The notes beneath the pieces are model-generated. The model did not search any database and was not told where the DNA came from. It saw nothing but the letters and a program-made list of their open reading frames with translations. A program made the position numbers and the translations under genes. Positions 1 to 45,755 of a DNA stretch of 45,755 bases are shown piece after piece. The DNA comes from Prevotella sp. (lineage in GTDB: Bacteria > Bacteroidota > Bacteroidia > Bacteroidales > Bacteroidaceae), in contig JALEVZ010000048.1 of the NCBI GenBank assembly GCA_022788105.1, positions 1-45,755 of the forward strand, read 5' to 3'. Numbering within the stretch: the stretch's first letter is position 1; each line of letters opens with the position of its first letter.

Positions 1-46
1 CCGTGTTAGGTAAAAAGATTGACAATAAATCACTTGCGTTGATTTT

Positions 47-105
47 GCCCTTACTGGGCGCACTTTTTATAATTACGCCAAAATACCCTGGGCGTTGCCC
101 TGGGC
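47..105. repeat. Stem-loops beyond the 3' end of the Y1 transposase gene
   Basis: Two GC-rich stem-loops lie here in AT-rich DNA: GCCC-ttact-GGGC at 47-59, and an imperfect hairpin CCCTGGGC-gtt-GCCCTGGG at 86-104 with one T/T mismatch. Subterminal hairpins are what IS200/IS605 and REP-associated (RAYT) transposases recognise and cleave, so these are candidate element ends. The other boundary is not defined. The rest of 1-322 has no gene I can support. Confidence 0.45.
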
Positions 106-322
106 TTTGAGATTACTGGGATTTCTGCCCGCCATTAATAGCGACAATTTTCGGAAGCAATACATCAAACGAAATATCCCCACGCATAAACAAATTATAC
201 ACATAACCGCGACCAACAACACGCATAACCGCAAACGATGGACATGCCGCAACTGCCATGCTGACACTTACAATCAACCAACAGCCCGCCATTGATGCCT
301 ACACCACGTGCCGACGCAAACA

Positions 323-781
323 CTAATCCCGAAACACATACCTTTCATCATACTCCACATTGTACAACCTCAGGAAGTTTCGATATTCATCTGCGAACGA
401 CAACTTCTTGTGATGCTCCTGCTGCCCATTGATGTACTGCACCGTTTTCTCCACCACCGACTGGCTTACGGAGAAAGCGCCATAGCCGCTTTGCCATGCA
501 AACAGATTGTAGTGTCGCTGGTCCACCGACTTCATCCATCGGCTGCTATTGCGCTTCACTTCTTCCGCCACATGAGCTATTGAGACGTCTCTTGACAGCA
601 TAAAGAGCATGTGTACATGGTCGCACGTACCGCCCACCCTTATCACGCTGCACCCTGTAGTGTTGACAAGTTGTCCGACATAAGAGTGCAGGCGTTCCAG
701 GTCTTCGGTCCTGACTTGCGGGCTCGTGGTCTTTATATGGAAAATCAGGTGTATGTATATTTTACACAACGACTGTGCCAT
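323..781 (-). CDS. IS200/RAYT-type Y1 (HUH) transposase
   Basis: A 152-residue protein of the Y1_Tnp family, which nick and rejoin single-stranded DNA using a HUH metal site and one catalytic tyrosine. The HUH-type motif is seen in CDHVHML (about residues 53-59) and the candidate nucleophilic tyrosine in VVEKTVQYINGQ (about 108-119). The length is full for the family, with no frameshift. The gene starts 5 nt after the rnr stop codon on the same strand, so it may be read through from rnr. Stem-loops lie beyond its 3' end. There is no second open reading frame (TnpB), so this is either a TnpA-only IS200 element or a domesticated RAYT. The single copy and tight packing behind a housekeeping gene favour RAYT, but that is inference. 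Confidence 0.85.
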   Translation of the reverse strand: MAQSLCKIYIHLIFHIKTTSPQVRTEDLERLHSYVGQLVNTTGCSVIRVGGTCDHVHMLFMLSRDVSIAHVAEEVKRNSSRWMKSVDQRHYNLFAWQSGYGAFSVSQSVVEKTVQYINGQQEHHKKLSFADEYRNFLRLYNVEYDERYVFRD

Positions 782-786
782 ACGTC

Positions 787-3075
787 CTATTTCTTCTTTC
801 GTCCGCCTTTATTGCCCTTCTTGCCTTTGGCGGCGGCGTCGGGGGCGGGGGTGTCGGGACGCGACTTGGCGGGGGTATTGCTACCCACGATGGTGAAGTC
901 GAGCTGTCGCTTCTCTATGTTGGCGTGTGCCACCATGATGCGAATGGGGTCGCCGAGCTGGTAGCGGTTGTGGCGGCGGCGTCCGACGAGGCAGTAGTTG
1001 CGCTCGTCGAAGTCGTAGTAGTCGTCGTCGAGGTCGCGCATGGGCACCATGCCCTCGCAGTGGTTTTCGTCTATCTCGCAGTATATGCCAAACGACTGTA
1101 TGCCAGAGATGTGTGCGTCAAACTCTTCTCCCACGTGGTCGCCCATAAACTCCACCATCTTGTACTTTATGGAGTCGCGCTCGGCGTTGGCTGCCACCTG
1201 TTCCATGTCGCTACAGTGCTCGCACAACTCTTCGTAGTGGTCTTTGTTTGCGGAGCGTCCGCCCTGCTGGTAGCGCGTTATGAGGCGGTGGACCATGGTG
1301 TCGGGGTAGCGTCGGATGGGCGATGTGAAGTGTGTGTAGTAGTCAAATGCCAGTCCGAAGTGGCCTATGTTGTGTATGGAATATTTTGCTTTCATCATGG
1401 CGCGCAGTGCCACGAGCTGTATGACGTTGCCCTCTGGCTTGCCTTCGCAGGAGTCCATGAGCTTGTTGAGGGCACGTGCTGTGGCGCCTTTGGTGCCTTC
1501 GGTCTTCATCTTGTAGCCGAACTTCACTACAAACTCGCGCAGCGTCTCGAGCTTCTGCGGGTCGGGGTTGTCGTGTACGCGGTATGGCAGCGTCTTCGCT
1601 GTCTTGCCTTTCTTCACCTTGCCCACACTCTCTGCCACGGTGCGGTTGGCGAGCAGCATGAACTCTTCGATGAGTTTGTTGGCGTCTTTCGAGCGTTTGA
1701 AATAGCAGCGGGTGGGGTGTCCCTGCTCGTCGATGTCGAAGCGCAGCTCTTCGCGGTCGAACTTCACCGCGCCGTTTTTGAACCTCTGTTCGCGCAGCTT
1801 CTTGGCGAGGCGGTCGAGCTGTATGAGCATGTCGGCGTTGTCGCCGCGGTAGCCTCCCTTGCCGGGTGCTGGTGCGGGCTGTCCTGTGCCGTCTACCACG
1901 CCGTTTTGTTCGAGCAGTTCCTGCACCTCTTCGTAGGCGTAGCGGCGGTTGGAGCGTATGATGGCGTGTACTATGCGGTAGGAGCGCACGTTGGCGTCTT
2001 CGTCGAGGTTGAACACCACGCTGAACGTTAGTTTGTCTTCGTCGGGTCGCAGTGAGCACACGAAGTTGCAGAGTCGCTCTGGCAGCATGGGTATGGTGCG
2101 GTCGACGAGGTAGATGCTGGTTGCGCGCTTCACTGCCTCGCGGTCTATGATGGAGCCTTCCTTCACGTAGTGGCTGACGTCGGCGATGTGTACGCCCACC
2201 TCCCACAGTCCGTTGTCGAGGCGCTTGATAGATAGTGCGTCGTCAAAGTCTTTGGCGTCGTGTGGGTCGATGGTGCATGTGAAGGTCTGTCTGAAGTCTT
2301 CGCGCTCGGCTTCGTCGGCAGGTGTTATCTCGCCCGTTATCTTCTCTGCCGCCTCTTCCACGGCTTTAGGATATTTGTATGGCAGTCCGTACTGCGCGAG
2401 TATGGTGTTCATCTCCACGTTGTTGTCGCCGGTGGGTCCGAGCACGTCTACGACTTCGCCCATGATGTTTTTATGTTCGGCGTCGGGCCACTGTGTGATT
2501 TTCACCACTGCCTTGTCGCCGGTCTTGCCGCCTTTCAGCCGTTTCTTGGGTATGATGATGTCGCTGGTGTAGAGCGAGCCTGGTGTGACGAGGAACGCGA
2601 AGTCTTTCTCCACACGCAGCTTGCCGACGAACGTGTCTTTAGCGTGTTCTATCACTTCTATGACCTGTGCCTCCTTTATGTGGTTTTGGCGGCGTGCCAT
2701 GACCGACACCTTCACGCGGTCACCGCTGAGCGCCGACATGGAGTTGCGCTCTGCCACGAAGAGCGGTGTGGAGCCGTCGTCGGGCAGGAAGGTGTTTTTG
2801 CCGTTGGTTTTGCGCTGGAATCGGCCTTCCATGACCTGTCCGTTGGTGTTCAGACGGTAGGAGTTGTCGCTCACCTTTGATAGGAAGTCGTCCCACGCCA
2901 TCTCCTCCATGAGGTCGATGGCGAGCATCTTCAGCGGGTGTGTGTCGAGGTGTAGTGTGCGGAATATGTCCTTGAATGTGGCGGGACGGTCGCCACGTTG
3001 TGTAAAAAACTGTACGAGCATCTCTCCCACTTGTTTCTTTCCGAGGCGCTTGCCTGCTTTCTTTCCTTTTGCCAT
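787..3075 (-). CDS. rnr: Ribonuclease R (RNB-family 3'-5' exoribonuclease)
   Basis: A 762-residue processive 3'-5' exoribonuclease that degrades structured RNA in mRNA and rRNA turnover. In order: an N-terminal winged-helix-like region (about 15-80), cold-shock/OB domains (about 85-240), the RNB catalytic domain (about 260-590) with the acidic signature TIDPHDAKDFDDALS near 269-283 that coordinates Mg2+, a C-terminal S1 domain (about 655-740), and a basic lysine-rich tail (KGKKGNKGGRKKK). Length is typical for RNase R in Bacteroidota. The N-terminus is also basic, as is common in this protein. It is transcribed away from the CDF transporter gene and followed after 5 nt by the Y1 transposase. 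The 418-residue plus-strand ORF over it is a shadow. Confidence 0.97.
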   Translation of the reverse strand: MAKGKKAGKRLGKKQVGEMLVQFFTQRGDRPATFKDIFRTLHLDTHPLKMLAIDLMEEMAWDDFLSKVSDNSYRLNTNGQVMEGRFQRKTNGKNTFLPDDGSTPLFVAERNSMSALSGDRVKVSVMARRQNHIKEAQVIEVIEHAKDTFVGKLRVEKDFAFLVTPGSLYTSDIIIPKKRLKGGKTGDKAVVKITQWPDAEHKNIMGEVVDVLGPTGDNNVEMNTILAQYGLPYKYPKAVEEAAEKITGEITPADEAEREDFRQTFTCTIDPHDAKDFDDALSIKRLDNGLWEVGVHIADVSHYVKEGSIIDREAVKRATSIYLVDRTIPMLPERLCNFVCSLRPDEDKLTFSVVFNLDEDANVRSYRIVHAIIRSNRRYAYEEVQELLEQNGVVDGTGQPAPAPGKGGYRGDNADMLIQLDRLAKKLREQRFKNGAVKFDREELRFDIDEQGHPTRCYFKRSKDANKLIEEFMLLANRTVAESVGKVKKGKTAKTLPYRVHDNPDPQKLETLREFVVKFGYKMKTEGTKGATARALNKLMDSCEGKPEGNVIQLVALRAMMKAKYSIHNIGHFGLAFDYYTHFTSPIRRYPDTMVHRLITRYQQGGRSANKDHYEELCEHCSDMEQVAANAERDSIKYKMVEFMGDHVGEEFDAHISGIQSFGIYCEIDENHCEGMVPMRDLDDDYYDFDERNYCLVGRRRHNRYQLGDPIRIMVAHANIEKRQLDFTIVGSNTPAKSRPDTPAPDAAAKGKKGNKGGRKKK

Positions 3076-3413
3076 AGCGGTATGTTTGTTGTGTTAGTGA
3101 CGTTTGTTGTGGGGGCGTGGAGGGTGTGGGGCACGCCTTTTCTGCCGATTGTCTGCAAAGGGCAACAATCTATTTGCAAATAAACGAAATTTTTCTGACA
3201 TTATGACGGTTGTAGCGTGTTTTTAACGTAAAATTAAGTCATAAGCCATATTATAGGCGTGTTTAGTGACGTGGCGACACTTTTCCGCCCGAACAACTGC
3301 CACTATGTGAATAAAAAACCGTAACTTTGCAGTTTAGACGCCTGTCACCAACGCCACCCTACGACCGTGGCAGCGGCAGCGCGTCGCACTGACTTACAAC
3401 ACGTTCTAAGCTT
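3076..3413. other. Divergent intergenic region between rnr and the CDF gene
   Basis: This 338-bp region separates two divergent genes. It carries a clear plus-strand TAACTTTGC box at 3322-3330. On the minus side there are TTTG-rich stretches near 3150-3185 but no box matching TAnnTTTG well enough to call an rnr promoter. No gene was found. Confidence 0.5.
3322..3330 (+). promoter_or_regulatory. Bacteroidota -7 promoter box for the CDF-epimerase-PAP2 group
   Basis: TAACTTTGC matches the TAnnTTTGC -7 consensus of the Bacteroidota housekeeping sigma factor and lies 84 bp before the CDF start codon. No convincing TTTG -33 element is visible at the usual 19-21 nt spacing. Confidence 0.6.
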
Positions 3414-4385
3414 ATGGACAAGAACAAGATGGCTAACGTCACTGCCGCCAACGACCCCGACACACAGCGGCAGCGCACAATTTATCGCGTCACGCTGAAG
3501 GGAAGCATCATCAATGTGGTGCTGCTCGTGGTAAAATTTGTGGCGGGAATCGTAGGCGGATCGGCAGCCATGATAGCCGATGCCGTACACTCGCTGTCCG
3601 ACTTCATCACCGACGTGGTGGTGGTGGTGTTTGTGCGCCTCAGCAACAAACCCGAAGACCGCGACCACGACTACGGGCACGGCAAATATGAGACCCTCGC
3701 GACGGCTATCATAGGGCTGTCGCTGCTCTTCGTGGGAGCCATGATTTGCTTCCAGGGAGCAGAGAAGGTGGTGGAGACATGGCGTGGCACACCGCCACAG
3801 ATGCCTGGCGCCATAGCCCTCGTGGCGGCAATAGCGAGCATAGTGCTGAAGGAGTGGGCCTATCGCTTTACCGTGGCGGCAGGCCAGCGGCTCGGTTCAC
3901 AGGCGGTCGTGGCAAACGCGTGGCACCACCGTAGCGACGCCCTCTCGTCGATAGGCACCGCCATAGGCATCAGCGGCGCACTCGCGCTCGGCGACAACTG
4001 GACGGTGCTCGACCCCATTGCCGCCATCATCGTCAGCGTGTTCATCATACGCACGGCATGGCAGCTGCTGCGTAGCGCCCTCGGCGAGCTGCTCGAAGAG
4101 AGTCTGCCCGAGCAGACGGAGAGCGAGATTGAAGCCATCGCCACTGCCGAACCCGATGTCAGCGAGGTGCACCATCTGCGCACACGACGCATCGGCAGCC
4201 ACATAGCCATAGAGATGCACGTACGCATGCCTGGCAACACGTCGCTCTACGACGCCCACCTCCACGCCACAAACGTGGAACAGGCGCTGCGCCGACGCTT
4301 CGGACCGAGCACCTACATCAACCTGCATGTGGAGCCGCTGAAGGTGAACGGGGTGTATGTGAAGCCGTCAGACACTTCTCTTTAA
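3414..4385 (+). CDS. Cation diffusion facilitator (CDF) metal exporter
   Basis: A 323-residue inner-membrane divalent-cation/proton antiporter of the FieF/ZitB family, expected to export Zn2+, Fe2+ or similar ions. About six transmembrane helices can be drawn between residues 22 and 220. The family's metal-site motifs are present: DAVHSLSDF (about 58-66) in helix 2 and HHRSDALSS (about 171-179) in helix 5. A cytoplasmic C-terminal domain (about 220-315) has the histidine-rich dimer segment typical of the family. An alternative start lies five codons downstream (MANV). A TAnnTTTGC promoter lies upstream, and the epimerase gene follows after 12 nt, suggesting co-transcription. Metal specificity cannot be read from the sequence. 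Confidence 0.92.
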   Translation: MDKNKMANVTAANDPDTQRQRTIYRVTLKGSIINVVLLVVKFVAGIVGGSAAMIADAVHSLSDFITDVVVVVFVRLSNKPEDRDHDYGHGKYETLATAIIGLSLLFVGAMICFQGAEKVVETWRGTPPQMPGAIALVAAIASIVLKEWAYRFTVAAGQRLGSQAVVANAWHHRSDALSSIGTAIGISGALALGDNWTVLDPIAAIIVSVFIIRTAWQLLRSALGELLEESLPEQTESEIEAIATAEPDVSEVHHLRTRRIGSHIAIEMHVRMPGNTSLYDAHLHATNVEQALRRRFGPSTYINLHVEPLKVNGVYVKPSDTSL

Positions 4386-4397
4386 AACGACGAACTT

Positions 4398-5396
4398 ATG
4401 ACCAAGATATTAGTAACAGGAGCCAGTGGCTTCATAGGCAGTTTCATAGTGGAAGAGGCACTGCGCCGCGACATGGAGGTATGGGCGGCGGTGCGCCCCA
4501 CCAGTTCGCGCCGCTATCTGCAAGACGAGCGCATACACTTCATCGAACTCGACTTCGCGTCGCAGCAACGGCTCACCGACCAGCTGCGCGGACATGAGTT
4601 CGACTATGTGGTACACGCCGCCGGCGCAACGAAATGTCTACACCGCGACGACTTCTTCCGTACCAACACCCTCGGCACGCAACACCTCGTGGAGGCGCTG
4701 CTCACACTGCACATGCCGCTGAAGAGGTTTGTGTTCATCAGTTCGCTGAGCGTGTTCGGAGCCATACACGAAGATCAACCATACACCGACATCACCGAAC
4801 ACGACACGCCGCAGCCCAACACGGCATACGGCGAGAGCAAGCTGAAGGCGGAACAATATCTCGACTCCATCGGCAACGACTTCCCGTACATCATACTGCG
4901 ACCCTCAGGCGTCTACGGACCCCGTGAGCGCGACTACTTCCTCATGGCGCAGAGCATAGCGCGACATGTCGACTTCGCGGTGGGATATAAGCAGCAAGAC
5001 ATCACGTTTGTATATGTCGAAGACGTAGTGCAGGCAGTATTCCTCGCGCTGGACCACGGCATGAGCGGCCGCAAATACTTCCTTACCGACGGCGGAGTGT
5101 ACCAGTCGACGGAGTTCAGCGACCTGCTACGCCGCGCGCTCGGCAACCCGTGGATGGTGCGCATAAAGGCGCCGATATGGGTGTTGCGCGTCGTCACCGC
5201 CCTCAGCGAACGTCTGGCACACGTCACCGGACGCATAACGGCACTCAACAACGACAAATACAACATACTGCGCCAACGCAACTGGCGCTGCGACATAGAA
5301 CCGGCGATGGACGAGCTGGGCTATCACCCACACTTCGACCTGAAGCGTGGCGTCGACATCACGGTGAAGTGGTATAAAGAGAACAAGTGGCTGTAG
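4398..5396 (+). CDS. NAD(P)-dependent sugar epimerase/dehydratase (extended SDR)
   Basis: A 332-residue extended short-chain dehydrogenase. The dinucleotide-binding motif GASGFIG is at residues 8-14, the catalytic Tyr-x-x-x-Lys is YGESK (about 149-153), and the SGVYGPRE segment is typical of epimerases. Such enzymes act on nucleotide sugars or, in some clades, on sterol or lipid-like substrates; the substrate is not determinable here. Its place between a CDF transporter (12 nt upstream) and a PAP2 lipid-type enzyme gives a weak hint of an envelope role. Its C-terminal region (WVLRVVTALSERLAHVTG) has a hydrophobic/amphipathic stretch that may contact the membrane. Confidence 0.9.
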   Translation: MTKILVTGASGFIGSFIVEEALRRDMEVWAAVRPTSSRRYLQDERIHFIELDFASQQRLTDQLRGHEFDYVVHAAGATKCLHRDDFFRTNTLGTQHLVEALLTLHMPLKRFVFISSLSVFGAIHEDQPYTDITEHDTPQPNTAYGESKLKAEQYLDSIGNDFPYIILRPSGVYGPRERDYFLMAQSIARHVDFAVGYKQQDITFVYVEDVVQAVFLALDHGMSGRKYFLTDGGVYQSTEFSDLLRRALGNPWMVRIKAPIWVLRVVTALSERLAHVTGRITALNNDKYNILRQRNWRCDIEPAMDELGYHPHFDLKRGVDITVKWYKENKWL

Positions 5397-5450
5397 AAGC
5401 CACGGGCCTTGTGACACGGCATAAAAACGACGACATAACGACATTGCTCC

Positions 5451-5555
5451 GAAGACTTTTCGACAGACCAAAAGACTTCTGTAGCACAAGACATAACAAC
5501 AAGACAAAGCTCTGAAGACTTTTCAACAGACCGACGCTTCGGAAGCACAGGACAG
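5451..5555 (+). repeat. Two diverged direct repeats in the epimerase-PAP2 spacer
   Basis: The 164-bp spacer holds two copies of a ~42-bp unit, 5451-5493 and 5514-5555, both beginning GAAGACTTTTCnACAGACC and ending in an AGCACArGACA-like segment. They are about 80% alike by eye. The second copy ends 5 nt before the PAP2 start codon. Function unknown. Confidence 0.55.
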
Positions 5556-5560
5556 AATAG

Positions 5561-6520
5561 ATGAAAGCGATAACCAATCTCTTCAAGATAGAGAAAAAGC
5601 CGCTCCGCGGACTGATGGCAATAGAGTGGCTCACCGTGGCATATCTCGTGTTTACACTCGTGATAGTGCTCTTTGCATATACAAGAGTGGAAAACCCCCA
5701 AGCCATGATTTGGGGACGTGTGCGCATAGCAGCCATGACGGCAGCACTGTGGGCAGCATATCGCATGGTGCCGTGTGGACTGACACGCGTGGTGAGAGTC
5801 ACCACACAGCTCGCGCTGCTCGCGTGGTGGTACCCCGACACCTACGAGATAAACCGCATGCTGCCAAACCTCGACCACGTGTTCGCAACATGGGAGCAGC
5901 AGTGGTTCGGATGCCAGCCAGCACTCTACTTTGCAGCAGCACTGCCGTCACACCTCGTGAGCGAACTCATGAGCATGGGCTACGCATCATACTACCCCAT
6001 GATAGCCGTGGTGGTGTTCTACTACCTGTTCTGCCGCTACAACGAGTACGAACGTGCCGCCTTCGTGGTGCTCGCCACGTTCTTCATCTACTACGTGGTC
6101 TACATCTTCGTGCCCGTAGCAGGACCGACATTCTACTATAAGGCGGTGGGACTGCAAGAGATTGCTGCCGCACACTTCCCTGCCATAGGCAACTACTTCA
6201 ACACACACACCGACTGCATGCCCACGCCAGGCTACACCGACGGCGTGTTCTACCAGATGGTGGAGAGCGCCAAAGCGGCGGGCGAACGGCCCACAGCGGC
6301 GTTTCCAAGCTCCCACGTCGGCGTGGCGACACTTTGCATGCTGCTCGCATGGCACGCTCGTAGCCGCCGACTGACATTCGTCCTCGCACCGTTCTACTTC
6401 TTCCTCTGCCTCAGCACCGTCTACATACAGGCACACTACGTCATCGACGCCATAGCAGGACTCGTCAGCGGAGCCGCCCTCTACGCCCTCCTCATGTGGG
6501 CGACAAAGAGGAAATGGTAA
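5561..6520 (+). CDS. PAP2-superfamily membrane enzyme, inositol-phosphorylceramide-synthase-like
   Basis: A 319-residue multi-pass inner-membrane protein with PAP2 catalytic motifs: AAFPSSHVGV (about 246-255) supplies the first histidine and AHYVIDAIAG (about 290-299) the His/Asp pair. Roughly seven hydrophobic segments are visible. The long N-terminal hydrophobic part, the PVAGPT segment (about 185-190) and the PSSH form of the motif fit the PAP2_3 branch that includes inositol-phosphorylceramide synthases. It could equally be a lipid phosphatase. Bacteroidota make sphingolipids, so a lipid head-group transferase is plausible, but that is inference. It is the last gene of the CDF-epimerase group. 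Confidence 0.82.
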   Translation: MKAITNLFKIEKKPLRGLMAIEWLTVAYLVFTLVIVLFAYTRVENPQAMIWGRVRIAAMTAALWAAYRMVPCGLTRVVRVTTQLALLAWWYPDTYEINRMLPNLDHVFATWEQQWFGCQPALYFAAALPSHLVSELMSMGYASYYPMIAVVVFYYLFCRYNEYERAAFVVLATFFIYYVVYIFVPVAGPTFYYKAVGLQEIAAAHFPAIGNYFNTHTDCMPTPGYTDGVFYQMVESAKAAGERPTAAFPSSHVGVATLCMLLAWHARSRRLTFVLAPFYFFLCLSTVYIQAHYVIDAIAGLVSGAALYALLMWATKRKW

Positions 6521-6540
6521 GAAGGGGGGGCAAGACATAA

Positions 6541-6807
6541 AGCCCCTCTCCAACTCTCCCCGCCGGGGAGAGGGTGGTAAGCTTGAGGGAAGAAGTCCCT
6601 CTCCAACTCTCCCCGCTGGGGAGAGGGTTATTTCTTGGGGCGGCTAACGCCGCTGGTGATAGTGGGCTAGGGCGGCTGGCGTTGCCGGCCTTACTATATG
6701 TTCTAGATAATCTATGAGGCGGCATTAGCCGCCTGACTAGAAAACGAACTCCATCCCACTGGCATCAGCCCTACCCTCTCCCCAGCGGGGAGAGCTGGAG
6801 AGGGGCT
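6541..6807. mobile_element. R1 element copy A (MITE-like, 34-bp terminal inverted repeats)
   Basis: A 267-bp element. Its left end (6541-6574) begins AGCCCCTCTCCAACTCTCCC and its right end (6774-6807) is the reverse complement with two mismatches. Between the ends lie three stem-loops (GCGGC-taac-GCCGC, GGCTGGC-gtt-GCCGGCC, GGCGGC-atta-GCCGCC) and a near-palindromic TTCTAGATAATCTA stretch. The same order recurs in copies B (16179-16523) and C (17381-17820). There is no open reading frame of its own, so if mobile it is non-autonomous. Each arm is also a perfect hairpin (CTCTCCCCG-c-CGGGGAGAG). Confidence 0.75.
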
Positions 6808-6836
6808 TTTTGCCCTTTAACAAAGTAGAGGGTGGT

Positions 6837-6986
6837 GAGCTTGAGGGAAGAGAGCTTGAGGGAAGAGAGCTTGAGGGAAGAGAACTTGAGGGAAGAGAAC
6901 TTGAGGGAAGAGAACTTGAGGGAAGAAAACTTGAGGGAAGAGAACTTGAGGGAAGAGAACTTGAGGGAAGAGAACTTGAGGGAATG
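6837..6986. repeat. 15-bp tandem repeat, ten units (VNTR)
   Basis: Ten head-to-tail copies of a 15-bp unit (gAGCTTGAGGGAAGA, drifting to AACTTGAGGGAAGA). The flanking bases (GGTGGTGAGCTTGAGGGAAG) match the inner edge of R1 copy A's left arm (GGTGGTAAGCTTGAGGGAAG at about 6574-6593), so the array looks like expansion of a piece of R1. The ORF-track peptides over it (ELEGR and LPSSS repeats) are by-products. Confidence 0.9.
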
Positions 6987-7069
6987 AGGCTTCTCAAGAA
7001 GAAGTTTTACCTTTTTACCCTTTTACCTTTAAATGAATGATTTAACAACTAATAATAAAACTTGCTGCT

Positions 7070-7726
7070 ATGTGGAACAATGAATACTGGCCCCTGCTCA
7101 TACAGGCATATCTCGCCAAACCCGAAGGAATAAAGAGTCAATGGTCGCGCACCGCGGTAGACCTCGCCATGGAACTGCACCTGCGTCCGACAGACATAAC
7201 AGACAGACTGAAGACCATCGACGCCCACAACAGCGCCCCCGTAGAACGCCTGCTGCAACACTACAAGGCACATCCGCGACGGCTGCTACGCGACACCGAG
7301 CGGCTGCGTCACATGTCTGGCTTCGGCGACATGGCAGCCTTCTACGACGGCGTGAGCACCGCCACCCACAAGTTTGAGGCGCTGTACCGTCCCGTAGGCG
7401 GCACACCGTTTACGCCTGCCATGCTCACCATACTGCTCGACCTCTACTTCCGCCTCGTCCCCACCACGATGGTAGACTCCACTCCCGAGGTGCGCGACAT
7501 AGCGCAGCGCACAGGACTCACCGCCGACCAGGTGGTGGAGGCGTTGCACATCTTCCTCTTCATAGACCCCGCAGCACGCAAAGGCAGCGACGACGAGCTG
7601 GCAGCGTTTTCGCCACTCACGCCCCTCTGCAACGCCACATGGCACCGCCTCGACAACGGAAACCCCGCTATCGTGGCGCAGGAGGCCCGAAGATACTACG
7701 AGTACTACGTTGCTCCAGTGAAGTAG
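7070..7726 (+). CDS. Conserved-looking hypothetical protein, 218 aa
   Basis: I do not recognise this family. The protein is soluble, with no signal peptide or membrane segment. It starts MWNNEYWPLLIQAY and appears mostly alpha-helical, with a possible helix-turn-helix-like stretch (TPEVRDIAQRTGLTADQVVEAL, about 139-160). Codon use matches its neighbours, and the frame is fully open against long shadow ORFs, so it is very probably real. It stands alone between the R1/VNTR block and a purine-rich spacer. A regulatory or adaptor role could be imagined from the helix-turn-helix-like segment, but there is no firm evidence. Confidence 0.75.
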   Translation: MWNNEYWPLLIQAYLAKPEGIKSQWSRTAVDLAMELHLRPTDITDRLKTIDAHNSAPVERLLQHYKAHPRRLLRDTERLRHMSGFGDMAAFYDGVSTATHKFEALYRPVGGTPFTPAMLTILLDLYFRLVPTTMVDSTPEVRDIAQRTGLTADQVVEALHIFLFIDPAARKGSDDELAAFSPLTPLCNATWHRLDNGNPAIVAQEARRYYEYYVAPVK

Positions 7727-8175
7727 AGAAAACGCGTCAGAGCGAAAAAGAAAGAGCAAAGAGAGGGTTTAAAGGAGAATGAAGAGGTGCGGGAAGGAGG
7801 AAGGAGCAGAGGAGAAGAGAGAAGAGAGAAAAGAGACGGAGAGCGAAAAAGACAGAAAGAAATAGAGACCCTGGATAAAACTAGAAGGCCTAGAAAACTA
7901 GAAGGCTTAGAAAACTAGAAGGCTTAGAAAAAATAGAAAAAATAGAAGAAACTAGAAGAACTATAAAACCTAGAAAAAACTAGAAGACCTAGAAAACTAG
8001 AAAACTAGAAAGAAAAAGAACTAGATAAGCCAAAGGCTTAAAGAAGCCGCAAAGCGACCCGCTCCAAGAGAAAGCCACAGCAGGCGGACAAGCGGCGGCA
8101 ACTAATAAAAAACAGCGCTAACCGCTTTAAAAACAACTCCAAGCACTAAAGCAACAGCGCTAACAAAACAAAAAG
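7727..8175. other. Purine-rich low-complexity spacer with degenerate CTAGAA repeats
   Basis: After the hypothetical gene comes ~130 bp of almost pure A/G on the plus strand, then (about 7881-8015) a degenerate array of CTAGAAGGCTTAGAAAA-like units. CTAGAAGG also occurs in the R1 core (TTCTAGAAGGCGGC), so the array may be another R1-derived expansion. No gene is visible. Confidence 0.5.
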
Positions 8176-8206
8176 GGAGGGTGTGTCAAAACACCCTCCT
8201 TTTGTT
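8176..8206. terminator. Bidirectional intrinsic terminator
   Basis: A 9-bp perfect stem, GGAGGGTGT / ACACCCTCC, with a 6-nt loop, is followed by TTTTGTTTTTA on the plus strand and preceded by AACAAAACAAAAA, which gives a T-tract on the minus strand. It lies between the plus-strand hypothetical gene and the minus-strand susCD genes and can terminate both. Confidence 0.8.
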
Positions 8207-8220
8207 TTTATCTTAGATAT

Positions 8221-8372
8221 CTGCTTCACTTAACACAGACACCTGCTTCGCTTGCCACAGACACCTGCTTCACTTAACACAGACACCTGCTTCGCTTACC
8301 ACAGACATCTGCTTCGCTTACCACAAGCACCTGCTTCGCTTACCACAAGCACCTGCTTCGCTTGAAAGCCCA
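8221..8372. repeat. 22-bp tandem repeats downstream of susD
   Basis: Six full units and a partial one of a 22-bp head-to-tail repeat (CTGCTTCRCTTRMCACAGACAC), starting at 8221, 8243, 8265, 8287, 8309, 8331 and 8353. There are no unique spacers, so it is not a CRISPR array. It occupies the 3' flank of susD, just after the terminator. Confidence 0.85.
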
Positions 8373-8437
8373 CCGCAGACGCCTGCCTGCTTGCGACAGA
8401 CGTCCGTTTGGCTTGTTACAGATATCCAGTCTGTTTA

Positions 8438-9811
8438 TTACTGGTAACCCTTGTTCTGCTGTTTAGCGATGGTGGGGTTAGACTCCAGCTCTGACAGAGG
8501 GATGGGATAGATGCGATGGTAGTCGTTCACCTCGAGAGTCTTGCTGATGAGACCCTTTGTGATGGGGAGGTTCCAACGGCGCAGGTCGAACCAACGATGA
8601 CCCTCGTAGCAAAGCTCATGACGGCGCTCGAGGTTGATCTGAGCCATGAACTCCTCCTTTGTAGAGTAGGTCTTGTCTGTCCAGCCGGTGATGCGGTTCT
8701 TGCGGAGCTGGTTGAGCAGACTGTTAGCCTCGCCCATTCCGCCAGCCAGGTTTGCCTTTGCCTCAGCCATGATGAGCAGCATCTCTGATGAGCGGAGCAT
8801 CTTCTCGTTTACCAGACCCACCTTTGCGGTAGCACCCTTGTGCTTGATGATGCGCTTCACTGGCACGTTGTCGCGGTCGAGACCATCGTCGATGAAGAGT
8901 GCGAGACGTGTGTCGGCGGGGTCGAAGCTGTTGATGATCTCCTGTGAAGCCTCGAACAAGCTACTCTTGTCGTCCCAGAAGAACTCGTTGCCGAGCCTCT
9001 CGTCGTTGGCAGTACGGTTGATGCTGAAGAGCACCTCCTTTGTTGAACGGTCAATCCAGATGTTGGGATACTCGCTGATAGAGGCTATGGGGTTGGCGTC
9101 GAGCACCTGCTTAGCAGTCTTGTAGGCGTTGTCATAGTCTTTTGCGTAGAAGTAGATACGAGCCATGAGAGCGCGTGCAGCGTCCTTAGAGGCATATCCG
9201 TTGTTTGCCGGATGGTCTGCAGAGAGCTTAGAGACGGCCTCGTTGAGGTCTCTGAGCAGGAATGTGTAGCACTCCTCCACGCTGTTGCGTCCGAGTGTCT
9301 CGAACAGCACGGGCTTGTCGGTGTATGGCACGCCGTAAGAGGCCTTGTCGTTGAAGTCGGAGAAGAAGCGCACGAGGTCGAAGTAGAAGTATGAACGCAG
9401 GAAGATGGCGTTGCCCACGATGTCGTCGAGCTCCTTCTTGTCGGCGTCGGTCTCAGCCTTCACCTTTGTAGAGTTGTCGATGAGAGTGTTGGCCTCTGCT
9501 ATCACTCCGTAGAATGAAGACCACAGTCCGCTGTGGTCGCCAGTAGATGCGCTGTATGTCCACTTGTAGTTGTCGTCGTGTGCGCCACCGTTCTGTCCGC
9601 CCTTTATCACGTCGTCAGAGAGAGTGGCTGTTGCGCCGATGGTTGTTTTCCACGACGCTTTTGAGAATACACCGTTAAGCGACTGCTTCAGTGTCGATAC
9701 GCTTGTGGAAATCTGGCTGTCGCCCACCTTGTCAGTAGGTGTGAGGTCAGTAAAGTCGCACGCGGTCAGTGCCAGTGCGGCAAGTCCTATTATTGCTTTT
9801 GTAAGTTTCAT
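8438..9811 (-). CDS. SusD/RagB-family outer-membrane nutrient-binding lipoprotein
   Basis: A 457-residue surface lipoprotein that caps a SusC porin and binds the ligand outside the cell. A lipoprotein signal peptide ends in LTAC (Cys about 18). The SusD N-terminal TPR-like region contains SYFYFDLVRFFSDF and GVPYTDKPV. The C-terminal family signature is HELCYEGHRWFDLRRW (about 400-415), and the end IYPIPLSELESNP is also typical. It lies 14 nt downstream of susC on the same strand. No glycoside hydrolase, sulfatase or regulator gene adjoins, so the ligand is unknown; it could be a glycan or a peptide. Confidence 0.96.
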   Translation of the reverse strand: MKLTKAIIGLAALALTACDFTDLTPTDKVGDSQISTSVSTLKQSLNGVFSKASWKTTIGATATLSDDVIKGGQNGGAHDDNYKWTYSASTGDHSGLWSSFYGVIAEANTLIDNSTKVKAETDADKKELDDIVGNAIFLRSYFYFDLVRFFSDFNDKASYGVPYTDKPVLFETLGRNSVEECYTFLLRDLNEAVSKLSADHPANNGYASKDAARALMARIYFYAKDYDNAYKTAKQVLDANPIASISEYPNIWIDRSTKEVLFSINRTANDERLGNEFFWDDKSSLFEASQEIINSFDPADTRLALFIDDGLDRDNVPVKRIIKHKGATAKVGLVNEKMLRSSEMLLIMAEAKANLAGGMGEANSLLNQLRKNRITGWTDKTYSTKEEFMAQINLERRHELCYEGHRWFDLRRWNLPITKGLISKTLEVNDYHRIYPIPLSELESNPTIAKQQNKGYQ

Positions 9812-9825
9812 AATGGTCGTTGGTT

Positions 9826-12800
9826 TTAGAAGTTGATGTTCAGACCGAATGTGAATACACGCGGTGAGGGATAGATCATGGCGTCGGTGCCACTGCTGGT
9901 CTCAGGCTCCATACCGCTGTAGTCGGTGATGGTTAAGAGGTTCTCGCCCTGGAGATAAACCTGTGCTGAGCGCACGAGCTTAATCTTGTTGAGCAGCGAC
10001 TGCGGCAGAGTGTAGCCGAGGCGCAGAGTCTTCAGCTTGAGGTACGAAGCGTTCTCGAGGAACTGCGATGCCCAGGGGCTCGGGTTGTTCTGTGCGTCGA
10101 AGCGTGCGATGTTGGTCACGTCGCCCGGCTTACGCCACATGGTGAGCATGTAGGCGGGCTTGTTGCCGTTGAACGCATGGTTGTCGACATACCAGCGTGC
10201 AGAGTTCATGATGTAGTAGTCGAAGGCATAAGAGAAGTTTGCCGAGAGTTCGAAGCCCTTATAAGAGAGGTTGGTGAAGAATCCACCGAACCAAGGAATC
10301 TCGTATGACTTGAACTTGTCTACGAGGGGAGCCTCGTCGATCTTCTCTGTCTTTGTGCCGTCAGCCTTGTAGAACTGCACCTCACCGTCGTCGGGGTTGA
10401 CGCCTGCCCACTCTACCATGTACCATGTGCCGAGCGCCTTACCCACCTCATAGAGGTTGTCGCCGTCGACGAACTTGTTTTCAGCATTTGCCCATACGCC
10501 GAGGTCGGTAATCTTGTTCTTGTTGTAGCTGATGTTGCCACCGATGGTCCAAACGAAGTCAGACTTGATGGGAGTAACAGCGAACGAGAGTTCAACACCA
10601 CGGTTGGCGATAGAACCGGCGTTGGTAGGAATCTGGCTGAAGCCTGAGATCTGAGAAATCTTCTTAAACATCAGCAGGTCCTTTGTAGTCTTGTTATAGT
10701 AGTCGAGCGAGAGGCTTACGCGGTTGTCGAAGCCCTTGAAGTCAACACCGAAGTCGAACTGTCGCGAGGTCTCCCACTTCAGGTCGGGGTTACCAGCCTC
10801 TATGCGTACGTAGCCGGGGTTGCCGTTGTATGATGTCTTGCCGTAGCCTGTGAATGTCACGAAGTCGCCGATGCCGTCCTGGTTACCGTTGGTACCCATG
10901 CTGGCGCGCACCTTCAACTGGTTAATCCAATTGATGTCTTTGAGGAACTCTTCGTTCTCCATGTTCCATCCAGCACCGATAGACCAGAACATAGCGTGCT
11001 TGTTGCTGCCGACGAACTTTGAAGACTCGTCGTAACGGAGGCTGGCAGAGAGGTCGTAGCGGCGGTCGTAGGTGTAAGCCCACTGTGTGAAGTAAGACAA
11101 CAGGTTGTTGTGAGTCTTAGAACCGTCGATGGTAGGCTTGAACGCTGACGAGCCAGTCTTGTCGCCGATACCTGCTGGCGAGTTGGTCATGAACTGGTCG
11201 AGGTCGTAACCTGTCTGGTTGAAGCCAGAGTAGATGCGGTCATACATTTCCATACCTATCACGCCCGACACCATGTGCTTGCCCGCGAATGTGCGGTTCA
11301 TGTTCAGGGTGTTGGTCCATGTGTAGTAGCGTGTGTCGCTGGTGCGCTGGCTCAGATAGCCGTGGTTGTTCACTGCCTTCGGGTGGTCGCGGTCGAGCGA
11401 TGTCATGCCCTTGCGGTTGTAGTAGTCGAGACCGAAGCTTGTCTTGAAGCGCAACCAGTCGGTGATGCGTGCGTTCAGGAACGCTGTGCCCACCATGCGG
11501 TAGAGCTGTGTCTCACGGTTGAAGTATTTCAGGATGAGCGTGGGGTTGTCGCCCTGAATCCAGTCTTCCGGTGACTCATACGGATAAGCGAGCAGAGATG
11601 TGAACCAGGGGTTCTGCCAAGAATAGCGTCCCTCACCGGTGCTCGGGTCGGAAGTGTGGGTGTCAGAGTAGCCGATGCTCAGGTTTACACCCATGTCGAA
11701 CACGCGGTTAATCTTTGTGCTCACGTTGATGCGAGTGTTGTAGCGTTCCATCTCAGAGCCGCGGAGCGCACCCTGCTGGTCAAGATAAGAGCCAGAGATA
11801 TAGAACTTTGTGCGGTCGTTGCCACCAGAGAGTGACACGCTGTGCTCCATAGAGAACGCGTCGTGGGTCATCTCGTCCATCCAGTCGGTGTCTGTGGCAC
11901 GAGCCTTTGTCAGACGGTCGCGACCAGAGGTGAGCGTAGCCATCTCTGTGGGGGTCAGTGTGCCGTTCTTCTCCTTTGCCTCGAGTGCGAGGAGATACAT
12001 CAGCGGGAACGCCTTAGAGTTGGGGTTTGCCTCGGCGCAGTAGGTCTGGTAGAGAATGTTCTCAGGACCTGTCATCATGCGCGACTTCGGGTCGCGGAGC
12101 ATGGAGAGGCTCATCTTCGTAGAGTAGCTCACCTGCACGCGGCCGGCAGCACCCTGCTTTGTGGTGATGACGATCACACCGTTGGCACCACGCGAACCGT
12201 AGATGGCTGTTGACGAAGCGTCTTTGAGCACCTGTATGTCGGCGATGTCGTTGGCGTTGAGCGATGCAAACTGTGCTGCCTCTATCTCGTTGCCGTCGAG
12301 GATGTAGAGCGGAGTGTTGCTACCGTTGATAGAACCTGTACCGCGAATACGAATCTTTACGTCGTTGCTACCAGGCTGTGACGAGCCTGTAGAGATGAGC
12401 AAGCCCGGCACACGGCCCTGCATACGGTCTTCGAGTGAAGACGAGGTGTTGCTCTCAATCTTCTTGCCGCTCAGCTCCTGTATGGAGCCAGTAATCTGAC
12501 TACGCTTCACGAGGTTGTAGCCCACTACTACTACCTGGTCCAGCGAGTTGATGTCTTCTGCGAGTCGCACGTTCACAACGTTGCGTCCGCTTACGTTTAC
12601 AGTCTCTGTAGCGAAACCCACATAGCTCACAGAGATGCGGGTAACGTTTTCGGGAAGCGACAACCTGAAGTTGCCGTCGATGTCGGTAATGGTCTTCACA
12701 GCAGCGCCCACAGCCGATACGGTGGCACCGATTACGGGCTCACCATTGCTGTCTACCACGTTGCCGGTCACGGCACGTGTCTTAGCCTGTTGTGTGACAG

Positions 12801-12921
12801 TTGTAACATTCAAACCGATTGGCGCAGCGGCAGCCGACTGCTGTCGTGCGATGGCAGAACTTGTACCGAAAAGTCCGGCGGCAAGCATGGCCACGAACAA
12901 GGTTAATTCCGGTTTTTTCAT
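9826..12921 (-). CDS. SusC/RagA-family TonB-dependent outer-membrane transporter
   Basis: A 1031-residue TonB-dependent transporter that imports ligand captured by its SusD partner. It has a signal peptide (about 1-25), a CarboxypepD_reg-like domain (about 50-125: GNVVDSNGEPVIGATV), a TonB-box-like DQVVVVGY (about 127-134), a plug domain with the SusC signature VLKDASSTAIYGSRGANGV (about 230-248), and a C-terminal 22-strand barrel ending in the aromatic-terminated VFTFGLNINF. Length is normal for the family. The ~490 bp upstream contain no sigma/anti-sigma pair or hybrid two-component gene, unlike many polysaccharide utilisation loci. This is an isolated susCD pair within the window. Confidence 0.97.
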   Translation of the reverse strand: MKKPELTLFVAMLAAGLFGTSSAIARQQSAAAAPIGLNVTTVTQQAKTRAVTGNVVDSNGEPVIGATVSAVGAAVKTITDIDGNFRLSLPENVTRISVSYVGFATETVNVSGRNVVNVRLAEDINSLDQVVVVGYNLVKRSQITGSIQELSGKKIESNTSSSLEDRMQGRVPGLLISTGSSQPGSNDVKIRIRGTGSINGSNTPLYILDGNEIEAAQFASLNANDIADIQVLKDASSTAIYGSRGANGVIVITTKQGAAGRVQVSYSTKMSLSMLRDPKSRMMTGPENILYQTYCAEANPNSKAFPLMYLLALEAKEKNGTLTPTEMATLTSGRDRLTKARATDTDWMDEMTHDAFSMEHSVSLSGGNDRTKFYISGSYLDQQGALRGSEMERYNTRINVSTKINRVFDMGVNLSIGYSDTHTSDPSTGEGRYSWQNPWFTSLLAYPYESPEDWIQGDNPTLILKYFNRETQLYRMVGTAFLNARITDWLRFKTSFGLDYYNRKGMTSLDRDHPKAVNNHGYLSQRTSDTRYYTWTNTLNMNRTFAGKHMVSGVIGMEMYDRIYSGFNQTGYDLDQFMTNSPAGIGDKTGSSAFKPTIDGSKTHNNLLSYFTQWAYTYDRRYDLSASLRYDESSKFVGSNKHAMFWSIGAGWNMENEEFLKDINWINQLKVRASMGTNGNQDGIGDFVTFTGYGKTSYNGNPGYVRIEAGNPDLKWETSRQFDFGVDFKGFDNRVSLSLDYYNKTTKDLLMFKKISQISGFSQIPTNAGSIANRGVELSFAVTPIKSDFVWTIGGNISYNKNKITDLGVWANAENKFVDGDNLYEVGKALGTWYMVEWAGVNPDDGEVQFYKADGTKTEKIDEAPLVDKFKSYEIPWFGGFFTNLSYKGFELSANFSYAFDYYIMNSARWYVDNHAFNGNKPAYMLTMWRKPGDVTNIARFDAQNNPSPWASQFLENASYLKLKTLRLGYTLPQSLLNKIKLVRSAQVYLQGENLLTITDYSGMEPETSSGTDAMIYPSPRVFTFGLNINF

Positions 12922-13413
12922 ACTTTTTTGATTAATGGTTTATAAATTGTTAGTATGTAGCACGTTTTCTTTGCAGCTGCCTTTACGGGACGTTCTGTTA
13001 GACAAGACAGTACACGCACCGCGGCTCTTGCGCGGAAGTTGTTGCTGGTGGATATTTTATGCTGTGGCCTTACAAATGCCGTTACAGCTTATGTTGTTTC
13101 TTGTTTTGTCGCGTTTTTAGTCGTTTAACTAAATGTTTCAGTAGATTCGCCCAGGGACGTCGTGACGTCTTGGTGTTTTTTTACATTGTCGTGGTTTAGG
13201 CGATGGTTTTTAGTTGTCGTTTTTGTGGTGTTTTTATGGAGTTTGTGGCTCTTGTAAGAGCAGAGTGCCTCCCGTGGTGCAGCCGCAGGGCTGCCGTGGG
13301 TGTCTTTTCATCGGTGAGCGCCGGCGGCACATGATGTGTGTCAGCCAGTCGCACCGTAGTATGGATTTTTTATGTCTTTCGGCTCCGCCGCGGGGCGTCG
13401 CCGGGTTGAGTCT
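12922..13413. other. Intergenic region upstream of susC, no gene seen
   Basis: This 492-bp region lies between the susC start and the cysS stop, both on the minus strand. It is T-rich on the plus strand. I found no TAnnTTTG box in the correct orientation within the first 200 bp and no convincing terminator for cysS. The short ORFs here look like shadows. Confidence 0.4.
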
Positions 13414-14904
13414 TTATTTGTTTAGCTTCCAGACGCAGCCGTCTTTGGTGTCCATCACCTCGAAGCCAGCGTCTTTGAGCGCGTCGCGTATCTGGTCGCA
13501 GGTACACCAGTCTTTGTTGGCGCGTGCCTTCGAACGGAGGTCGAGCACCATGTCTACCACTTTGCCAAATGCCTCTTCACGCTCGCCGCTGTCGGCGGAG
13601 CGGTCGTCGCGCAAGCCGAGCACGTCAAACGCGAAGGTGTGCATGGTGTCGGCGAGCAGCTTCAGGTCGTCAGCGCTGATGGTGGCCTTGTGGTCGACGA
13701 GCTTGTTCACCGTGGTGCATGCCTCGAACAGATGGCTGATGACCTGCGGTGTGGCGAGGTCGTCGTTCATGGCGTCGTAGCATTTGTCTGCCAATGTGGT
13801 GGCGAGGCGGTGGGTGTCAGCGTCGCTCTCTGTGGCGGTCTTCACGCGGCAGAGGTCGGCAATGCCGTTCATCAGGCGCTCCAGTCCCTTCTCGCTTGCC
13901 ATGAGTGCTTCGTTGGAGAAGTCTACGGTGCCGCGGTAGTGGGCGGAGAGTATGAAGAATCGTATGGTCATGGGCGAGTACGCCTTGTCAAGCGAGGGGT
14001 GTGTGCCCTTGAAGAACTCTTCGAGTGTGATGAAGTTGCCGAGGCTCTTGCCCATCTTCTGTCCGTTGATGGTGAGCATGTTGTTGTGCATCCAGTAGTG
14101 CACCATCTGGTCGCCCTGCGACGCCACAGCCTGTGCTATCTCGCACTCGTGGTGTGGGAACACGAGGTCCATGCCGCCACCGTGTATGTCGAAGTGTGCG
14201 CCGAGGTATTTGCGACCCATCGCCGTACACTCGCAGTGCCATCCTGGGAAGCCGTCGCTCCAGGGGCTGGGCCAGCGCATGATGTGTTCGGGCTGTGCCT
14301 TCTTCCACAGTGCGAAGTCGGCCTGGTTGCGCTTCTCGCCTACTCCGTCGAGCTCTCGCGACGCGTCTTTCACGTCGTCGAGGTTGCGACCAGAGAGTAT
14401 GCCGTAGTGGTGCTGCTCGTTATATTTCTTTACGTCGAAATATACCGAACCGTTGCTTATGTATGCAAAGCCGTTGTCGAGTATCTGCTGCACGAGCTGC
14501 TCCTGCTCTATGATGTGGCCCGTAGCGTGAGGCTCAATGCTGGGTGGCAACACGTTGAGGGCGTCCATGGCGGCGTGGTAGCGGTTGGTGTAGTACTGCG
14601 CTATCTCCATTGGTTCGAGCTGCTCGAGGCGCGCCTTCTTCTCTATCTTGTCATCGCCGTCGTCGCCGTCGTGCTCCAGGTGTCCCACGTCGGTGATATT
14701 GCGCACGTAGCGCACCTTGTAGCCGATGTGTTTGAGGTAGCGGAAGAGTACGTCAAACGTGATGGCGGGACGCGCGTGTCCCAGATGCGGGTCGCCGTAG
14801 ACGGTCGGTCCGCAGACATACATGCCCACATTGGGTGCATGCATCGGTTTGAACAGTTCTTTCTGACGAGTAAGCGTGTTGTATATAATTAGAGGCTGTG
14901 CCAT
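13414..14904 (-). CDS. cysS: Cysteinyl-tRNA synthetase
   Basis: A 496-residue class I aminoacyl-tRNA synthetase that charges tRNA-Cys. Visible are the HIGH-type motif in [11 protein letters not shown] (about 36-46), the zinc-site cysteines and histidines ([25 protein letters not shown]) and the KMSKS-type loop [10 protein letters not shown]. The ORF track starts 43 codons upstream, but the family N-terminus is [18 protein letters not shown], so I place the start at 14904. The upstream extension lies over the promoter: a TAAGTTTGC box is 84 bp upstream on the minus strand. The 417-residue plus-strand ORF over it is a shadow. Confidence 0.97.
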
Positions 14905-14987
14905 AATATCACTTTTCCTATTGATAATGTTGCTTGTTGTTAGTTGCCTGAGATTGATTCTCTGTCTGCCACGGACAGGTTTCGGGT

Positions 14988-14996
14988 GCAAACTTA
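14988..14996 (-). promoter_or_regulatory. -7 promoter box for cysS
   Basis: Read on the minus strand this is TAAGTTTGC, matching TAnnTTTGC, about 84 bp before the chosen cysS start. Its position inside the longer ORF-track frame supports the shorter cysS start. Confidence 0.6.
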
Positions 14997-15183
14997 CAAA
15001 AAAAATTTGATTTAATGAAAAATAACTGTTCAATTTTTATGGCACGACTTACGAATGTGTCGTGTGGCAGCGGTGGAGTGGTGGGCTTGGTGGTTACTGG
15101 CAGTGTGGTGGTTGGTGTCTGCTGGCAGTGTGTGTATAGCATGGCGGCAGTTGTTGTGTGTGTTGTCTGCCGCCATGCGAGGT

Positions 15184-16119
15184 TTAGAGGTTTATGGTTT
15201 TGTCTACAAAGTAGCGTGGGCGTCGTTTCACTTCGGTATAAATCTTTCCGATATACACGCCTGTGATGCCCACGCCGGTGGTCACTACGCCGCCAATGAA
15301 CCACAACGACACGAGTATCGACGTCCAGCCCTCTATGGTGCGGCCTGTGAAGTGCTCGTACAGGGCGTAGACTATGATAATCAGCGCCACGAGCGTCATG
15401 GTGAGTCCTGCGAAGGTGATGAACTTCAGTGGCGCGGTGGAGAACGATGTGATGCCGTCGATGGAGAAGCTTATCATCTTCTTCAACGGATATTTAGACT
15501 CGCCAGCGGTGCGGGCGGTGCGGTCGTAGTAGACATATCCCTCGTTGAAACCCAGCTGCCGCACTATGCCACGCAGGAACATGTTGCGCTCGGGATATTG
15601 CATGAGAGCCTGCACGGCGCGGCGTGTCATCATGCGGAAGTCGGCGTGGTTGTAGAGCATGTTCTTGTCGGCGGTCTGCATCACGCGGTAAAACGCCTGT
15701 GCCGTGGTGCGTTTAAACCACGTGTCGGTCTTGCGCTCTTTCCTCACGCCGTAGACTATGTCGCAGCCTTGCAGCACCTGGCGTGCCATGTCTACGATGG
15801 CAGACTCGTCGTCTTGCAGGTCGGCGTCGATAGACACGGTGGCGTCGCACTTGTCGACAGCCTGTTCCAGTCCTGCCCACAGCGCGTTCTGGTGGCCTAC
15901 GTTATGGGCGAGCTTCAGTCCTGACACCTCGGGGTGACGGTCGGCGGCGTCGCTGATGAGTTGCCATGTGCGGTCGCGGCTGCCGTCGTCGACAAGCAGC
16001 AGACGTGCCTCCACCGACAGCTCGTCGCGGAGACGTGTGATGAGTGCTGTCAGTCGCTCCAACGACCACGGCAACACTTCTTCTTCATTGTAGCACGGAA
16101 TAACGATGTATAGTTTCAC
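15184..16119 (-). CDS. GT2 polyisoprenyl-phosphate glycosyltransferase (DPM1/GtrB-like)
   Basis: A 311-residue family-2 glycosyltransferase. A GT-A domain begins at the N-terminus (IVIPCYNEEEVL), with the nucleotide-binding LLLVDDGSRDRTW (about 40-52) and DXD-type SIDADLQDD (about 95-103). Two C-terminal transmembrane helices (about 235-255 and 267-290) place it in the GtrB/DPM1-like group that transfers a sugar from a nucleotide donor to a polyprenyl phosphate at the inner membrane, feeding cell-surface glycan or lipid-A decoration. Donor and acceptor are unknown. R1 copy B lies immediately upstream and cysS downstream. Confidence 0.9.
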   Translation of the reverse strand: MKLYIVIPCYNEEEVLPWSLERLTALITRLRDELSVEARLLLVDDGSRDRTWQLISDAADRHPEVSGLKLAHNVGHQNALWAGLEQAVDKCDATVSIDADLQDDESAIVDMARQVLQGCDIVYGVRKERKTDTWFKRTTAQAFYRVMQTADKNMLYNHADFRMMTRRAVQALMQYPERNMFLRGIVRQLGFNEGYVYYDRTARTAGESKYPLKKMISFSIDGITSFSTAPLKFITFAGLTMTLVALIIIVYALYEHFTGRTIEGWTSILVSLWFIGGVVTTGVGITGVYIGKIYTEVKRRPRYFVDKTINL

Positions 16120-16178
16120 CTTTATAGATTGTTTTTAATGTTTAGTCTAATCAATAGGGGGAGAAGGCGGCTTTCGGG

Positions 16179-16523
16179 AGCCCCTCTCCAGCTCTCCCCA
16201 CCGGGGAGAGGGCTTGGCTTCTTGGAGGGCTTTTCCTTGAGAGCCCTCTCCGTCTCACTTCGCTGGAAAGAGAGGAGCGGGCGCGTTTTGCTTGAGAGCC
16301 CTCTCCGTCTCACTTCGCTGGGGAGAGAGGAGCGGGCGCGGGGGCGTTTTGGTGGCGGCTGACGCCGCTGGTACTATCGGGATAGGGCGGCTGGCATTTC
16401 CAGCCTTACTAGATGTTCTAGATATTCTAGAAGGCGGCATTAGCCGCCTGACCAGAGGAATAGCTCCCTCCCACTGGCGACAGCCCTACCCTCTCCCCGG
16501 CTGGGGAGAGATGGAGAGGGGCT
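16179..16523. mobile_element. R1 element copy B (MITE-like)
   Basis: A 345-bp copy of the R1 element: left arm 16179-16212, right arm 16489-16523, inverted with respect to each other. Between them are two copies of a ~60-bp unit containing GAGCCCTCTCCGTCTCACTT, then the same hairpin series and GATGTTCTAGATATTCTAGA core as copies A and C. It sits between the GT2 and PAP2-like genes. The right arm is followed directly by further arm copies. Confidence 0.75.
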
Positions 16524-16683
16524 GTTTTTACCTTTAACCGACCATCTCCTCCATCAACGGCCCTCTCCCCGGCTGGGGAGAGACGGAGAGGGGCTGTTTT
16601 TACCTTTAACCGACCATCTCCTCCATCAACGGCCCTCTCCCCGGCTGGGGAGAGATGGAGAGGGGCTGTTTTTACCTTTTTAC
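16489..16683. repeat. 72-bp tandem repeats built on the R1 right arm
   Basis: Two full copies and one partial copy (starts 16489, 16561, 16633) of a 72-bp unit made of the R1 right arm plus GTTTTTACCTTTAACCGACC and CATCTCCTCCATCAACGG. The same unit occurs at 17789-17896 and 19797-19900. The last copy runs into TACCTTTTTACCC tracts that end just before the PAP2-like stop codon. Confidence 0.85.
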
Positions 16684-16713
16684 CCTTTTACCTTTTTACC
16701 TTTAAAAGTCCCT

Positions 16714-17337
16714 TTAAACATAGTTCGCCATTATCAGCACGAAGGCGACGGCTTGTCCTGTGAGAAATCCCGCCACCACCTGCCACAGCGTGTGTTGCAG
16801 GAGCACCATGCGACTTGTGCCCACCATGCCGCCAACGACGAACACCAGACACAGCCACCACATAGGGTTGAAGCCAAAGAGTATGGCAAACGCCTGCAGC
16901 GACCCTGCCACGCCACCTATCGCCGCGGTGTGGGTCGATATTTTCCACCAGATGTTTATCATGGCGCAGCACATCTGTATGGCGAGTGCCGCCATGAGTA
17001 TGATGGTCATAAAATGGGGTATGTGTCCTGTCTCCATGATGGTGTAGCACAGGGCGTAGCACATGATGGAGATGACGTATGGCACCATACGCTTCTCCTT
17101 GCGCCCCAGCTCCCACAGCGTCCAGCCGTGGTAGTGGCGGTAGAAACGTATGAGCAGCGTGGGCATGAGTATGGTGAACAGATACACCATGCCCACCACG
17201 CGCAGCTTGTATGCCAGCGGTGCAATGTTGAGGTAGCTGAACATGAACATCACCACAAATCCTACCAACGACAGGTAGAACGGTGTGAACACCATGCTCA
17301 GCACTCGTGCAGCCAATATAAGATGTTTCTCTTTCAT
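16714..17337 (-). CDS. PAP2-like integral membrane protein
   Basis: A 207-residue protein with about six transmembrane helices. The ORF track begins 60 codons upstream inside R1 sequence (MRRRGLSSKN...); the hydrophobic protein itself starts at MKEKHLILAARVLSM, so I place the start at 17337. PAP2-type motifs are partly present: KEKRMVP (about 79-85), WWKISTHTAAIGG (about 131-143) for the first histidine, and LLQHTLWQVVAG (about 178-189) for the second. The last has glutamine where classical PAP2 enzymes have the catalytic-relay aspartate. It is probably a lipid or isoprenoid phosphatase-like protein, possibly catalytically altered. R1 elements flank it on both sides. Confidence 0.75.
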   Translation of the reverse strand: MKEKHLILAARVLSMVFTPFYLSLVGFVVMFMFSYLNIAPLAYKLRVVGMVYLFTILMPTLLIRFYRHYHGWTLWELGRKEKRMVPYVISIMCYALCYTIMETGHIPHFMTIILMAALAIQMCCAMINIWWKISTHTAAIGGVAGSLQAFAILFGFNPMWWLCLVFVVGGMVGTSRMVLLQHTLWQVVAGFLTGQAVAFVLIMANYV

Positions 17338-17380
17338 ATATCCGAAACTCACACTATTAGAAGGAAGAGTGAAAAATAGA

Positions 17381-17820
17381 AGCCCCTCTCCAGCTCTCCC
17401 CACCGGGGAGAGGGCGGGCGCGAGCGCGTTTTTGCTTGAGAGTCTTCTCCGTCTCACTTCGCTGGGGAGAGAGGCGGGCGCGAGCGCGTTTTTGCTTGAG
17501 AGCCCTCTCCGTCTCACTTCGCTGGGGAGAGATGGGCGGGCGCGAGCGCGTTTTGCTTGAGAGCCCTCTCCGTCTCACTTCGCTGGGGAGAGAGGGGCGG
17601 GCGCGAGCGCGTTTTGGTGGCGGCTGACGCCGCTGGTGATAGTGAATAGTACGGATAGCAGAGCTATCCTTGCTAGAAATTCTAGGGCGGCTGGCATAGC
17701 CAGCCTTACTAGATGTTCTAGATATTCTAGGAGGCGGCATTAGCCGCCTGACTAGAGGAATATATCCCTCCCACTGGCGACAGCCCTACCCTCTCCCCGG
17801 CTGGGGAGACGGAGGGGGCT
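17381..17820. mobile_element. R1 element copy C (MITE-like, internally expanded)
   Basis: A 440-bp R1 copy: left arm 17381-17414, shortened right arm 17789-17820. It holds three head-to-tail ~60-bp units (starts 17415, 17475, about 17537) containing CGGGCGCGAGCGCGTTTT and a degenerate arm, then the three-hairpin core with an extra short insertion (AGTACGGATAGCAGAGCTAT) compared with copy B. A further arm copy follows at 17856-17890. It fills the rpoN to PAP2-like spacer. Confidence 0.75.
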
Positions 17821-17943
17821 GTTTTACCTTTAACCGCCCATCTCCTCCATCAACGACCCTCTCCCCGACTGGGGAGAGATGGAGAGGGGCTTTTTTACCT
17901 TTTTACCCTTTTACCTTTTTACCTTTAAAAGTCCCTTTAAAAA

Positions 17944-19512
17944 TCATTCTCTCCTCTGCTTCGCCGACGCTATGCCGAGCTGTTCGCGATATTTAGACAC
18001 GGTGCGGCGCGCCACGGGGCATCCGCGCTCCGCCATGAGTCGTGAGAGCGCTTCGTCGCTGTAGGGAGCGGACTTGTCTTCGTGGTCTACGATGTCGCGC
18101 AGCGTGAGTTTTATGCTGCGTGATGACAGCTCGTCGCCGTTCTCGCCCGTGAAGCTGGAGTTGAAGAAGAACTTCAGCGGGAACACGCCCCAGTTGGTCT
18201 GAACATATTTCACGCTGCACACGCGCGACACGGTAGATATGTCAAGCCCGGTCTTGGCGGCAATGTCTTTGAGCACCATGGGGCGCAGGTCTGCCTCGTC
18301 GCCGTCGGCGAAGAAGCGGCGCTGCCATTCCACGATGGCCGCCATGGTCTTGGTGAGCGTGGCGCGGCGCTGGCGTATCGCCTCAATATATCCTTGCGCC
18401 TTCTCCACCTTCTCCTTAGCGTAGAGCAGCGCCTCCTTGTCTTGACGGCTCATGCCGCGGCGGTTGTTGCGATAGGTCTCCACCATCTCTGCAAACGACG
18501 GCGACACCTTCAGCTCCGGCACCTCGCCACTGTTCAGATACATGCGTGTGGTGCCGTCGTCGAGCGTCTCCACCACAAAGTCGGGCGTCACCTGTTGCAG
18601 GCTGCGACCCTCCGCCTCGCCGAGTGCGGCGCCGGGCTTGGGGTTGAGGCGGCGTATCTCGTTGCGGAAGTCGTCGAACGTGTCGTCGCTCATGTGGTAG
18701 GTCTTGCGCAGCGCGTCCCAGTGTTTGGCTATGAAGTCTTTGTAGCTGTCGGTGAGGATGCGTGTGGTGAGGCGCACCACGGGTGTCTGCTCACGTCGCT
18801 GGAGCTGTAGCAGCAGACACTCGCGCAGGTCGGCGGCGCCGATGCCTGCCGGGTCGAAGGTTTTGAGCAGGTCCATCATACGCTGCACATCGGCGGGCGT
18901 ACACTCCACGTTTTGGAATATCTCTAACTCGTCGCACAGCGTGTCGGCGTCTTTGCGTAGCAGTCCGTCACTGTCGAGCGACCCTATGACATAGTCTATT
19001 ATAGAACATTCGCGCGGTGTGATGTCTTGTTCGCCCACCTGCTCGCGCAGTTTGTCGTAGAACGAAGTAGTGTCGCCCCATACCATCTCCTCATAGTCGG
19101 CGTTGTCGGTGGAGCTGTTGGGATGGAACGACGGTGGCATCTCGTCGTCGCGGCCTATACCTTCGAGGGCGTCGTCGAGGGCGGAGGCACGCTCCTCACG
19201 CTCGCGTTCGCGGCGATACTCCTCGTCGGGTGCCTGCTCACGGCTGTCGGTAGACATAGCGTCGCGGCTGTCGGCACTGACGGGGCCGCGGCTGTCGTCG
19301 CCGTCGGCAGTGCTCGCGTAGCCCTCTGCCTGGTCAAATCCGTCTGCCGACGCCACCTCCAGCGCCGGATTGTCGTCGAGCTCGGCGCGCACATTCTCCT
19401 CCAGCTCTGCCACGGGCATCTCTGTGAGGCGCACCTGTAGCATCTGTTGCTGCGTGAGGCGCTGCACCTGCTGGAGCTTCTGTTCCTGCGTCTGTATGAG
19501 TTCTTGAGCCAT
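17944..19512 (-). CDS. rpoN: RNA polymerase sigma-54 factor
   Basis: A 522-residue sigma-54. The glutamine/leucine-rich N-terminal activator-interaction region (LQQVQRLTQQQMLQV) is followed by an acidic linker (about 60-145), a core-binding domain, and the C-terminal DNA-binding domain ending with the RpoN box ARRTVSKYRE (about 501-510), which contacts the -24 promoter element. Length is normal. Sigma-54 promoters need an enhancer-binding ATPase; none is encoded in this window. A TACCTTTGC box lies upstream on the minus strand, giving a leader of ~190 nt that contains the R3 hairpin at 19617-19669. Confidence 0.97.
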   Translation of the reverse strand: MAQELIQTQEQKLQQVQRLTQQQMLQVRLTEMPVAELEENVRAELDDNPALEVASADGFDQAEGYASTADGDDSRGPVSADSRDAMSTDSREQAPDEEYRREREREERASALDDALEGIGRDDEMPPSFHPNSSTDNADYEEMVWGDTTSFYDKLREQVGEQDITPRECSIIDYVIGSLDSDGLLRKDADTLCDELEIFQNVECTPADVQRMMDLLKTFDPAGIGAADLRECLLLQLQRREQTPVVRLTTRILTDSYKDFIAKHWDALRKTYHMSDDTFDDFRNEIRRLNPKPGAALGEAEGRSLQQVTPDFVVETLDDGTTRMYLNSGEVPELKVSPSFAEMVETYRNNRRGMSRQDKEALLYAKEKVEKAQGYIEAIRQRRATLTKTMAAIVEWQRRFFADGDEADLRPMVLKDIAAKTGLDISTVSRVCSVKYVQTNWGVFPLKFFFNSSFTGENGDELSSRSIKLTLRDIVDHEDKSAPYSDEALSRLMAERGCPVARRTVSKYREQLGIASAKQRRE

Positions 19513-19616
19513 TGTGCTTTATATGGTGTCTGTTTCTGAATCTTTGTCTTGGGCGTGCAGAGCGTCACTGCGTCTTGGCTGTTGCAGCAAGCCACAGACC
19601 TGCACGCCTGTTGCTG

Positions 19617-19669
19617 AAGTTTCGCAAGCCGTAAACACGCTATTAGCATGTCTTAAACACGCGAAACTT
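19617..19669. repeat. R3 inverted-repeat element (AAGTTTCGC...GCGAAACTT), copy 1
   Basis: A 53-bp segment bounded by AAGTTTCGC (19617-19625) and its exact complement GCGAAACTT (19661-19669). It lies in the rpoN leader. The same end sequence occurs at 20140 and at 33155/33339. Confidence 0.7.
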
Positions 19670-19701
19670 AAACAATATTATAATATTGGTGTCTGCACAG
19701 T

Positions 19702-19710
19702 GCAAAGGTA
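19702..19710 (-). promoter_or_regulatory. -7 promoter box for rpoN
   Basis: The minus strand reads TACCTTTGC, matching TAnnTTTGC, with a T-rich stretch at the -33 distance. It lies ~190 nt upstream of the rpoN start. Confidence 0.6.
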
Positions 19711-19796
19711 GTGCAAAAAAACAAATAAGGAAAAAAAAGCACACTAATTTTTCGATGTCCCCTTTTTACCTTCCCTCCCATCTCCTCCATCCACGG

Positions 19797-19900
19797 CCCT
19801 CTCCCCGGCGGGGAGAGACGGAGAGGGGCTTTCTTTGCCTTTAACCTCCCATCTCCTCCATCAACGGCCCTCTCCCCGGCGGGGAGAGATGGCGCGGGAC
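19797..19900. repeat. Solo R1 arm units (71-bp tandem)
   Basis: One full and one partial copy of the R1-arm unit (starts 19797 and 19868), with the same CATCTCCTCCATCAACGG linker as the array at 16489-16683. No R1 core is present, so this is an arm-only remnant. Confidence 0.75.
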
Positions 19901-19971
19901 TGTTTTCGTTTTGTTAACACTGTGGTCCAAAAATAATTTCTTTATGGTAATATTATTTCCATACTTACCAC

Positions 19972-19980
19972 TACCTTTGC
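19972..19980 (+). promoter_or_regulatory. Possible promoter for the hypothetical/M15 peptidase pair
   Basis: TACCTTTGC matches the -7 consensus and lies 239 nt before the start at 20219. No good -33 element is visible. A leader from here would include the R3 hairpin at 20131-20186. Confidence 0.4.
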
Positions 19981-20130
19981 CACCGCAACAAAGCATAATG
20001 TTTAACCTATAAAAACCAAAACCATAAGAGACATGTAACACATACACACGCAGAACTACGCTTTATTTTCATGCACGTGTGTCCCCTCCCATCGTGGCGG
20101 GGGCACATTTTTAACTTTAAACTAACATCA

Positions 20131-20186
20131 TTTTAACTAAAGTTTCGCAAGTTCCTGCTTCAGCAAGAACTTGCTGTCAGTTAAAA
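20131..20186. repeat. R3 hairpin, copy 2, upstream of the hypothetical gene
   Basis: A nested hairpin: TTTTAACT (20131-20138) pairs with AGTTAAAA (20179-20186), and inside it GCAAGTTC (20147-20154) pairs with GAACTTGC (20167-20174). It begins AAGTTTCGC (20140-20148), as in the other R3 copies, and ends 33 nt before the start codon, so it could act in the 5' leader. Confidence 0.7.
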
Positions 20187-20218
20187 TTTTAATTAAAACA
20201 GAAAGGAAGAAAAGAAAA

Positions 20219-20662
20219 ATGATTCAAGCTAATCAGTTCGTAATATGTCATCTGCCGGAAGGCAAGAAGAGCATGCTATCACCCGAACAACTCGAAGAGG
20301 GCAAGCGACGACTCGTAAGCCAAGCCCTCGGGTGGCTAAACCTTGACGAGACGGCAAGGGCACAGTGGCTCGGCACGAAGACCGACCTACTGGAGATAGT
20401 GCGCTACGTCTATGAGTCGCAACTCGTAGTGGCAAAAGACGGGCGCCCGGCATCGTTTAGATGGCTCGCCATGATGTTTGCACAGAAGCTGCACACGAGC
20501 TTCGCCGACGACACTCTCTACCGTCTCAGCTACCAGGCGGAGAGTCGCAAGGGGGTCATCATGCCCACCATGTTGTGGCGCTACACGTGGCGCATGTTCG
20601 TGGCGATGAACCCCGACCCGCTCCAAAACCTCGTCGTCTGTCTCTCGCCACACAAGGCTTAA
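20219..20662 (+). CDS. Hypothetical protein, 147 aa
   Basis: I do not recognise the family. I start it at the ATG following AAAGGAAGAAAAGAAAA, giving MIQANQFVICHLPEGKKS; the ORF-track start 16 codons upstream lies in the R3 hairpin. The protein is soluble, helix-rich and without a signal peptide; an Arg/Trp-rich segment (PTMLWRYTWRMF) lies near the C-terminus. The M15 peptidase gene follows after 14 nt, so the two are probably co-transcribed. In Bacteroidales, small cytoplasmic proteins next to cell-wall hydrolase genes are common, but that gives no function here. Confidence 0.7.
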   Translation: MIQANQFVICHLPEGKKSMLSPEQLEEGKRRLVSQALGWLNLDETARAQWLGTKTDLLEIVRYVYESQLVVAKDGRPASFRWLAMMFAQKLHTSFADDTLYRLSYQAESRKGVIMPTMLWRYTWRMFVAMNPDPLQNLVVCLSPHKA

Positions 20663-20676
20663 CCCTCTCTCCTACC

Positions 20677-21273
20677 ATGAACACAAACATAAAAACAAGT
20701 ACAAACACAACCATGAACACGAATATAAAGAATTTGAACACAAAAACTTTGAACATGAACATAAACACCTTGTCACGCGCCGACGCCGTACACGCCAAGT
20801 CGCGCATAGCCGCAGCAGAACGAGCACGCATAGCGCCACCCGACACCCGTCTGTCCGAACACTTCACGCTGAGAGAGTTTACCGACTCTGGCACGGCGCG
20901 ACAACACAACATCGACAACACGCCGCAGCCCATACATATAGAACGGCTACGCGCCCTCTGCCAGCAGTCGCTCGAACCGCTCCGCCGACGGTTTGGCGCG
21001 ATACGCGTCACAAGCGGATATCGCAGTCAGCGCCTCAACGCCCTCGTGGGTGGCGCGCCGACAAGCCAACACACCATGGGCGAGGCGGCAGACATACACA
21101 CCGGCGGACGCGAGACGTCGCAGAAGATGTATGACTACGCACGCCAGCATGTGCCTTACGACCAGCTCATACTCGAGCGCAAAGTCTCGCACGGCACCTA
21201 TTGGCTGCACCTCAGCCTACGCTCCGACCGCCCCGGCAACCGCCACGAGGCGTTCCAGCTCACGGTGAAGTAG
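20677..21273 (+). CDS. M15-family zinc peptidase (D-Ala-D-Ala carboxypeptidase-like)
   Basis: A 198-residue protein of the peptidase M15_3 type (D,D-/L,D-peptidase fold acting on peptidoglycan peptides). Zinc-site motifs are seen: VTSGYRSQRLNALVGG, then SQHTMGEAADIH (His and Asp ligands, about 130-141) and the final histidine in GTYWLHLSLR (about 170-179). There is no signal peptide, so export by another route or a phage/lysis-type origin is possible. The first ~30 residues are low-complexity (MNTNIKTSTNTTMNTNI) with several in-frame ATGs (20677, 20713, 20752), so the start is uncertain. It is convergent with the paralogue pair downstream. Confidence 0.85.
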   Translation: MNTNIKTSTNTTMNTNIKNLNTKTLNMNINTLSRADAVHAKSRIAAAERARIAPPDTRLSEHFTLREFTDSGTARQHNIDNTPQPIHIERLRALCQQSLEPLRRRFGAIRVTSGYRSQRLNALVGGAPTSQHTMGEAADIHTGGRETSQKMYDYARQHVPYDQLILERKVSHGTYWLHLSLRSDRPGNRHEAFQLTVK

Positions 21274-21298
21274 CAAACGAAAAACGCGCGCTGTAAAA

Positions 21299-21336
21299 AG
21301 GCTCACAAGTTAGCGGCGACACTAACCTGCGAGCCT
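21299..21336. terminator. Nested hairpin between convergent genes
   Basis: AGGCTC (21299-21304) pairs with GAGCCT (21331-21336) and, inside it, GTTAG (21309-21313) with CTAAC (21322-21326). It lies between the M15 peptidase stop and the convergent paralogue stop. There is no T-run, so intrinsic termination is doubtful. Confidence 0.4.
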
Positions 21337-21360
21337 CGTGCGAGCGTCTGATGACAAACG

Positions 21361-22674
21361 CTATTTCCTCGGAAACGTTGTCTTGTCCTTTACCATCATT
21401 CCATTTACGTCTCCAATAAAGCCCATCGACTTGGCATAGTCGGGGAGGTATTTAACAATTTTGACATCCTCGCCGCCAAACACAATGTTTTCGGGAAATC
21501 CGATGATAGAGCGCATATAGTAGTTGAAAGCTATGCTGCTTATCGTGGAGCAGTCTTCTGCAAACGAATAGCTCACCATGCAGCCCCAGTTAAGGGGCGA
21601 CGACTCTCGGGTATAGTTTAAGGTTTCGCCATTCTGCAACTTCGGACCGTCTGATGACCTGAAAGCAAAGTTAGCAGATTGCCTATATGGGAAATATTCT
21701 ATCTTGAAGCCATTGCAGGTCTGCGACTTAAACAGCAGTTGTGGGTCAAGACTCTTTATAGACATCGGCGGTATGGCTATCACGCGCTGCGAATAGGTGG
21801 TGTTCACCGTGGTATTGCTCTTGTTGCTTCCCACACCTATGCCACCAGCAAGGGTGCCTATTGCTCCGCCTACGCCAAGTGCTCCTGCTACAGCGCCGAG
21901 ATTCACCCCGACACCTGAACCGTCGGTCTGGCTTGACGAACTGGAAGAGGGAATGTAATAAGCCTCTGCTATGCCGTTGCGCATGAAGAAGCTGTTGCCC
22001 AAGTCTATATATATCGTTCTGTTCGTCTTGTTTTTTACTTGAATCTGCATCGCTGGTTTGTCATAATTAACCAGATTCTCCGAGAACGTCAATTTGTTTA
22101 CGCCGTTCTGACTAATAAGCACATCCAGCTTCGTATTCAACCCATTCGGATAATTGAGTTGTCCTGTCTTGGTGATTATCTCGATGTCGTCATTTACCAA
22201 CTGCGAGTCCTCCCCATAGCCTATTACTGCATACAGCAGTCCGGCATTGCCGCCCTTCTTACCAACATACTCTGGAGCATAAGTGTTAGAGTAAGCTATC
22301 AGCTCTTCGCTGCGTTTCTGCGACGCCGCGCTGACCGTAGCCTGGGGAGCACCCTGCGAAGCCACAGCCGATTGCTGCGCAGGAGAAGATGCCTGCGCAG
22401 GAGAAGGAGTAGAAGAAGTTGCGCTGCTTGGCTGGGCGCCATTGCCCAGGTCATACTTCGTGCCGTCCTTTCGTTTTATCATAAACACGTCAGCCTTGTT
22501 GATGCGCAAAATCGCAGCATCTGCCTTATCCTCTGATTTATAAAACACGGCATTGGTGCCAACCTCTACTTCGTACACATTCTTCACATCGCCATTATTG
22601 GTTATCAACACATCCTGTGCATACGCGCTTACCCCTGCCATCAGAGAGCAAGCAAAAAATATTAGCTTCTTCAT
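21361..22674 (-). CDS. Secreted hypothetical protein, tandem paralogue 1
   Basis: A 437-residue exported protein of unknown function. The signal peptide is MKKLIFFACSLMAGVSAYAQ. A ~60-residue beta-rich domain follows (DVLITNNGDVKNVYEVEVG ... IKRKDGTKYDLGNG), which resembles the short 'trigger factor-like' surface domain common in Bacteroidota exported proteins. Then come a Ser/Pro/Ala-rich linker (PSSATSSTPSPAQ), a region with VKNKTNRTIYIDLGNSFFMRNG, a glycine/alanine-rich stretch (VNLGAVAGALGVGGAIGTLAGG, about 256-277) that could enter membranes, and a beta-rich C-terminus. It lies 42 bp downstream of its paralogue, without a promoter of its own, so the pair is likely one transcript. Confidence 0.8.
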   Translation of the reverse strand: MKKLIFFACSLMAGVSAYAQDVLITNNGDVKNVYEVEVGTNAVFYKSEDKADAAILRINKADVFMIKRKDGTKYDLGNGAQPSSATSSTPSPAQASSPAQQSAVASQGAPQATVSAASQKRSEELIAYSNTYAPEYVGKKGGNAGLLYAVIGYGEDSQLVNDDIEIITKTGQLNYPNGLNTKLDVLISQNGVNKLTFSENLVNYDKPAMQIQVKNKTNRTIYIDLGNSFFMRNGIAEAYYIPSSSSSSQTDGSGVGVNLGAVAGALGVGGAIGTLAGGIGVGSNKSNTTVNTTYSQRVIAIPPMSIKSLDPQLLFKSQTCNGFKIEYFPYRQSANFAFRSSDGPKLQNGETLNYTRESSPLNWGCMVSYSFAEDCSTISSIAFNYYMRSIIGFPENIVFGGEDVKIVKYLPDYAKSMGFIGDVNGMMVKDKTTFPRK

Positions 22675-22716
22675 GAATGCTTGATTTTCAAGATATATAT
22701 AAACTGCTATTAATTC

Positions 22717-24033
22717 TTATTTGTCGCCACGCTTGAATACATCATTCTTTGGAAGGAGTTTGCTCACGCCTTCCACCACCTGACCGACAAACGCTGTGCA
22801 CTTTTTAAAATCAGGAATAACCTTTGGAAGCTTTGTACAGATAAATTTCGGATAGCCACTGGATTTTGCAAAACCAACAATACGGCGCAAATGCAAGTTA
22901 AACGACAGGCTTTTCTCATTTTGGCATGTCTCCGTGTCTGAATAAGAAACTAAGAAAGCAAACTTGATTGGAGATGTACCTTCTGAGAAATCATGAGTCT
23001 CACCATTCATATAGTTTCCATCTGCCTTTGTGGCAAAAGAAAATGCAGGAACCCAATTGTTAGGTCTCGAAGAATCAATATACAAGCCGTCGCAAGCTTT
23101 ATACTTATATGGATCCGGAAACAGAAGTTGGTTATCAAGCTCCTTGACAGACATTGGCGGGACGGCAACGACACGCTGGGAAAAAGTTGTACTAACGGAA
23201 CCAGACGTATTTCCACCACCTACATTTACTCCACCGGCAAGCGTTCCTAATGCTCCACCGACTCCAATAGCACCGGCTACGGCTCCAAGGTTAACACTTG
23301 CTCCGGAGGAACTTGAGCTACTCGTTGATGTTGAAGTAGGAATATAATATGCTGTAGCTACTCCGTTTCGCATTATGAAGGAATTTCCTAAATCGACATA
23401 AAGTGTCCTGTTTGTCTTGTTTTTAAGACACAGCTTAAAAACGGGGTTAGAATAATAGGCACTAAAGTCAATAAAAGTAGCCCCACCATCACCATTATTC
23501 AGTGCACCAACCAAACTATTACGTGCAGCAGCAGCAGTTAAAGCACTTGAACCAATAAAACATTCAATTTCCAAGTCATCATTAACTAACTGTGAACCGT
23601 TGCCGTAGCCCATGATACAAAACACACGGTCGCAGTCTTTCTTCGTGTCCGTGCCGACATACTCCGGATTAAAGTCATTAGCCTGGCTGATTATCTCATC
23701 ATTCCTCTTCTTAGACTCTGCAGAAATCGATGCCGTCTGCGAAGACGGTGCCTGCGCAGGAGAAGGAGTAGAAGAAGTTGCGCTGCTTGGTTGGGCGCCA
23801 TTGCCCAGGTCATACTTCGTGCCGTCCTTCCGCTTTATCATTATCACGTCGTCTTTCTTTATGCGCAATGTTGGAGCATCAGCCTTGTCTGCCTCTTTAT
23901 AAAACACCGTAGAAGGCCCGACCTCAACATCATACACCTTCTTCACATCACCCTCTTGGGTTATCAACACATCCTGTGCATACGCGCTTACCCCTGCCAT
24001 CAGAGAGCAAGCAAAAATCATAAGTTTCTTCAT
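22717..24033 (-). CDS. Secreted hypothetical protein, tandem paralogue 2
   Basis: A 438-residue paralogue with the same layout: signal peptide MKKLMIFACSLMAGVSAYAQ, beta-rich N-domain, Ser/Pro linker, LKNKTNRTLYVDLGNSFIMRNG block, Gly-rich hydrophobic stretch (VNLGAVAGAIGVGGALGTLAGG), and SQRVVAVPPMSVKELDNQLLF. DNA is nearly identical to paralogue 1 in the signal peptide and linker, but the middle and 3' parts are diverged and more AT-rich. A strong promoter precedes it (24056-24086). The function is unknown; a surface or periplasmic role is likely from the signal peptide. Confidence 0.8.
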   Translation of the reverse strand: MKKLMIFACSLMAGVSAYAQDVLITQEGDVKKVYDVEVGPSTVFYKEADKADAPTLRIKKDDVIMIKRKDGTKYDLGNGAQPSSATSSTPSPAQAPSSQTASISAESKKRNDEIISQANDFNPEYVGTDTKKDCDRVFCIMGYGNGSQLVNDDLEIECFIGSSALTAAAARNSLVGALNNGDGGATFIDFSAYYSNPVFKLCLKNKTNRTLYVDLGNSFIMRNGVATAYYIPTSTSTSSSSSSGASVNLGAVAGAIGVGGALGTLAGGVNVGGGNTSGSVSTTFSQRVVAVPPMSVKELDNQLLFPDPYKYKACDGLYIDSSRPNNWVPAFSFATKADGNYMNGETHDFSEGTSPIKFAFLVSYSDTETCQNEKSLSFNLHLRRIVGFAKSSGYPKFICTKLPKVIPDFKKCTAFVGQVVEGVSKLLPKNDVFKRGDK

Positions 24034-24055
24034 AAATGTTTACTTTTGTAACATA

Positions 24056-24086
24056 CAAAAATAAACATTAATCTTCAATCGGCAAA
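24056..24086 (-). promoter_or_regulatory. Full -33/-7 promoter for the paralogue pair
   Basis: On the minus strand: TTTG (24086-24083), 19 nt, then TATTTTTG (24063-24056). This matches both parts of the Bacteroidota consensus with exact spacing. The leader would be about 15 nt. Confidence 0.8.
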
Positions 24087-24197
24087 ACGCCAAAATCGCA
24101 CAAATGGCTTAAACGGTCGGCTACGCGGTTTATGTGGTCAAAAATAATGCTTATGTGGTAAAAAAAAATTGCGGAGCCTTGTCACTACGCACGCCGT

Positions 24198-24243
24198 CAA
24201 CGCCCATCATCGCCACCAGACAACGCCCATCATCGCCACCAGA
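24198..24243. repeat. Perfect 23-bp tandem duplication
   Basis: CAACGCCCATCATCGCCACC plus AGA occurs twice head to tail (24198-24220, 24221-24243), in the region between the divergent paralogue and DUF4294 promoters. The rest of 24034-24380 holds only the two promoters and two TTATGTGGT copies. Confidence 0.8.
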
Positions 24244-24366
24244 CACACAGATTCGCTGTGGAAACGCGCGCTGTGAGAGAGGGAGGGAGTAGCGTGACGA
24301 CACCAGCGAAGACTATCGCTTAACTTAAAAAATGCCTTATTCTGTCATTTTCTCAAATATAAATGT

Positions 24367-24374
24367 TATTTTTG
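24367..24374 (+). promoter_or_regulatory. -7 box abutting the DUF4294 start (leaderless?)
   Basis: TATTTTTGC starts at 24367, only 14 nt before the ATG at 24381. With a start site usually ~7 nt after the box, the mRNA would begin at or just before the ATG. Confidence 0.55.
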
Positions 24375-24380
24375 CACCAC

Positions 24381-25028
24381 ATGACAAGAATAGTCTTAAT
24401 CGCCATATTATCGTTGCTCGCCACGCTGCACGCCGCAGCGCAGACCGACCATGTGCAGCTACGCGTACACCCCGAAGACCGCGAAGTGAACATGGACGAC
24501 CCCACGTTTGTGCCCATGGTGAAGGTGGGCAAAGCCCTCGACCGCGGCGACAGCATACAGTACGTGGAGCTGAACCCCGTGTACTGCTACCCCACGCCCG
24601 TGTTCAAAAACGCGAAGCAGCGCGCAGCATACAACCGCCTGGTCTACAACGTGAAGAAGGTGCTGCCCATAGCCAAAGAGGTGAACACCCTCATCATAGA
24701 GACCTACGACGTGTTGCAGACCCTCCCCGACAAACGGGCGAAAGACCAGCACCTGAAAATTGTGGAACGAGAGATAAAGCGCGAATACACGCCACGCATG
24801 AAAAAGCTGACCTACCAGCAGGGCAAGCTGCTCATAAAGCTCGTCTACCGCGAGTGCAACTCATCCTCATACCAGCTCATACAGGCGTTTCTCGGACCCA
24901 TACGCGCCGGCTTCTACCAGGCGTTCGCCGCACTCTTCGGCGCCAGCCTCACCAAGAAATATGACCCCGAAGGCACCGACCGCATGACCGAGCGCGTAGT
25001 CAGAATGGTGGAGGCGGGGCAGATATAA
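24381..25028 (+). CDS. DUF4294-family secreted protein
   Basis: A 215-residue member of the Bacteroidota family DUF4294, of unknown function. I place the start at MTRIVLIAILSLLATLHAAAQ, a clear signal peptide; the ORF-track start six codons earlier lies within the promoter box. The conserved C-terminal block is seen: YNRLVYNVKKVLPIAKEV, YTPRMKKLTYQQGKLLIKL, then AFLGPIRAGFYQAFAALFG and KYDPEGTDRMTERVVRMVE. The helical, basic character and signal peptide suggest a periplasmic protein. The restriction-modification genes begin 70 nt downstream on the same strand. Confidence 0.9.
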   Translation: MTRIVLIAILSLLATLHAAAQTDHVQLRVHPEDREVNMDDPTFVPMVKVGKALDRGDSIQYVELNPVYCYPTPVFKNAKQRAAYNRLVYNVKKVLPIAKEVNTLIIETYDVLQTLPDKRAKDQHLKIVEREIKREYTPRMKKLTYQQGKLLIKLVYRECNSSSYQLIQAFLGPIRAGFYQAFAALFGASLTKKYDPEGTDRMTERVVRMVEAGQI

Positions 25029-25098
25029 GCCACCAGTAAGACACAAGACAACCATTTGTAACAAAGACATTTACTTGCAACAAAGACAAAAAGCGACT

Positions 25099-26064
25099 AT
25101 GACAAAAGCGAAACCATTTATCAAGTGGGTCGGCGGTAAGAGCCAACTCATAAACCAGCTGGACGAGAAACTGCCAGCCGACTTTGATAATTGGCACAAT
25201 GTGACATACATCGAACCGTTTGTAGGCGGAGGAGCCATGCTCTTCTACATGCTCCAACGTTACCCCAACATCCGCCAGGCGGTAATCAACGACATAAACC
25301 CAGACCTCACCACCTGCTACAAAACGGTAAGAGACCACGCGCAGCTGCTTGTCGAGTCGCTGAAAGACATGGAGCAGACCTACCTCTCCATACTTGACGA
25401 AGAGCAGCGAAAAGAGTTTTTTCTCACCATACGCGAGCGCTACAACAGCAAGTCTGCTGACGCAATAGAAAACACCACCATGTTCTTCTTCCTAAACAGA
25501 ACATGCTTCAACGGGCTGTATCGTGTCAACAAGAAAGGACTCTTCAACGTGCCTTTCGGCAGATACAAAAGACCTACCATCTGCGACCCCGACACCATAC
25601 GCAAAGACAGCGAACTGCTACAACGGGTCGAGATATTGACTGGCGACTTTGAAAAGACATTTACACACGCTCAAGGACAGACGTTTTTCTACTTCGACCC
25701 GCCATACCGCCCACTTAGCAACACGTCAAGCTTCAACAGCTATGTGAAAGAAGCGTTCAACGACGATGCACAAATACGGCTGAAGACCTACTGCGACCGC
25801 ATCAGCGACAAAGGCCACGAATTTATGCTCAGCAACTCTGACAGCAGGAGCAAGAACACGGAAGACGACTTCTTCGACCAACTCTATGCCGCCTACCACA
25901 TAGACCGAGTGTGGGCGTCGCGCAGCATAAACTCAAACCCTGAGAAGAGAGGCAAGCTGACCGAGATAGTAGTGCGCAACTATCACGCCACGAAAGCCGC
26001 GCCCAACACCTGCACACACAAACCCATACCCTGTCTGCAAGCAGTAGAGGCGGAAGCCTATTAA
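25099..26064 (+). CDS. dpnM: GATC adenine-N6 methyltransferase, Dam/DpnM type
   Basis: A 321-residue alpha-class DNA adenine methyltransferase (Dam/M.DpnM/M.MboA group), expected to methylate A in double-stranded GATC. Motif order is alpha-class: FIKWVGGKSQLI (about 6-17, motif X), YIEPFVGGGAML (about 36-47, SAM-binding motif I), and FYFDPPYRPLS (about 197-207, catalytic motif IV). I use the second ATG (MTKAKPFIKW); the ORF-track start is eight codons earlier. It is the first gene of a three-gene cassette followed by the endonuclease after 46 nt. The specificity call rests on family resemblance and on the DpnII-like endonuclease next to it. Confidence 0.93.
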   Translation: MTKAKPFIKWVGGKSQLINQLDEKLPADFDNWHNVTYIEPFVGGGAMLFYMLQRYPNIRQAVINDINPDLTTCYKTVRDHAQLLVESLKDMEQTYLSILDEEQRKEFFLTIRERYNSKSADAIENTTMFFFLNRTCFNGLYRVNKKGLFNVPFGRYKRPTICDPDTIRKDSELLQRVEILTGDFEKTFTHAQGQTFFYFDPPYRPLSNTSSFNSYVKEAFNDDAQIRLKTYCDRISDKGHEFMLSNSDSRSKNTEDDFFDQLYAAYHIDRVWASRSINSNPEKRGKLTEIVVRNYHATKAAPNTCTHKPIPCLQAVEAEAY

Positions 26065-26110
26065 GGCACAAACGTGCAGTCACAACCAGTAATCCATAAC
26101 CTATTGACAT

Positions 26111-27055
26111 ATGTTTATTGACAAGACACCAAGCGAACGAATAGAGATATTCACGCAAAACCTATTGCCCACAAACAGGGGCTTCAACTACTACGTAGAC
26201 TGGTCAAACGTCGGCGGCTACGACCATCTACTCGTTGAGATACACGCCATAGACGTATTGATCGCCGCTTCAGACGACGATTTCTACCCCAAATTCAAGA
26301 CCTTACTACAGCGACTGCCCACGACAACAGCGCTGTTCCCGTTGCTTTTCGGACTGGCAAAGGAGGAGCGCAAGAAGCTACACAAGGGCAAGAACGCGCT
26401 GCTCATCATTCAAGACGAAATAGACAGCGCCGACAACCTGGAGTTTCGCTTCCCTCTCAAGGCGGAGGCGCTGACAGACGAAGACATAGACAACTACTAC
26501 CTATTCTTCGTACAGATAGGGCTAAAACACCTGTACCAACACATCATAGAGAAAAGCACGGCAGACTACATTGCTGGCGTGCTCGTAGGGCTTGACTCCA
26601 ACGGCAGAAAGAACAGGGGCGGCATGGCCTTTGAGTTGGCATGTATGCCCATTTTTGAGAAAGTGTGTAGCAAACACAAGCTCATACTGCTGTCGCAAAA
26701 GAAGTTCAAGGAGCTGAGAAAATATGGTTTCGACATCTCCAAAGACGTGGAAAACAGAAAGGCAGACTTTATAGTCGTGGATCGTGAAAACAGAAAAGCG
26801 ATGAACTTTGAAGTGAACTTCTTCAACGGCACCGGCTCTAAGCCAGAGGAGATAATCGACTCGTACATCACACGACAAAACAATCTGGCACAGATCGGCA
26901 TAGCGTTTTCGCTGGTCACCGACGGTAACGACTGTTGGCAAAACGCACAAAACCAACTGAAAAAAGGCTTCCGACACATGAACTATCTGCAAAACTTCTA
27001 CATGCTGAAACGCGGCATGCTGGAGGAGATAATAAAAGAAGTGTTTAGCAAATGA
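26111..27055 (+). CDS. dpnB: Type II restriction endonuclease, DpnII/MboI family
   Basis: A 314-residue endonuclease resembling R.DpnII and R.MboI, which cut unmethylated GATC. Family landmarks are the N-terminal NYYVDWSNVGGYDHLLVEIHAID, LVGLDSNGRKNRGGMAFEL (about 156-174), and the probable catalytic core KADFIVVDRENRKAMNFEVNFF (about 216-237), a PD-(D/E)xK-like arrangement with a non-canonical last residue, as in this family. Length is normal and the frame is intact, so the system looks functional. Its stop overlaps the start of the second methyltransferase by 4 nt (ATGA), indicating translational coupling. Confidence 0.92.
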   Translation: MFIDKTPSERIEIFTQNLLPTNRGFNYYVDWSNVGGYDHLLVEIHAIDVLIAASDDDFYPKFKTLLQRLPTTTALFPLLFGLAKEERKKLHKGKNALLIIQDEIDSADNLEFRFPLKAEALTDEDIDNYYLFFVQIGLKHLYQHIIEKSTADYIAGVLVGLDSNGRKNRGGMAFELACMPIFEKVCSKHKLILLSQKKFKELRKYGFDISKDVENRKADFIVVDRENRKAMNFEVNFFNGTGSKPEEIIDSYITRQNNLAQIGIAFSLVTDGNDCWQNAQNQLKKGFRHMNYLQNFYMLKRGMLEEIIKEVFSK

Positions 27056-27930
27056 TAACATCTTACTACAAATCCCCATCCAACGACTTCACCATCATAC
27101 AGGGCGACTGCGTAGACACGCTGTCAAAGTTTAAGTTCGGCTTTGACATGGTGTTTGCAGACCCACCCTACTTCCTATCTGGCGGCGGCATAAGCGTACA
27201 AAGCGGCAAGATAGTGTGCGTAGACAAAGGCGAATGGGACAAACCCATCACACCCGAAGATATGGACGCCTTTAACCTGCGATGGCTTGCAGCATGCCGC
27301 GACCATATGAAAGACAACGCCACCATCTGGATCTCTGGCACACACCACAACATATTCAGCGTGCAACAACAGCTGATCAAGCTCGGATTTAAGATTCTGA
27401 ACGTCATAACATGGGCTAAGACCAACCCACCACCAAACATCTCGTGCCGATACTTCACATACAGCACCGAATTTATAATATGGGCACGCAAAAGCCCGAA
27501 GGTGGCACACTACTTCAACTACGAACTGATGAAGGAGCTGAACGGCAACAAACAGATGACCGACGTGTGGCATCTGCCAGCCATAGGCAAGTGGGAGAAG
27601 TCGTGTGGCAAACACCCCACACAGAAGCCGCTGGGTGTGCTGGCACGGCTAATACAGGCGAGTACAAAGCCTGGAGCGTGGATACTCGACCCCTTTAGCG
27701 GCAGCGCTACGACAGGCATAGCCGCCAACCTGTTGGGCAGACGCTATCTCGGTCTGGAAACAGAGACAGAATTTCTTGCCATGAGCAAGGCGCGGAGGAC
27801 CGAACTTGAAAATGCCGCCACACGGGGCGCCTATCTCGAACGACTGGTCAAAGCTCGACACATACTGCCACCTGAAGGTCTGTTCGCGTCAGACAACACC
27901 AACCCCTATTACGGCGTACCGTGGATATAG
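27052..27930 (+). CDS. dpnA: Second adenine methyltransferase, DpnA/MboC type
   Basis: A 292-residue beta-class N6-adenine methyltransferase. Motif IV comes first (MVFADPPYFLSGGGISV, about 33-49), then the SAM-binding motif DPFSGSATTGIAAN (about 222-235) after the HPTQKPLGVLARL segment, the order of beta-class enzymes. M.DpnA of the pneumococcal DpnII system is of this type and also methylates single-stranded GATC, which helps incoming transformed DNA survive; that role is by analogy. It overlaps the endonuclease gene by 4 nt. Gene order here (MTase, endonuclease, second MTase) matches my recollection of the MboI system and differs from pneumococcal dpnM-dpnA-dpnB. Confidence 0.92.
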   Translation: MITSYYKSPSNDFTIIQGDCVDTLSKFKFGFDMVFADPPYFLSGGGISVQSGKIVCVDKGEWDKPITPEDMDAFNLRWLAACRDHMKDNATIWISGTHHNIFSVQQQLIKLGFKILNVITWAKTNPPPNISCRYFTYSTEFIIWARKSPKVAHYFNYELMKELNGNKQMTDVWHLPAIGKWEKSCGKHPTQKPLGVLARLIQASTKPGAWILDPFSGSATTGIAANLLGRRYLGLETETEFLAMSKARRTELENAATRGAYLERLVKARHILPPEGLFASDNTNPYYGVPWI

Positions 27931-28034
27931 ACGTGCCATCGCCACCTCTGTCCTACCACTTCACTTCCACACCCCACCGCCCTCGCCACCACAGCTATTG
28001 AGCAACGCGAACAAGCCGTAATGACCTCGCGAAA

Positions 28035-28132
28035 GGGGCGTAGTGAGAAGCCCGAAGGGGCGTAGTGAGAAGCCCAAAGGGGCGTAGTGAGAAGCCCGAA
28101 GGGGCGTAATGGCGCCGCCACTACGCCCCTTT
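28035..28132. repeat. R4 22-bp tandem repeats ending in a hairpin
   Basis: Three head-to-tail copies (28035, 28057, 28079) of GGGGCGTAGTGAGAAGCCCGAA, then a variant that folds back as GGGGCGTA-n-TACGCCCC (28101-28129). It lies just after the restriction-modification cassette. The same motif, reversed, occurs at 39661-39734. The rest of 27931-28332 holds only the GH3 promoter. Confidence 0.85.
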
Positions 28133-28244
28133 GGTAAGAGCCAAGCAAAACCATTGTTTTTCTGCTTGCAGGTTTTTGTCTGTCGCCTCGGCAGCGACAA
28201 TTATTAAATTCTGTGAATTTCTATACTATTCCAAAAGATTAAGC

Positions 28245-28253
28245 TAATTTTGC
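28245..28253 (+). promoter_or_regulatory. -7 promoter box for the GH3-family gene
   Basis: TAATTTTGC matches TAnnTTTGC and lies 88 nt before the ATG at 28333. The -33 region is AT-rich without a clear TTTG. Confidence 0.6.
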
Positions 28254-28332
28254 AGTTTAATATAGAGTAAAAGGCACGCATGCCTACAGGTGCGCGTACC
28301 TTGAATAAGACATTTTAAAGCATTTCAAGAAA

Positions 28333-29841
28333 ATGAGCTTGACAAGCATTGTGGGCAAGGCGTTCCTTCCCAGACAGATAAAGCTGCAACGGCACATCAC
28401 CGATGCGGAGACTTTACAGGCAACGGTGCTGAGACATCTGCTGCAGCGCGCTGCCAACACCGAATATGGCCGCAACCACCTTTTCAACAACACACGCTCT
28501 TACGACGACTTCGCACGCAACGTGCCTGTCAACACCTACGAGGAGCTGAAGAGCGACATCGACCGCATGCGCCACGGCGAGAGTGACGTGTTGTGGCCCG
28601 GACAGGTGAAGTGGTATGCCAAGTCGTCGGGCACGACCAACGACAAGAGCAAGTTCATACCTGTCTCGCAGGAGGGTCTGCAGCACATCCACTACCAGGG
28701 TGGCAAAGACGTGGTGGCGCTCTATCTGCGCAACAACCCGCATAGCCGACTGTTCGACGGACGCAGCCTCATACTCGGTGGCAGCCACTCGCCCAACTAC
28801 AATCTGCCTGGCTCGCTGGTCGGCGACCTGAGCGCCATACTGATTGAAAACATCAATCCGCTCGCCAACCTCGTGCGTGTGCCGAAGAAGCAGACGGCGC
28901 TGCTCTCCGACTTTGAGGTGAAGCGCGACCGCATAGCTCGCGAGACGCTCGGCAAGAACGTGACCAACATCTCTGGTGTGCCGTCGTGGATGATGAGCGT
29001 GCTGGTGCGTGTGCTCGAGTTGTCGGGCAAGGAGCACATCGAGGAGGTGTGGCCCAACCTGGAGGTGTTCTTCCACGGAGGCATCGCCTTCACACCCTAT
29101 CGCTCACAGTATGAGAAGCTCATCACCTCGCCGAAGATGCACTACATGGAGACATACAACGCCTCGGAAGGATTCTTCGGCATACAAAACGACCCGTCGG
29201 ACAAGTCCATGCTGCTCATGCTCGACTACGACGTGTTCTACGAGTTCATGCCCGTCGACCAGGTAGGCATGCCCAACCCCACCGTCGTGCCGCTCACGGG
29301 TGTGGAGCTGAACAAAAACTACGCCATGCTCATCAGCACGTCGTGCGGACTGTGGCGCTACATGATTGGCGACACGGTGATGTTTACCTCGCGCGACCCA
29401 TACAAGTTTGTCATCACCGGACGCACCAAATATTTCATCAACGCCTTCGGCGAAGAGCTTATACAAGACAACGCCGAGAACGGTCTGCTCGAGGCATGCC
29501 GCGAGACGGGCGCCGAGGTGAAGGAATACACTGCCGCGCCAGTGTTCATGGACCAGAACGCGAAGTGCCGCCACCAGTGGGTCATAGAGTTTGCGAAGCT
29601 CCCCGACTCGATTGAACACTTCGCCGACGTGCTCGACAAGAGTCTGCAACAAATCAACTCCGACTATGAGGCGAAGCGCTTCCACGACATCACGCTGCAA
29701 CACCTCGAGGTGGTGGTGGCACGCCAGGGACTGTTCGACGACTGGTTGAAGTCGAAGGGCAAGCTCGGCGGACAACACAAGGTGCCGCGACTGTCAAACA
29801 ACCGCACCGTGATAGATGAGGTGTTGGAGATGAACAAGTGA
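28333..29841 (+). CDS. GH3 auxin-responsive-promoter-family protein (acyl-adenylate-type enzyme)
   Basis: A 502-residue bacterial GH3-family protein of the adenylate-forming (ANL-like) superfamily. In plants GH3 enzymes join amino acids to small carboxylic acids such as auxin; the substrate of the Bacteroidota proteins is not established to my knowledge. Adenylate-forming motifs are present: the phosphate-binding loop YAKSSGTTNDKSKFIP (about 96-111), METYNASEGFFGIQND (about 272-287), and TGRTKYFINAFGEELIQDN (about 360-378). Length is full. It has its own promoter box and stands between the R4 repeats and the IR-flanked R8 element, which begins at its stop codon. Confidence 0.92.
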   Translation: MSLTSIVGKAFLPRQIKLQRHITDAETLQATVLRHLLQRAANTEYGRNHLFNNTRSYDDFARNVPVNTYEELKSDIDRMRHGESDVLWPGQVKWYAKSSGTTNDKSKFIPVSQEGLQHIHYQGGKDVVALYLRNNPHSRLFDGRSLILGGSHSPNYNLPGSLVGDLSAILIENINPLANLVRVPKKQTALLSDFEVKRDRIARETLGKNVTNISGVPSWMMSVLVRVLELSGKEHIEEVWPNLEVFFHGGIAFTPYRSQYEKLITSPKMHYMETYNASEGFFGIQNDPSDKSMLLMLDYDVFYEFMPVDQVGMPNPTVVPLTGVELNKNYAMLISTSCGLWRYMIGDTVMFTSRDPYKFVITGRTKYFINAFGEELIQDNAENGLLEACRETGAEVKEYTAAPVFMDQNAKCRHQWVIEFAKLPDSIEHFADVLDKSLQQINSDYEAKRFHDITLQHLEVVVARQGLFDDWLKSKGKLGGQHKVPRLSNNRTVIDEVLEMNK

Positions 29842-30329
29842 GCCTCTCCCCCTCGCTGCTACGCAACGAGGACCCTCCCCCGTAGGGAGGGAAAAGCACC
29901 CTCTCCCCGCCGCTAAGCGACAAAAGCCAGCCACTGTAGGGATGGTAGATGTATGAAGAGACGGGGATGGGGAAAAAATAAAAAGAGTAAAGAAAGAGAG
30001 AGGAAGAATTATAATATAAAGAAAGGCGGAGAGAAAAAGAAAGTATAGATTATTGGTACAAGAACAAATAATCAGAATAACGATATAAATGATAAAAAAG
30101 ACTTTAAGATATATCATGGCGCGCACGACGTGGCACACCTATCGCCACACGAGCCATATCCATCGCTACACGGGGCACACCCATTGCCACACGAGGCATA
30201 CCACTCCCCTCCCTACGGGGGAGGGGGAAGAGCCGCAGCGCGGCGAGGGGGAGAGGCTGCACCACCACAAGGGGGAGAGGCTGCACCACAAGGGGGAGAG
30301 GCTGCACCACAGCGAGGGGGAGAGACTGT
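29841..30329. mobile_element. R8 inverted-repeat-flanked element spanning a gene start
   Basis: The left end (29841-29890) carries AGCCTCTCCCCCTCGCTG and CCCTCCCCCGTAGGGAGGG. The right end (about 30207-30258) carries their complements, CCCTCCCTACGGGGGAGGG and GGCGAGGGGGAGAGGCT, followed by further tandem copies of the G-rich unit to 30329. The interior is purine-rich with no promoter box that I can call. The downstream gene's only upstream ATG codons are inside this element. Confidence 0.6.
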
Positions 30330-32326
30330 TCAGCCTTAGGCTGTTCGCCGCCCTTGCACTCTTTGCCCTGCTACTCGGCAGCTGCGCCCGCATGGGACAG
30401 CCCGACGGCGGATGGTATGACGAGACGCCGCCCCATGTCATTGCCGCCACGCCTGCCGACCGCGGTGTGAACGTCGGCACGAAGAAGGTGACCATATTCT
30501 TTGACGAATACATAAAGCTCGAAAACGCCAGCGAGAAGGTGGTGGTGTCGCCGCCACAACTTGAGCAGCCCGAAATAAAGACTGCCGGCAAGCGCATAGA
30601 GGTGAAGCTCGTCGACTCGCTGAAGGCCAACACCACCTACACCATCGACTTCTCCGACGCCATAACCGACAACAACGAGAGCAACCCGCTGGGCAACTAC
30701 ACCTACAGCTTCGCCACCGGACCACAGATCGACACGCTCGAGGTGGCAGGCACGGTGCTACAGGCCGACAACCTCGAACCGGTGAAAGGCACACTCGTCG
30801 GACTCTACGCCCAGCTCGAAGACTCGTGCTTCACCACCATGCCCATGCTGCGCGTGGCACGCACCGACAGCCGCGGACGATTCATCATACGTGGCGTGGC
30901 GCCAGGCACATATCGTGTCTACGCCCTCGCCGACGCCGACGGCAACTACCTCTTCAGCCAGAAGAGCGAGCAGATAGCCTTCTCGCGCGACACCATAGCG
31001 CCCTATGTCACCGACGCCACACGCCAAGACACCATCTGGCAAGACTCGCTGCGCATCAAAGACATAAAGCGTGTGGGCTACCGACGCTTCATGCCCGACA
31101 ACATTGTGCTGCGCGCCTTCAACGAGACCATGACCGACCGCTACCTCATCAAGAGTGAGCGCGCCGAGGCAAACAACTTCAAACTATACTTCAGCTACGG
31201 CGACAGCATCATGCCAGAGATTGAAGGCCTCAACTTCGACGCCGCCGACGCGTTCATAACCGAGACATCGCCGCGCCGCGACACCATAACCTACTGGCTG
31301 CGCGACACGGCTCTCGTCAACCGCGACACGCTCGACATACGTCTGACCTACAACATGACCGACTCGGTCGGACAACTCGTCACGCAGACCGACACGCTGC
31401 AGCTGCTCTCGCGCCAGCCCTACGAGCGACGCATGAAAGACCTGCGCAAGGAGGTGGAAGAGTGGCAGAAGAAACAGGAGAAGCTAAAAAAGAAAGGCGA
31501 ACCCTACGACTCCATCATGCCGGCAAAGACCGTAGACTTCAGAATGGACGTGCCGTCAGAACTTCCGCCCGACCGCAACATAAGGTTCAGCTTCAAGACT
31601 CCGCTCGCCAACGTGGACACATCGCTCATACACCTCTACGCCAAGCACGACACACTGTGGTATAACGCGCGGTTTGAGCTTATGCTGCCAGAGAGCAACA
31701 GGCTCGACACCGCTGCCGCTACCACCCCCGCCAGCCTCGCGCTGCACCGAGAATACGTGCTGCGTGGAGAGTGGCGACCCGATGTAGAATACAGCTTAGA
31801 GATCGACTCCATGGCGTTCACCGACATCTACGGCCTACATTCGCTCAAGATAAAGAAAGGATTTAAGGTGCCGTCGCTCGACACCTACGGCACACTAATG
31901 CTCAACATCGGCGGCATGGACGGCCAGCGCTGCGTGGTACAACTGCTCGACTCCAACGACAAGACGGTGAAAGAAGCCGTGACATCGGCAGACGGCACAG
32001 CACAATTCTTCTACCTCAGGGAGGGCACATACTACGCACGACTATTCGTCGACACCAACGGCAACGGACGGTGGGACACCGGCGACTACGCCACCGGCAC
32101 ACAACCCGAAGAGGTGTACTACTTCCACGAACCCATAGAGTGTAAGGCTAAATGGGACATTACGCGCTCATGGTTTCCCAAACAGCGCGACCTGGACAAG
32201 CAGAAGCCTGCCGTCATAACCAAGCAGAAGAGCGACAAGCAGAAGACCATACAGCAACGCAACATACAACGTGCGCAGAAGCTCGGCATACCACCCCCCG
32301 AGACGAAGCCCTTCTACAACAAATAA
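30089..32326 (+). CDS. Ig-like (Big_5) domain lipoprotein with repeat-derived N-terminus
   Basis: Up to 745 residues. The mature part begins after the lipoprotein signal LRLFAALALFALLLGSC (Cys about 98 of this frame), followed by GGWYDETPPHVIAATPADRGVNV, an Ig-like Big_5/SbsA-type domain (to about 210) and a carboxypeptidase-regulatory-like beta domain (RGRFIIRGVAPGTYRVYALAD, about 265-285). The C-terminal beta-rich region includes RLFVDTNGNGRWDTGDY, similar to the SdrD-B/Ca-binding style. The first ~85 residues (RLHHHKGERLHHKGERLHH) come from tandem repeats, and no ATG, GTG or TTG lies close to the hydrophobic core, so the true start is uncertain. The DUF3108 gene follows after 11 nt. It is probably a cell-surface or periplasmic anchored protein; its function is unknown. 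Confidence 0.8.
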   Translation: MIKKTLRYIMARTTWHTYRHTSHIHRYTGHTHCHTRHTTPLPTGEGEEPQRGEGERLHHHKGERLHHKGERLHHSEGERLFSLRLFAALALFALLLGSCARMGQPDGGWYDETPPHVIAATPADRGVNVGTKKVTIFFDEYIKLENASEKVVVSPPQLEQPEIKTAGKRIEVKLVDSLKANTTYTIDFSDAITDNNESNPLGNYTYSFATGPQIDTLEVAGTVLQADNLEPVKGTLVGLYAQLEDSCFTTMPMLRVARTDSRGRFIIRGVAPGTYRVYALADADGNYLFSQKSEQIAFSRDTIAPYVTDATRQDTIWQDSLRIKDIKRVGYRRFMPDNIVLRAFNETMTDRYLIKSERAEANNFKLYFSYGDSIMPEIEGLNFDAADAFITETSPRRDTITYWLRDTALVNRDTLDIRLTYNMTDSVGQLVTQTDTLQLLSRQPYERRMKDLRKEVEEWQKKQEKLKKKGEPYDSIMPAKTVDFRMDVPSELPPDRNIRFSFKTPLANVDTSLIHLYAKHDTLWYNARFELMLPESNRLDTAAATTPASLALHREYVLRGEWRPDVEYSLEIDSMAFTDIYGLHSLKIKKGFKVPSLDTYGTLMLNIGGMDGQRCVVQLLDSNDKTVKEAVTSADGTAQFFYLREGTYYARLFVDTNGNGRWDTGDYATGTQPEEVYYFHEPIECKAKWDITRSWFPKQRDLDKQKPAVITKQKSDKQKTIQQRNIQRAQKLGIPPPETKPFYNK
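30247..30328. repeat. In-frame 21/24-bp tandem repeats inside the Ig-like lipoprotein ORF
   Basis: Units starting at 30247, 30271, 30292 and 30316 share GGGGGAGAGGCTGCACCAC. Unit lengths (24, 21, 24) are multiples of three, so the reading frame is kept. A second array of three ~21-bp units (CCTATCGCCACACGAG-like) lies at about 30138-30200 in the same frame. Confidence 0.85.
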
Positions 32327-32337
32327 AGCTACAGAAC

Positions 32338-33141
32338 ATGAGACTACTGTCAACCATCATCATCGCCATCGTCGCACTGTCGGCACAGGCGCAGTGCCAG
32401 TTTCGCAACACAGCGTTTAAGTCGGGCGAGTTTCTAACATACAACCTCTACTACAACTGGAAGTTTGTTTGGGTGAAAGCCGGCACAGCATCGATGTCTA
32501 CAGTGCAGAGCCAGTACCGCGGACAGCAGGCGTGGCGCTCATCACTCACCACACGTGGCAACCGACGTGTCGACGACCTGTTCGTGCTGCGCGACACACT
32601 GCTCTGCTACACGTCCACAAAGCTCGAGCCGCTGTACTTCCGTAAGGGAGCACACGAGGGCAAACGCTACACCGTAGACGAGGTGTTCTACACCTACCAC
32701 AACGGGCTGCCACACCTACGACAGCACCGCCAGCACAACGACGGCACACACGCCTGGAAGCAGTCGCAGCAAGACCAGTGCATCTACGACATGATGAGCA
32801 TTTTCCTCCGCGCACGGTCCTTCGACCCCACAGGCTGGAAGAAAGGCAACACCATAAACTTCCCCATCGCCGACGGCAAGAACATAGACCGCGCACGCAT
32901 CTACTACCGCGGCAAGACCACCGTCAAAGCCGACAACGGACACAAGTACCGCTGCCTGCAACTGTCGTACATGGAGAAGGAACGCGACGAAGCCAAATAC
33001 AAGGAGATAGTGCGATTCTACGTCACCGACGACACCAACCACATACCCGTCAGGCTCGACATGTTCCTGAAGTTCGGCTCCGCCAAAGCCTTCCTCGTCA
33101 GCATGAAAGGCACGAAGGGCAGCGTGGCAGCAACGAACTAA
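32338..33141 (+). CDS. DUF3108-family exported protein
   Basis: A 267-residue exported protein of family DUF3108, of unknown function. I set the start at MRLLSTIIIAIVALSAQAQ, a signal peptide, 62 codons after the ORF-track start, whose extension overlaps the previous gene. Family features are SGEFLTYNLYYNWKFVWVKAGTASM at the mature N-terminus and VRFYVTDDTNHIPVRLDM near the C-terminus, a beta-barrel-like periplasmic fold. The 11-nt gap to the Big_5 lipoprotein gene indicates an operon, and the two may act together in the envelope. Confidence 0.88.
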   Translation: MRLLSTIIIAIVALSAQAQCQFRNTAFKSGEFLTYNLYYNWKFVWVKAGTASMSTVQSQYRGQQAWRSSLTTRGNRRVDDLFVLRDTLLCYTSTKLEPLYFRKGAHEGKRYTVDEVFYTYHNGLPHLRQHRQHNDGTHAWKQSQQDQCIYDMMSIFLRARSFDPTGWKKGNTINFPIADGKNIDRARIYYRGKTTVKADNGHKYRCLQLSYMEKERDEAKYKEIVRFYVTDDTNHIPVRLDMFLKFGSAKAFLVSMKGTKGSVAATN

Positions 33142-33154
33142 GCACAATTAATTC

Positions 33155-33347
33155 AAGTTTCGCATGCTTAAAGCATGCTGATAGTTAACAAGTTGACAAG
33201 TGAACGAGCTGTTAGCTTTAAGGCTCAAACTCTTTAAAAGCTATAAATAAAGCTTAGGTAGCAGCTTGTCCGCTCGGCTTTGCCGCTTGCCATAGCAAGA
33301 ACTCGTCTACTCGTTTACTGACAGCAAGTCAGAGACTTGCGAAACTT
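33155..33347. repeat. R3 element copy 3 enclosing an R2 copy
   Basis: The element is bounded by AAGTTTCGC (33155-33163) and GCGAAACTT (33339-33347). Just inside the left end is a perfect hairpin GCATGCTT-a-AAGCATGC (33162-33178), and inside the right end GCAAGTC-aga-GACTTGC. The interior (33182-33328) is an R2 unit: GTTAACAAGTTGACAAGTGA on the left, the core GCTCAAACTCTTTAAAAGCT, and ACTCGTCTACTCGTTTACTG on the right. It is a composite repeat filling the space between two genes. Confidence 0.7.
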
Positions 33348-33368
33348 CAATAATTAAAAACGAAAGAC

Positions 33369-34109
33369 ATGATGAAGAAAGAAACTACAATCGCAGGGTT
33401 GGTAGCCACAGCGCTGACATGCCTCATGACCCTGGTGCCCACCACGCTGTCGGCACAACGCATCACACCCCACTGCAAGACCTGCGGCAAGGCGATAAGC
33501 GACTGCAAGTACAAGGGTCGCCACCCCAGCGGAGCGACACAACACAACTCGTCAGCAGCACCCTCCGCGACAGGACGACTGCATGCACCCTCTGCCCCGT
33601 CGCCACACACCACAAAGGCGCGCACCATCGGCGACCTGCTCTACTTCCCCTACGGCTGCCTGACGAGCGACGTCAACAGCAAGGAGAAGGCACAACAGGC
33701 GCTGACAAGCCTGTACGGAAGGTATGAGTTTATAAACAATATTGACATAGGTTTGCACCACGACGATACCTCTTTCTTCTATACATACAAAGGCACACCC
33801 ATCGGCACGGTGTACATCAATTGGTGGGAAAACCACACGTTCTACCACTTCTACCTCAACTCTAAAGCCGAGGCAGACAAATTCTACGCCACCATGGTGA
33901 AAGACCTCAAGGCAGCAGGCATACCACTGACCTTTGATAAAGTGTATGGCGGTGTGTCAAACCGCAAACATCCGGTGTCCATATTCAAATGGGTGTATGT
34001 GGACAAGCCAAAGAAAATAACATCTGACGACCTCTGCTGCAACATCAATCTGCCCAAAAACGTAGGACAATACATGGTTGAGGTAGGCGTGTATAAACGC
34101 AACAAGTGA
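33369..34109 (+). CDS. Secreted hypothetical protein with N-terminal Cys cluster
   Basis: A 246-residue protein that I cannot place in a family. The signal peptide is MMKKETTIAGLVATALTCLMTLVPTTLSAQ, followed by a short cysteine motif, HCKTCGKAISDCKYKG (about 35-50), like a treble-clef or zinc-ribbon half-site. A disordered Ser/Pro/His linker (about 51-85) leads to a globular alpha/beta domain (IGDLLYFPYGCLTSDVNSKEKA to the C-terminus). Start choice between the two adjacent ATGs (33369, 33372) is arbitrary. The R3/R2 composite repeat ends 21 nt upstream. The cysteine motif in an exported protein is unusual; it may bind metal or form disulfides. Confidence 0.75.
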   Translation: MMKKETTIAGLVATALTCLMTLVPTTLSAQRITPHCKTCGKAISDCKYKGRHPSGATQHNSSAAPSATGRLHAPSAPSPHTTKARTIGDLLYFPYGCLTSDVNSKEKAQQALTSLYGRYEFINNIDIGLHHDDTSFFYTYKGTPIGTVYINWWENHTFYHFYLNSKAEADKFYATMVKDLKAAGIPLTFDKVYGGVSNRKHPVSIFKWVYVDKPKKITSDDLCCNINLPKNVGQYMVEVGVYKRNK

Positions 34110-34169
34110 CCATTCATAAAACGCCATCTGACGATTCATAAGCTCAATCTGACATAACAACAGACTACA

Positions 34170-35414
34170 ATGCAACAACAAGACTTTGAAATAATGGCCC
34201 CTGTGGGCTCACGTGAGAGTCTCGCCGCTGCCATACAGGCTGGCGCCGACTCAGTGTACTTCGGCATAGGACAGCTCAACATGCGCTCCCACTCTGCCAA
34301 CCACTTCACCATCGACGACCTGAAAGAGATAGCAGCCACCTGCCACGACCACGGCATGAAGAGCTACCTCACCGTCAACACCATAATCTACGGCGAAGAC
34401 CTCGACACCATGCGCCAAATCATCGACGCCGCACACGAAGCCAACGTGTCGGCGGTCATAGCCAGCGACGTGGCAGTGATGACCTATTGTCGGCAGGTGG
34501 GCGTAGAGGTACACCTCTCCACACAGCTCAACATCAGCAACATAGAGGCGCTGAAGTTTTATGCACAGTTTGCCGACGTGGTGGTGCTCGCACGCGAACT
34601 CAACATGGACCAGGTGGCAGAAATCTACCGACAGATTGAGGAGCAGCAGGTGCGCGGACCCAAAGGCGAACTCGTGCGCATAGAGATGTTCTGCCACGGA
34701 GCACTATGTATGGCGGTCAGCGGCAAGTGCTACATGAGTCTGCAAAACACCAACCGTTCTGCCAACCGTGGCGAGTGCATGCAGCTCTGCCGCCGCTCCT
34801 ACACCGTGACCGACAACGAGACAGGCTGCCAGCTCGAGATAGACAACAAATACATCATGTCACCCAAAGACCTCAAGACCATACGGTTTATCGACCGCAT
34901 GATGAAGGCTGGCGTGAGAGTGTTTAAGATAGAAGGCCGCGCACGCGGACCAGAATATGTCTACAGCGTGGTGCAGTGCTACAAGGAAGCTATCGCCGCC
35001 GTGCTCGACGGCACATTCACCGACGAGAAGAAAGACCAGTGGGACGACCGCCTCGCACGTGTCTTCAACCGCGGCTTCTGGGACGGCTACTACCAGGGTC
35101 AGACCCTCGGCGAGTGGAACAAAAACTACGGCTCCAACGCCACCGAACGCAAGACCTACATAGGCCGCGGAGTGAAGTACTTCTCCAAGCTCGGAGTGGC
35201 AGAGTTCACCTGCGAGGCACACGAGTTCTCCGTCGGCGACCGCCTGCTCGTCACAGGTCCCACCACCGGCGTGATGTATCTCACCGCCGACGAGATAAGA
35301 CTCGAGCTGACACCCGTGCAGACAGCACCAAAGGGCACACACGTCTCCATACCCGTGCCCGCCAAGATCAGACCCAGCGACAAGCTATTCCTGCTCACAG
35401 AAGTGAAGGAATAG
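34170..35414 (+). CDS. U32-family protein (TrhP/YegQ-like, tRNA hydroxylation or collagenase-type)
   Basis: A 414-residue peptidase-U32-family protein. The family signature with its cysteines is seen in IEMFCHGALCMAVSGKC (about 171-187), followed by GECMQLCRRSY (about 201-211), four Cys that can hold an iron-sulfur cluster. In E. coli the homologue TrhP uses prephenate in forming 5-hydroxyuridine on tRNA wobble positions; older names call the family collagenase-like. The N-terminal TIM-barrel-like part (APVGSRESLAAAIQAGADSVYFG) fits. It has no signal peptide and is cytoplasmic, which favours the tRNA role over proteolysis. Confidence 0.9.
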   Translation: MQQQDFEIMAPVGSRESLAAAIQAGADSVYFGIGQLNMRSHSANHFTIDDLKEIAATCHDHGMKSYLTVNTIIYGEDLDTMRQIIDAAHEANVSAVIASDVAVMTYCRQVGVEVHLSTQLNISNIEALKFYAQFADVVVLARELNMDQVAEIYRQIEEQQVRGPKGELVRIEMFCHGALCMAVSGKCYMSLQNTNRSANRGECMQLCRRSYTVTDNETGCQLEIDNKYIMSPKDLKTIRFIDRMMKAGVRVFKIEGRARGPEYVYSVVQCYKEAIAAVLDGTFTDEKKDQWDDRLARVFNRGFWDGYYQGQTLGEWNKNYGSNATERKTYIGRGVKYFSKLGVAEFTCEAHEFSVGDRLLVTGPTTGVMYLTADEIRLELTPVQTAPKGTHVSIPVPAKIRPSDKLFLLTEVKE

Positions 35415-35538
35415 GCTCTGGGCAAAAGGCTTAACAGAAATCAACAGGAGGCTTCAGAGAGCCTGAAGGAAGACTCTGAGCAAAGTGTCTTTATTGAAAC
35501 AAACATCATCAATCCGACAACACATAACACACACAACT

Positions 35539-36045
35539 ATGTCACCCAAAGTTAGCATCATCATGGGCAGCACCAGCGACCTGCCCGTCATGGAAAAAGC
35601 ATGCCAGTTTCTCAACGACATGCACATACCGTTTGAGGTCAACGCACTGTCTGCACACCGCACACCCGACGCCGTGGAGCAGTTTGCCAAAGGCGCCAAA
35701 GACCGCGGCATAAAGGTCATCATTGCCGGAGCAGGCATGGCAGCAGCACTGCCAGGAGTGATAGCTGCCAGCACCACACTGCCCGTCATAGGAGTGCCCA
35801 TCAAAGGCATGCTCGACGGACTCGACGCCATGCTCTCCATCATACAGATGCCACCGGGCATACCCGTCGCCACAGTGGGCGTCAACGGTGCCATGAACGC
35901 CGCCATACTCGCCACAGAGATGCTCGCCCTCGCCGATAAAGACGTGGCAACACGCCTCGCCGACTACAAGGCAGGACTGGGCAAGAAGATAGAGAAAGCC
36001 AACGCCGACCTGGCGGAAGTGAAATACGACTTCAAGACAAACTAA
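35539..36045 (+). CDS. purE: N5-carboxyaminoimidazole ribonucleotide mutase
   Basis: A 168-residue class I PurE, which converts N5-CAIR to CAIR in purine synthesis. The start at MSPKVSIIMGSTSDLPVM is 18 codons after the ORF-track start and fits the family N-terminus; the catalytic loop and signature follow: GSTSDLPVM (about 9-17), SAHRTPD (about 39-45), IAGAGMAAALPGV (about 66-78), and GIPVATVGVNGAMNAA (about 114-129). It is full length. purK is not adjacent. The ispG gene follows across an R2 repeat. Confidence 0.96.
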   Translation: MSPKVSIIMGSTSDLPVMEKACQFLNDMHIPFEVNALSAHRTPDAVEQFAKGAKDRGIKVIIAGAGMAAALPGVIAASTTLPVIGVPIKGMLDGLDAMLSIIQMPPGIPVATVGVNGAMNAAILATEMLALADKDVATRLADYKAGLGKKIEKANADLAEVKYDFKTN

Positions 36046-36131
36046 ACTCTTTAAGACACAAACTCTTTAAGAGCTATAAACAAAATTAAGTAGCAGCTCG
36101 TCTACTTGTCAACTTGTCAACTCGTCAACTT
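36046..36131. repeat. R2 element, half copy, between purE and ispG
   Basis: It contains the R2 core (AACTCTTTAAGAGCTATAAACA) and the right-hand array (CTCGTCTACTTGTCAACTTG, CAACTCGTCAACTT) but no left array. The array ends 8 nt before the ispG ATG. Confidence 0.7.
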
Positions 36132-36139
36132 ATAAAAAA

Positions 36140-38026
36140 ATGATTGATCTTTTCAACTACCGACGCCGCGAAGCATCCCTCGTGCATGTGGGAGCGATAG
36201 ACATGGGCGGCGACAACCCCATACGTGTGCAGTCCATGACGACCACCAACACCAACGACACCGAGGCGTGCATAGCACAGGCTAAGCGCATAATCAGTGC
36301 CGGAGGCGAGCTTGTGCGCCTCACCACACAGGGCACACGCGAGGCCGAAAACCTCAAAAACATCAGTGCCGGACTGCGCGCCGACGCCATCACCACACCC
36401 CTCGTGGCAGACGTACACTTCAACCCGCGCGTCGCAGACGTGGCAGCACTCTACGCCGAGAAGGTGCGCGTCAACCCCGGCAACTACGTCGACCCCGCCC
36501 GCACATTCCGACACATCGACTACACCGACGCCGAATATGCCGACGAGTTGAAAAAGATAGAAGAGCGCTTCGTGCCCTTCCTCAACATCTGCCGCGAGCA
36601 CCACACCGCCGTGCGCATCGGCGTAAACCACGGCTCACTCTCCGACCGCATCATGTCACGCTACGGCGACACACCCGAAGGCATCGTAGAGAGCTGCATG
36701 GAGTTTCTGCGCATCTGCAAGCGTGAGCAGTTCACCGACGTGGTCATATCCATCAAGGCGAGCAACACCGTCGTGATGGTGCGCTCCGTGCGACTACTCA
36801 TCAGCGAGATGGAGAAAGAAGACATGCACTACCCTCTCCACCTCGGCGTGACAGAAGCCGGCGAAGGCGAAGACGGCCGCATAAAAAGCGCGGTGGGCAT
36901 TGGCGCACTGCTCGCCGACGGCATCGGCGACACCATACGCGTGAGCCTCAGCGAAGAGCCGGAGGAAGAGATTCCCGTAGCGCGACACCTCGTCGACTAC
37001 ATCGGCAGACGCGCTGCACACATGTACATACCTGCCACCGCCAATCCCAAGTTCGACTGGCTACGACCCACACGACGCGAGACACGAGCCGTGGAGACAC
37101 ACGACGCCAACGGAGACACCATAGCCATCGGCGGCAGCAACGTGCCAGTAGTCATCACCACCGCCACCACACACGACGGCAAGCTGCGCACCGACGCCGA
37201 CACCTACCGCGACGACCAGCGACCCGACTTCATCTACTGCGGCAGCAAGCTACCCGCCACACTCGACCCCACACAGCGCTACCTCGTCGACTTCAACGCC
37301 TGGGACGGCACACCTGCCACCTACCCCGTGTTCCCATACAACGCCATGCCGTTCCTCGCAGCATGCAAGGCAGAAGCCAAATTCCTCGTGCTGCCATACG
37401 GCACACCAGCAGACGAATACGCCGCCTGCCTACGACGCCACCCCGAAGTGGTGGTAGTGAGCATGAGCACACACCAAAACCGCCTCGGCGAGCAGCGAGC
37501 ACTGCTACACGAGATGATGAACGCCGGACTATACAACCCCGTAGTGTTTGCACAGATGTACCGCCACACCACACGCCACAAGGGCGACTTCATGCTCGAA
37601 GCGGCTGCCGACATGGGCGCACTCATGATCGACGGACTGACCGACGGACTGTGGCTCATGAACGACGGCGACATAACATGCGCAGACGTGGCATCCACCG
37701 CCTACGCCATACTGCAAGCGGCACGACTGCGCACATCAAAGACAGAATACATCTCATGCCCCGGCTGCGGACGCACACTCTACGACCTGCGCGCCACCAT
37801 AGCACGCATAAAGGCTGCCACCGCACACATGAAGGGTCTGAAGATAGGCATCATGGGGTGCATCGTCAACGGACCTGGCGAGATGGCAGACGCCGACTAC
37901 GGCTACGTGGGTGCCGGCAAAGGCAAGATTTCGCTGTACAAACAGAAGACCTGCATCGCCAAAAACATACCCGAAGACGAAGCCGTGGAGCGACTGCTGA
38001 AGTTTATTGAGGAAGATCGGAAATGA
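36140..38026 (+). CDS. ispG: 4-hydroxy-3-methylbut-2-enyl-diphosphate synthase, long form
   Basis: A 628-residue IspG/GcpE, which converts methylerythritol cyclodiphosphate to HMBPP in the MEP isoprenoid pathway. The N-terminal TIM barrel (about 1-260) starts VGAIDMGGDNPIRVQSMTTT. A large central insertion (about 300-510) is the extra domain of the Bacteroidota/Chlamydia/plant form. The C-terminal 4Fe-4S domain has YISCPGCGRTLYDL and GIMGCIVNGPGEMADADYGYVG, supplying the three cysteine ligands and conserved glutamate. It starts 8 nt after an R2 array. Confidence 0.96.
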   Translation: MIDLFNYRRREASLVHVGAIDMGGDNPIRVQSMTTTNTNDTEACIAQAKRIISAGGELVRLTTQGTREAENLKNISAGLRADAITTPLVADVHFNPRVADVAALYAEKVRVNPGNYVDPARTFRHIDYTDAEYADELKKIEERFVPFLNICREHHTAVRIGVNHGSLSDRIMSRYGDTPEGIVESCMEFLRICKREQFTDVVISIKASNTVVMVRSVRLLISEMEKEDMHYPLHLGVTEAGEGEDGRIKSAVGIGALLADGIGDTIRVSLSEEPEEEIPVARHLVDYIGRRAAHMYIPATANPKFDWLRPTRRETRAVETHDANGDTIAIGGSNVPVVITTATTHDGKLRTDADTYRDDQRPDFIYCGSKLPATLDPTQRYLVDFNAWDGTPATYPVFPYNAMPFLAACKAEAKFLVLPYGTPADEYAACLRRHPEVVVVSMSTHQNRLGEQRALLHEMMNAGLYNPVVFAQMYRHTTRHKGDFMLEAAADMGALMIDGLTDGLWLMNDGDITCADVASTAYAILQAARLRTSKTEYISCPGCGRTLYDLRATIARIKAATAHMKGLKIGIMGCIVNGPGEMADADYGYVGAGKGKISLYKQKTCIAKNIPEDEAVERLLKFIEEDRK

Positions 38027-38030
38027 ATTG

Positions 38031-38154
38031 AGTAGACAAGTAAACAAGTAGACGAGTAGACAAGCTATTAGCTTTGATATTCAAACCCTTAAAAGTTACA
38101 AACAAACTGAGGTAACAACTCGTCTACTTGTCAACTTGTCAACTCGTCAACTTA
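38031..38154. repeat. R2 element, full copy, after ispG
   Basis: Left array AGTAGACAAGTAAACAAGTA and on to GACGAGTAGACAAG; core AGCTATTAGCTTTGATATTC through AACCCTTAAAAGTTACAAAC; right array CTCGTCTACTTGTCAACTTG and CAACTCGTCAACTT. The left and right arrays are inverted repeats of each other. It ends 6 nt before the ATG at 38161. Confidence 0.75.
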
Positions 38155-38160
38155 AAAAAC

Positions 38161-38241
38161 ATGCACTACATTCTGCTCTCACTGCTACTCACCATAGCAG
38201 CACTAACCCCTGCCCGCGCCACTGACTGCTATGACAAATGA
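38161..38241 (+). CDS. Possible 26-aa signal-peptide-like micro-ORF
   Basis: This encodes MHYILLSLLLTIAALTPARA followed by TDCYDK and a stop. It reads like a complete signal peptide with only six mature residues. It begins 6 nt after the R2 right array, in the same position as ispG relative to its R2 array. It may be a secreted microprotein, or the leftover 5' end of a lost gene. It is too short for the ORF track. Confidence 0.35.
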   Translation: MHYILLSLLLTIAALTPARATDCYDK

Positions 38242-38294
38242 CAAAAACAAGGCTGCCCGCTTTTAGCAAATTATGCTTTCAGCGGACAGCCTTT
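38240..38294 (-). terminator. Intrinsic terminator of the HU/micro-ORF transcript
   Basis: On the minus strand AAGGCTGTCCGC pairs with GCGGGCAGCCTT (one G-T wobble) and is followed by GTTTTTGT. The stem is 12 bp with a ~21-nt loop. It lies directly after the stop of the second micro-ORF. Confidence 0.8.
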
Positions 38295-38299
38295 CTTCA

Positions 38300-38401
38300 T
38301 CACAGACACAGCGAACAACTCACTGCCGCCACGATAGACACGACGGTTGCGAGCACACGCAACATCAACAACAGCTTATCTTTAGTTTGCCACTTCATCA
38401 T
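38300..38401 (-). CDS. Overlapping 33-aa membrane micro-ORF
   Basis: This encodes MMKWQTKDKLLLMLRVLATV and on to VSIVAAVSCSLCL, a single hydrophobic helix with a charged N-terminus and a Cys-rich end (AAVSC resembles a lipobox). It begins inside the 3' end of the smalltalk-type gene, overlapping it by 20 nt in another frame, and ends 6 nt before the terminator stem. It is too short for the ORF track. The overlap, the terminator and the charge pattern make it a credible gene, but translation is unproven. Confidence 0.5.
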   Translation of the reverse strand: MMKWQTKDKLLLMLRVLATVVSIVAAVSCSLCL

Positions 38402-38492
38402 TGTCGCCCTTTGCGCCAAGCGCACCCAACAACGTGGTGGCCATGGCTATCAACACCTTTATAACTATTTTCCAAACTCTTATCTTTGACAT
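38382..38492 (-). CDS. Smalltalk-type 36-aa microprotein
   Basis: This encodes MSKIRVWKIVIKVLIAMATT, then LLGALGAKGDNDEVAN. The K-x-x-W-K-x-x-x-K start and the small hydrophobic helix ending in L-G-A-L-G match the 'smalltalk protein' group of Bacteroidales, tiny proteins usually encoded next to an HU-like DNA-binding gene and a cell-wall amidase. Here the HU-like gene lies upstream on the same strand. The terminal cysteine seen in many relatives is absent. A cytoplasmic-membrane location is likely; the function is unknown. Confidence 0.7.
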   Translation of the reverse strand: MSKIRVWKIVIKVLIAMATTLLGALGAKGDNDEVAN

Positions 38493-38507
38493 TGTTCTTT
38501 TTTTTTT

Positions 38508-38690
38508 AGTTAACAAGTAAACAAGTAGACGAGTAGACAAGGAGATTTGCCTCTCTAAGTGGACAAGTCACGAGGGACGAGTAAAAAAGGAGATTAGCTA
38601 TCTCGCCCCTCGTCCACTTAAAAGAAAAAAGCTAATCTCCTCGTCTACTCGTCTACTTGTTTACTCGTCTACTTGTCAACACTCTACTTA
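38508..38690. repeat. R2-related inverted repeat between the HU-like and smalltalk genes
   Basis: The left array (GTTAACAAGTAAACAAGTAG through GACAAGGAGATT) and right array (AGCTAATCTCCTCGTCTACT through CTTGTCAAC) are inverted repeats with about 27 of 28 matches over the inner part. A second nested pair, AAGTGGAC...GTCCACTT, lies inside. The R2 core (CAAACTCTTTAAAAGCT) is absent. The right array overlaps the end of the HU-like gene. Confidence 0.75.
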
Positions 38691-39148
38691 CCTACGTTCT
38701 CGCCATTCTCGACGTTGTCGCCAGCAGGCTTCTTCTCCACGTTGTAGGTGCTGGCCTCGCACACCCTCACGTTCTTGAGGAACATGCGCTCGTAGGTCTT
38801 CTTGCCTGCGCTGCGGGTAGCCTCGGGCTGGAACAGCACATGCATGCTCTTCACGTTGGCGGGACCAAACTCCTTTGCGGTAGCTGCCGGACGAGTGGTG
38901 AGACCAATCTTGAACGAGCCGAAGCCGTCGAGCTTCACCTTCATAGAGTTGCCGAGCTGATAGTTCATCACCTCCACAAGCTCGGTGAGCACCGCCATGA
39001 TGTCCGAACGCTTCACGGTGCTGTTCGCCTGCATGATGTCGGCGAGCTGCGACGTGTTGATAGTACCGTTGTAACTTGCACGTGCATACCAAAGACCCTT
39101 CTGTTCACAGTCGCGATTGCACTGGTAAAGCTTGTAATTTACTGCCAT
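38684..39148 (-). CDS. HU-HIG-type DNA-binding protein
   Basis: A 154-residue Bacteroidales HU-like protein, longer than classical HU. It has an N-terminal YKLYQCNRDCEQKGLWYARA stretch, the HU-fold helix with LADIMQANSTVKRSDIMAVL, VKLDGFGSFKIGL (about 71-83) as in the HU beta arms, and a C-terminal low-complexity tail (KKPAGDNVENGENVGK) whose end lies next to an R2-type repeat. It is likely a nucleoid or locus-specific DNA-binding protein. A full promoter precedes it, and two micro-ORFs follow on the same strand. Confidence 0.9.
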   Translation of the reverse strand: MAVNYKLYQCNRDCEQKGLWYARASYNGTINTSQLADIMQANSTVKRSDIMAVLTELVEVMNYQLGNSMKVKLDGFGSFKIGLTTRPAATAKEFGPANVKSMHVLFQPEATRSAGKKTYERMFLKNVRVCEASTYNVEKKPAGDNVENGENVGK

Positions 39149-39253
39149 AATTTTTTTCCTTTCTTTTTTTAAAAATATAATGTTAATAACTCTCTTGCAG
39201 CAGAGAGGCAGACATCATTGCTTTCAGCGAAGCCTTACTCCCTAACTGCGATT

Positions 39254-39285
39254 GCAAAATTACAACATTGCGCGACCCATGTCAA
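39254..39285 (-). promoter_or_regulatory. Full promoter for the HU-like gene
   Basis: Minus strand: TTG (39285-39283), 20 nt, then TAATTTTGC (39262-39254). Both elements and the spacing fit the Bacteroidota consensus. The leader is ~100 nt. Confidence 0.75.
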
Positions 39286-39660
39286 GACCCCACCACTACC
39301 AAACACTATCACTATACCCCAAATTCGTCGCCAACCGATGACAATGAGCAGCAATCCCCCCTTCAAAGGCAATATTCTTGTCAATTTTGCGTCTTTTGCA
39401 AATGCGGTCCCAAGCCCGCAGGAGCTTATGACCTTAACGAGGGGGAAAACTTGCCGGGGTGGTTTGCGCAAAGAGAAAAGATCAAGACGGTGGTCTTCGA
39501 TGCTTCGTTTGCCAATGCAAGACCAAAGAGCTGCTATGAGTGGTTCTGCTTGACGTGTAAAGAAAACTTACAGGCATTTTGGAACAAAGAAACATTGGGA
39601 TGAAAGCGAAAGGGTACATTGTGACTTTGCTTGGTAGTCACACTCCCATTGTCAAACGGC

Positions 39661-39734
39661 CCATTTCGCCGCCTCACTACGCCCCTTTCGCCGCCCCACT
39701 ACGCCCCTTTCGCCGCCTCACTACGCCCCAGTGG
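39661..39734. repeat. R4 repeats, second locus (opposite orientation)
   Basis: CACTACGCCCCTTTCGCCGCCT occurs in tandem at 39675 and 39697, with a partial copy before and another starting at 39719. The reverse complement contains GGGGCGTAGTG, the same core and 22-bp period as at 28035-28132. Confidence 0.85.
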
Positions 39735-39838
39735 CTCACCTTACAGAAAATCAATCGTTTTTCCACATGTTCCGCCCCTTCCTTCTCGTCCATTTCCTTA
39801 AAAAAAGGGAAAAATGCACCTATCTCATTTTTTTACAG

Positions 39839-39847
39839 TAACTTTGC
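39839..39847 (+). promoter_or_regulatory. -7 promoter box for ychF
   Basis: TAACTTTGC, identical to the box before the CDF gene, lies 89 nt upstream of the chosen ychF start. The ORF-track start (39814) would lie upstream of this box, supporting the shorter start. Confidence 0.65.
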
Positions 39848-39927
39848 AGGACAATAGCTCCACACGCGTCGCACCTCTTGCGAGCCACGTGGAAAAAAAT
39901 TGCGAAACATCAGAAAAAAATAAAGAC

Positions 39928-41034
39928 ATGTCATTAAAATGTGGTATCGTAGGTCTTCCTAACGTCGGAAAATCTACGCTCTTCAACTGTCTGTCGAGCG
40001 CAAAGGCGCAGGCAGCAAACTTCCCGTTCTGCACCATAGAACCCAACGTGGGCGTCATCACCGTGCCCGACGAGCGACTGACCAAGCTCGCAGAGATAGT
40101 ACACCCCGGACGCATCGTGCCCGCCACCTGCGAGATAGTAGACATCGCAGGACTCGTAAAGGGCGCCTCAAAGGGTGAGGGCCTGGGCAACAAGTTCCTC
40201 GGCAACATACGCGAGACCGACGCCATCATACACGTGCTGCGCTGCTTCGACGACGACAACATCGTGCGCGAGGGCGGTGCCAGCGTCAACCCGCTGGAAG
40301 ACAAAGAAATCATAGACACCGAGCTGCAGCTCAAAGACCTCGAGACCATCGAAGGACAGCTACAGAAGCAGTCGAAGATTGCTGCCATCGGCAACAACAA
40401 AGACGCCAAAGTGGCGGTGGCAGTGCTCGAGGCATACAAGGCAGCGCTGGACAAGGGACTGAACGCCCGCACCGTGGAGTTTGAGTCGAAAGAGGAGCAG
40501 CGCTACGCCCACGACCTGTTCCTGCTCACCGCCAAGCCCGTGCTCTACGTCTGCAACGTGGACGAGGCGTCGGCAAAGGCAGGCAACAAATACTCGGAAA
40601 TGGTGCAGCAGGTGGCAGACAGCGAAGGCGCCGAGATGCTCGTCATCGCCGCTAAGACCGAGGAAGACATAGCGTCGCTCGAGACATACGACGACAAGAA
40701 GATGTTCCTCGACGAGCTGGGACTGGAGGAGAGCGGCGTAAACCGACTCATAAAGAAAGCATACTCGCTGCTCAACCTCGAGACTTTCATCACCGCCGGA
40801 GAGATGGAGGTGAAGGCATGGACCTATCACAAGGGATGGAAGGCGCCGCAGTGTGCCGGCGTCATACACACCGACTTTGAGAAAGGATTTATCCGCGCCG
40901 AGGTGATAAAATATGACGACTACATCAAATATGGCTCCGAAGCCGCCGTGCGCGAGGCAGGAAAACTCGGCATCGAAGGCAAAGAGTATGTGGTGCAGGA
41001 CGGAGACATAATGCACTTTAGATTCAACGTTTAA
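39928..41034 (+). CDS. ychF: Redox-regulated ATPase YchF (Obg-like)
   Basis: A 368-residue P-loop protein of the Obg/YchF family, which binds ribosomes and prefers ATP. The start at MSLKCGIVGLPNVGKSTLFN is 38 codons after the ORF-track start. Visible are G1 GLPNVGKST (about 8-16), the DIAGLVKGASKGEGLGNKFL switch region (about 72-91), and the NVDE sequence (YVCNVDE, about 208-214) in place of the GTPase NKxD, which marks ATP preference. A coiled-coil insertion and a C-terminal TGS domain (ITAGEMEVKAWTYHKGWKAP onward) complete it. Length is standard. Confidence 0.97.
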   Translation: MSLKCGIVGLPNVGKSTLFNCLSSAKAQAANFPFCTIEPNVGVITVPDERLTKLAEIVHPGRIVPATCEIVDIAGLVKGASKGEGLGNKFLGNIRETDAIIHVLRCFDDDNIVREGGASVNPLEDKEIIDTELQLKDLETIEGQLQKQSKIAAIGNNKDAKVAVAVLEAYKAALDKGLNARTVEFESKEEQRYAHDLFLLTAKPVLYVCNVDEASAKAGNKYSEMVQQVADSEGAEMLVIAAKTEEDIASLETYDDKKMFLDELGLEESGVNRLIKKAYSLLNLETFITAGEMEVKAWTYHKGWKAPQCAGVIHTDFEKGFIRAEVIKYDDYIKYGSEAAVREAGKLGIEGKEYVVQDGDIMHFRFNV

Positions 41035-41108
41035 AGGGACGTTTAAAGGTAAAAAAGTAAAAAGGTAAAAAGGTAAAACGACTTTTCACTCTTCACTTTT
41101 CACTTTAT

Positions 41109-41960
41109 ATGATGAACTTCATTACATGGGACCCGTCCGACACGGCGTTGCGCCTCGGACACTTCGCGTTGCACTGGTATTCGCTGTGCTGGCTCATAGG
41201 ACTGGTGCTGGCATATCTTATCGTACACAAGCTGTTCCGCGAACAGAAAATAAAGGAAGAACTCTTTGAGCCGCTGTTCATATACTGCTTCGTCGGCATA
41301 CTCGTCGGAGCACGACTCGGCCACTGCCTGTTCTACCAGCCCGACGTGTTCCTCACGTCGTGGAAACACTTCATAGAGATATTCATACCCATCGAAATCT
41401 TCGACGACGGAGGATGGAAATTCACGGGCTACCGCGGACTGGCGTCGCACGGCGGCACGCTCGGACTGATGCTCGCGCTGTGGCTATACTACCGCCGCAC
41501 ACGTGTGCCACTGTGGCAGGTGCTCGACAACATCGCCATCGCCACACCCGTCACCGCCACGTTCATACGCCTGGGCAACCTCATGAACTCGGAGATTGTG
41601 GGCAAGGTGACAGACCTGCCGTGGGGATTCTACTTCGTGCAGGCAGGACCGGTCATCGGCGCCGAGCCACGCCACCCCGGACAGCTCTACGAGGCAATGG
41701 CATACTTCGTGTTCTTCTTCATAGGATGGTATCTGTACCGCCGCCACGCCGAACGCGTTGGCACCGGCTACTTCTTCGGACTGTGCCTCACACTAATCTT
41801 CACCTTCCGATTCTTCATAGAGTTTACGAAAGACGTGCAGGTGGGATTTGAACAACACATGCTTTTCAACATGGGACAACTCCTCTCACTGCCATTCATA
41901 GCACTGGGAGCGTGGTGCATGGTTAAAGGGGCTTTTAAAGGTAAAAAGGTAAAAAAGTAA
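41109..41960 (+). CDS. lgt: Prolipoprotein diacylglyceryl transferase
   Basis: A 283-residue inner-membrane enzyme that moves diacylglycerol from phosphatidylglycerol onto the lipobox cysteine of prolipoproteins. About seven transmembrane helices are visible. Conserved pieces are LVGARLGHCLFYQP (about 60-73), GYRGLASHGGTLG (about 108-120), and the signature FIRLGNLMNSEIVGKVTDLPWG (about 154-175) with its essential Arg and Asn residues, then EPRHPGQLYEA (about 189-199). The substrates in this window include SusD and the Big_5 lipoprotein. The C-terminus ends in a GTAAAAAGGTAAAAAAGT tract, so the last residues (KGKKVKK) come from simple-sequence DNA shared with intergenic repeats. Confidence 0.96.
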   Translation: MMNFITWDPSDTALRLGHFALHWYSLCWLIGLVLAYLIVHKLFREQKIKEELFEPLFIYCFVGILVGARLGHCLFYQPDVFLTSWKHFIEIFIPIEIFDDGGWKFTGYRGLASHGGTLGLMLALWLYYRRTRVPLWQVLDNIAIATPVTATFIRLGNLMNSEIVGKVTDLPWGFYFVQAGPVIGAEPRHPGQLYEAMAYFVFFFIGWYLYRRHAERVGTGYFFGLCLTLIFTFRFFIEFTKDVQVGFEQHMLFNMGQLLSLPFIALGAWCMVKGAFKGKKVKK

Positions 41961-41971
41961 AAAGGTAAAAA

Positions 41972-42126
41972 AGCCCCTCTCCAGCTATCCACGTTAAAAG
42001 GGAACATGAATAGCCCCTCTCCAGATATCCACGCTAAAAGGAAACATGAACAGCCCCTCTCCAGATATCCACGCTAAAAGGAAACATGAACAGCCCCTCT
42101 CCATCTCTCCCCGCCGGGGAGAGGGC
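41972..42126. repeat. 40-bp tandem repeats capped by an R1 arm
   Basis: Three 40-bp units start at 41972, 42012 and 42052, each AGCCCCTCTCCAGnTATCCA plus CGYTAAAAGGRAACATGAAn. They are followed at 42092 by a complete R1 arm (AGCCCCTCTCCATCTCTCCC through GGGGAGAGGG). The units look like a truncated R1 arm joined to a new segment and amplified. Confidence 0.85.
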
Positions 42127-42143
42127 CGTTAATGGAGAAGGGC

Positions 42144-42345
42144 TGCACTCTTCACTTTTCACTTTTCACTCTTCACTTTTCACTCTTCCCTCTTCACTCT
42201 TCCCTCTTCACTTTTCCCTCTTCACTTTTCCCTCTTCACTTTTCCCTCTTCACTTTTCACTCTTCCCTTTTCACTCTTCCCTTATTTTGGCGTCCGCCTT
42301 TTTTACCTTTTTACCTTTTTACCTTTAAAAGTCCCTTTTTACCTT
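42144..42345. repeat. Pyrimidine-rich CTTCACTTTTCAC/CTTCCC tract
   Basis: About 140 bp of CTTCACTTTTCACTCTTCCC-like simple repeats are followed by TTTTTACC repeats up to the next ORF. No gene was found; the ORFs here read only as LFTFHSS/LFPLHFS repeats. Confidence 0.7.
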
Positions 42346-42349
42346 TAAA

Positions 42350-42628
42350 ATGCAGTGTATAGACTGCGTGTTTTTAATGAATTACTACAACAAAAACGTT
42401 GAGGTAGACTTCTGTGTTCCTGACGACGGGCTGCTGGTTCAAGTGTCTTACCGGATGACCGATGACACGGCAAGAAACAGAGAAATAGTAGCCTTGCAGA
42501 AAACAGCAAAGTTTATAAAGGCAAAGAAATGTATGATTATAACCTACGACCAAGAAGAAACCATCCACACCCCTGACTTAGATGTCGATATAGAGGTGGT
42601 GCCAGCATATAAGTTTCTGCTGCGTTAA
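42350..42628 (+). pseudogene. C-terminal fragment of a DUF4143-type AAA ATPase
   Basis: A 92-residue ORF whose sequence NYYNKNVEVDFCVPDDGLLVQVSY and KAKKCMIITYDQEETI, ending EVVPAYKFLLR, matches the nuclease-like C-terminus of AAA/DUF4143 ATPases of a different subfamily from the intact gene next to it. The Walker A/B part is absent. Repeat DNA extends right up to its start, so the 5' part was probably lost by rearrangement at the repeats. It could be expressed as a small protein, but I treat it as a remnant. Confidence 0.75.
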
Positions 42629-42645
42629 GAGGGTGCTATCTTCAA

Positions 42646-42762
42646 TTTTGCCTATGCTTTAGGGAAGTTTTGTCTCCATTTTGCCTATTCTTTAGGGAAG
42701 TTTTTCCTCCATTTTGCCTATGCTTTAGGGAAGTTTTGCCTCTATTTTGCCTATACTTTAGG
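42646..42762. repeat. 33-bp iterons upstream of the AAA ATPase gene
   Basis: Three 33-bp units start at 42646, 42679 and 42712, with a partial fourth at 42745, each containing TTTTGCCTATnCTTTAGGGA plus AGTTTTnnCTCYA. The last runs directly into the promoter box at 42773. Confidence 0.9.
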
Positions 42763-42772
42763 AAAAAAGCTG

Positions 42773-42781
42773 TATCTTTGC
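42773..42781 (+). promoter_or_regulatory. -7 promoter box for the AAA ATPase
   Basis: TATCTTTGC matches TAnnTTTGC and lies 34 nt before the ATG at 42807. The TTTTG at the start of the fourth iteron (42745) lies near the -33 distance (23-nt spacing), so the iterons overlap the promoter. Confidence 0.65.
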
Positions 42782-42806
42782 AACACGAACCAACGACATA
42801 ACCGTT

Positions 42807-44156
42807 ATGATACACAGGCTATTAATCGACAATTTGACCGAGTGGAGCAAACGCGAGAACAGGAAGCCCCTTGTTTTACGCGGAGCACGACAGGTAGGGA
42901 AGACCACTCTCATTGACCAATTCAGCAAGCAATATGACAGCTACATTAAGCTCAACCTGGAGCAAGGTGACGATGCTAAAGCGTTTGGCATATCCGACAA
43001 TGTGAGTGAAATATTCCAATATATCTGTTTGCAGAAGAAGATAACAGTAGACAGGAACAAACGCACGTTGCTCTTCATCGATGAGATACAGAACGAGCCG
43101 AAGGCCGTCGGACTGCTACGCTATTTCTACGAGGAGATGCCGTGGCTACACATCGTGGCTGCCGGGTCACGGTTGCAAACGCTCATAAAGCAACGCATCT
43201 CGTTTCCTGTGGGGCGTGTGGAGTATATGTCGCTTCGTCCGTGCTCGTTCCTCGAGTTCTTGAACGCCACATCCAACGACGCCCTGGCAGAGATGGTGCG
43301 CCAACAGAACGTTTCGCCCGTCTACCACGACATGCTCATAAGTCTGTTCAACCGCTACACGCTCGTGGGCGGAATGCCGGAGGTGCTGATGGAATATGCC
43401 AAGAATGAGGACGTGACAAGACTTTCACATATTTATCGTTCGTTGCTTAACGGCTACAATGAAGATGTTGAAAAATATGCCAAGAACGCCAACCAGGTGA
43501 ACACCATACGCCATCTGCTCACACACGGATGGGCAGAAGCAGGACAAACAATAACGTTCAACCGCTTCGGGGGCAGCAACTACACAAGCAAGGAGGTGCA
43601 CAAAGCTCTTGAGGTTCTGCAAAATGCGTTCTTGCTCAACCTCGACTATCCCGTAACGGCAGTAAAGGTCCCTGCCATACCTGCCACAACGCGACAGCCC
43701 AAGCTGATATGGCTCGACTCGGGCATAATGAATTTCTCGGTTGGCATACAGACAGAATATCTACAGAACAGCTCTCTGCTCGATGTGTGGAAAGGCCATG
43801 CTGCCGAACAGATTGTGGCTCAAGAGCTGCGCATCGTCCTCGACCGCAACTACCGCAACGAGCAGTTTTTCTGGGTTAGAGACAAGAAAGGATCGACGGC
43901 TGAGGTCGATTTCGTGTGGCAGCACCATGCTACGATCATACCCATAGAAGTGAAGTCGGGAACCAATGCTCATCTTCGCTCGCTACATTCGTTTATGGAC
44001 ACCGCCGAATCTGCCGACATCGCCGTAAGGGTATGGCCAGGCAAATACAGCATAGACGACGTGACGACACCCAACGGCAAAACGTTCCGTCTGATAAACC
44101 TCCCGTTATATTATGTAGGTATGATTGACAAAATTTTGGACAAAGCGACCGGTTGA
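42807..44156 (+). CDS. AAA+ ATPase with C-terminal DUF4143 (nuclease-like) domain
   Basis: A 449-residue protein with Walker A GARQVGKTTL (about 26-35), Walker B TLLFIDEIQ (about 87-95), and sensor-1-like VAAGSRL (about 117-123). DUF4143 follows (about 190-420), containing the PD-(D/E)xK-like STAEVDFVWQ and IPIEVKSG motifs (about 365-391). This family is abundant and often phase- or mobility-associated in Bacteroidota; the function is unknown, though defence or stress roles have been proposed. It is preceded by 33-bp iterons and by a fragment of a relative, suggesting replacement or duplication at this locus. Codon use is somewhat more AT-rich than in neighbouring housekeeping genes. Confidence 0.9.
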   Translation: MIHRLLIDNLTEWSKRENRKPLVLRGARQVGKTTLIDQFSKQYDSYIKLNLEQGDDAKAFGISDNVSEIFQYICLQKKITVDRNKRTLLFIDEIQNEPKAVGLLRYFYEEMPWLHIVAAGSRLQTLIKQRISFPVGRVEYMSLRPCSFLEFLNATSNDALAEMVRQQNVSPVYHDMLISLFNRYTLVGGMPEVLMEYAKNEDVTRLSHIYRSLLNGYNEDVEKYAKNANQVNTIRHLLTHGWAEAGQTITFNRFGGSNYTSKEVHKALEVLQNAFLLNLDYPVTAVKVPAIPATTRQPKLIWLDSGIMNFSVGIQTEYLQNSSLLDVWKGHAAEQIVAQELRIVLDRNYRNEQFFWVRDKKGSTAEVDFVWQHHATIIPIEVKSGTNAHLRSLHSFMDTAESADIAVRVWPGKYSIDDVTTPNGKTFRLINLPLYYVGMIDKILDKATG

Positions 44157-44284
44157 AGGGAAAACAAAGCGACCGATTGAATGGAAACAATCCAACAGCT
44201 TAAGCAGACAACGTTGTTAATAAACGAAACGCTATTTTTACAAAATTCTCATAACATATTACTCGTTCTTTTTTAAAAAAAAGT

Positions 44285-44293
44285 TATTTTTGC
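44285..44293 (+). promoter_or_regulatory. -7 promoter box for the outer-membrane barrel gene
   Basis: TATTTTTGC matches the consensus, 121 nt before the chosen ATG at 44406. An in-frame ATG at 44322 would give a 28-residue extension without signal-peptide character. Confidence 0.6.
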
Positions 44294-44405
44294 AAAGAAA
44301 TAAGGCAAAAAAAACGCACAAATGTCATTTCAGAAAAAAAATAGCATTGCCTGCGTTTTAACACCAGAAGCAAAAAAACAAGTAGCCGTTTTAACAAAAA
44401 AGCAA

Positions 44406-45755
44406 ATGAAACGTAATAGATTTTTCTTAATAAGCCTTCTCTTTGCATCATCCATAACAGTCCACGCACAAGACAACGCTCCAAAAGATTCGCTCACCAT
44501 GGAAAGCATGATGCACAATCTTCCTGAAGTGATGGTAAAAGGCTCGCGCCCCATTGTCAAGGTAGAGCGCGGCATGCTGACATACAATATGCCGCTGCTC
44601 ATAAAGCAGCTGCCTGCCGACAACGCTTACGAGGCATTGACACACATACCTGGCATCAGCGATGCCACAGGCAAGATATCGTTCTCTGGCAACGAGGTGA
44701 CGCTGATTGTCAACGGACAAGCCACCACGTTGACACAGGAGCAGCTGACAGAGCGTCTGAAGGCAATGCCTGCCGCACAGCTGGCAAAAGCCGAAGTCAT
44801 GCTGTCTGCCCCCGCCCGTTATCATGTGCGTGGCATGGCTATCAACATCGTCACGAAAGACTATTCCGGCACCAATCAGCTGTCTGGACAGGTCATTGGC
44901 GGCATGGAACAAAACAAATATGCTAAGGGATTTGGCGATTTCAATATATCCTTACAAAGGGGTAAGTTCGGACTCGATGCACAATATAAATATGTAGACG
45001 GCTACTCTTACGGAGAGAACACACACATTGTAAATCATCCACTTGGCGACAAGCGCATAAAATATGATGACGAAACAGGGCAAAAGGCGTTTGGCATTAC
45101 CCACAGCTACCGACTGGGTATGAACTATGCCTTTAGCAAGAACCATCGTCTCGACATCGCATATACGGGTAAATGGGACAAGACGTGCTCAAACAGCCAC
45201 ACTACAGGATCGAGCATCAGCGGAATGCATCATGACAGCCACGAGTATCTGCACAATGTGGATGTCAACTACTCGCTTCCTTTCGGACTCACCCTTAACG
45301 GTTCATACACCCACTATCGCACACCTCAGCAGCAAGTTCTCGGCGGAACGATGATTGTGGATGAAAACACAGCAACGACGGAACGCAACATGACAAGCGG
45401 CAGCAAGCAGACCATCAACAAATGGATGTTCACGGCAGACCAAACCCATTCGCTGGCACACGGCTGGGGATTGTCGTATGGCGTGAAAGGGCAGTTTGCA
45501 AGCAACAAGAGCTATCAGACCACCGTCAACAAGGATGGAAGCGTCCTGCCTGACGGTACAAGCAGCGTCGACATAAACGAGCGTATATGGAACCTGTATG
45601 CTGGATTCAGCAAGCAGATAAGCAAGGCTGTCAGCGTTGAAGCATCCGTTGCCACCGAGCAATACCACTCGCCGATATGGGACAAATGGCGCGTCTATCC
45701 TACGCTCAACGCTTTATGGAACATCAACGACAACCATCTGCTCAACCTCTCGTTC
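44406..45755 (+). CDS. TonB-dependent receptor / outer-membrane beta-barrel family, partial
   Basis: 450 residues are visible; the gene runs off the window, so it is not in the ORF track. The signal peptide is MKRNRFFLISLLFASSITVHAQ. A TonB-type plug follows (LPEVMVKGSRPIVKVERGM, then ALTHIPGISDATGKISFSG and VTLIVNGQ), then beta-barrel strands (for example GGMEQNKYAKGFGDFNISLQ). There is no N-terminal carboxypeptidase-regulatory domain, which places it in the 'outer membrane beta-barrel family' group rather than SusC. The ligand is unknown. The AAA ATPase gene ends 250 bp upstream. Confidence 0.88.
   Translation, partial: MKRNRFFLISLLFASSITVHAQDNAPKDSLTMESMMHNLPEVMVKGSRPIVKVERGMLTYNMPLLIKQLPADNAYEALTHIPGISDATGKISFSGNEVTLIVNGQATTLTQEQLTERLKAMPAAQLAKAEVMLSAPARYHVRGMAINIVTKDYSGTNQLSGQVIGGMEQNKYAKGFGDFNISLQRGKFGLDAQYKYVDGYSYGENTHIVNHPLGDKRIKYDDETGQKAFGITHSYRLGMNYAFSKNHRLDIAYTGKWDKTCSNSHTTGSSISGMHHDSHEYLHNVDVNYSLPFGLTLNGSYTHYRTPQQQVLGGTMIVDENTATTERNMTSGSKQTINKWMFTADQTHSLAHGWGLSYGVKGQFASNKSYQTTVNKDGSVLPDGTSSVDINERIWNLYAGFSKQISKAVSVEASVATEQYHSPIWDKWRVYPTLNALWNINDNHLLNLSF

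Follow-up and report, generated by a model that had tools for sequence, protein, structure and literature searches.

Within the window (the whole stretch of 45,755 bases analysed here), three genes on the forward strand make up a predicted DpnII/MboI-type restriction-modification cassette directed at GATC. These genes, their neighbors and a stretch devoid of GATC are as follows:

24363-25028, forward strand: upstream neighbor, a conserved Bacteroidales gene that is not adjacent to the downstream neighbor in relatives
25099-26064, forward strand: M1, predicted DpnM/Dam-type (alpha, D12) GATC adenine methyltransferase, 321 amino acids (PF02086, 4.5e-62)
26111-27055, forward strand: R, predicted DpnII-family endonuclease, 314 amino acids (PF04556, 3.2e-63, full length)
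27052-27930, forward strand: M2, predicted DpnA-type (beta, N6_N4_Mtase) adenine methyltransferase, 292 amino acids (PF01555, 1.4e-53)
28333-29841, forward strand: downstream neighbor, GH3 family (OlsH-like; PF03321/PF23572)
12176-23111, no strand: GATC-free stretch of 10.9 kb with rpoN, cysS and other chromosomal genes

A DpnII-type cassette and its surroundings

All three cassette reading frames are open, and the start of M2 overlaps the stop of R. M1 scores 278 bits against TIGR00571 (dam; cut-off 115), carries the motifs FVGGGA and DPPY, and has as its best solved structure 2DPM, the DpnM protein of the DpnII system (1.2e-55). M2 carries the motifs DPPYFLSGGG and DPFSGSATTG, and its solved relatives include CcrM (2.5e-53) and entries named DpnA (2.9e-26); we infer its specificity for GATC from its context. 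Residues of R that are invariant across 41 homologues from both branches of the family include D152, Y153, D162, R166, K167, N168, R169 and E175, together with D219, E234-V-N-F and T270-D-G, a pattern that fits an unchanged GATC specificity. Homology thus recovers the complete cassette proposed in a sequence-only reading of this DNA: an intact PF04556 nuclease, a Dam/DpnM-type methylase in the same operon and a second, DpnA-type beta methylase. R and M1 were the only PF04556 and Dam matches in a profile search of the genome, and a search of the same genome for DpnI and MutH yielded no match.

The cassette resembles the DpnII/MboI-type systems of S. pneumoniae (dpnM, dpnA, dpnB) and the homologous system of a lactococcal plasmid, which likewise combine alpha and beta adenine methylases with a PF04556 nuclease in a tight operon; as noted, DpnM is the nearest relative of M1 in the PDB. 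It differs in its gene order (M1-R-M2) and in R, whose branch is only about 24-30% identical to the matches on lactococcal and staphylococcal plasmids. In Prevotella intermedia, Pin25611FII similarly places a GATC methylase beside an MboI-like nuclease; that methylase is active (Gm6ATC; PMC5608340), whereas the one in the window is predicted. In P. intermedia 17F, a region carrying a second GATC methylase gene stands in place of the lost nuclease (PMC5608340); the window instead has a nuclease, one distantly related within that family. By their resemblance to these systems, M1 would methylate GATC in duplex DNA and R would cut unmethylated GATC; M2 may protect incoming single-stranded DNA, by analogy with pneumococcal DpnA, which methylates single strands (PMC3573125).

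The two genes flanking the cassette lie apart in every relative in which both could be placed (empty-site comparison), and the downstream GH3 gene is found in genus relatives at 68-82% identity but at other places. Right behind the cassette, at 28033-28108, is a 22-base tandem repeat (AAGGGGCGTAGTGAGAAGCCCG); a similar 22-base GGGGC/GTAGTGAG array lies at 39659-39729 in the opposite orientation, and both arrays are intergenic.

GATC avoidance in the genome and across the genus

The forward strand of the window contains exactly 24 GATC sites, matching the approximate count made by eye in the sequence-only reading. A maximum-order Markov model predicts 93.4 (observed/expected ratio, O/E, 0.26) rather than the roughly 180 assumed in that reading, making the depletion 4-fold, not 7-fold. 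It extends genome-wide: in a 542-kb sample of further contigs from this genome (2.49 Mb in 130 contigs, 90% complete), 277 sites were observed against 1307 expected under the Markov model (O/E 0.21). Coding sequence contained 234 sites against 1217 expected from synonymous codon permutation of 368 genes (0.19), and non-coding DNA 42 against 171 (0.25), so that GATC is under-represented by both nulls. Every NGATCN flanking-base context was depleted. The effect is specific to the tetramer, as had been supposed, rather than a mere shortage of GAT or ATC, and with all contexts depleted we reject a hexanucleotide cause (BamHI, BglII or BclI-like). No GATC occurs between 12172 and 23112, in agreement with the gap of about 12.2-23.1 kb described earlier; because a run of this length has a probability of about 0.07 at the window's own GATC rate, it is no separate feature.

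GATC is not the only depleted tetramer. CATG, TCGA, GCGC and AGCT were close to their normal frequency in the genome sample, but CTAG (O/E 0.035) and GGCC (0.37) were strongly depleted and CCGG (0.49) moderately so. GGCC was at 0.25 in the window against 0.37 in the genome sample. A GGCC restriction system was sought in the genome and no match was found; the sole C5 methylase lies on a short contig (C39) among phage-like neighbors. Although CTAG shows a 28-fold depletion genome-wide, it is clustered in the window, where all 23 copies fall within two intergenic repeat regions (6667-8021 and 16409-17752), some spaced at 8-9 bases and others within a hairpin-bearing repeat (GGCGGCTGGCAT...CAGCC, GGCGGCATTAGCCGCC). 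The far higher frequency of CTAG in the window had raised the suspicion of a mis-binned contig, which we rejected given that 23 of 23 copies lie in repeats and that window and genome correlate at 0.93 in their tetranucleotides.

To place this genome among its relatives, we used a single stretch, 20 kb long at most, per genome for 59 genus relatives (two of the 59 being runs of N), plus the loci of ten further DpnI carriers. In this comparison, in which most genomes are represented by one stretch, assemblies are incomplete and relatedness is uncorrected, the median GATC O/E was 0.32 (44 genomes), and among 16 palindromes only CTAG (0.13) was rarer. Median values were 0.31 for DpnII carriers (n=8), 0.29 for DpnI carriers (n=14) and 0.35 for genomes in which neither was found (n=45), a non-carrier being defined by no PF04556 or PF06044 match in an incomplete assembly, where other GATC nucleases could be hidden. 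The comparison of genomes with and without the cassette, proposed in the sequence-only reading, thus revealed no association of depletion with carriage, either for DpnII (p=0.63, the window genome being included) or for DpnI (p=0.50). Individual relatives ranged from 0.02 to 0.97, with non-carriers at the low extreme (0.02-0.04) and one carrier at 0.97. Around the DpnI gene of one relative (locus L204, genome G196), 17.3 kb of readable sequence contains no GATC at all, with 51 expected.

Because non-carriers are equally depleted and carriage is unrelated to depletion, avoidance is a property of the genus and not of its present carriers, and we therefore do not claim causation by this system. 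The earlier view that the host had long been exposed to GATC restriction remains plausible; attribution of the avoidance to the present cassette is unsupported. Rusinov and colleagues found that related genomes share avoided sites whatever systems they now encode and read this as a trace of lost systems; they also reported that GATC avoidance extends to DpnI-type systems, and that CTAG is rare in most genomes independently of any system (PMC4687349). Our data are alike in that, within one genus, GATC is under-represented whether genomes carry DpnII, DpnI or neither. They differ in being a direct measurement, across a genus, of the absence of an association; the main text of that paper is without Bacteroides or Prevotella. 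Relatives also encode such systems, with turnover visible: DpnII matches over the cut-off occur in 59 of 398 genus genomes and DpnI matches in 14 of 398, alongside the remnants and stubs described below.

That the depletion is genus-wide and independent of current restriction-modification content would fit an origin other than restriction (mutational bias, repair or codon preference, for example), and the system-independent rarity of CTAG offers a parallel. Mismatch-repair nicking or a mutational bias might have made the depletion; MutH-like matches are rare in relatives and absent from this genome. The depletion of GGCC with no matching system found also counts against a restriction-based account. 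However, the codon shuffle and the Markov model agree, genes and non-coding DNA are affected alike, palindromes of like composition (CATG, TCGA and AGCT) are not depleted, and the wide variation among close relatives suggests an intermittent force. We consider a non-restriction cause unlikely. The explanation that we favor, with reasonable confidence, is an old, genus-wide avoidance of GATC, with the current cassette, recombinant and predicted to be of DpnII type, as one occupant. Repeated residence of GATC restriction systems (of DpnII type, alongside others of DpnI type) probably built this avoidance; recovery of base composition would be far slower than the gain, recombination and loss of such systems. 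The imprint need not be the work of the present cassette.

Origin and site content of the cassette

Compared with the 34 genus cassettes that we read, the window cassette is 51-76% identical in M1 and 59-89% in M2, but only 20-30% in R. R is instead 57-71% identical to the nucleases of cassettes from Bacteroides, Phocaeicola, other Bacteroidales and one Oscillospiraceae genome (71% for locus L152), and its branch appears in no other genus genome among the cassettes read. At the DNA level, genus cassettes align to M1 and M2 and leave a gap over R, whereas L152 covers all three genes. Phylogenies gave the same picture: R formed a clade with seven non-genus sequences (support 100), and M2 fell within a clade of genus M2s (support 100/100). 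Forcing M2 together with the M2s of R's partners, in groups named from the R tree, was rejected by the AU test (p = 3e-5; 3e-69 with L152 alone).

With R of a non-genus type, M2 of genus type and a joint history rejected, the cassette is, as judged from these comparisons, a mosaic of two sources that arose by recombination within the cassette. Either R, with or without M1, entered, or M2 did, and both routes would amount to intra-cassette recombination; the M1 tree fits entry of R alone as well as entry of M1 with R. An isospecific nuclease from the other DpnII branch would thereby have been placed on genus-type methylase genes. A viral source for R was sought: viral contigs contained none, and there was one weak phage match. 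In another relative, a single cassette contains a tandem pair of DpnII genes (L160; G432:C23:2788-4418).

The five GATC sites in the cassette lie within R (26260, 26780 and 26893) and M2 (27330 and 27375), within 1-2 bases of the positions reported earlier; M1 has none. Codon shuffling predicts 6.5 sites (O/E 0.76, against 0.19 for host genes), so that the cassette is indeed near the random rate, as had been claimed, and depletion like that of the host would leave about 1.2-1.9 (P = 0.009-0.044, for a single segment chosen post hoc). Yet at least five sites also occur in 3.5% of 2343 overlapping 2.83-kb stretches of the genome, and the apparent lack of depletion is a small-number effect. GATC-dense host segments carry ordinary genes, encoding for example a SusD protein, a TPR protein and glycogen phosphorylase, and taking such segments as a sign of recent DNA is unsupported. 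Across eight other carriers, cassette O/E tracks host O/E (rho 0.74, p 0.04), and the median over the 34 genus cassettes, 0.38, compares with 0.32 over genus genomes (p 0.20).

These data bear on the idea that the depletion was produced by this very cassette during a long stay in the lineage, its own five sites being tolerated or exempt. The cassette is present and apparently intact, the depletion is strong, and cassette and host genes differ in O/E; however, non-carriers are as depleted, the R branch is confined to this genome among the genus cassettes read, host segments can be equally site-rich, and genus cassettes show no general exemption. We regard this idea as improbable, and the exemption suggested by the sequence-only reading is not supported.

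Acquisition of the whole cassette, recently and from a host without GATC avoidance, would account for five sites where host-like depletion predicts fewer than two, and R does come from outside the genus. Against it, the cassette is as poor as the host in other sites (GGCC, 2 against 13.5 expected; CCGG, 1 against 5.7; CTAG, 0 against 3.8), its GC content is 50% against 51-53%, M2 is of genus type, and the partners of R in its clade have GATC-poor flanks themselves (0.02-0.58) and R genes with 0-1 GATC. Because GGCC is as poor as in the host, the whole cassette does not look foreign, and there is no sound case for an exemption or for a foreign source of the whole; we give such an acquisition little credence. 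The earlier description of the cassette as a newer arrival thus fails for the whole and survives for one part, the endonuclease gene or the genes around R having been exchanged. The signature of avoidance left by lost restriction was already known; the new detail here is the mosaic cassette.

Possible exchange of GATC nucleases on a methylase scaffold

DpnI cuts methylated GATC. The 14 genus genomes with a DpnI match over the cut-off do not overlap the 59 with DpnII (probability of no overlap, 0.10). In genome G001 (locus L212), DpnI, a KilA-N protein and small frames lie between a stub of M1 (residues 2-95) and a stub of M2 (residues 136-292). A DpnI 98% identical to this one occurs in a different species (G106, L213), accompanied by an identical M2 stub and by an M1 from which the usual C-terminus is missing. 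In five other genomes (G174, G170, G387, G052 and G138), DpnI adjoins an M2 homologue that is intact and has catalytic motifs, and in two of these (G174 and G138; L202:8480-9406 and L210:7792-8808) an N-terminal DpnD/PcfM domain is fused to the intact DpnA-type methylase. M2s from DpnI loci are scattered among those of DpnII cassettes in the M2 tree, which suggests repeated interconversion. Decaying cassettes in G017 (L218) and G203 (L219) keep M1 but only a remnant of R. A further decaying GATC cassette (L168, G142) has an R gene with an in-frame TGA.

As in pneumococcus, where DpnI and DpnII are alternative cassettes (PMC3573125), complementary systems alternate among relatives, and DpnI of the genus occurs in the same methylase scaffold; unlike there, it may sit between stubs of both methylases or beside an intact DpnA-type methylase. 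It is possible, and we propose it tentatively, that the two methylase genes serve as a reusable scaffold on which GATC nucleases (the two DpnII branches, about 24% identical, and DpnI) are exchanged, a nuclease that cuts methylated DNA coexisting with its cognate methylase if the latter is active. An active GATC methylase next to DpnI would be harmful unless restricted; if the methylases at DpnI loci are active, methylation may, for example, be limited to incoming single-stranded DNA or to a switchable state. Expression of the second GATC methylase of P. intermedia 17F in E. coli conferred no protection (PMC5608340).

Site avoidance, on this evidence, points to long exposure of a lineage to GATC restriction and does not identify the present cassette as the maker of the imprint, two things that are often conflated. 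Isospecific nucleases, even DpnI with its opposite logic, may be exchanged on a common methylase scaffold in Bacteroidales. This is relevant to how a host could survive the exchange of one such system for another: replacement by a system for the same site would be tolerable because it requires no new methylation pattern.
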